DNA of 64,000 nucleotides from Bryoerythrophyllum caledonicum. Lineage: Eukaryota > Streptophyta > Bryopsida > Pottiales > Pottiaceae. The stretch is from contig OZ020517.1 of NCBI GenBank assembly GCA_963971425.1, positions 5,272,501-5,336,500 of the forward strand, in the 5' to 3' direction. The position numbers were made by a program, and so were the translations under genes. The notes below the pieces were generated by a model that ran no database searches, was not told where the DNA came from, and was given only the letters and a program-made list of their open reading frames with translations. Shown here in pieces: positions 1-64,000 of the stretch (its first letter is position 1; each line of letters opens with the position of its first letter).

Positions 1-519
1 ATTGCCAAATTTCTAAATCCAATCATACACTTTGAGGTACGCAAGACAGTGACACGTTGCATAGTGCACAGGCCGTGCATCATACAAAATCCAAACTTCC
101 TTTGCATGGCAGATGGTATATATATCAAGTGGTACCATTGCAACTTCTCTAAAGAAACATGTGGGAATGGAATGACTATCTTGTGTACAAAAAGAGAGAT
201 GACAGGAGCTCTTTTGTTGACGGCAAAGGTCATTATATTGACAACCATTAGATTGTACCGCATAGTTTTGTAATTGGTGTCAAAGTACAACGCGGACAAT
301 AATGCCAAAATCAGTTTTTTGAATCATTTGTGCATTGTTGTGCATTGTTGTGCATTGTTGTTTGAAGATTAAATTGATTATTTTTATTTTTGTAAACATA
401 TGTGGTTGTCAATCAGGGTTGTAAAGTATTTTTTAAATACGTGTACACAAGTCACGATAATGCGGTTGTGGTCATGGAAACCATCAACAAGATTAAATAA
501 TACATCAATTATTGCTATG
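1..519. other. Intergenic DNA, no gene seen
   Basis: No coding signal is recognisable. The only structure noted is a threefold tandem repeat of the 10-mer TGCATTGTTG at 331-360. Confidence 0.6.
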
Positions 520-2790
520 TCTCTATGTCTGACGCATCGACGTGGAGGCTAATTGGATTTCCAATGCATGATAGCACTTTAGCAATTTAGCATTTGCAGG
601 TTCATCTACCTAATGAACACCGTGTGATGTTTAATGTAGACATGAATTTGGCAGATATTCTTAACGCGGATCGAGCTAAATGACAACTCTAAAATGATGA
701 TTTGGGGCAAATTGGAGGATCTTCCTAGTTTTGTAACTAGGAAGATGTCATACGTGGACTTTCATTTTCGCTTCACATGACCTAGTAAAAGAAATGGGCA
801 ATCTAAAAGAAGAGATCTACAATAGGGCGTCTCTACTTTGTCAATTTATTTCCGGGCAAGATATACTTCCTCTGAACAATTCTAATCGTGGTGAAAGGCA
901 TGACACATTTTCTCAACTTGCGCACTTTTGAAAGTGTTGTCTTTGACACTTTGAAGGTTTTCTACATTGCATATGAACTATGGAAGAACAATCAAAAGTG
1001 GGAGCAACGTCTCGGTGAAGTTGCACTGATGGTGTAAAGCGCTCAGCTTCATTTTCTTTTTCTAACATTGTATTGCGTCAACCTCCGGTAGACCAAGAGC
1101 GGCTATAGGGGCAATTTTATTAACTTTATGAGATAACCATAGACATTGATTATTGCAAAATGGAGTGGGGCAATCATGAAAGGAAGAAATTTATAGTGGT
1201 GCATTGAATTTAATTGCTTAACTCCTTGCAATAATTGACATGTTGCTAGAAGATTTTGACTTGCTGTAGCTTGCATTTTCCAAGGATGAATTAGACGCTA
1301 ATTGACTCATATTGGAGCAGCTCGAGAGCAATGTTGTACAATTGACTCAAAAAATTTCAATAACAGATTGAAACTTTGAAAGACAAGCAGTATAACATTT
1401 ATTAAAAGATCATGCAATCAAATGTGTTTGATGTCTTCAACAAGGTTTATATTTGTTGATGGACCGGTGAGGTACTGAAAAGAGATATTTCAAGAATATC
1501 ATCCTGAAGTTGGTGCATGGACCAATCATATTGTTTTTGCAGTTGCTTCGTTTGAAGTTGTTGTATTGTTGCTACGTAAAGGCATGACTGTTCATTCAAG
1601 ATGTAAAATTCCAATTCAATTGGACCCGACTCAACATCCAAGAACAAGTGATTTGGTAGAAATGATATGGCGCGCAAAGCTCATACTTTGAGACGAGAAG
1701 CCTATTGTCAATAAGTTTTCTTTTGAAGTTGTTAACCGTACACCCCACGACATAACTAGGAAAAATGTGTCCCTTGGAGGAATCACCTTTGTGATGTGCA
1801 TCAATTTTTGGCAAGTCTAATTGATGTGGGGCAATCTAAGGTTTTGCATGTTTAGTCCAAAGGTCTTGTGGCCAGACCTTGTCGTAGCATTAATTAAAGA
1901 ATCATATTTGTAGGGCCACATCAAAGTTTGCACCTTCCGTCAAAATATGCATGTTCGTTACAACCACTACAATGCTTGCTAACTTGGACAATTGATTTTT
2001 TGTGGATTAGCTTCTCCTTCTTAGAGAGGCCAAGGTGGACATTGTTGTGGAAGACATATTTGGTAGACTCTGAAGGGCATGATCAATGCAATATACTCTA
2101 TAATTGCAACTAGCCGCACTAGAATGGATTTTCTTAGAAGTTGTGTTATTCTTGCAGCACACAACAATGACATGGAAAAAACCAACACTGTTGTATTTGA
2201 TGTCATGATACTTGAGGCAACCCTAGTTTCTTTGAGCGTTGATAAGGTGGGCCATGATAAGGTGGGCGTTGATAAGATGGCGCCAATGTGATATCAAGCA
2301 ATTTTTTGAATACGCTGGAAGACAACGGATGGCCACTTCATATGCTTACGCTCAAAGTTTTACACCCGTTGTGCTTTTCCATAATCAGGATGCATCAAAC
2401 ATACTGTACAATGGTGCTAGGCTCATTATATATTGTTGCTCAGCCCAAGTGATTGAGGTTGAAGTCCTTCCAGGTGATCATGCAAATAGGTTGCATTCAT
2501 GTAACATATCACTTTGGTTACTGAGGGCATCGGGCTTCTTTTTCATGTACGTCGTAAGTAGTTTTTTGTCTACATCCCGTATGCCATACCTGCATCAAGT
2601 CTCAGCAAGAAACACTTACTGAAATTGGCAATTGCCCTATTGAGGACTTTTTCCGCATGGTCAAATGTATGTTCCACTTTTGTGTGCAACGGTTCTTGGA
2701 TACGTTTTGGTGCTTCCATATAGAGCATTTGGATCAAGATAACCAAGATGTGATGCGCAATGTTATTTATAGCAAAGTGCTTCAATGATT
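520..2790 (+). pseudogene. Decayed Helitron helicase (Pif1-like) relic
   Basis: Pieces of the C-terminal Pif1-like helicase of Helitron transposons appear in the correct order but in shifting frames with many stops. They include a segment resembling the W-R-x-x-GFP-x-H region (near 540), QVHLPNEHRV (near 597), a Walker-A-like remnant VDGP (near 1,450), HSRCKIPI (near 1,590), a Walker-B-like L-x-DEKPIVNKFSFEVV (near 1,677), MINAIYSI (2,079), FLNTLEDNGWPLHMLTLKV (near 2,302), FPHGQMYVPL (near 2,650) and NVIYSKVL near 2,760. In intact elements this protein unwinds DNA during rolling-circle transposition. The N-terminal Rep/HUH nuclease and the Helitron termini were not found. The sequence is non-functional. 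The call rests on remembered family motifs, so a profile search would strengthen it. Confidence 0.72.
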
Positions 2791-5241
2791 GTAGGCGGTT
2801 TTCCATCCAACTCTCCAATGTTGATGTAACTTTGTGAAGTACATTGATTTTTGCATCTACTTACATTTACTTCACTGGAACTACACTTCTCCATTGGGGA
2901 CAATAGAGATCCACGTTTGATCAGTACTTGGTGATATACAATGATAATCATTACCCATATAAATCAAGTTGTGAATATAATGAGAAAAGTCAATCATTCT
3001 AAAACAATGAATTGAAGAGTTGATTGGAAATAGTCTCTTATCAACATTTGGATCAAAATTGTTAATATTGTGCATGAATTACCACACAATAATTGATACT
3101 ACATACTTGCAAGGTTGTAAAGGTTTAAAGGCACCTTATCATTATGCACCTCTTGAAAAAATTTAACACTTAAATTAGTACAAAAATCATAATATTAGGT
3201 TTTGGTAAGTTAAGAGTATAAATTCAACTAAAAGATTCCTATAATTTCTTTTCGGACTTTTGTGCTTTCAACTAAAAAGTTTCTATAATATCTTCTTGAG
3301 CTTTCATACAAACTAATAATTTTCAAACACATAAGTCAACACAATTTAGCATGTAACAATCTACAATTTCAATACATCCATAATTCATACAAGTGCTTGA
3401 GGATTAATAATAATATTATTATTATGATTCAAGCTTGAAGAATATTACGAGTGAAATGATATGGATGAATCTAAAGTTCTTCTAAATAAGTTATTTCCTT
3501 ATAATATCTGCATGCATTCAAATTTTACTGATGAATAATACCATCTCATTCAAGACCAACAGCATATATGGGTATGAGTACTATGCCCTTCCACATGATA
3601 TCAAAGAGCATACTATAAAAGTAAATTCTAGTAGATTTATTTTTTCCGTCAACAGACATAGCATGTCTATCCGCCAAAAACCCATTTATGCTCATTATCC
3701 TTGCTAAACCAAGGTGCATGAGGCGGGGTTACATCTGAGATCCTTCTATTTTACAATTTTCTAATTGTGGAATAGAGCACTGAATTATGAGAGAGTGCGT
3801 AGTTTTAGAAATATATTTGGGCAATTGTGTACAACCAACCAACTTGTAATTATGGATGTGTACTTACGTGGGTTTGCATTTTAAGCTAAAATGTTGTTGA
3901 TTTACATGACTAATATCAATTGTGAGAATGACATAGATACAAAACCACTGCCATAATATGCACTAAACACAATTTCTCATATCTTTCACTTCACTCATTG
4001 AATTGAATGGTACCAAGCTTCTTACAAACATATGAATCTACACATCAAGACACTTTAAAAAAAATGAAAAAAAGTAGTTTGTTTTTATTGCTCATAATGA
4101 CCTCATATTTTTGAAACCCCCTTCCATTGCACGATTTGTATGGTTACGCTAAGCCCTTGAAATACATCTAACATTAGAGTTTTCCTGAAAGTACTAAGCA
4201 TGGTGACCCCGGATTAGATACTGTATCTTGGATTTGAGTAGTTGCCCTGAATGTGGAGTACCGAAATTGAGGAACCAAAAACGTTGGATGACCAGGAGAT
4301 GTCCGGTTGAATTCAGAGTGCAAATAATGAATGGAGGAGGCTATATCGGGTTGTACAAATCATGCACATGTGCATGTGGCGCCTAGGCTTAGGAGCCGAG
4401 GTAAAGCATGTAGATACTACAGTACTATTCAAGGAATGCCAACAATGGTCCAAGAAATACGCAGGGTGAGATTTCTAACCCTCCAAAAATCTCCACTCAA
4501 AGATCTCATCCTGAGATTAGAAAAAGACACAATATCCGCACATCTTGCTGCACCCTCTCTTTTTGCCAACCACCCTGGGAAAACTCGACTTCCAGGAAAA
4601 CTCTATTCGGTGGAGAAAAACCTTAATGAATAGCATCATGTGCAAGAACTTCATTTCACACAAATCAAAGTAATATTGACCGGGTTAAAAATTAGTAATT
4701 AGTCTTACACCAAATGTTAAAAGCTTAAGAAAAAATTCTCATGTTTTCTAATGGTCTTCCACTAGATCCTATAGTCATAACGTAAAGGAAATGAACAAAC
4801 ACTTTATTCACACCAACCCTCTTTTGAAGACCGGAGTTCTTACTACAACTACTCATAACGTAAAAAAATAAAATGTCATGCGGATTCTTGCTATATTTAC
4901 ACTTAGACTTGAAAATTTGAATATTCTACTTATCGGTATGATTGATGCCCAGATTAGGTGATGGGATAACTTTAAAAGTGATCAAGGAAAGGAGGAGGAA
5001 TGTCCACATACAGATGAACCTTCCAAAATTCCCCAGCAACTCTGGTGGAACTCCAAATGTGGGGGAATCTTGTCATTCTGAGAATCCCCAAACCTGCAGC
5101 TCACAAGTTTTGTTTTGGCAAGAGTGATGGGCTCATTCTCATCTCAGCAATTCCCTCAACTATTTCTATAAAAAAAATATATATATAACCAAAAAAAAAT
5201 CTATTTTTTGCATGTGAGTTAAAAATTTAACCCCCCCAAAT
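2791..5241. other. AT-rich intergenic DNA, no gene seen
   Basis: Only short open frames of up to 100 codons occur here. None shows a recognisable domain or splice-compatible coding pattern. No RNA gene was recognised. Confidence 0.5.
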
Positions 5242-5521
5242 GCCAATTGTACCCGTGAGGTAAAAAAAAATTCAACTTTTATTGCTATTCTCTTTCAACT
5301 TGTGCGGTCGAACTTTACCAAATTTCAACCCTTTAGTGCCCTCAAGACCCAAAATGGGACTCTAGAGGTGTTGAAATCCATGAGGAATTAGGTTGTGAAA
5401 TTTGAGGTTTAGTCCCTGAAGGGCCAATTGTACCTGTGAGGTAACTTTTTTTCAACTTTTATTGCTATTCTCTTTCAACCCGTGCGGTCAAACTTTACCA
5501 AATTTCAACTCTTTAGTGCCC
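5242..5521. repeat. Tandem duplication, unit about 180 bp
   Basis: The stretch from 5,242 to about 5,341 recurs at 5,422-5,521 with few differences. Both copies contain an ATTGTACC(C/T)GTGAGGT start, a TTTTATTGCTATTCTCTTTC core and end in CTTTAGTGCCC. It looks like an old local duplication in noncoding DNA. Confidence 0.75.
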
Positions 5522-5559
5522 ACAAAAAATTATGTCTATGGGAAGATGGAAAAAGTTGC

Positions 5560-5990
5560 CCAATCAATATAAAATCTAAAAAAATCATGCCTAAATTTGA
5601 GATTGTGGAACCTTATCCAAACTCAAAATGCCCCCTGAGGGGACATTAGGCCTTCAGGGGTTAAGTTTGCGCACGTAAACGCTTTGCAAAAATAAAATCA
5701 TGATTTGGAGTTATGGGATTCATGGAAAAGCTAGGAATACAACACAAAATACATTAAATACACTAAAATAAAATGAATAACAGGCCGCATACTACGTTGT
5801 ATTTCATACACATGCAAAATGATTTTGGTCTTAAATTTTGATTGAAATTTTTCTTTAAAAGACTCTTTGTTGTTTTGTGATTGTTGATCTCTCATGGCCC
5901 ACAAAACTTCCGTTTTAATTTGTATAAGTGTGGAACATTTTTGTATACAATCTAGTAGACAAAAGTAAAAAAATCATCAATAATCATGTA
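5560..5990. repeat. Dispersed repeat copy 1 (partner at about 7,340-7,755)
   Basis: Sequence from about 5,690 (TCATGATTTGGAGTTA, then a run of AATACA-type words, then TATTTCATACACATG) is repeated in the same order and orientation near 7,457-7,755 with substantial divergence. The left part (5,570-5,670, containing GGGGACATTAGGCC) also matches the opposite strand at 47,244-47,345. This suggests an old multi-copy element of unknown class. Confidence 0.6.
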
Positions 5991-7339
5991 TAGATGTTTT
6001 CTTCACATATGATATGTCAATGCAAAGCTATCAACCTAGTGCACATGTGAACCTCTTTTTATTCAAAGTACAAATTTTTTTGCAAGAATTTGTTGATGGA
6101 TTAAGTAGTATACCCTCCAAAGTCTACAATTTTCATTACCAATGTATACAATAACTTTGAAGACTATGATCTATTCCATCAATGAATAGATGTTGTGCAG
6201 ATTTCCCCAAAGTTCAGGTCATGGTTTGAGTTCAATTTTGTAAGGTTTGATACTTAAATTAGACATTATATTTATATCAAAGTTAGTTGAAAGAAAAAAT
6301 CAGCATATATCTTGGTTTTGGAGAAAGATGACCTAGACACAAAAGGGTTAACCATATCATCTTGTATAAGTTCGGAAGAAGATCTTGGCAATTGCATTCT
6401 CAAAAGGTTCATCTTGGCAGTTTTCAAATGATGGAGTAGAGATTCTTCTTAAGAAGAAACATGAAGCATGAAAGTTTCAAATGAAGTAATGGATTCATTT
6501 TCTATTCATTTAACATTTTTAGCTCTAAGAAGAAACATGAAGCATAAACCTTACTTTTGACCCTTTGGATTTTCAAATTTACACAAGAATGAATTGGCTA
6601 AAAATCAAAATGTGATTTGGTGGATTTGGAACCTATCTTCATTGCACGAGTTTTTGTATGAATATACTACACTTCTCCATTACTTCTTAAAATTGGTGTA
6701 TGAGGAACTAACATCATGTACATTATATGGTATGAAATTTAGAACTTTTTAATGCAAAACTTTGACACCAAGTGGAGTCAAGATCTGTTGATCTCTTCAA
6801 TGCAGGGACAAAGAAATTATATCTTCTTCACTTCAACTCTATAATCATTAAAACAATGCGGTAAAAGATTATGAAAATTTGTGAGGATGTGGTTTCAGTG
6901 CAAAGATCTTATAGTTGGAGATAGAAATAACGACTTTCTTTTCCTTTTTCACTCTTTGCACTAAAATGAACAAAATAAAGATCTAATTCAATGTGAAAGA
7001 AGAAATAGTCCATAAATATTGGTCGGTGGTCCATCGAGAGCTGTCAAAGTATTTTATTAGGAATCTCTTAAAGAACATAATTCACTTGTAAATCATTCAA
7101 ATTAGGCATATGAAGTATTTTTTTAACATCTACAAAAAATTTAGTTGTCGAAAACACCTCAATTGTTTGATTTGGACACAACATTGCCATGGCCATTTGA
7201 AAGTTGCAAATGAGGAGAAGCCTTGGCTTGCCAACACATGAATTCAAACTTTAAATTTTCTAAGTTGTCCGTAAATGATCATATTTTCCAAAAAAAATTC
7301 AATATCTATTGCAATTTTGAAGTGTTTTTGTTGAAAAAT

Positions 7340-7755
7340 ATTCAAATGCAATCTAGGGATTAAGTCTCAATTTGCATGAAATCCATGAGATATTAAAATT
7401 ATAAAATCCAAAGTTTATATTTGCACACACATTGTACCCACACTTTTCAAGAACCGAATCATGATCTGAAGTTAAAGAACTATTGGAATACCTCATAATA
7501 CAACGCCGAATACACAAAATACATTCAATCACAACAAATACCTACAAACACAATGCCACATACTATGTAGTATTTCATACACATGATCAATAATTCTAGT
7601 CTAAAATTTTGATTATAATTTATTTTAATGAGACTCTCCATAGATTTGCAAATGTTTATCTTCCCAATCACATGTCAAACTTGTATTAACATTCGTATCA
7701 CTTTTGAAACATCTTTGCACACAATCAAAAGATGAGAAGTCATCAAAACTCATGC
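7340..7755. repeat. Dispersed repeat copy 2 (partner at about 5,560-5,990)
   Basis: This is the diverged second copy of the repeat described at 5,560. Shared landmarks include TCATGATCTGAAGTTA, ACACAAAATACATT and GTATTTCATACACATGA. No coding capacity is evident in either copy. Confidence 0.55.
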
Positions 7756-8000
7756 TTCAATGTTGCCCTTTTTCTTTTTAGGAGTCAATACCTTTTTTGG
7801 TAAAACATACGCTAAGATGGATTTGACGGCCCCAAATTATCCTAGGGGCCCTACAAGGTGATTTTTATCACAAATTGGGGGTTTTTATGTAGTATATAAG
7901 GAGCCTTACCCAACAATAAGGGAGAAAGGCAGGTTTTCTCCCACCCCCTCCCAAAAAAACGCTCGTCGTCCTGATTTTACGAATCTCTCTAAAGAGTTAA

Positions 8001-8117
8001 TCAAAGTGTGAGCTCAAGGTGTGCCAAAAAAAAAAAAATCTAAAAAAAAACGAAGTGTGAGCTAAAGTTGTGCCCAAAAAAAAACAAAAAAAAGAAGAAA
8101 AACGAAGTGTGAGCTCA
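8001..8117. repeat. Three imperfect tandem units with A-rich spacers
   Basis: The phrase GAAGTGTGAGCT(C/A)AAG, or a close variant, occurs three times, separated by poly-A-rich spacers and GTGCC-like words. It is noncoding. The antisense open frame across it is a low-complexity artefact. Confidence 0.65.
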
Positions 8118-8969
8118 AGAACAGAGGCAAGATTCATGGTCCTTTCAGACATAAAGTTTGCATGTCGTCCAGCTGTTTGCCCTATTGACCTGGGAACTAA
8201 ACAGTTTTTGTCCTGTTTATGAACAGCACTGTGCACGTGGTCATCTCTTTCAACGTCAATGACATAAAAAAGAATTGTTTAAAACGAATTGCATATTATT
8301 TCCAGTTCACCATGAGGCGTAGGAAAAATACTCTCAAATACACAACCGTTGAGGGTTGAACCGATTATGAATCTGACACTGTGTTGCCATGCAAATAGGT
8401 TTACACAACATGGATACTCTCACTGGGTAGATTTCAATCGAGAAGCTTAGAAGGCTACGGTTGAAATACTATTTTGTTCAGATTACTACTCCACAAATTA
8501 CCATAAACTCTGGGAGACTATTTCCATGGCCAAATTGCGTCTGAGAGGTTACCTTGACAGCCAGAAGATTGGGTGACACTGCAGCAACCAAAGAATCATT
8601 TTTATTTCTGTAGAGGAACAGAGGCAGTTAGTACATTTACAGTTTATCGGAGGAGCCCTGAGCAGACACACAATATTTTCGCCACTGTCTCTCCTTGCTA
8701 GAACAACAAATTCGCTAATCTAACGCAACAAATTGCCAAGATGGCTTCACTCTGTCTCGCTGACATGCGACCAAGGTAAACAAGACCACTTCTCCTAAGA
8801 AAGATCAACATTAGACGGTCAGAGTTATCAATGCAACGAAAGCTCTTACGGATTTAAGCAGAAGTGATAAAAAGTACAATGGATAAGGAACAGACAAAAT
8901 GAATGAACAAAGAGCTGAGTCCAGAGGAGTATATACCAGTACTTTCAAAATTTGGGGGTGGGGATCATA

Positions 8970-18945
<9,976 letters not shown>

Positions 18946-20840
18946 AACACAAGGGTAAATGTCAAAATCTGGTCAGTCAACAGATCATATCTCCACCAGA
19001 TAAGGAAAAGGACACTTCTTATCTAGCAAACATTTATTCAAAAATAATCTCTTAACTCTAACAACAATGTCCTCAATCCAGACTCCTAACCAAGAATCGC
19101 GCAGAGATGGCCGGCTTTCTACTCTCAATATCCTGAATGGGGCCCAATTTCCATGAGCATGACGTTGAATCAAGGTCTTTAGTTTCTGTCTGATAAAAAT
19201 CTTAGCATCATATATGTTTTTGAACCTACTGGAGGAAATCTAATTGTGCATAGAGTCCATCAGACCCGTCATAGGCATTAGAAAGAAATTAATTCTTAAA
19301 GCAAACCTTAAACCGGTTCCTGCAAGGCGTAAGCTGCAGGTAAACAATCTTAATAATAGGTCATTTTAACTTTTATCTCGTGCGATAAAACAGAACCCGT
19401 TCTCGCTAGATGCTCTACAACCTTGAATTGATGAATTTCTTAAACCTCTGCTCTACACAGCAGCAGTCAATGGCCTCCCATGACTTCAAGAAATGTTCAA
19501 ACACTTCACGTATTTCACCTAATAATTTTACCTCCGAGTTGCTAATGATCATCATAATTAACATTCAACACGCTAAGTTGGAATAAAAACAGCTATAAAC
19601 TCTTCTCTGCATTACTCCCAATCCAGTGGCAAAAACCATAACTCGTGGCCCCATACTCAGAAGTGCAGTACCTGGAGGTAGTTGAAATCCATGTGATTCG
19701 AGCGTCCTGCTAAATCGGTCATGTATGATCCCTCCAGTTGTAACTTCGGCTGTGCGCCTCGTGAATAACAAATAATTCCCACTTAAGACACGAAGGTCTC
19801 AGTACGAATCTTGAGGGAGCCACCAGGCACCGTAAGCGCAACTGATATCCTTTCCTTGAAATACACCTCCTACGATCAATATACCCAAACACATGCTCCT
19901 GTTCAGCCTGAAACCTAACCTTCCTGTCCAAGTCAACTATCAACCATTTGCCGCAACAACCAGCACGGCATATGCTCAACACGCTCCCACAGGACTGCCA
20001 TGATGACAGAGCTTCAACCACATCAAGCGCAGAATCCCGCCGAACGCATTGTCGTCAATGTTGACCATCGCCTCATCTCACTCCAAATTAGGTGACCGGA
20101 GCGCAAATTCTCCCCGCCAGAGAAACTAACGCTCCTTTCCCCTCAGCATGCACCGCTTGGCCAGCTAAAGAACCAGAAACGCGCTGTCAATTTCCCCGCT
20201 ATGCCTGTCCCCAAACTCAACAAATGCTTCCATTCCCCTCACCCTCTCGCTCACCTCCCTCGCCAGAGAGCTCCCCGCCAAAAACAAATTCACAAAATCC
20301 GCTCGCAATTCTCCATTCCCCGAAAAAACAAACCCTAGGGCGCCCTCCCGGCCTGCAAACCTAACCCCGGTAACAGAACGACGTCACCTCCGTCCCCGCG
20401 GCAGACGCGCAGCGGCCGCAAGAGCAGCGAAACCGGAGGCTGTAACCCTATACACGACGGAGCCAGCGCCTGCAATGAGTGTGTCTCCAACCACGCGAAC
20501 CAGTGCGAGGAATGATTGCGAAGGGCAGCACACGGGAGGGACGGAGCGGCGGGGGCGGCAATGGCAGGGAGAGCGCGAGCGGTGGCGGAGGAGCGTGATG
20601 GCTATGGCGACGCTGTGTGTGTGTGTGCGCGCGCGCGCGCGCGAGACTCGGTTTGTGGTGTTGTTTTCCGGCGCGTTGTTTGTGTGTGTTTTGTTTTTTG
20701 GTCGGAGAGACGAAGCTGTTCTTGCTCCCACCTGGCCTTGGCTATGGCGTCCACCACTCGCGATCCGTGCTGGGGACTCCGTGCCCGGCGAGTCGCCCCC
20801 CGCCACGCTCTCCTCTCCGCCTAGTCACCCCTCTCATATC
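18946..20840 (-). promoter_or_regulatory. Probable PP4R3 5' leader and promoter region
   Basis: This stretch lies upstream of the first recognised coding exon. From about 20,380 to 20,830 it becomes clearly GC- and CpG-rich, and 20,200-20,330 is CT-rich on plus (GA-rich in the gene sense). An AAACCCTAG telo-box-like word, common in plant housekeeping promoters, sits at 20,330-20,338. Overlapping open frames here are in all phases and look like GC-rich artefacts. The transcription start was not located. Confidence 0.45.
20614..20643. repeat. TG/CG dinucleotide microsatellite
   Basis: A short (TG)n run passes directly into (CG)n. It lies within the GC-rich putative promoter region. Confidence 0.9.
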
Positions 20841-21404
20841 TTAACCCTTTAACGATGATTTAATAGATTCTGCACGACAGAATCTATACCGAGTATACAT
20901 TTCACTGTTCACTTTTTTCACACAGAATTTTGCAGTTCGTTATTGACTTAACCGATTGGAGATGAGGAAGATGGGTTTGATGGAGGAAAGCACAGTGCTC
21001 AACCGGTCCTACAATTGCAAATCAATCCAACAATTCAATCAACCGTGGCTCCCCAAAAACTGGCCTGGTTCCTTTGTCATTAAAGCGTTGATGTGCAATA
21101 TTTTTAATCATTGTAACTAGTCATTCCTTCCTCCTCAACCAAGAAATAGGCTTTCACATAATATTATTCCACTTTTCTAAGCCAGTATGTGAACATAGTT
21201 TGAATAACTACCTTGACATTTTCATATGCTTAGATATCCATAATTAGTCTTACATTGCATAGTCTCATAGAACCAGGGCTCGGAATAAACCAAATGCCAT
21301 AAGGAGGGGGGTTTGGGCAAAACCTATCATCTATTTTATATTGGAAGGGGGCCCTAGACGCATCATTGGCAAGAGAATCAAAACATATAGATTTGAAAAC
21401 CACT
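20841..21404. other. Intergenic DNA, no gene seen
   Basis: It starts with a TTAACCCTTTAACGATGA word shared with the intronic hairpin at 12,590. No other feature could be supported. Confidence 0.5.
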
Positions 21405-21715
21405 TCACATGGATTCATAATAGAGTAGTTTTCTACCACATACAACTTCCAATATCAAAATTCCAAAATTATTAACATTTGATTCTTTTGTTGTTTTCCA
21501 TGTGTACAAGACTTTCGCTGAAATATATCCAAGTGTACCTCCTACCAAAGTCGTCTTTTCTTCTTTGTTGTGGTCTATAAATTGTGCAAGTCCAAAGTCT
21601 CCAAGATGTGGATTAAAGTCATTATTTAATGATATTATAGAAGACTTGACATCACAATGCAAAATACATTGCACCCAATCTTCATAAGACTCTACCATCT
21701 TTTATGAAAAGACTA
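21405..21715 (-). pseudogene. Receptor-like kinase fragment (lectin-RLK-like), truncated
   Basis: The minus-strand translation contains the catalytic core of a plant receptor-like kinase. A WVQCILHCDVKSS catalytic loop has HRD changed to HCD. It is followed by HLGDFGLAQFID (DFG motif), TTLVGGTLGYISAKVLY, where the usual APE is lost, and FGILILEVVCGRK. The spacing matches L-type lectin receptor kinases, but the lectin domain is not present here. The N-lobe (glycine loop and VAIK lysine) and the C-lobe end are missing, so this is a non-functional fragment. LINE copy A begins 270 bp away and may separate it from its 5' part. Confidence 0.72.
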
Positions 21716-21973
21716 TAAGTCAACAATTCTACATATATTGACATGCTATCATAGGTGAACCTCTAGTTTGGCACCTCCATGCCAAATAATTAATTAAAGT
21801 GAAAAAGGTTATTTGGCCTCCACAATAACAACAAAGTAATTTCGGCAAAAAATCACATATTTCTATATTTAGCATGTTTGACGACCTTGGGGTTTTAAAC
21901 CAAAGCCCTCATGCATGCACAACCAAGGATGGAGGCTTTTCCAAGCCCCACTCCCCTTTGATGTCTTTGTATG

Positions 21974-21985
21974 TGACAAAATTTG
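21974..21985. repeat. Target-site duplication of copy A, left
   Basis: TGACAAAATTTG is identical to 46,304-46,315 directly after the 3' tail. Confidence 0.85.
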
Positions 21986-24308
21986 GATTTTTGGTGGTGG
22001 ACACATATCATTTGTAGAGTGGAACGCGATGGAGAAGTCTGAGTGAGCTCCAAAATTTCTGGTGAGGGGAGGGGGGACTTAGTTTTCAAACAACAAGACT
22101 GTGGGCACCAAGAAGTGGCTGACCTTGGTGTGAGCTCACCACACGTCCTAGTTTTGAAAGGTTGGAGAGGCTGGGAAGCAGACATTGTTGGAAAAGGGCT
22201 TACAAACTTTTAGATTTGGGGTTTTGTGGAGTGAATGGAGAACAAGGCTTAGATCTACAGTGTGTGTTTTCTGAGAAGCATGGGAGCAAGTGTTGGCACA
22301 ATAGATCTAGCTTAGTCTCTTGCAACAAAATCTACACTAGATTTGATGGTTAGTTACCAGATCTACAAACCTCCCTGTTAGTCACCGCACCTCCCCAAAC
22401 CAGCTACTCATTAACATCATTACAAGACAAGACACGCAACAGCAACAAACCACATCCGCAACTCTGGAAGTACCATACATCAACAACAGCAAGCAGCGAG
22501 CATACACGACAACGCCACTATCTTAGTAAGCCTCCCAAAACACTCTCTTTTCATTTTTCTGTAGTAAACACACTAGATCTGCAGTTACACATCGTCAAAA
22601 CAGTACACTTGCTATATTACAAGCATCTTAATGATATAGCATAACAAGGAACCTTGAACAGTAGTAGTGATAGAACTAGCCTAAATTTACTAAGTTAACC
22701 TAACCCTAGATTACAAAAAAAACCCTCTGCACACACATAAAAGATTTGCAAGTCTGTAGTTGTGCGCGGAAGCGCTCTACATTTTTCTGGAAAGCTACAG
22801 GTACACTGAAGACACTCCAAGCGCAGAACTCTGAAGTTCGGACCCACACCAACAACCTGAATCAAGGATCGACAGAGAAGGCACCAACAGAGTCGAAGCA
22901 AACCCGCATCAAAACAGAACTCGATCACACGGCCACTCCGCGAAAAGGTGATCTCCAGCAGCTGCTGAAGACGTCATTTACCAAGAGGAGCCTCCCGAGA
23001 GCTGTAGATCACTTCACCTGCCGAGAGCTACAGATCATTCACCTGCAACAAACACCAACATGAGCCTCCCGAGAACTGTAGATCACTTCACCTGCCGAGA
23101 GCTGTAGATCACTCACCTGCAACAAAGATACAACTTGTTAACACAAACTGAACCTAGTGATAGAAACCACAGATGCAACCAGGTAGTAGAAACCCTAAAC
23201 ACCAGTCAATACAGTCAGATCCCTGGACTAATATCACTTTAGCACCAAACACCTGAACCAACCCTATCGGCTCACAACCTAGACGTATAATCACTCCAGT
23301 AGACTAGAAACCGGAGCCACAGAACTTAGAAAACGGGAACTAGTAACCGATCGAGGGGTCCAACAACTTGAAACAAGAAAAATCGACCTGTGAAGACGCC
23401 ATCGACGTCACAACAAGGCAACTCCACCCAAACAAAAGACGTATCGACACAACCAGTTACCAGCAGACCAAGAAAAAGCTGAAGAGGTGGTACAAACTCA
23501 CTCAACACACCAAGTCAAGAAATCGGCCATGACGAAGAGAGACCTGCATCATAGCATCGACAGCACCAGACAAGAAACCAGCAGAGGTGAAGCGAAACTC
23601 ATACCAAGAATATCGACGCCAGGACCAAGTACCAGTAATAGAACCTGCGAAACATCCACAACTGTGCGGCAGCCACAACACGAACCAGAGGTCTAGATCA
23701 AAGCCGAAGCTCCTCAACACGCGACATCAACTCCATAAGAGGGTAAGAAGAGGAACACAATATGCAGGAGGCCAAGGAAGAGCACATAGCACAAGAGGAG
23801 AGACCCTCCAACTGGCGCGAGCTAACCACCCCAACTAACTACTGCAAAAGGACTGAGACGTGCTGAAGACCCCAGGCCTGGAACTAGCGACCCCTGCCCT
23901 TGGAAAGACCTCCCACCTCGCACCAACGGCCTCCCGCGATTAGTCCGGTGGAACCACAGGATAACTTGCGACCTCAGAGACTGTACCAGCGACCTTCCCC
24001 AAGCATGCTCTAGAGACCTACCAAGCTCGTGCGACTCCCACAACCCCCGAGAGACCTCCACAACATGCGAGAGACCTTTCCAGAACACAAGCCAATGACC
24101 TACTCAAATTCGTGCGACCCCCACAGCAAGAAAGCGACCTTCCCCAAATACGTGCCAGCGACCAGAGACCTTCCACACCAACGAACCAACGTCCCTCCAC
24201 CAAAGTCACCAGGTAAGCCTCCCAAAAAGGTACGTTACTCACCTCTTTTTTCTTTGTTACAAACTAAATAACAAGATAAATAAGACAATTACTAGAAGAG
24301 ATAACAAC
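21986..24308 (+). promoter_or_regulatory. Copy A 5' UTR (probable internal promoter)
   Basis: From about 22,030 the sequence (GAGTGAGCTCC..., GGGCACCAAGAAGTGGCTG..., GCATGGGAGCAAGTGTTGGC) aligns with the 5' ends of copies B (43,498 downward) and C (from about 48,320). LINE 5' UTRs normally carry the promoter. Late in the region (23,880-24,180) the word GCGACC or GCGACT recurs about seven times. The first about 40 bases (21,986-22,025) do not match the other 5' UTRs but match ORF2 in antisense. Confidence 0.75.
22988..23122 (+). repeat. Tandem repeat in copy A 5' UTR, unit 74 bp
   Basis: Two units begin GAGCCTCCCGAGA at 22,988 and 23,062. Each contains two internal GAGAGCT(G/A)(T/C)AGATCA half-units followed by CACCTGC. 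It is a possible regulatory repeat. Confidence 0.8.
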
Positions 24309-25943
24309 ATGTCCATTACGAAAATGAACCTTAGATTCGAGGAAAGCATGGATATTGATGAAGGGGGGACAAGTGAAACAATAAATTGGAGAGAGAAAGG
24401 AATAAGAAAGAACATAGAAATGGAAAATGGCAATACCAAGAAGAGCAGGAGCACTCAAGAAGAGGTAAGCCAACCCCCTCCTCTTAACGTAATGACCATG
24501 CCTCTCAAGTTTTGGCTAGGATATGAAGACATGGAACGCCTTGCAATCGAAGAAGGGCTAGAAGAGCTCTTATATGATGAGAAGGTGGAAGACATGGTGA
24601 CTAGAGGATTCTAGGAGCATGAAGCTAAGGAGTTCAAGATGTCAAAGGTGGCCTATCCAAGAATACCCCAACTTTACTACCCTATTGCAAGGATGGGGAG
24701 CGAGGAGCAACACTACAACATCACCCAGATTCCCCAACACACCAAAATCAATGGTGCCACAGGTTTGGCTAACGGTTTCCACATGGCTATCCACTTTGAA
24801 CCTCCTCCCTCCATTTTATTGCATGATGATGTCCATAAAATGATAATCCATAGACTTGAAGTTATGAACATTAAACTAGGGGAAGGAGTTATGGACCCTA
24901 TCTATATCCATTGTCATAGTGTTAAGAGAGGTGGGCAAAAGGGGGTTTGGACCGGCATGTTCAAGTTACACTTATTTAACCCCGAAATCGATGCTCTCAT
25001 GTTGTTAAAAGGAATTAGGCCTTTCATACTAACCATAAACAACCAAAACACCGTAGGAAAAATATGTAAAGTCTATCCCCAAATCGCTAACTCTTCTAAC
25101 CTCTCCGTGCAAGTGCGAAGTGATACATTGATAGGTATTTCCGCCCATCATCTCTTCAAGGACATCCTCACCAATAGCTTCAAGCGTGGCCATGATTACG
25201 AGATCACGGGAGTATCCAAGGTAGAAAGAGATCCCTACGCCTTCATTGCCGCCACCACCCCCACACAAGCTTCCAAGATCCAACTTCAACACATCACGAC
25301 CCACCACGAGGTTATCAAAGCAATGAAGACCTATAACGGCAGACGCATGACTCCCGAAACAAAGGCAAGGAAAGATGCTATCTCCCTCACCCTCTCCCCT
25401 TTACCTCTTCTCATGAATGTGCAAGATGTCACTAATGCTATCCAAAGAATCATGGGAGTAAATAATGTTAAGGCAATATGGTTTCATAAAGAAATTGGGG
25501 GAAGGCACAATGGCAAGGCTAATGTGGAATGTGCTAACCCCATAGTATACAAGCAATTCGTTAGAAAACACTTCGACATTGGTGACAATTATGTGGACTT
25601 CTCCCCACATTTGAAGAGCTTGGAAGGCACACAACCCCCCACGGAGGAGCAAATCAATGCCTTTGGTTTCAATGACATCAATGCCGCTATAGTCAACACC
25701 GTTGCAACTTTCAAAATACAAGACACCCCGACGGCCATCACCAAAAAGGAGTTGAAAGAAGCCTTGGAGGAGAACAACAAATAGGTGATAGAAGAAAGCA
25801 AGAGGTACACCGACGTCCTCCACAACTCTTTGATGGAGCATCTAGACAAAATGGAGGAAGCCATGAATGCCACAAGGCTTGCATTCCAAGCCATGAAAGG
25901 AAGAATACCACCTAGACTTGAAGATAGGCCGCCAAACATGTAA
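24309..25943 (+). pseudogene. Copy A ORF1 (RNA-binding/chaperone-like protein), two in-frame TAG
   Basis: ORF1 of LINEs coats the element RNA. The frame runs 544 codons from ATG 24,309 to TAA 25,941-25,943, broken by TAG at 24,612 and TAG at 25,782. Conserved with copies B and C are FWLGYEDMERLAI, YPRIPQL, HYNITQIP, HMAIHFE, LMLLKGIRPFIL and GKICK. A C-terminal segment (about 25,376-25,620: ISLTLSPLP, NAIQRIMG, VKAIWFHKE, KANVECANPIVYKQF, NYVDFSPH) suggests a beta-alpha-beta RRM-like fold. After the second stop, VIEESKRYTDVL and similar text continues a helical, coiled-coil-like tail also seen in B. There is no CCHC knuckle. The RRM assignment is inference. Confidence 0.75.
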
Positions 25944-26953
25944 GGACCAAAGACCTCAAGGTAATACATAATTACCAATTAGTATCTACTACCCTTCACA
26001 TACCATACTATACACTAGAAAAATACATCTACCTTGCTCGTACAATATACATAGTAGACCTCACATACCTCCAAAATACATACAAACAATGTACGATTTT
26101 TTATACAAATATAAAATACATATTACACTACGAGTATACTTACATAATACCGAACTACTACCAAACATATATTAAATACTACGCCATTCATCCAAAATAC
26201 AAATACTACATAAACCATCATACCGACTACACCAAATATGAATACCAAATAATACACACAAAAAACTATACAACTACACACACACAAACATACGAACATA
26301 AACACAACCTCAAAACACATACCCACACAAATACACCAAAAGCCTCATACATAAACACACCAAGAATCACATACACAAATACACAAACAAAGAAGAAAAA
26401 AAAGGGAAAAAAAACACACAAAAAAAAATATGCAATAAAACATACACATACAGATACTTATACCCAAATACACGCACACATACACCTATACACAAAACAC
26501 CAAAAAAACAAACAAATACAAACAAAAAGTCGCACCATAATACAAAACTACACAAAATCACAAACACACACGAAAACAACACAAAAATGCAAACGCAAAT
26601 TAAAAAAAAACAAAAAACATACAAATATACAAAACACACGCAACAAAAACAATATTATTACCATAATCACAAGGAAAAACACAATCCTACACAATAACAA
26701 TGTAATAAAATCTAAAACACTAAAAACCCATTATATAACCAATATCCCTACATTCGCCATAACTACGAATACAAAAATAATAAACCTCCCGAACAAAGAC
26801 GAATACAAACTCCCAAAAAAATACAACTCCAAGCCCACAAGAAAACACCAAAAAACAACACAAAAAACAAGAACTCTAAAACACATCACCAATCCCAAAC
26901 ACATAAAACTACTACTACTTCTAAGCGGAGACATAGAAACCAACCCGGGTCCC
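25928..26953 (+). CDS. Copy A open A+C-rich linker leading into 2A, no ATG
   Basis: In the frame of the following 2A motif there is no stop for about 340 codons, from the TAG at 25,925 through to ORF2. There is also no ATG until the one directly after the 2A. The encoded text is dominated by T, H, K, N, Y, I and Q, turning basic near the end (RKHQKTTQKTRTLKH) before a leucine run. The frame overlaps the last 16 bases of ORF1 in a different phase, so it could be entered by frameshifting or reinitiation. G is nearly absent from the strand, which makes stops rare and weakens the argument from openness. Copies B and C have comparable but broken linkers. Confidence 0.5.
26912..26953 (+). other. 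2A-like ribosome-skipping motif, copy A
   Basis: The codons read LLLLSGDIETNPGP, followed directly by M-P-N of ORF2. This matches the 2A/CHYSEL consensus D-(V/I)-E-x-N-P-G-P with an upstream hydrophobic leucine stretch and glycine. During translation such motifs make the ribosome skip the Gly-Pro bond, releasing the upstream product and continuing with Pro. 2A motifs at the N-terminus of ORF2 are known in trypanosome L1Tc and several animal LINEs. Confidence 0.85.
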
Positions 26954-29900
26954 ATGCCTAATATACTAAAAAGACACCCTACAATACATAAGAAAAATGC
27001 CAAAATTTACTTCATATCGAATACCATAAAGTTCCAACCGGAATATAATCACATTACAAAATCCTTCGCACCTCTCCTCAAAAACACACATACATTACAT
27101 ACCCAAACATCGCCCAATACATACAACAAAAAAATATGCACCCACCACCCCACATACTATATGCCCTAGTAGTCACCACTCACCCACAAATAGATGAATG
27201 CAACCACCTCCTAAATCCACAAAACTTAAACACAATCACATGGACCAATACACTTCTACAAACTTTACTAAGCCTACAAAACCCACCGGAACGACACATT
27301 CACATTGAACACCCGTATACAAAGTTTCTTGAAGACAACCAACATATTATAAATCATAGAAACTCAATACATAAAGAAATATATGATTTTTTACACAGTC
27401 AAACCACTCCTCCCTCAAATGAAGCAATAAAACAAAAATTCTCTTACCTCCCTAATAACCTCATTAATGAACTACCAAAAAGTTTAGACCCTGTACCAGA
27501 ATACACCCGCCCGCCACTGCCACTCCCCTACATCCCTCCACAAAATCAAAACATTAGAACAAACCAAGAAAATCCATACATAATCACATGGAACGCCTCC
27601 TCCCTAAATACTGCCTTACCTAGCTTACAAACTTTGGTCACGCACTCAACCACGCCACCAGCCATCATAGTTATACAAGAAACAAAATTATCCGCCACAA
27701 AATCTACAAAATATATACAAAATATATTTCAAGACTATAAACTCATCTTTAACAACACACATGCACTTACAAGATGCATCCAACTACGGAGACCATACAT
27801 GCCGGGCCGAGGTGGCCTCTTTACACTAATACACAAAAAATACGCCTTCCCGGGCAACATCAACAAAATTCCTACTCCAATGCACATATCACCTTACATT
27901 CAAATAATCAGAATTACTAACCACCCACTACAACCATGGCTAATCTTTCACATGTATATGCCATCACACCCAGAAGATACTAGATTTATCATAGATATAC
28001 AAAATACTATTACATCTCAAATTAATAATAACCCCAATCACACATACCTATTATGCGGAGACTTCAACAGATACATAGCACTAATTGGCCGCCAAAATGG
28101 AAATCATAACACCCCCCCTCTAAACATTGATTACCAATGGCGCCGCTTCACAGAAAACCTCAACTTCAGATACATCAATACTGATACACAATTCTCTAGA
28201 CAAGGTGGCTACAATTACAGTGACTGGAGCCTTATAGATGGATTCTATATAAATACAAACAACAATATACAATAAACCTCCACTACAAACAAAGATGATA
28301 TCCTAAACTCGGACCACTTACCTATACAATTACAGATTCCAAACAATACATTAATCAATAGAACTCCGACAACACCAAACAATGACACTATATGCATACT
28401 CAACCCTATACCAAAAGACAATCTAGAAAATTTCTACATAAAATTCTTTGAAGAAAATTCCATACAAATAGACTCCCTCACAAACACTCTTGAAAATAAT
28501 AGTCAACTATCACAAATACAATGGCACGAAGCATACCACACCATAGACAAACTTATTAATAAAATCTCTGACACTTTAGAACAAACTTGTAAAGCCCACC
28601 CATTACCTCAAATGACTAACAAAACTTCCCAACAAGGAGGATATTTACCTCGAAAACTCTCCAAAACTTGGAAACAACACCTAACTACATACCATGTTAT
28701 ACGGAAAACCATTAGAATTGTAAAAAATAACCCTCAATGGCGTAGCCACCCTGTATGTGATGAACTACTAAACCTACAACACACCCAAATTCCTACCCCA
28801 CCACCTTCGGACCTACCCCACGACTCATGGATAAAAGATATCGCACTAATCGCAAAAAATGCCAACATTCAAGCCCGAAAAATAACCTCAAAATACAGCA
28901 AAGATAACATTAAGAAAGCCATCTCAAAATACAGACAACTATACGAAATTAGCCCCAAAAAAATCAATAGGAAAGTCTTCAAAAATCTTGAATCTCCACC
29001 AATGGATTGTATCAAAGATCAATTCAACAATATTCTAACTGGTCCAGAAGACATTGCGAATGAAAGATTCAACCAACAAACAAAAAGCAACAGACCAACA
29101 GTACCAACATGTAAATACCAACCACAACACCCAATTGAATGTACATGTACAGTACGCCAATACCCATGGCATGACCTCGATGGATTTACCCTTGACAAGC
29201 GAGGAAAACCAGAAATGCCATTACATAAATACTTTAACATTGCCACATACGACACATGTCTCCGTAATCTTGGTAACAACAAAGCCCCAGGCCCAGATCG
29301 TATACCAAACTCAATACTAAAAAACATGCCCTTAAGATTCCACAAATTACTATTCCTATTCTTCTCACACTGCTATAAACAAAAACAAATACCAACGTCA
29401 TGGAAATCAAGTACAACAATTCTACTATACAAAAAAGGAGATCCATTTATACTTCCCAACCATAGACCAATTGCACTAGCTAACACAATATATAAATTCT
29501 TCACCAGTACACTCACCTCTATACTATCCTCATACGGTGAAAATTTCAAAATCCTACACGACAGCCAAGAAGGATTTAGAGCAGAAAGAAGTACCGCTAG
29601 ACAAATACAAACTATAATAGCCGTACTAGAAGATGCAAGATTTACAAATCAAGGCATATACATACTATACGTCGACTTCAAAAACGCCTTTGGCTCAATA
29701 GACCATGCCCGACTACTAGCAATAATGATGGACCTTGGTTACCCAAAAGATGCAACTACACTTGTTGGAAACATCTATTCTTAATCATCTACTTGTTATA
29801 CCGGTGAACACTTTGGGAAAACAAAACCTATATCCATCCAAAGAGGAACTACACAAGGGGATACCCTTAGCCCATACCTATTCATTATATTCTTAGAACC

Positions 29901-31409
29901 ACTACTCAGATGGCTAGAACGAGGCAACAATAGATACACTTTTGGCACATCACAAGTCACAATAAATTCTGTCGCATACGCAGATGACCTCGCCGCCATA
30001 ACTAACAAAATCAAATCTATCCAAATACAACTCAACAAAATTGATAGATATTGCAAATGGACCGGAATGGACGTAGGTGTCCCAAAATGTGCCGCTACCA
30101 GATGCCCAAACAAATCCAAAATAAACCCTACCACTTTCAAAGCCCTAATGCTAGCTTCCAACATCAATTACTGCAATCAACCGATCCCCATACTACACCA
30201 AAATGAACCATACATATACTTAGGTACAAATCTTGTTCCATCACTAAAATGGAAAATCCAAATCCACACCACAACGACGAAACTCATCAAACAATGCAAT
30301 GAACTAACAACATGCCCGGCTACCATGAAAGAAAAAATAAAAATGATTGATACCGTACTACGCCCAGGTGTGGCATACAGTTTCTACGGTGTACCATACT
30401 CTATGCCAGCTATCAAAAAATTGGATAAAAAAATGATAGCCATACAAAAAACCATATGTGGATTACCAAAATGCATGTCAAATGCAATAACCCAACTCCC
30501 ACATAACCTATTTGGGCTTGAAGCTTTCTCCCTCAAAAACGCATACCTCCGTTGTATAGGAGAACAACTACAAAATGCCTTAAATGATAAAGGTAGACTT
30601 GGAAAAATATATAATGGACTAACTCATTATGTCATTGCCCAATATGGCGGCGCCGAAAACGTACCCAGAATTAAAACAAGTGACTGCATAAGATCACCGA
30701 TAACAAGAACATTCTTTTTATTAAAACACATAGGTAAAATTCACCTTAAAAGTACACTCCCAAACTTCCTCACTAATCCTACACCACTAGAAATAGTATG
30801 GCGCCAAGAAACACTAAATCACAACACACTCAATGCCCATCTCTCCCGAAAACTTCTACAAAAACTCCTCTCAAAAAATATCTTTGACCTAAACCAAATT
30901 ACTTTACCTGATGGCACACACATCATGAACAATGAGGATTTTAAAACCCACCACTTCACCCCATCCAAATTAGTAAAAAGTGCTCTAAACATTCCTTAAC
31001 AACTTTTTTGCCACCCAACATGTCCCACCACATGTCAGACGCCATGTATCATACATCCATACTCCTATATTCTTCAAGATTCATACATCACCATCAACAA
31101 CAACACCACTCCAAGAAATATTCCCCTACCAATCTACCCACCTAACCCCGCACATCCATACCACCCCCATCCCCCAATATACATCTCCAAAAACCCTAGC
31201 ACATATCCCATTAATAGCATCATACACCATAAACACATCCAGCACAAGGACACAAACAATATACAAAATACCTACACAAAATACCTATGCCAATGGCAAC
31301 ACAACGATAATACATACAACAAATGGCTTCCCCAAAGAGCCCTTTTCCCACGACACGACACCAATACCTCCACACACAACATTGAAAAATTAAAACAATA
31401 CTACCAAAA
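26954..31409 (+). pseudogene. Copy A ORF2, first part: APE endonuclease and reverse transcriptase
   Basis: The frame starts MPNILKRHP after the 2A and shifts once at an A7 tract near 27,120-27,136. It then stays in one phase with TAA at 28,273, 29,782 and 30,997. APE endonuclease motifs: ITWNASS (27,574), IQETK (27,673), GDFN (about 28,057) and SDH (28,309-28,317). Reverse transcriptase motifs: NKAPGPD (29,278), YVDFKNAF (motif A, 29,668), QGDTLSPYLF (motif B, 29,853) and YADDLA (motif C, 29,977-29,994). The APE nicks target DNA and the RT copies the RNA from the nick. The coding strand is very poor in G. The TAA at 29,782 is shared with copy B. The frame is cut at 31,409 by the insertion of copy B. 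Confidence 0.9.
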
Positions 31410-31421
31410 AACTCAGAACAA
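31410..31421. repeat. Target-site duplication of copy B, left
   Basis: AACTCAGAACAA matches 43,499-43,510 (AACTCAAAACAA) at 11 of 12 bases. Copy A ORF2 continues across the two sites. Confidence 0.85.
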
Positions 31422-31604
31422 GAAGAAGAAGAACGCCGGTCCCCTAGGGAGCCGGCGTGAATAAAGCGTCTGTTCGTTCCACTACTAAGACCATACCCAC
31501 CGGATAAGGAATTAGTAAGCTAGAACTACTTCCCCCTCTCGAGGGTAGACACTATGTAACAAGTACCACAAACCACAAACCAGAGAAATGAGTAAAAGGT
31601 AGTT
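31422..31604 (-). other. Copy B 3' UTR with stem-loop and TTC tail
   Basis: In the element sense the end reads TTTATTCACGCCGGCTCCC, then TAGGGGACCGGCG, then four TTC-like units. CGCCGG(C/T) and CCGGCG arms form a hairpin (about 31,434-31,456). The preceding words GTGGAACGAA and ACATAGTGTCTACCCTCGAG are shared with copy A. This is the likely recognition structure for the element's own reverse transcriptase. Confidence 0.8.
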
Positions 31605-34600
31605 TTATGGGGGGTCTTGCATATCAGGAAGGGCTTGGTTGTTTTCAATTTTGCGTTTATGTAGAAGTATGGACATAGCGTGTTGTATGGCAATGATGTT
31701 GATATTCTTGAAAGTGTTTGTGACTGTATTAATAGGAATTTTGAAGATATCGTCTAGGGTTTTCATAGATGGGATAAAGGTGGTGGCGCGAGCGCCGGCT
31801 GTGATTACCATAAGGGGGTCCATTTTCTAGCCAAGGGCAATGATGTCATCTATAAGGGGTTGGTATTTATTGATTTTTTTTTCGATTGTTACAGGGGAAA
31901 ATCTATCATTACAATATGTAAATTCGATGAATTGAATGGTATAGTTTTGGTTTATGTGGTCGGGTGGGGGGTCATTGTATGGAAGGCCTCTAACGCATAG
32001 TATGTCTGGTTTGAGTCGAGCATTGCAGTGACATCGTTGGGTTTCACATGTACATGGGAGTAGCGATGGTGGGACCGTATTTTCTTGTGGGTTGTTGTTA
32101 TAGGTGCCGACATTCATGAGGATAAAACATCTCGATTTGCTATGGGAGGTGATTAATTTACGGAGTTCCCATACGGCTTTGTTGTGTCTTTTGACAATTA
32201 GAGAGTGTATGTGGTGGTTATGACATTTAAGTAAAACATGTAGCCATGTATCGGGATCCGTGGATGTGCATATTGAACATGTTATGGATGGAAATCTTTC
32301 TATTCCAAAGAAGAGTTGTTTTTGGGCGTTTCCCATGTATTGTCCGGTACGGAATTTAATAAGGCATGTTATTTGTGAGTCAGTGATGATTGGATTTTCC
32401 CAGAAGTTTGTGGAGAGTTCATTGTCTATGTTGTTGTTGTTAGTCCATTTTTCTATGTTAGGGAAATTATCTGAGATTGTGTCAAGGTTATTGTGTAGGT
32501 CTTGTTTTTGAAGGTATTTGTTCAAAAATCTAACCGGGCCATTATCGGGGGTGTCTTCTTTGGAGGGCCAGTCTTCTTTTTGGAAGTAGTATGGGATGGC
32601 GTGGGCATGCTCGTGTGGATCTTTGGCATTTTTGTGTCCTTTTTCCTGGCCCTCTTTTGCAAGTTTATCCGCTTGTTCGTTACCATCAATATCAGCGTGA
32701 GCTCAAATTTTGTGGATGGTTGTGATTTGTCTTCGTTTAAGTATCATTTGGACCATAGATTTTAGTATGATTTGGTCGGGGTGGCTATTGTGGAGGGTAG
32801 GGTGTGTTATTTGGGTGTTTAGTAAGTATAGTGTGTTAATGCAGTCTGTGAAAATGTGTGTTGGTTCATTGTTGTATTTTGTTGTAACAATCTCCAGTGT
32901 TTTGTGGATGGCCATGAGTTCTGCTCTAAGGATATTTTGTAGACCATGCAGTCATTTGGCTAATTTGATTTCTTTCGTAGGATTATATATTCCATAACCG
33001 GATTTTCTCTACGCCAATTACCAGGACTTATCTGTTCTGGTGGTTTGAAGGAGCCATCGGTATTGTAGCTATATGCGGGGTCAAATTTTGGTGCGGTGGT
33101 AGTTTGGTAGTCCGGGAGGGGTGGAAGTGGTAAAATGTGATCTAATGTGTTGTTAATGTAGTTTAGTTTTGACCATTTTTTGCTTCTATTGACTAATGTT
33201 TGTATAGGTATTGGTGGGGCTATCTTTGTATGTAGCCGGTTTATGTTAAGTGTTTTTGCTATGGAGGTGAGTTCGGCAAGTTGATCTAGGGTGCCAAGGA
33301 GTTGGTTTTGGTGGTGGACGCATATTATTTGTAGTGTAGATGGTTCAATTCTGGACTTTTTTAGCTCGGGTGGGATAGTAGGTTCTTCGTAATAAATTGA
33401 GTCTGCTTCAAATGTTGCAAGGATGTGGGAGTCTGCAATTGGGCTTGACTGAGGGTTAGAGTTTTGGTACCAATTTTTGTCTGGCGTGATAATGAGTGTA
33501 GATGTGTGTTGTGGATTGTTTTTAGCAGCGAGGAGGGCCCAGTGTAGTGCTTGTTGAGTTTCTTCTTCATTGTGAGGGTGAGCTATACCATTTCCGACCC
33601 ATTTATAGTCAAAGGATTTTCCCAAGGAGCCAAATATTTTATCTCTTTCAAAAGGTGAGTAGAATTTTTTTTAATTTGGTGGAACATGTGACGGGAGAAG
33701 AGAAGTATGATTGTTCGATGTTAAAGGATGAGATTAGTGAGTCTAGAATAGGTGTAGGTATTGTGTATTGTGCATTTTTGAGGGGGTTATTTTTTGGAAT
33801 GCGGTATTTATATCTTTGGTATAGCCTAATTAATTCGGTTTCAAATGATTGGGTGGTTGGTTCAATGTTTGTAGGAGTTTTTAGTTTCATATTGTATTGA
33901 TTCCATAGCCATTGGAGTCTAGTAGTGGGGATAGTGTGTAAATGTCAGCCATTTGCTTCATATAGATGGGCTTGATTGTTCTCTATTTTGATTGTGTTCG
34001 AGGTTGTGGTAATATCGTTTTCGGGGTTGCATTCCATTGTATAGATGTTAAGGAGTGGAATGATTATAGGTGGAATTACGGATCTTGAGTCTTGTAATTG
34101 TTCTTGGGGGTGGTGTGCTTGAATGATTTCCAAGTAGAATTTATCTTTGATTTTTTGATAGTATTGTTTTAACTTTACGGTGTTGAATGTGGAGGTATTA
34201 TAGTCGTGTCTTGGAAAAAGGTTTCTTTGAGGAAGCCATTTGTTGAATGTATTGTTGTTGTGTTGCCATTGGCAAAGGTATTTTGTATAGGTATTTTGTA
34301 TTCTATTGGAATCTTTTTGTTGTATGCGTTCGTGGCGTATGATGTTATTAATAGGGTATGTGGTGGGATTTTTGGTGATGTATGTTGGGGGGCGGGGGTG
34401 GTATGGGTATGAGGGGTTGGGAGGATGGATTGGTGGTAGGGTAGTTCTTGGGAGGATGTTGTTGTTGATGGTGATGAATGGGTCTTGGAATACGTAGGAG
34501 TGTGGGTGTATGTTACAAGGGGTATCACATGTAGTTGGGCATGTTGGATGGCAAAAAAGTTGTTTGGCAACATTTAGGGAACTCTTGATTAGTTAGGATG

Positions 34601-37600
34601 GGGAGCAGTGGAAGGTTTTGAAGTCCTCGTTATTCATGATGTGTGTGCCGTTTGGTAGAGTGATTTGCTTTAGTTCAAATATATTTTTTGAGAGGAGTTT
34701 TTGTAAAAGTTTTTGGGAGAGTTGGGCGTTGAGTGTTTTATGGTTGCGTGTTTCTTGACGCCATACTACTTCTAATGATGTTTGATCAGAGAGGAAATTT
34801 GGGAGAATACTTTTAAGGTGGACTTTAGCTTCGTTTTTTAATAAGAATAATGTACGAGTTATAGGTGATCTGATACAATCCGTTTTTTTAATTCTAGGTA
34901 TATTTTTGGCACCACCATATTGAGCAAGAACGTATTGTGTTAGTCCATTATATATTTTTCCAAGTCTACCTTTGTCATTTAGAGCATTTTGTAATTGTTC
35001 CCCGATGCATCTTAGATAGGCATTTTTTAGGGAGAAAGCTTCAAGTCCGAATAGATTATGTGGGAGTTGGGTTATTGCATTTGACATGCATTTTGGCATA
35101 CCACAGATGGTTTTTTGTATGGCTATAATTTTTTGGTCAAGTTTTTTAATGGCTGGCATAGAGTATGGTACAGCGTAAAAGCTGTATGCTACACCTGGGC
35201 GTATTACGGTGTCAACCATTTTAATTTTTTGTTTCATAGTGGCCGGGCATGTTATTAATTCTTTGCATTGTTTAATGAGTTTTGTGGTTGTAGTGTGGAT
35301 TTGGATTTTCCATTTTAGAGAGGGAACTAGATTTGTGCCTAGGTAGACATATGCTTCGTTTTGGTGTAGTATGGGGATTGGTTGACCCCGGTAGTTGATG
35401 TTAGAAGATTGCATTAGGGCTTTAAATGTGGTTGGGTTCATTTTGGATTTGTTAGGACATCCTGTAGCCGCGCATTTTGGGACGCCTACGTCTATACCAG
35501 TCCATTTACAGTATTTGTCAATTTTATCGATTTGTGTTTGTAATGATTTTATTTTGTTAGTTATAGTAGCAAGGTCATCAGCATAGGCGGCGGAGTTTAT
35601 GGTGATTTGTAATGTGCCAAAGGTGTATCCATTATTACCTCGCTCTAGCCATCTAAGTAGTGGTTCTAAAAATATAATGAATAGGTATGGACTAAGGGTG
35701 TCTCCTTGTATAGTGCCTCTATGAATAGGGATGGGTTTAGTTTGACCAAAGTGCTCACCGATGTAGTAAGTAGATGATTAGGAGTAGATATTTCCAACTA
35801 GTTCAGTTGCATCTTTTGGGTATCCAATATTAGTCATTATTGCTAATAATCTGGCGTGGTCTATAGAGCCAAAGGCGTTTTTGAAGCCAACATATAAGAC
35901 ATATATGTCTTGATTTGTGAATCATGCGTCTTCTAGTGCCGCTATTATAGTTTGTATTTGTCTCGAGGTGCTTCTCTCTAATCTAAATCCCTCTTGACTA
36001 TCGTGTAGGATTTTAAATTTTTCACCATATGAAGATAATATTGAGGTAAGTGTACTGGTGTAGAGTTTATATATTGTATTGGCTAATGCTATTGATCTAT
36101 GATTTGGTAATATTGAGGGATCTCCTTTTCTGTATAGTAAAATTGTTGCACTTATTTTCCATGAGGCTGGTATTTGTTTTTGTTTATAGCAATGAGAGAA
36201 AAATAGAAATAGTAATTTATTAAATCTTGGGGGCATGTTTTTGAGTATTGAATTCGGTATATGGTTTGGCCCTGGGGCTTTGTTATTTTCGAGGTTGCGG
36301 AGACATGTGTCATATATGGCTCTATTGAAGTATGTGTGTAATGGAGTTTCCGGTTCACCTTGTTTGTCTAAGGTAAATCCATCTAGGTCATGCCATGGGT
36401 ATTGGCGTACTGCGCATGTGCATGTGATAAGTTGTTGTGGTTGGTAGTTGCATGTTGGTACTGTGGGTCTATTATTTTTTGTCTGTTGGTTGAATATTTC
36501 GTTTGCAATATCTTCCGGGCTAGTTAGAATGTTATTATATTGGTCAGTGATACAATCTAGTGGTGCAGATTCTAGTTTTTTAAAAACTTTTCTGTTTATT
36601 TTTTTAGGACTAGTTTTGTATAGTTGTCTGTATTTTGAGATGGCTTTTTTAATGTTATCTTTGGAGTATTTTGTAGTTACTTTCCGGGGTTGTATATGGC
36701 ATTTTTTGCGATTAGTGCAATGTCATTAATCCATGTATCGTGGGGTAGGTCCGGGGGGAGTGGGGCAGGTTTAGTAATTTGGTACATATGGGATGATTAC
36801 GCCATTGTGGGTTATTTTTTACGATTCTAATAGTTTTTCGTATTATATGGTATGTGGTTATGTGTTGTTTCCATGTTTTGGACAGTTTGCGGGGTAGATA
36901 GCCGCCTTGTAGTGATGATCTGTTTGTCATTTGTGGTGTTGGTTGGGCATTGCAAGTTTGTTCCAATGTATTGGAGATGTTGTTTATAAGTGTATCTAGG
37001 GTGTGACACGTTTCGTGCGATTGTGTTGGAGAGAGTTGGTTGTTATATTCAAGGGTGTTAATGAGAGAGTCTATTTGTATGGAGTTTTTTTCAAAGAACT
37101 TTGTGTTGAATTTTTCTAAGTTATCTTTTGGGATGGGGTTTAGTATTCGGATAGTATCTTTGTTTGTAATTATTGGGGTGCGATTAATTAGTATGTTGTT
37201 TGGGATGTGAAGTTGTATAGGCGAGTGATCCGAGTTTAGAGTAATATCTTTGTGTGTTGTTGAGGTGTATTGTGTAGCGTTGTTTGTATTTATGTAAAAG
37301 CCATCTATTAGGCTCCAGTCACTGTAGTTGTATCCGCCTTGTCTAGAGTATTGTGTATCAGTATTTATGTATGTAAAGTTTAAGTTTTCTGTGAAGTGGC
37401 GCCATTGGTAGTCTGTGGTTTGAGGAGGGGTGGTGTGGTTTCCGTTTTGTCGACCAATTAGGGCTATGTCTCTGTTGAAGTCTCCACACAACAAGTAGGT
37501 ATGATTAGGGTTTTGATTTAATTGGTATGTAATGGTGTTTTGTATATCTATAATAAATCTAATATCTTCGGGATGGGAGGGCATATATATGCGGAAGATT

Positions 37601-38633
37601 AACCATGCTTGTAGTGGTTGATTAGTAATTTTAATTATTTGGAGGTAGGGAGATATGTGCATTGGGGTAGAGATTTTTTTGATGTTGCCCGGAAAAGCAT
37701 ATTTCTCGTGTGTTAGTGTAAGGAGGCCACCGCGGCCCGGTGTGTATGGTCTACGTTGTTGGATGCACCTTGTTAGTGCATGTGTGTTGTTAAAAATAAG
37801 TTTGTAGTCTTGAAATATGTTTTGTATGTATTTTGTAGATTTTGTGGCCGATATTTTTGTTTCTTGTATAGCTATGATGGTCGGTGGCGTGTTTGTATGT
37901 GTGACCAAGGCTTGTAAACTAGGGAGAGCAGTGTTTAGAGATGAAGCATTCCATGTGATTATGTTTGTGTTTCCGTTGTTTGACCTAATATTTTGGTTTT
38001 GCGGAGGAAGGTTATTATGGTTTTGTGGGGGGAGGTAAGAGGGTGGGGGGGGGGTGGATGGGTGTATTCTGGTATGGGGTTGAAACATTTTAGTGACTCA
38101 TTAATAAGGTTGTTAGGAAGGTAAGGGAATTTTTGTTTTATTATGTTGTTTGAGGGGGTTACGGTTTGACTGTGTAAAAAGTTGTATAATTCTTTATGTA
38201 TTGAATTTTCGTGGTTTATGATACTTAGGTTATCTTCAAGAAATTTTGTATAAGGGTGTGTGGTGTGTATATGTCTTTCGGGTGGGTTTTGTATGTTTGA
38301 TAGGGTTTGTAATAATGTGTTAGTCCATATAAGTATATTCGGATTTTGTAAATTTAGAAGGCGGTTACATTCGTCTATGTTTGGGTGGGTGGTAATTACT
38401 AGGGCGTAGAAAATATGTGTTGATGGGTGTGTATTTTTTTTTTGAATATATTGGGCAATATTTGGATGTGTTGTGTTGTGTAATTGATGTGATATATGTG
38501 TGGTTTTTAAAAGGGGTGAAAATGTCTGAGCGATATGTTTGTATTCCGGTTGTAGTTTTATGGTATTTGGTATGAAGTACATTTTGGCGTTTTTCTTATG
38601 TGTTGTGGGATGTCGTTTTAGTACATTAGGCAT
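31605..38633 (-). pseudogene. Copy B ORF2: APE, RT, RNase H, CCHC, restriction-like nuclease
   Basis: This is the full replication protein, with domains in order on the minus strand. The N-terminal MPNVLKRHP region is followed by APE endonuclease (IITWNASSLNT, IQETK, GDFNRDIALIGR, SLIDGFYIN and SDHSPIQL, about 37,985-37,205). Then come RT (NKAPGP, LHDSQEGFR, QGDTLSPYLF, and YADDL at 35,571-35,588), RNase H (YNTDGSFK, HIFTDC, HANIDGNEQADKLAK, about 33,080-32,640), a CCHC finger (CSICTSTDPDTWLHVLLKC) and a C-terminal KPDIL...IEFTY...KYQPL domain (about 32,012-31,760). Breaks include a slip at a C10 tract near 38,045, a frameshift near 36,770, TAA at 35,778-35,780 shared with A, TAA near 34,593 and a TGG-to-TAG change near 31,828. 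The protein is non-functional as read. Confidence 0.88.
31760..32025 (-). other. Copy B PD-(D/E)XK restriction-like endonuclease-like domain
   Basis: LKPDILCV, IQFIEFTYCND, KINKYQPL and MVITAGARATT follow the CCHC finger in the order seen in restriction-like endonucleases of R2/NeSL/Dualen LINEs (PD, acidic residue, K...KY). The distance between PD and the acidic residue is longer than I would expect. The assignment is by motif only. Confidence 0.6.
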
Positions 38634-38675
38634 GGGTCCCGGATTAGCTTCTATATCTCCACATAGTAGTAATAG
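38634..38675 (-). other. 2A-like ribosome-skipping motif, copy B
   Basis: The minus-strand codons read LLLLCGDIEANPGP, followed by MPNVLKR of ORF2 in the same frame. All consensus 2A residues (D-I-E-x-N-P-G-P) are present. The upstream frame is open for about 57 further codons, ending in a basic, tyrosine-containing lead (KPSYYKI). Confidence 0.88.
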
Positions 38676-39915
38676 GATTTTATAGTATGACGGTTTAGTG
38701 AGTTGTTTTTGGTTTATTGGTTTGTCTATATATTTTAGGTGTTTTCTTATTATTTTTTTGTTTTTGATTTTAGTGTTTTTATTTATGTATGTGTGTGTGT
38801 TTTTGTACGTGTAGTAGTTTTTTTTACTCTGTTTTTTCTCGTGATTCTAAATGTTATCCTTGGATGCGTATTTTGTATGGTGTTTGTGTGGGCTTGTTTA
38901 TAATTTTTTAGGTGTGTTTTTGTATGTGTCTTTGCGGTTTTTTGTGAGTGGGTTTTTGTTTGTGAGTGTGGGTGTGTGAGTGTGTGTCTGTGTATATGTG
39001 TGTATATATTATGTATGTTTTCTAGCTTAAGTGTGTGTATTTGGTTGTATGGGTGTGTTTTTGTATATGTATGTTTGTGTGTATTTGTGGTTTCGTTTTG
39101 TGTGTTTTTATGTTTGTGCAAGTGTGCAGGCGTTTGCGTGTTTGTCTTGATGTGTTTGTGTGTGTGTATGTATGTGAGTGTGTGTGCAATTATTTTGATT
39201 TTTTGAGGTGAGTTTGTATTGGTGATAGTTTTTTTGTTTGTGTTTTTGGGAGGTGTTTGTAAGCGGTGACATGTAATGTAGTAGGTGTTTCTATTAGTTG
39301 AAGGTGTGTGTGGGAGTAGGGCTAGTTTGTTGTGTGTGGGTGTATTGGGTGTATTTGTGATGTAGAAATGTGGTAAGGGTGTATGAGTGTTGAGTGTGTG
39401 TATTTCATATGAGTTTTCCCAAGAAATATTCATACCGTAATGGTATATGCAATGACAATGTTTATATATATGTGGAGTGAAACCTCAAAACCAGTACATG
39501 TATCTACCATGTGGTCTCCAAGTCATGCATTTGATTGTAGGTATGTTGTAGCAAAAGTAGAGAGTATGTCTAGAGTATGAGGTGACTAGTGAGGGTGGTG
39601 TAGAGACTATGGTAATGCTAGAGTATATTTTAACTATATTAGTGAAATGATATAACATTAGTAAGGGCAAAGAGAGGGATAGGAGACTTTGGAAGTTTAT
39701 ATCTAGCTCTAGTGGTTTGGGGGGTACTGATGTAGTGACTGTGAGAGTACTAACTAGTATATTGTAGTAAGGGAGAGAGAGCATACTAGAGGAGATATTA
39801 TCTTCAGTGAATAGAGGGGTGATCGAAGAGAGTTGTAGAGATTGGAGGGGAGGGGTGCTAACCTTGTCCATCCATGTGGTGCCATATTGGTGATATCTTC
39901 GGCTGGGGTCCTCGG
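38634..39915 (-). other. Copy B linker between ORF1 and 2A
   Basis: A 216-codon open frame (39,433-38,783), very rich in T, H, K and N, overlaps a second phase that is open from 38,846 through the 2A. A single one-base shift would join them. This corresponds to the A+C-rich linker of copy A. No domain is recognisable. The sequence could be a spacer, and openness is favoured by the near absence of G in the sense strand. Confidence 0.4.
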
Positions 39916-41558
39916 TCAATCCACGTTTGAGTGGTCTTCTAAGGCTGGGATAGTTGGTGACCGCGATCCTGTAATTTGTTGCATTGCCATCAGTGCGGAG
40001 GTCATCAGCTGCTCAACGTTTGAGAGCTTTGCCTGTAACTCACTGGTGCGGTTATCGGTGTAGGCCTTTGTGTCCTTGATGATGTCCTCTCTGAGGGTGG
40101 AGAGCTCCTGCCGCAGTCTCTTGTTACCTGCATCTATAATGGAGGTCATTTCTGATCTTGTGATACTTGCAGGAGCTGGGGAAGCTTGGAGGGACGCCAC
40201 GGTGTTTACGAGGGCATTGTTGATGTCATTAAAACCCCACTTCTCCAACAATTCGGTGGTGGGTGGATCATCACCTTCGAGGCTACGTCGGTGGGGAGAA
40301 ATCTCCACTTGATGTCGCCCTATATTGAATGTCTTGTGTAGAAATTGGCGGTAGATGATGGGATTAGGGAATTGCACATTGGCACTTCCATTATGCATTC
40401 CTCTCTGTTGCCTGTGGAACCATAGGGAGATGACATTCTTGGCCTCAAAGGATTGATGAATAGCTGTCGTGGTTTCTGCCACGCTCATAAGGATTGGGAG
40501 TTGGGAGACGGTGACTGTCAATGCGTCCTTCTTGGCTCTATCAGCTGGAGAGAGGCCTCCAGAACCACTAGCACGCGCTGGTATCACCTCATGGTGTGTG
40601 GTAATTTGGTGGAGCTCAAATTTCTAGCCTGTTGAGGGGTTGGGGCAACGATAAAGGCGTGTGAATCCTCTTGTACCTTCTGCACATCTATATTCTCGAA
40701 TTCCAAGTTTCTCGAGAAACTATTTGTCACCACGTCCTGGAAGAGGGTGTGGGTAGTCACACCTTTGAGGAATTCACTCTTAATTCTCACTGATAAATTC
40801 TTCCGTGCTACTGCATGGAAGGTTTTGCATACTTTCCCTAAGGAGGCCTGTCCTATGGGGTCTAGGTGTAGGATGAAGTATCTAGTGCCACGAAGGAGGG
40901 CAATAGCATCTACCTCTGGCCTAAGAAGATGTAATTTGATAGTGCCTGACCATATACCCTTTTGTCCCTCTCTTTTGACCCCTTTACATAGAACGGCCAT
41001 GGGGTCCATTAGGTTAGTGCCTAATGGTATTTTCATGTGTTCGAGCCTAGCTAGGGCTAGTCTCTTCACATTATCATGGTACATAGGGTGTGGTGGCAAT
41101 TCAAAGTGAATTGCCACATGGAAATCATAGGAGAGTCCATTGATAGGGTGTGTAGGGATATCAAAGGGTACCTGTGTGAGGTTATAGTGTTGGCCCTCAA
41201 TGTTGTCGTTGCGTACTGAAGAATATAGAAGTTGTGGGATCCTAGGAAAGGCCACCACTGCGCCGAGGGACTCCTCTGCTTCTTTTTTTGGTACTCCACG
41301 AATAATCATATCTCTAACGCTCTCTCCACTAAATAGGGGCTCCTGTCCCGCATCGATGGCAAGCTTTTCCATAGTGGAGAAGCCCAACCAAAAACGAAAT
41401 GAAGAGTTGTCAGGGATGGAGACCTGGATGGGGGTGGGATAATTACCTCTAGCTTTTTTGGATGGGGTTGGACCTCCATTTGCCATTGAGACTGATGCTT
41501 CAATCTCCAAGTGCTTCATAACTCTTGGGTTGGGGTGTTCGGTGTCCATGGCGTCCAT
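39916..41558 (-). pseudogene. Copy B ORF1, one frameshift
   Basis: ORF1 starts MDAMDTEHPNPRVMKHLEIE at 41,558 and reads to TGA at 40,584. It resumes one base out of phase at 40,587 and closes at 39,916. The break falls where copy A reads ITTHHEVI: the same residues are recovered in the next phase, so a one-base deletion near 40,600 explains it. Conserved blocks include FWLGFSTMEKLAI, FPRIPQLLY, HYNLTQVP, HVAIHFELP and GKVCKTFHAV. The second piece holds LTVTVSQLPILM, ISLWFHRQ and VEISPHRRSLEG (RRM-like arrangement), then RLRQELSTLREDI...LSNVEQLMTSAL, a clear coiled-coil pattern. It probably forms multimers on the element RNA. The function is inferred from LINE ORF1 proteins. Confidence 0.78.
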
Positions 41559-43498
41559 TATGGGTGGGGTCGTTGGTTTGGGGACTACCTGGTGGAGGGC
41601 TCTTGGCCTGGAGTTGTTGGGCTAAGGGGAGTCAAGGGTTGAGGTAGGTCGATAGTGTTTAGGAAGGTTACTAGTTGGGCTTGGGGAGGGTTGATGGGGG
41701 GAGGGAGGTCGCTGCCTACCTCTGGAGGGTAGTTGTCTTTGGTAGTAGGTCGCAAGTTGGTGGAGGGGTCGCAAGTTGGCTGGAGGGTGTCGCAAGTTGG
41801 TTGGAGGGGGTCGTAAAACGGCTAGGTCGGGTCGCTCTTGGGGAGGTCGTCACCTTGGGAGGTCGCAAACCCTCCTGTGTGGGTCGCTGGACTTCCTGTG
41901 AGGGTTGCTATTTCGGTCGGCTTCGGCCTTTGACTGTCGCGCTTTCCCTTCGAAGTCCCTCGGTCGTCTGCCTTCATGTGAATCTCTTGTGGGTGCCTTA
42001 GAGTCTCTCGGTCGGTCCGCTTGCGTCTTGAATTCTCCGCTGACCTTCTGGTCTTCATGTTCCGCTGTCCTCCTGGTCTTCCTGTTCTTTTTGCTTATGT
42101 ATTGTTGTCGTCCTGCTTTTCCTGCTGCTTGATGAGTCGTTGTTCTTTCTGTTCTTCCTGGTTGATGGTGTGGTCGTTGTCTTCTTGGTTGTTGTTGTTA
42201 TTGGTCGATGTCCTCCTATTGACGTCGGAGTCTGTCTGGGTGTCGGGAGCTTCGTCGCAGTAGTAATCAATTGATGGCGTCGGAGTCTGTCTGGGTGTCG
42301 GGGGCTTCGTCGCAGTAGTAATTAGTTGATGTGACAGGGCTCTGGTGTTTCTGGTATTTAGGGTCTCTGTCTAAGTCTGTACCGAGTATGGTCCAAGTGA
42401 AGTCTGTATCGAGGTGAACCTTCCGCCTCAAATTTTGATCGCTGGTCTGCGTGATCCTGAGTCGGTGTGTTTGATCCAGAATCGCTGATAATGGGTGCGG
42501 TCGTCGGGATCTCCGTGTGCTGTGAGTCTAGATGTCTAAGTCTAAGATCCTGTTGGTCTCCGATTATGTCCTTCTATTGTGTCCCTAAGAGCTTCGTTTC
42601 TACAGATTGGAGAGTCCAGATGGAGGTGCAGTGCTACTCCACACTCGGCCACTGGTGTTGGTTCAAGTTTGAAGGGTTGACTTGTGCACTTGTAGCGTCT
42701 TCTGTGCCTACAAGATTCTAGAAAAAATGCGCAGCGCTTCCGCGCTCTACTGTAGAGGTGGAGATTTCTATGTGAGTGCACAGGGTTATTGTGATCTAGG
42801 GTTAGGTTTTGGTTAGGTTGTGACTATCACTGCTGGTGTTCTATGTGACATGTATCAAGAGAAAGATTGTAAGACAAAGTGCGTAGGCTAGTGGTGTGAG
42901 CTGCAGATCTAATGCTTTAATCAAAAACTTACAAATGTTGGTGCTTCTCTTGTTGCTCATATACATGGTGTGTACGCTTCTCTGCTGCTGTTGGTGTTGT
43001 TCTTCAAGGTTGTGGGTGCGGTTGCCTAAGCTCCGGGTTGCCAGTGTTGTAGATCTTAGGCTGAGGCGAGTTGTTGCTGTGGTGTAGTCACGTTGGTCTT
43101 GCCTTTCTTGCTATATTGTAAAGATGGATAACTGGGTAGGGGAGGTGTGTCGACTAACAAAGAGGCCTACACATCTGGTATCCAGCATTCAGATCTAGTG
43201 CAGATCTTGTGGTACAAAGTAAGATAGATCTATATGCCAACACTTGCTCCCCGGCTTCTCAGAAAAAACACTCCATAGATCCAACACTCATACGTTCACT
43301 CCTCAAACTCCAGATCTAATGCTTGTGAGCTCTCTCCAACGTGGTCTGCTTCCCAGGCCTCTCTTACTTCTCAGATCTAAGGTGTGTGGGGAGCTCTCAC
43401 CAAGATCAACCACCTCTTGGTGCCCACAACCTTGTGTCTGGAGCTAAGTCTCACCTCCTCTAACTAGAAATTTCGGAGCTCACTCTGTCTTCATCCTT
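41559..43498 (-). promoter_or_regulatory. Copy B 5' UTR with internal repeats
   Basis: It aligns with the 5' UTR of A (GGGAGCAAGTGTTGGC, GTGGGCACCAAGA). It contains a 55-bp tandem duplication (42,221-42,330, GTCGGAGTCTGTCTGGGTGT) and three roughly 20-bp units carrying GTCGCAAGTTGG (41,748-41,822). In the element sense the latter read CCAACTTGCGAC and parallel the GCGACC words in copy A. Open frames here are not conserved between copies. Confidence 0.7.
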
Positions 43499-43510
43499 AA
43501 CTCAAAACAA
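43499..43510. repeat. Target-site duplication of copy B, right
   Basis: AACTCAAAACAA is the right-hand partner of 31,410-31,421. Copy A sequence resumes directly after it. Confidence 0.85.
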
Positions 43511-46023
43511 AATTTACTCGGACATCATTCTAGCCCACCATCCCCAAGAACAATTCCTAGACTCAAGATCCGTGACACCACCCATAATTATTCCACTCTT
43601 AAAAATCCATACATCAGAATGTAATCCCGAAAAAGATATCCTTACATTCTCAAACACAATTAAAATGGATAATAATCAAGCACATCTATATGAAGAAAAT
43701 GGTCGACACTTGCACACTATCCCCGTTACTCGACTCCAATGGCTATGGAACCAATACAATACTAAACTACAAACTCCTACGAACATTGAACCAACGACCC
43801 AATCCTTTGAAACCGAACTAATTTGGCTCTACCAAAGGTATAAATACCGAATACCTAAAAATGACCCCCTCAAAAATGCGCATTACACAATACCCACACC
43901 CATTTTGGACTCACTAATCTCATCTTTTTAACATCGAACAATCATACTTTTCTTCCCTGGTCACATGCTCTACCAACTAAAAAAATTTTACTCACCTTAT
44001 GAAAGAGACAAAATATTCGAATCTTTGGGAAAGGCCTTTGACTACAAATGGACCGGTAAAGGAATAGCTCACCCCCACAACGAGAAAGAAATGGAACAAG
44101 CAATACATTGGGCTCGACTTGCCGCCAAACATTACCCGCATATCACAAGTACAATCATCATCACACCAAACAACAATTGGTACCAAAACAACAACCAACA
44201 CCCAAACCCATTCCCAGACTCCCATATCATTGCAATATTTGAGGCAGACTCAATACCATACGAAGAACCTACGATTCCACCCGAGCTAAAAAAACCCCGA
44301 ATCGAGCCATCCACATTACAAATAATATGTGTCCATCATCAGAACCAAACCATTGGCACCCTAGAGCAACTTGCTGAACTTACCGCCATATCGGACAATT
44401 TAAACATACACAGATTATACACAAAACGGGCCCAACGGACACCTATACAAACCCCCATAAAGTAAAAAATGGTCAAAATGAAACTATGTCAACAATACAC
44501 TAAACTACTTTATCACACCGCCCCCTCCTCCAGATTACCCAAATCATACCACACCAAAATTTAACCCTGCACATAGTTATTACACCGATGGCTCCTTTAA
44601 ACCACCAGAACAAATTAGCCCAGGATCTTGGCGCAGAGAAAAAGCTGGCTATGGCATCTGTAATTCTACCAAGGAAATTAAGCTAGCCAAAAGACTCCAT
44701 GGACTACAAAATATACTAAGAGCAGAAGTCATGGCCATTCACAATACACTACAAATCATCACAACAAAATACAATAATGAACCCGCACATATATTCACTG
44801 ATTGTATAAATGCACTTTACCTACTAAACACTCAAATAACACACCCTACTCTTCACAATAGCCACCCCGACCAAACCATATTAATGTCAATGGTCCAAAT
44901 GTTACAAAACCGAACACAAACCACAACCCTCCACAAAGTAAGAGCCCATGCCAATATTGATGGGAACGAACAAGCGGACAAACTAGCAAAAGAAGGCCGA
45001 GAAAAAACACACAAAAATGCCAAAGACCCACACAAACATGCCAATGCCACCCCATACTACTTTCAAAAAGAAGATACCCCTGACAAAGGTCCAATTAGAT
45101 TTTTGGGCAAATATCTCAAAAAACAAGACCTCTACAACAACCTTGACACAATCTCAGAAAATATTCCTAACATAGAAAAATGGACTAACAATAACGACAT
45201 AGACAATGAACTCTCTACAAATTTTTGGAAAAACCCCATCATCGCCGATTCACAAATAACATGCCTTATCAAATTCCGCACCGGTCAATACATGGGAAAC
45301 GCCCGCAAACAACTCTTCTTTGGAATAGAAAGATTTCCATCCATAACATGCCCCATATGCCCCTCAATGGACCCCGACACATGGCTACATGTTCTACTCA
45401 AATGCCAAAACCACCACATACACTCCCTAAATGTTAAAAGACATAACAAAGCAATATGGGAAGTCCAAAAACTAATCACCTCTCACAATAAATCGAGATG
45501 TTTTATACTAATGAACGCCGGTATTTTTAATAACAATCCACAAGAAAATACGGTCCCCCCGTGGCTACTTCCATGCTCATGTATGACCCAAAGATGTCAT
45601 TGCAACGCTAGGCTCAAACCGGACATCCTTTGTGTTAAAGGTTTACCATATAATGACCCCCCACCCGATAACATCAACCAAAACTATACCATTCAATTCA
45701 TTGAGTTCACATATTGTAACGATAGATTTTCCCCGGAAACAATCCAAAATAAAATAGATAAATACCAACCCCTTATTGACAACATCATTGCCCTCGGATG
45801 GAATGTCGACCCCCTTATTGTAATCACATCCGGCGCTCGTGCCACCACCTTTATCCCATCTATGAAAACTCTAGAAGATACCTTCAAGATACCCATTGAA
45901 ACAATTAAAACCTCCTTTAAAAACATTAACACCATTGCTATTCAATATGCCATGTCCATTCTTCTACATAAACGCAAAATCGAAAACAACCAAGCCCTCT
46001 CCGATACACAGGACCCCCCTTAA
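43511..46023 (+). pseudogene. Copy A ORF2, second part: RNase H, CCHC, restriction-like nuclease
   Basis: This continues ORF2 after the copy B insertion. It reads from the HHPQEQFLDSRS region through RNase H: YYTDGSFK (Asp 44,587), RAEVMAIH (Glu 44,725), HIFTDC (Asp about 44,800) and HANIDGNEQADKLAKEG (about 44,947). Then come the CCHC finger CPICPSMDPDTWLHVLLKC (45,349-45,405), a CSC-x4-CHC cysteine cluster, and the KPDIL...IEFTY...KYQPL domain. RNase H would degrade the RNA template. The last 430 codons (44,731-46,023) are open and end at TAA. Earlier there are stops at 43,929 and near 44,462, with frameshifts in T- and A-runs. Confidence 0.88.
45600..45860 (+). other. Copy A PD-(D/E)XK restriction-like endonuclease-like domain
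   Basis: RLKPDILCV (PD at 45,618-45,623), IQFIEFTYCNDRF (Glu 45,703-45,705), KIDKYQPLIDNI (from 45,751) and DPLIVITSGARATT are conserved in all three copies, although copy C is diverged elsewhere. A CCHC finger precedes it, as in R2-like and Dualen elements. This would be a second DNA-cleaving domain beside the N-terminal APE. It could instead be a decayed or purely DNA-binding fold; structure prediction would decide. Confidence 0.62.
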
Positions 46024-46303
46024 ATTCTTCCCCCGCCTTGATTTATCATGACTAGTTGGTTTTGAGGTTTTGACTACTTGCTTGGTTTGTGGTTGGTTCG
46101 TTGCATAGTTGTTGGGTTAGTGATGTGTCGGTTGGTTGGTTGGTTTGTGGTTCTTGGCTACTTGTTACATAGTGTCTACCCTCGAGAGAGGAAAGTAGTT
46201 CTAGCTTACTAATTCCTTGTTTGGTGGGCATGGTCTTAGTAGTGGAACGAAGAGACACTTTATTCACGCCGGCCTCCTTCGGAGACCGGCGTTTTTCTTC
46301 TTC
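46024..46303 (+). other. Copy A 3' UTR with stem-loop and TTC tail
   Basis: ACATAGTGTCTACCCTCGAG, GGTCTTAGTAGTGGAACGAA and the hairpin CGCCGGCCTCC-TTCG-GGAGACCGGCG (46,268-46,291) are followed by TTTTTCTTCTTC to 46,303. The hairpin has a stable UUCG-type loop. The arms differ from copy B but keep pairing (CGCCGG with CCGGCG). Confidence 0.82.
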
Positions 46304-46315
46304 TGACAAAATTTG
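46304..46315. repeat. Target-site duplication of copy A, right
   Basis: TGACAAAATTTG is identical to 21,974-21,985. Confidence 0.85.
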
Positions 46316-47243
46316 TAAATAAATAGTTTCTTTAGTTTTGGCAATTTCATTAAATGATTTTCCACTTAATTCTGCAAGCATTTTTCTAATAAATAAATGC
46401 CAAACTAGACGTTCGCTTGCGGTATGTTTAAAGAGATGATAAGTTTTCATCCTTTAGGAATATTTATTCCATAAGTGACAAAAACATCATCTTTAGAGTA
46501 CACCATATTTTTATTGGAATACAATAACTCAGGTCAATTCCTTAAAACTTCCAACATTTCATTTGGAATTTCATTCAAAACAAGTAATGATAACCACGCG
46601 ACTAATGTCATTACAAATCTTGTCGCCATTCATGTATGGCTCTTTGCTTGTCGGAGAGGGCGCTTACGGTCTTCACAACTCTCTTCTCCCCGTTCCAAAC
46701 ACCACAAGCTCAGGTGAAGATTGGAGAGCGGGGACACTATCAAAGCAATGGCAGAAAGAATTTTGAGGGCGTGCTACATGCTCTGAAGAATTCCTATTTT
46801 TTTGAAGGAAAAGAAGTATTCTTCTCAAAGTAGAGAGTTGATTTTTTTTACTATGAATGAGGAGACATTTATATAGGTGGAGTAGCCTATTTGGGCTCAC
46901 TTCTTAGGATTGCCTACATGTCTTAGAAACATAGAATGTCTGACTTTGTTGGAAAAAGGATTGGAGGAAATACTATTGGTTGATCTTTCAAATATTTACA
47001 TTGGGAAGAATATAGGACCTAAGATCCAAATTCTTTTTAGCAATGCAAAATTGCTTTCTAATTCAATCTTATTGCCTTGCATTAAGACTGGTGGATGATA
47101 GTCAACTATGCTAGTATGAAAAACTTGTTACAAAGGATCCAAGGCGGTAGTTAGGAGCATTCTTGTGCTGCTCAGTGCCAACTTAGCTTTGGTTTTGGAT
47201 TTGTGATGATGGAATGTAATTGTTGATTTTGTCAATATTACGA
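46316..47243. other. Host DNA; possible start of the gene split by copy A (minus)
   Basis: On the minus strand a TATATAAAT box (46,867-46,875) lies about 240 bases upstream of an ATG at 46,629. That ATG opens a 31-residue frame (to 46,534) starting MATRFVMTLVAWLSLLVL, which looks like a signal peptide. The same orientation as the kinase fragment at 21,405-21,715 suggests, but does not prove, that copy A split one receptor-like gene. The kinase link is inference only, and no lectin domain was recognised. Confidence 0.3.
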
Positions 47244-47345
47244 GACTTTTAACCCCTAAAGGCCCAATGTCCCCTTGCGGGACATTTTGAGATTGCGTAG
47301 TGTACCACGTTCTCAAATATAGGCATGATTTTTTGAGATTTTTTT
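47244..47345 (-). repeat. Dispersed repeat, inverted relative to 5,560-5,670
   Basis: The minus strand reads AAAAAATCATGCCTA, TTTGAGA, GGGGACATTGGGCCT and TTAGGGGTTAA, matching 5,580-5,668 on plus in the same order. No coding sequence is involved. Confidence 0.6.
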
Positions 47346-47699
47346 TAAAGAACATGCAACTTTTTATTTTCTTTATATGGACATAATTTTCGTAGAAATC
47401 CGACTCATGGTTCAAAAGTTACAAATTTTTTCTATAACATATATAAATAGTGCAGCGGTTTAGTGTGACATATAACAAATAGTGTAGCAATACTTTAATT
47501 AGCTCAAAATTTAATAGAAATTCGAGTTTTTGTCTGTTTAAAAAAATTCTTTTAGAAATAAAATTAGAGTAATAGAGAAAAGAGGAGAATATTGAATGGC
47601 CAGGGTGGAATCATGACCATACTCTCAATTGCACAATCATGACATATTATCCTTCTGAAATGGCATCTTTAACTTAGAAGGCTTTTACTACATCCTTGT

Positions 47700-47856
47700 C
47701 AAGCTCAGGATTTAGGAGCGTCATTTGGTTGTTTCCTGTTGATTCACTAGCAGTCCCCGGACTACGCATAGTGCCGACCGCTCTGATAGGCCGAGGGATC
47801 GAACTCGGACTGGCACGGTTTGACAAAAATACTCAACCAACTGAGTCATAGTCGAT
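47700..47856 (-). ncRNA. tRNA-derived SINE-like relic
   Basis: On the minus strand a box-A-like TGACTCAGTTGGTTGAG (47,832-47,848) is followed by a T-arm-like CCGAGTTCGATCCCTCGG (47,791-47,808), which forms a 5-bp stem and contains a box-B core GAGTTCGATCC. A clean acceptor stem and anticodon arm are not seen, so a functional tRNA is unlikely. The two boxes at this spacing indicate a SINE head or tRNA pseudogene. The 3' end was not defined. Confidence 0.5.
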
Positions 47857-48288
47857 GTTTGTACGAGCTTCTCAATCAAATTTAAGTTTTTACATAGCGT
47901 TATTTGAATTAAAAAACCATAAAAAGCATGTTATGTACTCTAGTTTGTGATTAAAATGAGGAAGATAGGTTTTAAAGGCCTAATAGGAAGATAAAATATA
48001 GGGGCAGCTCATTGCAGGGATAGAGATAGAGACATAGAGTGATTAAGTAAGGTATGAACGAGATTAAGATAAAACTTTGACTTACGTTGCGGGAATAAGA
48101 TAGAACCTTGACTTATGGACAATGTATGAGCAAAAGGGGGCCTAGAGAAAGCATGGGCGGATCTAGGCCCTTGATTGTCTCTTCCTTCCTTCCTTGCTTG
48201 AAGGTCTCTCTTCCCACATGTAAAGAGGCGTTCGAATTTATGAGGAGACCCGATAGAAGTTTAAAAATTTGGATGTTAGATTTTAGAG
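47857..48288. other. Host DNA, no gene seen
   Basis: Only short open frames are present and none is recognisable. The stretch ends at the target-site duplication of copy C. Confidence 0.5.
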
Positions 48289-48302
48289 TGATATGCACTT
48301 GT
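48289..48302. repeat. Target-site duplication of copy C, left
   Basis: TGATATGCAC (48,289-48,298) matches 62,505-62,514 exactly. The following TTGT also matches if a single A is skipped. Confidence 0.75.
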
Positions 48303-51300
48303 GGAAGATAGCGTAAGCGAGATGGGCAACTGAGAGCTCCGTGTTTTTAGGTGAGGAGGGAGGAAGAGTTAGTCGCAAAGAACACACTTGAGCCACCAAG
48401 AAAGGCTGGGCTTGGTGGAGAGTCCCTCTTGCTTGTGTTCCTTGGATGACTAGTGAGATGTGTGCACTAAGAGTGTTGGCCGGACACAAGAAGATCAGAT
48501 TGGTCGTCTTAGACAATGCTAGTGCATAACAGGGATATCTCCGATTAGATCTACTGAAGGTGAGCGGTCTAGTATGTTGGAAACGGACTGTCACCGTTAT
48601 GCTTGGCATGCTCATTCATAGACCATCTTGATCCCTTAGTAGAGAACTACGTGCACAACTCACATTACCCCTTACAACCTCCCACCAGAGAATCCATAGT
48701 TTTACCAAACTAGCAAGTAGCGCACCGCAACACTTAGACATCAACGTTTGCATAGAGATCCAGACACAAACATTAGACTCCAGCAACTAGTAGATCCACA
48801 TCTAGTTCCACACAGCCAAAACCAACTAGATAAGGCGACCTAGTTTACAGACATGATAAGATGAGGAAGCCAGCCCGTAGGGAAGAAGCTTAATGCACAA
48901 CAACAAATCCATATCGCATTGGGAATGAGTGCTTGCAGATACAAAGATTTAGCCCCACTAGGAATGACCAACGCCCCCATCAAACAACAACGAGATCCAT
49001 CCCTATATGGAGTTTCGTATCAACTTCAACGACGCTACAGACACCGCACAAGCTGAAGTACAGGGATTGCAGGGCACTGCAGACACCGCACAAGATGGAG
49101 CACAAAGACTGCCTGCATACAGCAGACTACCTGCCAAGTAAGAGTTGTCGGTGACCCTTGCATGCATCACCAAGCAACACTCCTCCTAAAGGCAGCATCG
49201 GGCCGACACTATGGGCACCACAGATAGGGACACCACAAGCAAGAAGCATCGCAAGGGAGCAGTGGAGGGTTGCAAGATCCACTACTACAGTCTACAACTA
49301 TTCGCAAGACAAGTGGAGTGCCACAACAAGGAGGAACGAGCCCTCTCCAACATTCCAGCAACTCCATACAGATACGCACATTTCTACTCCAATCTCACAT
49401 ATTTCACATTATTGTACAATTTCTTACATCTTAAAAAGTCATATAGAAAACATAGCGCACAAATTAATGCTCACAACACCTACACAAGGCACAAAACCTA
49501 AATACAATAAAAGAAACTCCACGAGCTATAAAGATATAAAAACAAACAAAAATATAGCCGTAAACATATGTCCCCTAAATGAACATAAAACTACTCACAC
49601 GCCGTGGAAGAAGTGTTAGAATTGCTGCAGACAGTGCTTCAAAATGGTTGTGACATCCTACACACAAAGTACGCAAGTCAGACTAGGGATACAAGGAAAA
49701 CGATACACACCAACATTGAAGTCATCCCAATCTCAGGAGCACCAAGCAAGACATGGCAATGCGAGTGTCATCCACCATCAACATGCAGTGCTAAAAAGCA
49801 CATCAGCATGCAAAAGAGAAGGTTACGCACCTGGTGGCCGAAGGAGCCTCTGCTGCGACCACATGCAACACGCAAGGACCCTGCCGAAGAACTGCCACCA
49901 AACCCTTCACCTGCGATGCATAGAACACTTCCAACAACAAAGGAAGCAGCCATCATCAACAAGGAGATAAAAACAAGTACCAACGGACAACATCATCACC
50001 AACAAGGTAAATTCACTAACCTCCCTTGAAATTCACTCCCTTAACAAAGTAATGCCACGAGGAATATGCGCAGTAAAATTCAAGTTGATGTCCAAGGGAA
50101 GGAGCTGCAACGCTCAATCATACAAAGACAGCCAAGCTATAGCATCCAACCATCGTTCAAACGACATCTTCGCCAGCCATAATCCCACGATGCTCCGCTC
50201 CAAGCCTTTTTTGTCTACAGACAAGTTGACATATAGCGCCGTCTCTATGCTACCCCAAATCCGGTCCAAATCAGCCTGGCAGCTAAGATGCCCATGATTC
50301 TCAATTGACGGCAACAGATCAATCCACGCGCCAACAAACCCTAGAACGTAGGAGATGGAGGAGCGGCACCTCGGCTCCCCCCACGACTCACCCAGCCAAA
50401 CCCTACAGTCAGCAAGTAGGTAATAAACACCCTCACTACAAACCCTACCGTTCATCCTCCCAACTCGCCTCTCACTACTTAGACTTCTAGAGACATCACT
50501 ACAATAGCCGAGATAAGCAGATAGAGGAGATTAGGTCTCTTGTGAGTAGGCATACAAAAAATTACCGTAGCAGTACACGCGCCGCACTTCTCCAGTGCAC
50601 CTCTCCAGCTTCTGGTTCTAACTCCATCACCGACCGAGGGAGACTCCTCGCAGAAGTGCCAGCCGCCTACTCTCGCCAAATCCCCGAGCGGAGCTGCTGC
50701 AAACCTGGTGGCTTTGTGGAGGCGAAACTCATCAAAACCTCAGTACAGCTTCGAAGAGGAGAGCTCCAACGACGGTCGGCAGAGCTGCTTCGGACAAGGT
50801 GGCAACGCGGAGTTGCAGACCACCAAAACCCCCATGCGGTGCCGAAGAGAGGGAGACACCAACGCCAACGCTGATCAAGGGAGACGCTCTACGGGAGAAA
50901 CAGCTACCCCATCCCGACAACCCGCCGTGTGGTGCTGCTGCGGGCTGGGTGGACTAGTGGAGGCCTCGCCCTCCTGAACCTTTGAGAGACGATGTCAAGG
51001 AGAGAACAAGGTCATCGTCGAAGCCTTATCCACCTAAGGAGGCAACAAGCACCTGGAGGAAGGGACGCCCACACACCAGGAAGGCGCTGGAAGGAGTCCC
51101 AAAAGTCGGCATACAATTGTGACCTCAATCCTACTGATTATGTTCCGAAACCTAGCAACGCCGACTGCCCATGTTCTCATCAACATCGGCAGTCTCAGCT
51201 GAGCGGGGAGCAAGCTGCTAGCCAGCACCCGAGACTAAAGAGGCACACCAAGGACGGACTGCCCTCATCGAATCCAACTGTGAAGCGGACTCATGTCGGA

Positions 51301-51591
51301 AGCTGCCCCAAACCCAACAGTGTAGGTACACACTACAGTGGCGAGTATCTTATAGGCTCCTCTCCCCTCCTTCAAACGTCCCTCAATCAATCAAGTAAGC
51401 ACTCTTCCTTCTTGAATTCCTTTCTTTATATTGCGCCATTTCCTCTCTTCGCATGCTTCTACCTGTTATCACGACTTGCAAGCCCACAAAGTAAGTTGTG
51501 GGATGGAAGTGATAGCATAATATTCCATACCAACTCAATACTTAAAGCTGTAGAAAAAATTAATACCAACCTCTTACTCTTGACATGCAGA
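48303..51591 (+). promoter_or_regulatory. Copy C 5' UTR
   Basis: This is a leader of about 3.3 kb. Its first 150 bases align with A and B; the rest is mostly its own. A duplicated word (GACACCGCACAAG) occurs at about 49,040 and 49,083. An open frame from 50,992 runs in phase into ORF1 but shows no similarity to the other copies, so I treat it as untranslated. Confidence 0.6.
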
Positions 51592-53280
51592 ATGACAGAA
51601 GATACCACCGCATCATCTTCCAAAGGACCAGACTGTATGTTAGTTGATCTCACTGCCCCCTCTCCTAATGGTCCAGTACTAATGGAAATTGTTGAAGAGA
51701 ACACATGTGAAGTTGTTGCAATGCACAAAAGGACCATTGGTGAGGTGGAAAATACCCCCAATCTTAAGAAGGTTAGAGCATCGCAGTTGCTTCGTCCACC
51801 TTATTGGCTGGGTTTTAACACGCTCAATACTATAGCTATGCATAGTGGAAATGCCAAAGAACCTCTCCTAACGGTCCTTGAATTGATTGCGTTGGGGCTA
51901 ACTGAAACAGAAGCACAAGAGAGGGTTGTTGCAATACCTTCCTTCCCCTTTGTTGTTCAAGAAGAGTGGCCTTCGCGAAGGGTAGATGGAAAAGAAGGTA
52001 ATCACTTTAACCTAACCCAGTTATCCAGTGAGGTGGAGATTGATGAGTATGGATATGCATTAGATTACCAAGTTGCTATTTTCTTTGAAATCGGTGAACA
52101 AATCTTGTCTAGAGATGTAATTTATGACATGGTAAAAACACGTCTTCTTCACATGGACATTGGCCTAGGAGAACTATTAGGGGAACCAATAGCAATTCTA
52201 TGTCACCACAAGACGGACAAATGGAGTGGCATCATCAAACTCCACCTCAAAAACCATGTAGTAGATGTTAAAGGACTTCTCAAAGGTACGAGACCATTCA
52301 TCTTGAATCTCAATGAAGGTATCTCTTGTAGAGGAAAGGTATGTAAGAGCTATGATTCCCTAGTTCTTGCAAACCTCTTATCCGTAAAAATTTATGGATA
52401 AACTTGGCCCAAAAGTCATGGTATATCTTGCATGAGGAAATTGTGAAGGAAGGATTTGCTAGAGGGTTTGAGTATGAGATAACAAATGTTCAGAAAAAGC
52501 TAGAACTAGAATTTGCATGGTTAAAAACTCCCTCTTCAGAACAAGCTCAAAAGGTAAAAGTCCAAAAAATTGCCTTCTCGAATGAGACTTTAATCCCTAT
52601 TTTGCTAGCAAAGGGAATCTGAGTGAAAATGATCAGGCAAAAAAGAATGCCCTCATCTTGATTGCTAAAAACTTAAACAAAACAAAGACAATTGGTGCGC
52701 TAGAACAGGGTATCAACGCATTTATGGGAAAGGAAAATGTCTTGGACACGTATTTCAAGGTGGAACATGGTCGTCATGTTAGAATATGTAACATCCAATG
52801 CTTGAATGTTGCAGTATACAAGAAGCTAGTAAATACCAACGGTAAAATCCTAGGTAAATATGTCGAATTCACCCCCACCCCAAAAGCCTTGATGGAATCA
52901 GTGCCCCTTCGGATGAATGTGTTGCAAAATGGGGTTTTAACGAAGTGAACACTATAGTAGCTAACACGGTCATTGCCTTAGAAAATGCACCAAAGACTGG
53001 ATACAGCAAAGAAGACCTACACAAGATAGTCCAAGAGGAGGTGAAGAAAGGAAGCAACAGTACTATTATGGAGGTACGGAAGGAGATGGCATCACTAAAG
53101 ACAGAGATCGTTCAAGAAGCTAAAGTGTATGCGGGCAATGTACTAGCTAAGACAACAAAGACACTTCGAAGAGAGATGTCCTCACTTCGCATGCACCTCA
53201 TTCAAATAATCCAAAAACACGAAGAGGTAGCCTCAAAAGAGACATCCATAGTTGCCAGACGACCTGATTCGTTAAACTAG
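51592..53280 (+). pseudogene. Copy C ORF1, broken
   Basis: ATG 51,592 (MTEDTTASSS) starts a frame homologous to ORF1 of A and B: YWLGFNTLNTIAM, FPFVVQEEW, HFNLTQL, YQVAIFFEIG, WSGIIKLHL, LLKGTRPFILNL and GKVCKSYDSL. It stops at 52,401. Later pieces in other phases (52,404-52,622, 52,658-52,948, 52,945-53,280) supply GFEYEITNVQK, VYKKLVNTNGKIL, YVEFTPTPK and a helical, coiled-coil-like end (EVRKEMASLKTEIVQEAK). The domain order is therefore as in A and B, with at least three breaks. It is inactive. Confidence 0.72.
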
Positions 53281-53888
53281 CTTCGACCTACAACACGATA
53301 AAATACCGAAAAGTATATTTATATACTCATTTACCAAAAATAATAATAATAATAATAATCCAAAAATACAATAGTAATGCCATAATATTATACTCAATAG
53401 TATACTTACATACTACCCCAAAAATCAACAATAAAAATGCACCCATATATGTAAAAGTACACCAACATACTTCTCTAAAAATCCCCAACCGTAGCACAAT
53501 TATAAATGATAAACCATATCTTAAATCCAAACATATGACTATTAATAATAAACACAAGGTAAACCCGCTACTATACCTATACACCTTACATAACAAAAAC
53601 AATAAAGCAAGAAAAAATCAAAACGACATAAATAAAACATCAAAAACCAAGAATAATAAAACCAAACCAAAACCCAAATACTATACTAAAATATTAAAAC
53701 CCACACCAAACTATCAACAACACAAACTCAACCTCAAACTAAAAAATACATACCATAAACATTAACATTACCCCATAGTTCATTCCTATCTCCCTACCTC
53801 TAGAAACCATCACAAATTAACCCCCTCCTCCACTAGTCATTTCTTCACCTAGACATACTACAAAATAGAAACTAGACTCATAAAAGAA

Positions 53889-54482
53889 TTGCCCTATCCC
53901 CCACCCTACACTGTCACTCTCTCCCCACTAAAGCATTACGTCGACTTCCACAAACTCACCCCCAAAAAAATTGCCACTAAGAGTATGCTCTACATCACAC
54001 CTACTGCTAAATATATCTCTTCCCATAAAACACCAACACTAAAGAATACAACCCTTCATTTAAACCCCCACAAAATCACCTGCAAACCAAGTATTCAATA
54101 TGACAATACACCCATCTTAGGAATCACCCCAAAAAAACAAAAACACCCATATTCTATGAACCAACCACCAATCCTCACCACTCAAAATAATTATACTATT
54201 ATCATGCACTACATACAAATCATCCACACCACTCATAAGTTTCATTTTACACCCCCTTACGTGACAACTGACAAAAACAAATATTATAAACTGATCCTAC
54301 TAACCGGGGTTGATATCATAACATACCAGAACTCTACTAATAGAGTTTATCTACAAATCCTCAATATAATACTAATACACCTACAAACACACATCTCACC
54401 AACAAATTTAAATACAATAGCACCCCCACATCAAGAAATAAAATATAAAAATCCACCATAGCAAAATATTGATGAATTCTCC
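53889..54482 (+). pseudogene. Copy C linker frame upstream of 2A, ends in TAG
   Basis: A frame of about 190 codons, in the same phase as the 2A motif, runs to TAG at 54,459-54,461, just seven codons before the LLLL of the 2A. It is rich in T, P, K, N, Y, I and H. It has no recognised domain and no clear sequence similarity to the linkers of A and B. Removing that one stop would place the 2A inside a longer reading frame, as in copy A. The apparent initiator is a TTG, so a real start is not established. Confidence 0.4.
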
Positions 54483-54524
54483 CTTCTATTATTATGCAGA
54501 GACATTGAACAAAACCCAAGGCCA
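54483..54524 (+). other. Decayed 2A-like motif, copy C
   Basis: The codons read LLLLCRDIEQNPRP before M-P-N. Aligned with copies A and B, the conserved NPGP has become NPRP and the G before D has become R. Ribosome skipping would be expected to fail. Confidence 0.8.
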
Positions 54525-57500
54525 ATGCCTAATTTACTACATAGTCACCCCGCAACACACAAGAAAAGAGAAAAATGTACTTTATTCCAAGTACTATCAA
54601 ATTCCATCCGGAATACCAACATCTCGCAAAACTATACGCCCCTCTTATAAAAACCTCCCACACACTTCATAACGAATACAACAATAGATATCCACACATA
54701 CATCATTACATCCAAACTATACAACATTTCCCCTCATCACACATTATATACGCCATAATAGTTATACTTAGCCCATCTATAGAATTGGCCAACTACATAG
54801 TCTCCTCAAACATCCAAGAAGACTCAAACACTTCTTGGGCAAATAAGTTACTGCACACACTCACAACTCTAGAAAACTTGCCCGAACGTCACATTGCTAC
54901 TGAGCACAAACTTACTCAATTTCAAACAAATAACCAAAGCATAATAAACCCACCAGACCTAATTCAAGACAAACTCTACGATAATATACACAAACACCAC
55001 ACAATAATAACCCCACATATATTAAAAAATCAATTCCCCTTTCTCTCCCACGAAATGATCAATGAATCACTAAGATGCCTAGAACCCATCCCCGACTACT
55101 CCCACCCACCGGTCAGTAACTACACCCCCCCAACATTGCAAACTCCTACAATTAATCTATACAACATGACCTTCATTACCTAGAATGTAGCATCACTAAA
55201 CACTACACACCCAAGCATCCAAAACATGATTACAGAACTCCAAACTACCCCAACATTTATCTTCATACAAGAAACCAAAATAACTACCAAAAAATCAACA
55301 AAATATATTGAAAGATTATTCCTAGAATATAAATTAGTATTTAACAACACACAAGGGCTTACGAGATGCATGCAACAAAGAAGATCCTATACATATGCAA
55401 GAGGTGGACTATTAACAGTCATCAACAAAACATACGCCTTCCCCGGTAATATAATTAGAATACCTACCACTGCTTACATTTCACCATATCTACAAATCAT
55501 AAAAATCACAAACAATCCACTCCAATCATGGCTACTCATACATCTCTACATGCCCTCACACCCGGAAGACACTGGACTTTTGAACGAAATTCAAACAAAC
55601 ATTACAAATCAAATACAAAATCACCAAAACCACACCCATATTTTTATGGGCGACTTCAATAGAGACATTGCCCTTATCGGTCGTTCAAATGGAAATCATA
55701 TCACCCCCCAAGACATAGATTTGGAATGGAAAACATACACTAATACTCTACACATGACATATATCCACACTAACACCACCTTTTTGAGATAAGGTGGAAA
55801 CAATTATACGGAAACTAGCTTAATTGATGGATTTTATCTAAACACCCTGAATCAACACCTATATTTCTGCACAACAAATACGGACAACAATTTTAACTCT
55901 GATCACTACCCAATCCAACTACACATACCAAATACCACATTAATCAGTAGAACACCGCAACCTACAAGCAATAACACCATTAGAATACTCAACCCTATTC
56001 GACCAGAGAACTTTAAAAAATTCCATAGTGCCTACTTTGAGAAAAATTCATTACTTATAGAACAACTTACCAACACATTAGAAATTAACGCCAACCTTAC
56101 AGACATACAATGGTTAGAAGCATGTGATATACTAGACACACTGACTGAGGATATATCAGTAACACTTGAACAAACTTGTAAAGCAGAACCGCTTCCTCAA
56201 CTTACCCCTAGAACTGCACAACAAGGTGGATTCTTGCCTCATAAACTAGCTAAACCATGGAAACAACATTTGTCCATATATCACCTCATCCGCAAAATTG
56301 TACGCATAGTCAAATCAAATGTGAACTGGCGAAACCATACCATACTCCATAACTTGCAAGCCCACAGACATATAGACATACCACAACCACCAGCGGAAGA
56401 CAATTTGGTAGAACCATGGATTGCAGAAATAGCTCAATTAGCACGACAAGCCAACAAACAAGCCCGCAAAATTACAACAAAATACAATAAAGAATGTATA
56501 AAAAAGGATATATCCAAATACATGCAACCAAATGAAAAAAGTCCAAAAAAGATAAATAAAAAGGTTTTCAAAGACAACACTACACATACACTTGATTGCA
56601 TCATAGACCAATAAGGTAACATCCTTGCAAGCCCGGAAGACATCGCTAATGAAATATATAAACAACAAGTGCAAATAAACAAACCAACTACTCCCCGATG
56701 CCAATACCAAAATACACACCATGGTACATGTGTATGTAGCGTCAGACAATATCCTTGGAATGATGTAGACGGATTTATCCTAGAAAAAAGAGGTGAGCCT
56801 GATATTCCACTACACATATACTTCAACCAAGAAACATTCGATATGTGCCTCAATAAATTAAGTAAAAACAAAGCCCCTGGCCCGGATCGCATTCCAAACT
56901 CAGTACTAAGATACATGCCGAAAAAATTTCATATGCTCCTTTACTTTTTCTTTAAACACTGCTTCGGACAGATAAAATGTGGAAAACTAGCCTAACTATA
57001 TTACTGTATAAAAAAGGAGATCCCTTCATATCATCTAATCACCGACCCATCGCCCTAGCAAATACCATCTACAAACTATACACAAGTACATTAACCTCAA
57101 TCTTGTCCTCGTATGGAGAAAAACACAGTATATTACATGACAGCCAAGAAGGATTTAGAGCTGAACATAATATTGCTCAACAAATACAAACAGTGATCGC
57201 TGCCTTAGAAGACGCTAAATTTACAAATCATGATATATACATCCTATATGTAGATTTCAAAAATGCATTTGGATCTATAGACCATGCCAGACTACTCGCT
57301 ATTATGACTGACCTCGGATATCCGCGCGACGCAGCTACACTCATTGGAAATATCTACGCACAATCCACAACTTCATTCACTGAGAACATTTCGGTAAAAC
57401 TCACCCAATTCCTATTCAAAGAGGCACGATCCAAGGAGACACCCTTAGCCCATATCTTTTTATAATATTATTGGAACCTCTACTGAGATGGCTACAATGG

Positions 57501-60500
57501 GAAAACTATGGATACACACTAAACACGTCAAGAATCACAATCAATTCTGCCGCATACGTAGATGATCTGGCAATACTATCAAGCAAACCAAAATCACTAC
57601 AAATACAATTAAATAAAACAGACAGATATTGTAAATGGTCCGGAATGGATGTTGGAGTAACAAAATGCGCAGTCACTGGTTGCCCCAACAAATCTAAACT
57701 GAATCCCACAACCTTTAAAGGACAGATGCAGGCAATAAACATCAACTACAAAAACAAAGCTATCCCAATACTGCATCAAAATGAAGCATATGTATACCTA
57801 GGTGCCCAAATGGTACCCTCGTTAAAATGGAAAATTCAAACATATGTTACTACTACTAAACTCAACAAGCAATGCCTAGCACTGACCAATGGACTTGCTA
57901 CTATGCACAGAAAATTAACATGATTGACACTGTTATCAGACCCGGAGTGTCATATAGCTTCCACACTGTACCATACTCAATGCCAACAATAAAAAAGTTA
58001 GACAAAAAAATCATAGCAATACAAAAAACAGTATGTGGTCTTCCAAAATGCACACCAAACATAATAATACAGCTTCCACATGACCACTTTGGTCTCAAAG
58101 CATTTTCATTAAAAAACGACTATTTATGATGTATTGGTGAACAACTTCTGAATGCTCTAAACGACAAAGGAAGACTAGGAAAGATATTCAATGGACTACT
58201 ACACTTCATACTAGTCAAATATGGCAGTGTCGACTCAGTACCCAGAATAAAAAGTCCAAACTGCTACAGATCCCCCATTACTCGCACATTCTTCCTTCTC
58301 AAGACAGAAGGGAATTCTTTCCTAAAAAGCACAACAAACAATTTTTTAATAACACATGCACCTTTAGAAATTATGTGGCGAACAGAAACCCCAACACTTC
58401 CATATTTAACTGAACAAACATCCTTAAAATTACTACAAAAACTATTTACCGCAAATATCACTACACTGAGCCAAATCACATTACCAAATGGCACACAACT
58501 AATGAATGATGATGAATTCCATATATACCATTCTAAACCCACCAAGCTAATAAAAAATGCATTAAACCTCGCAAAACAACTTTTCTGCTTCCCCGAATAT
58601 CTAGACACATGCCCTAATACCTGTAATTTACATGCAAAACCACGCACACTTAAGGAGGAATATATCTGTCCTAACAACAACATAACCCCTAACATCCCTA
58701 CCCCACCTATCCATCCACCCGACCTACCGCAACCATGGTACCCCAAGCCACCTACTCATATCCTCAAAAATCCCACAATATACCCTATACATCGCATAAT
58801 AGACGTAGCACGCCGCACATACTATGACACGAATGATATTAAAGTAGAAAGTACAACATTCCACTGCCAATGGAATTGCCATGGTAATACATATAACAAA
58901 TGGCAAACCCAACGAAACCTATTCCTATGGCATGACCCTAGCATCGCATCTCACCAAATAGCATGCCTTAAGCAAGTTACACTATTAAACCAAAACTAAC
59001 AGATTCTACCAAAATATCATACAAGCACACCACCCACAAAGTCAAGATATAGATACACGGGCAATCACACCCCCTACGCAAATTCCCCTCGCACAGATGT
59101 CAACCATAGAATGCAACCCACAAAAAGACATTAGAGCACAAAAACATACCACACAAATTCAACAAAAAGAAGCACACATATATGAAAAAAATGGAAAATA
59201 CCTTATAACCCATCCCTATTAAAAGACTATAATGGCTTTGGAACCAATACCACCTAGCTCAACACGCTACACATAAAATAGAACCAAAAACTCAACAATT
59301 TGAAACAGAAGTGGTATGGCTACACCAAAGATACAAATATAGAATTCCTAAAAATGACCCCTTTAAACGCACACAATACATCCTACCTACAGAAATACTA
59401 GACTTCCTGACATATAATATCCAACAATCATACTTCTCATCCCCAATCACATGCTCTACGAAATTAACTAAATTCTTCTCCCCCTTCTCTAGAGACTAAG
59501 TTTTTGGTTCACTCGGCAATGCCTTTGACTATAAATGGGATGGCATTGGATACGCACACCCACATAGTACAGAAGAAGCCAAATAGGCACTACACTGGGC
59601 CAGACTGGCAGCAAAACACAACCCAAAAAACGTAACCTATCTCGTAATGCCCGATGAAGACTGGTACCAAAATCTTGCCCCCCATAATGGCCCATACACA
59701 GACTCTCACATCATATATTTATTTCCAACAAACATTATAACCTACTTTGAACCTACCATACCTGAAGAACTAAATAAAAAACCCATAACAGAAAGTCCAC
59801 ATTACAAATAATATGCATACATCAACAAAACAATACAATAGGCACCCAATTAAACATAGAGCATTTAAAATCACTAGCCAATATTCTTCACATAAAACAA
59901 ATATATGCCAAAATAGCCCTAGCAACACCCACCTCTATCAAGATTAACCGTAACAAACAATGGTCTAAAGCCAAATACCTAAACCCAAATGAAACACCAT
60001 CAACTACTCCAATGCCACTCCCATCCTACAACACAAATCTACCCCTCAAATTTAAACCAGAGTACAACTACTACACTGACGGATCATTTAAAGAACCTGA
60101 AGAAGTTAGCTCGGGACACTGGCATAGAGAAAAAGCAGGCTTTGGCATTTATAATGTGACTAAAGATATAAAAATAGCAAAACGCTTACATGGCCTACAA
60201 AACATCATCAGAGCAGAAATGATGGCCGTACATAAAACACTAAGAATCCTAAATACTTAATATCCAAACGAGCCGGCATACATATTCACAAATTGCATTA
60301 ATGTACTATACCTCTTAAACACACAAATTCAACATCCTACTATGCACAATGGCCACCCGGATAAAACTATTTTAGCATCAATGGTACAATTACTACAAGC
60401 AAGAACCCAACCTATATCATTACACAAAGCAAGAGCTCATGTGAACATCGTTGGCAATGAAAAAGTGGATGAATTAGTAGAAATTGGAAGAGAAAAAGGA

Positions 60501-61529
60501 CATAGGGAAGCTGGTAAACCATTCAAACATGCCCACCCCACACCATACTACTATCAAAGAAAAGAATGGCCGGCCATGGCAGACACCCCAAACAAAGGTC
60601 CTATACGATTCCTACCCAAATACCTTAAAAAATATAATTTAGACAACAACTTAACAGAACTAACTCAAAATTTTCCAAACATAGATAAATGGACAAGTAA
60701 TAGAAACATTGAAAAAAAGCTCTCCAATGAATTTTGGACAAATCCTCTTATCAAGGACTCACAAAAAACGTGTATTATAAAATTCAGAACAAGCCAATAC
60801 ATGGATAATGCCCGTAAACAATTATTCTTCGGGAGAGAAAGGTTCCCCTCCATTACATGTCCCATCTGTAATTCAAATGAACCAGATACTTGGTTGCATG
60901 TACTACTAAAATGTCAACAACCACACATCCATGCACTGATTGTCAAACGATATGACAAAGCGGTATGGGAAACTAGAAAATTGCTTATATACTCTAGTAA
61001 ATCTAGATGTCTCACCCTAATGAACGCCGACACCTTTCACAACAACCCACCAGAAAACTCTGTCCCAAAGTGGCTACTTCCATGCACATGTACCACCCAA
61101 AGATGCCGATGCAATGCCAGATTTAAGCCCGACCTATTGTGTATACGAGGGGTGCCACACAATCACCCCCCACCAATAATCCCAGACCCAACCATCACAA
61201 TACAATTCATAGAATTCACTTACTACAATGACCGATTCTCCCAAGATACAATAACACACAAGATAAACAAATATCAACCCCTCCTAGACGAAATCAACTC
61301 ATTAGCATGGAACGTGGACCCATTGATTGTAATCACGGCCGATGCTAGAGCTACCACCCATATTCCCTCCATGAAAGCACTAGAAACCACATTTAAAATT
61401 TCACTGACCTCTATTAAAAATACCTTCATAAACTTTAACACTATAGCTATCCAACATGCTATGTCCATCCTCCTCCATAAAAGCAGAATAGAAAACAACC
61501 AACCTCCAGCAGACCCTTATAACTATTGA
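54525..61529 (+). pseudogene. Copy C ORF2: APE, RT, RNase H, CCHC, restriction-like nuclease
   Basis: Domains follow those of A and B. The N-terminal region resumes after a frameshift at MYFIPSTIKFHPEY (54,575). APE runs 55,168-55,910 (NVAS, IQETK, GDFNRDIALIGR, SDH), with TGG replaced by TAG near 55,181 and CAA by TAA near 55,790. RT has NKAPGPDRIPN (about 56,868), YVDFKNAF (about 57,250), a frame-broken motif B near 57,430, and YVDDLA (57,555-57,572). At the site where A and B carry TAA, this copy has CAA (Gln). RNase H has YYTDGSFK (about 60,070), RAEMMAVH and a diverged HVNIVGNEKVDEL. The CCHC finger is CPICNSNEPDTWLHVLLKC (about 60,860). The final 395 codons (60,342-61,529) are open and end with the KPDLL...IEFTY...KYQPL domain. 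Confidence 0.85.
61120..61365 (+). other. Copy C PD-(D/E)XK restriction-like endonuclease-like domain
   Basis: RFKPDLLCI, IQFIEFTYYNDRF, KINKYQPLLDEI and DPLIVITADARATT keep the same key positions as A and B. Conservation in the most diverged copy argues for past selection on this domain. Confidence 0.6.
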
Positions 61530-61692
61530 AACCAATCAGAATCGCCATAACATCTTGAAAAACCTCCAATTTTCTTCTATACTTGGTTTATTTTTATTTA
61601 TTCTTTTATTTAATCCTTTGTCTAGTGGGCATCGTTTTAGTAAGTGGAACGAATAGACACTATATTCACGCCGGCCTCCATCTGGATATCGG

Positions 61693-61693
<1 letters not shown>
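61530..61693 (+). other. Copy C 3' UTR with degraded stem-loop
   Basis: GTGGGCATCGTTTTAGTAAG, GTGGAACGAA and TATTCACGCCGGCCTCC (ending near 61,680) are shared with A and B. The right hairpin arm reads GGATATCGG and pairs imperfectly. The TTC tract begins directly after it. Confidence 0.8.
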
Positions 61694-61723
<30 letters not shown>

Positions 61724-62504
61724 CTTCTTCTTCTTCTTCTTCTTCTTCTTCTTCTTCTTCTTCTTCTTCTTCTTCTTCTTCTTCTTCTTCTTCTTCTTCT
61801 TCTTCTTCTTCTTCTTCTTCTTCTTCTTCTTCTTCTTCTTCTTCTTCTTCTTCTTCTTCTTCTTCTTCTTCTTCTTCTTCTTCTTCTTCTTCTTCTTCTT
61901 CTTCTTCTTCTTCTTCTTCTTCTTCTTCTTCTTCTTCTTCTTCTTCTTCTTCTTCTTCTTCTTCTTCTTCTTCTTCTTCTTCTTCTTCTTCTTCTTCTTC
62001 TTCTTCTTCTTCTTCTTCTTCTTCTTCTTCTTCTTCTTCTCTTCTTCTTCTTCTTCTTCTTCTTCTTCTTCTTCTTCTTCTTCTTCTTCTTCTTCTTCTT
62101 CTTCTTCTTCTTCTTCTTCTTCTTCTTCTTCTTCTTCTTCTTCTTCTTCTTCTTCTTCTTCTTCTTCTTCTTCTTCTTCTTCTTCTTCTTCTTCTTCTTC
62201 TTCTTCTTCTTCTTCTTCTTCTTCTTCTTCTTCTTCTTCTTCTTCTTCTTCTTCTTCTTCTTCTTCTTCTTCTTCTTCTTCTTCTTCTTCTTCTTCTTCT
62301 TCTTCTTCTTCTTCTTCTTCTTCTTCTTCTTCTTCTTCTTCTTCTTCTTCTTCTTCTTCTTCTTCTTCTTCTTCTTCTTCTTCTTCTTCTTCTTCTTCTT
62401 CTTCTTCTTCTTCTTCTTCTTCTTCTTCTTCTTCTTCTTCTTCTTCTTCTTCTTCTTCTTCTTCTTCTTCTTCTTCTTCTTCTTCTTCTTCTTCTTCTTC
62501 TTCT
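61694..62504. repeat. TTC/GAA microsatellite, about 811 bp
   Basis: About 270 TTC units in almost perfect array, with a single one-base phase slip near 62,040. It occupies exactly the position of the short TTC tails of copies A and B, so it is an expanded LINE 3' tail. The long homopolymeric open frames across it are artefacts. The true length may differ, since such tracts are hard to assemble. Confidence 0.95.
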
Positions 62505-62518
62505 TGATATGCACATTG
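62505..62518. repeat. Target-site duplication of copy C, right
   Basis: TGATATGCAC is identical to 48,289-48,298 and follows the TTC tail. Confidence 0.75.
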
Positions 62519-63320
62519 TTAATAACTCTCTATGGAGCTATCACACGCTCCAATCACAGTTATGTGAAAGTCGTGGCGTGGTTTTGAATAAAGAAGGGTT
62601 CAACTGCCTTGAGTTTTCAGGAGCAATATTTTCAATCCTACGTAGAAATCTTTGTATATAGATTGAGATTGTGAAATTTGATGTATATCAAGATGTATAC
62701 ATTAGCTTATCAGTAAGGTTGCTTATCAGTAAGGTTCTTTAAGCTCAATTCCAAGTCGATATAGAGGCGTGGCACTTAATTGATTGAAGAGGTTTTCTTG
62801 GACAAACAAACATTTTTCATATTCGTAAGGCCGTAACTTTGACTGATCATAGATCTTTGTGTGAAAAGTCAATAGTATTAAATTTTAGACCGTATTGTGC
62901 ATTATTTTGTTATCTTTTCAAAAAGCTATTGCACACTTAAATTTAAGATATTATGTGAGAGTTATGATAAATTTAATAGGGTCAGCTGCCTTGGATTATC
63001 AAATGTGGTGACTTTGACTCTTCATAGATGCAATTTTATAGATCTTCTAATATTGAAACTTTGCATGTATGAGCCTTAGTATATTAGCTTTTGAGAAATC
63101 TATTCCATGCTTATATATAGCCAAACATGGAATGATAGAGTCTAATTTAATGAAAAGAGATTCTTTTGCCTCAAGTTTGTACAAACTACACTTTTGACTA
63201 CATGCTAGGATTTGTTGAGATGAGCCAAGAAATTCCTTTTATTAAAGATCAAGATCTTGATTTTCATAATTTCAAGTATTTTGTTGAAGAATAGCAACTT
63301 TATAGCACCTCTTTTGTCTT
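62519..63320. other. Host AT-rich DNA, no gene seen
   Basis: No coding or RNA feature was recognised. A short direct repeat (GCTTATCAGTAAGGTT) occurs twice at 62,703-62,735. Confidence 0.5.
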
Positions 63321-63990
63321 TTGGCTGAAGTTTGTAGCTGCCAAGAACCCTGTGTTTTCCCAAGGCAGATTTTTTCTCCACGACAAGGCTTTGTGAAAGA
63401 GAGGATTATTCTTCACAATGTTTTTATAACTTTCAACTCTATGGAGTACGTGAAGGAGAGCAAAGAAGACTTGGTGGTCCTTTTCTTAGATATGAAGAAA
63501 GCTTACGACAATGTAAACTAGAGTTTTGTACAAGAAGCAATGAGAAGTATGGGCTTTAGTGAGGAATGAATTAGGTGGTCTTTTGTTTTATATGTGGAGG
63601 CATAAACCCATGTCGTATTTAATGGACAAAAGGGCGAAGAGTTTGGTATGCAATAGAGCATCCGCAAGGGATGGCCGATGGTACCATATTTTAATCTGTT
63701 TGTGTTGAATTATAAAGGATACATGATTTCGGATTCAAAGTATGGACCGTAGAGTTTCACCCTCCTTGATGGCAGATCTTACTTGAGATGTTCTTTGCTA
63801 ATGCTATATCCTTTTTTCCAAAAAGAACCATGGAAAATTTGGACATGGCCTTGCAAACTTGGAGAAAATTTGTAGAGCTTCAGGAGCAAAGATCATCTAG
63901 GAGCGGATCATTACCATTTGGGCATCTAAGAGAGGAAAGGACTTTGATTGGAGGATTGAATTTGAACTTAAGTGGTTATTAAAGGATCAA
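63321..63990 (+). pseudogene. Relic of a different plant LINE reverse transcriptase
   Basis: Broken frames give FSPRQGFVKERIILHNVF, then LVVLFLDMKKAYDNVN (RT motif A with the KAYD signature of plant L1-like elements), SFVQEAMRSMGFSEE, IRKGWPMVPYFNLFVLNYKG (motif B region) and a later KEPWKIWTW piece. Stops are frequent. The wording differs from the A/B/C family, whose motif A is YVDFKNAFGS, so this is an unrelated older LINE fragment that runs to the window edge. It is not functional. Confidence 0.7.
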
Positions 63991-64000
63991 ACCACTCTAC

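Follow-up and report, generated by a model that had tools for sequence, protein, structure and literature searches.

The window analysed here is the whole stretch of 64,000 nucleotides, and it carries three copies (A, B and C) of a LINE. The element has the layout ORF1, spacer, 2A motif and ORF2, with ORF2 coding for APE, RT and RNase H domains. The features are as follows, in the order of the forward strand.

24309..25943, forward strand: ORF1 of copy A, with two in-frame stop codons; the ORF is closed by the stop codon at 25941-25943.
25929..25943, forward strand: last codons of copy A ORF1 (CCG CCA AAC ATG TAA); the -1 frame opens here (candidate shift window).
25928..26911, forward strand: spacer of copy A, read in the 2A frame, with 0 stop codons and 0 Met codons.
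26912..26953, forward strand: predicted 2A/StopGo motif of copy A, LLLLSGDIETNPGP, which reads L-L-L-L-S-G-D-I-E-T-N-P-G-P and is followed by MPN.
26954..31421, forward strand: first part of copy A ORF2 (MPN start, APE, RT), with frameshifts and stop codons; it ends at the insertion of copy B.
31422..43498, reverse strand: copy B, about 12.1 kb, inserted in copy A and flanked by AACTCAGAACAA (31410-31421) and AACTCAAAACAA (43499-43510).
31434..31457, reverse strand: 3'-terminal hairpin of copy B (CGCCGG...CCGGCG), followed by a (TTC)n tail.
31827..38633, reverse strand: ORF2 of copy B (MPN start; APE, RT, C-terminal region), with frameshifts.
38634..38675, reverse strand: predicted 2A/StopGo motif of copy B, LLLLCGDIEANPGP, which reads L-L-L-L-C-G-D-I-E-A-N-P-G-P and is followed by MPN.
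38676..39915, reverse strand: spacer of copy B, decayed, with 19 stop codons in the 2A frame and 21 and 8 in the others.
39916..41558, reverse strand: ORF1 of copy B, with one frameshift and the terminal codons CAC TCA AAC GTG GAT TGA.
43499..46023, forward strand: remainder of copy A ORF2 (RNase H and C-terminal region), assigned to copy A via the flanking repeats.
46267..46291, forward strand: 3'-terminal inverted repeat of copy A, of the same type as that of copy B, followed by (TTC)n (identified by eye).
50986..53280, forward strand: ORF1 region of copy C, frameshifted, with the terminal codons GAT TCG TTA AAC TAG (stop codon at 53278-53280).
53268..54482, forward strand: spacer of copy C, read in the 2A frame (-1 to ORF1), with three stop codons (other frames: 35 and 35).
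54483..54524, forward strand: degenerate 2A motif of copy C, LLLLCRDIEQNPRP, which reads L-L-L-L-C-R-D-I-E-Q-N-P-R-P and is followed by MPN.
54525..61529, forward strand: ORF2 of copy C, decayed.

The 12-bp flanks of copy B differ by one mismatch and represent a target-site duplication. A G+C-rich inverted repeat with a (TTC)n tail forms the 3' end of copies A and B, and an eroded form of it is present in copy C (about 61669-61700); this type of terminus is as in stringent-type LINEs. The 5' end of copy B could be aligned with the 5' end of a related genomic copy (L068, see below) only weakly, over 43 columns, and copy B is therefore not called full-length. Scans of the window for tRNAs and Rfam families gave no matches.

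ORF2 domain assignments are above the curated cut-offs: Exo_endo_phos (PF03372) with 26.3 and 30.8 bits, RVT_1 (PF00078) with 36.6 and 52.1 bits, and RNase_H (PF00075) with 46.9 bits. The element is thus an APE-type LINE with APE, RT and RNase H. When the RT was compared with solved structures, R2 chains scored at most 58.6 bits and L1 at most 31.4 bits, scores which do not assign a LINE clade. For ORF1, the AlphaFold2 model is poor (mean pLDDT 40.8) and gives only hints of an RRM-like order of strands and helices (residues 337-421) and of a long helix (467-528). The ORF1 frame is stop-free also upstream of its first Met in the two sequences L031 (reverse strand, 1-639) and L039 (2459-3184), with 0 stop codons in 213 and 242 codons, as compared to 8 and 11 (L031) and 4 and 12 (L039) in the other frames. 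This hints that ORF1 may have a non-AUG start or an N-terminal extension.

The host was assessed by its cox1 gene, which is found in pieces on contigs C267 and C893, in a mitochondrial-type setting; the adjoining reading frames are presumably atp4 and atp8. The first cox1 exon scores 339 bits against chain 7jro, taken to be complex IV of a vascular plant; none of the other 12 chains listed gives more than 277 bits. Its exon borders, as we judge them, resemble those of moss cox1. Weaker cox1 fragments also occur on large contigs such as C2, which suggests that the mitochondrion is that of the host. The initial annotation had placed the LINE in a plant, and both parts of this statement are supported, the LINE by its APE, RT and RNase H domains and the plant-like host by the cox1 match, from which we take the host to be a land plant. 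A second cox1 (L035, C282:8402-9745), with four in-frame TGA codons, lies on a small contig; it probably stems from the mitochondrial DNA of a second organism represented in the assembly.

The motif at the head of ORF2 agrees with the core of 2A/StopGo sequences, (D/G/C/N)(V/I)ExNPGP, in copies A and B; copy C deviates from it (NPRP). An exact D-I-E-x-N-P-G-P with a leucine run in copies A and B, its NPRP counterpart in copy C, and a location directly before the MPN start had been described in the initial annotation, and all of this was confirmed by the sequence (the location applies to copy C, too). As copy C has lost the glycine preceding the skip, its motif is predicted to be inactive. The upstream context is LLLL(S/C/G)G in copies A and B and in the genomic copies L033, L034 and L068, and LLLQSG in L031 and L032. 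An L-rich context with G at p11 is thus present, as compared with PMC12846837 (Li et al. 2026). In the part of that paper which was covered, L-rich upstream classes 2 and 6 are placed before Asp-type cores, and class 6 is active in reticulocyte lysate. Like copies A and B, these classes have LLLL(S/C)G, then Asp at p12 within DIExNPGP. They differ in that the viral classes contrast with a LINE motif that sits in a retroelement of a plant genome.

Chance occurrence of the motif was assessed by 60 dinucleotide-preserving shuffles of the window, each read in six frames: D[VI]ExNPGP was obtained 0 times, and NPGP alone 33 times over all 60. In the 437-Mb, 894-contig host assembly, a degenerate pattern for GDIETNPGP-M-P had 1,320 exact matches (679 forward, 641 reverse), while the reversed control had 0. 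This count covers the Thr version only, so that copy B is not among the 1,320, and elements with two 2A motifs are counted twice. There are 24 nucleotide versions of the peptide among the first 40 of the 1,320 matches listed. Conservation beyond copies A and B, on which the initial annotation had made its proposal depend, is thus found. A search with the N-terminus of copy B resulted in 3,957 first-look candidates; 150 of them were scored, and 150/150 matched; the N-terminus of copy A, used without the 2A, gave 4,470 candidates, of which 150 were scored and matched. The LINE family thus has thousands of candidate copies in the host genome.

Among 15 copies retrieved with the 2A-free query (L053-L067), the full D[VI]ExNPGP is intact in ten. 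The other five have one to three amino acid changes: NPAP in L053, NSGP together with G-to-R before D in L055, NSSP together with D-to-V in L058, E-to-K with NPGP kept in L064, and YPGP in L067. A codon tally was made over 38 rows, which have copy B twice (winB and L001), include copy C and two extra upstream 2A motifs, and omit L032 (identical there to L031). In this tally, D, N and the first P are present in 38/38 rows, the last P in 37/38 and the preceding G in 33/38, with varying codons; the ATG directly after NPGP is kept in 35/38. The flanks are also conserved (KPxxYK upstream, MPNxLKRHP downstream).

Whether the 2A codons are under purifying selection, a check proposed in the initial annotation, was analyzed by pairwise pN/pS, summed over 11 copies chosen for open frames. 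The value is 0.22 for the 2A (21 codons), so that amino acid changes are rare relative to synonymous ones, and 0.19 for the first 170 codons of ORF2. It is 1.06 in the 40 codons that immediately precede the 2A and 0.72 in the spacer, where L033 and L034, hardly alignable in this part, are in the pool. Between copy A and L051, the 2A has a pN of 0.000 and a pS of 0.31 over 21 codons, and the distal spacer has a pN/pS of about 0.93. Distal spacer values are 0.86-1.16 in nine of ten pairs, and the tenth pair is nearly identical. In the copy A lineage, the first 70 codons of ORF2 are weakly constrained (0.62-0.88; five copies, of which copy A and others are frameshifted there). By these values, the 2A is maintained by selection amid otherwise drifting stretches.

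The 2A and ORF2 are in the -1 frame relative to ORF1 in 11/11 stop-free copies (L004, L005, L010, L016, L021, L031, L032, L033 with L039, L051, L052 and window copy A). Ten of these were picked for openness (L004, L005, L010, L016 and L021 as open for at least 370 codons; L031, L032, L033, L051 and L052 as having long open frames listed), while copy A was taken as the window copy. L034 was left out since the end of ORF1 is not in the sequence taken, and the L050 piece carries no 2A. The distances from the ORF1 stop codon to the end of the 2A are 1013, 1049, 1049, 1085, 1259, 1274, 1280, 1280, 1283, 1283 and, in L033, 3776 nt, and all are 2 modulo 3. Between the ORF1 tail and the 2A, the 2A frame has 0 stop codons in 11/11 copies, over 336-1257 codons. 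The other two frames have 6-28 each (6 and 25 in copy A), or 112 and 149 in L033, where about 18-21, or about 100 in L033, are expected from base composition. In the decayed copy C, the 2A frame is also -1 (over 1,247 nt), with the stop codon numbers listed above. In the decayed copy B, the -1 relation is absent and the frame relation is lost. In a less selected set, the 2A frame has the fewest stop codons in 17 of 29 loci (about 10 by chance), with L026 (SRDIETNPGS) outside the 29. In the 15 copies from the 2A-free query, it alone has the fewest in seven, is tied in three and does not have the fewest in five.

The spacer itself is A-rich, mostly G-poor and repetitive, and would code for a variable product rich in Thr, His, Lys and Asn. 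In the L033 lineage, a unit of about 40 residues (NSTKNRICF...KLV.GIN...) is repeated several times in tandem in the ORF2 frame of the long spacer (seen by eye). That a longer unit is translated, with ORF2 as its downstream product, had already been proposed, and this appears to be the case: in the stop-free copies, only the 2A frame of the three is open as far back as the end of ORF1. Four features go beyond the initial annotation, namely the -1 relation to ORF1, the stop-free spacer, a duplicated 2A and a family devoid of ORF1 (see below).

In copies A and C and in L051, L052 and L033, just 10-16 nt (3-5 codons) separate the opening of the -1 frame from the ORF1 stop codon, which confines entry to this stretch; in L031, the distance is about 40 codons. 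The ORF1 tails are CCA AAC ATG TAA (A, L051, L052), CCA AAC TAG (L033), TTA AAC TAG (C) and TCA AAC GTG GAT TGA (L004, L005, L010, L016, L021, L031, B). Thus, the last ORF1 codons of each lineage read contain AAC with a preceding CCA, TCA or TTA, and YA-AAC is common to all. With respect to programmed -1 frameshifting, the frames overlap in the -1 sense in the 11/11 stop-free copies and in copy C, though not in copy B. A canonical slippery heptamer (X XXY YYZ) is absent in every lineage read (G CCA AAC, C TCA AAC and G TTA AAC, each with an unfit first triplet). When the 110 nt downstream were folded for seven sequences, no stable stimulatory structure was obtained (z -1.57 to +0.60, with pseudoknot-free folding).

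At the ORF1 stop codon, there is no AUG in the -1 frame in L004, L005, L010, L016, L021, L031, L033, L051, L052 and window copies A, B and C. An in-frame AUG is located right after the stop codon in L048 and about eight codons further on in L043, L045 and L050. The codon which overlaps the ORF1 stop differs between lineages (TTG, CTA, CTA, GTA). AUGs are not depleted in the spacers of three two-ORF copies (17 in L031 versus 14.0 in shuffles, 46 versus 45.1 in L033, and 3 versus 3.2 in L052), and copy A has no in-frame Met within the spacer upstream of the 2A; scanning to ORF2 appears unlikely on these grounds. In the 5' regions, AUG depletion is clear only in L068 (6 versus 21.2); the counts are 3 versus 8.1 and 3 versus 3.3 in L039, and 0 versus 2.8 in L031. 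Splicing over the ORF1 stop codon was also considered. A GTAAG-like donor is seen in copy A, but not in the same place in L033 or copy C (by eye), and the -1 frame needs no intron.

Two variants of the layout were found. L033 and L034 have a second, upstream 2A with an (M/I)PN flank, which is degenerate (GDMVTNPRP and GDMETNPRP). L080 (C1:6319947 and 6320457) and L081 (C1:44910457 and 44910967) each carry two intact GDIETNPGP-M-P sequences, 170 codons apart in one open frame, and three products are predicted on this basis. The youngest family found is represented by 33 of the 150 scored rows, all with the same score (260.7 bits) and a frame of 3,087 codons; it has no ORF1, and ten sampled pieces of about 600 bp are all identical. 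L068 (L068:2468-5700), of this family, has a 5' end in common with L078 and L079; 380 nt further on begins a frame that is stop-free for 743 codons up to the 2A (0 stop codons versus 20 and 23 in the other frames). The first 476 of these 743 codons are devoid of Met, the first in-frame Met being located 267 codons before the 2A; the part from this Met to the 2A is somewhat depleted in AUGs (6 versus 11.4, lowest shuffle 7). In the L068 family, the 2A has thus outlived ORF1, and what is left is the 2A and ORF2 behind a long frame free of stop codons.

We propose that the motif acts as a functional 2A (StopGo) in this plant LINE family: it would be reached by entry into the -1 frame at the end of ORF1 and reading of the spacer, and would release ORF2. 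We assign this reading a probability of about 0.7. From the observed frame relation, absence of stop codons and AUG counts, together with the motif, we infer a slip, translation of the spacer and skipping. Ribosomes that come to the end of ORF1 would move into the -1 frame within its last codons, the probable step being a -1 slip on the common (C/T)-A-AAC, and the spacer would then be translated as an extension of ORF1. On reaching NPG|P, where skipping is likely, the ribosome would free the chain of ORF1 and extension and continue to ORF2, the protein of which would be made separately and start with Pro-Met-Pro-Asn. A fraction of ORF1 translation would thereby yield free ORF2 protein with no start codon of its own. 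There would then be two serial recoding events per message, a non-classical -1 shift and StopGo release, separated by a runway of 1-4 kb of nearly free sequence; for this specific combination, we consider the chance to be slightly below even. Several observations speak against the proposal. The shared YA-AAC is part of no canonical heptamer, and no stable downstream structure was obtained; ten of the 11 stop-free copies were picked for openness, and the less selected sets are less uniform; copy B is not -1; clear AUG depletion of a 5' region is limited to L068; and the start of ORF2 is weakly constrained in the copy A lineage. In addition, the ORF1-less L068 family cannot use a shift from ORF1, and the conserved ATG after NPGP is also predicted by an internal start.

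The -1 slip is the simplest reading of the entry step, and reinitiation is the next. In that case, termination and reinitiation at the ORF1 stop codon, as reported for the silkworm LINE SART1, would replace the slip, and the 2A would act thereafter. This differs in one step from the proposed course, with overlapping odds, and we consider it rather unlikely, though not far-fetched. The start of the open -1 frame coincides with the ORF1 stop codon, neither a stable structure nor a canonical slip heptamer was found, and some copies of the A lineage have a near in-frame AUG (the four named above). The mechanism is also documented for LINEs in the part of PMC5972666 which was covered. The lack of a -1-frame AUG at the stop codon in 12 named copies, including A, B and C, and a stop-overlapping codon that is not constant argue against it.

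Alternatively, scanning (ordinary or leaky) or an IRES might bring ribosomes to the AUG of ORF2 itself (MPN) or to one in the spacer, and the 2A-like peptide would be a remnant in a leader that is translated marginally or not at all. We regard this as improbable. It would account for the conservation of the ATG after NPGP, for in-frame spacer AUGs in some lineages (seven in L031) and for the in-frame Met of L068, which follows an AUG-poor leader. It does not account for a 2A frame that is open for 336-1257 codons in the stop-free copies, when the other frames have 6-149 stop codons, nor for a constraint on the 2A about equal to that on ORF2. Copy A lacks an in-frame Met before the 2A, and the chance-level AUGs in the three two-ORF spacers would hinder scanning. 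The MPN ATG as the main start was considered unlikely, given the upstream frame that is stop-free in 11 copies and these chance-level AUGs.

A little less probable still is that the motif is conserved merely as protein, as part of an N-terminal domain of ORF2, so that no skipping occurs and ORF1, spacer and ORF2 form one polyprotein. The activity of the motif is a prediction, and its flanks, KPxxYK and MPNxLKRHP, are conserved as well. The conserved residues are, however, the very ones required for StopGo, and they occur in the L-rich context with G of tested active sequences. In addition, the extra upstream 2A is altered in L033, L034 and L068 while the proximal 2A is intact; both are intact in L080 and L081. 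Finally, the low-complexity repeats of the spacer might leave one frame free of stop codons through their composition, with no translation involved. This is very improbable. The spacer is indeed A-rich, mostly G-poor, repetitive and weakly constrained, but the other two frames carry about the expected numbers of stop codons (about 18-100 per frame; 6 and 25 in copy A) and only the 2A frame has none.

StopGo is regarded as viral and rarely cellular, being known mainly from RNA viruses and from elements of animals and trypanosomes. Animal LINEs (Odon 2013) and the trypanosome element L1Tc (Heras et al. 2006) are said to carry a 2A. They resemble the family described here in being APE-type LINEs with D[VI]ExNPGP upstream of or near the APE-RT start. 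They differ in the host, which is a plant here, and in the region before the 2A, where this family has a very long frame free of stop codons, in -1 relation to a separate ORF1. We know of no other host with a LINE strategy of a serial shift and StopGo.

The initial annotation had stated that such motifs are known in LINEs of trypanosomes and animals, and the part of PMC5972666 covered bears this out by naming StopGo in trypanosome and sea urchin LINEs. Its further statement, that a 2A has not been described in a land-plant LINE, fits the literature listed: none was among the papers listed, and no plant LINE is named in the parts covered of PMC8623073 and PMC11512398. While 2A motifs in LINEs are already known, one in a land-plant element, preceded by a long -1 stop-free spacer, is new as far as checked. 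In silkworm SART1 and in mammalian LINE-1, translation of ORF2 is apparently also coupled to the end of ORF1 (PMC5972666, in part). There, the AUG is overlapping or nearby, whereas here ORF2 begins about 1.0-3.8 kb past the ORF1 stop codon, in the -1 frame, after a stop-free spacer and the 2A. Cardioviruses of the Theiler's virus type also have two recoding signals per message, with StopGo near a -1 frameshift site; according to the part of PMC5009743 covered, the viral shift follows StopGo, whereas the presumed shift of the LINE would precede it by about 1-4 kb.

In the part of PMC12846837 covered, no evidence is seen for natural use of StopGo in plant viruses. An echinoderm N-terminal 2A sequence is reported to work in plant cells (PMC4981915, in part). 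If the proposal is true, StopGo would be in natural use in land plants, and a plant family with 1,320 exact matches to the peptide would show that plant ribosomes have met StopGo on a large scale. The family would supply natural, plant-derived 2A sequences and would allow a study of how LINEs set the ratio of ORF1 to ORF2. The long -1 stop-free frame makes the question of how the ORF2 of a LINE is translated directly testable.
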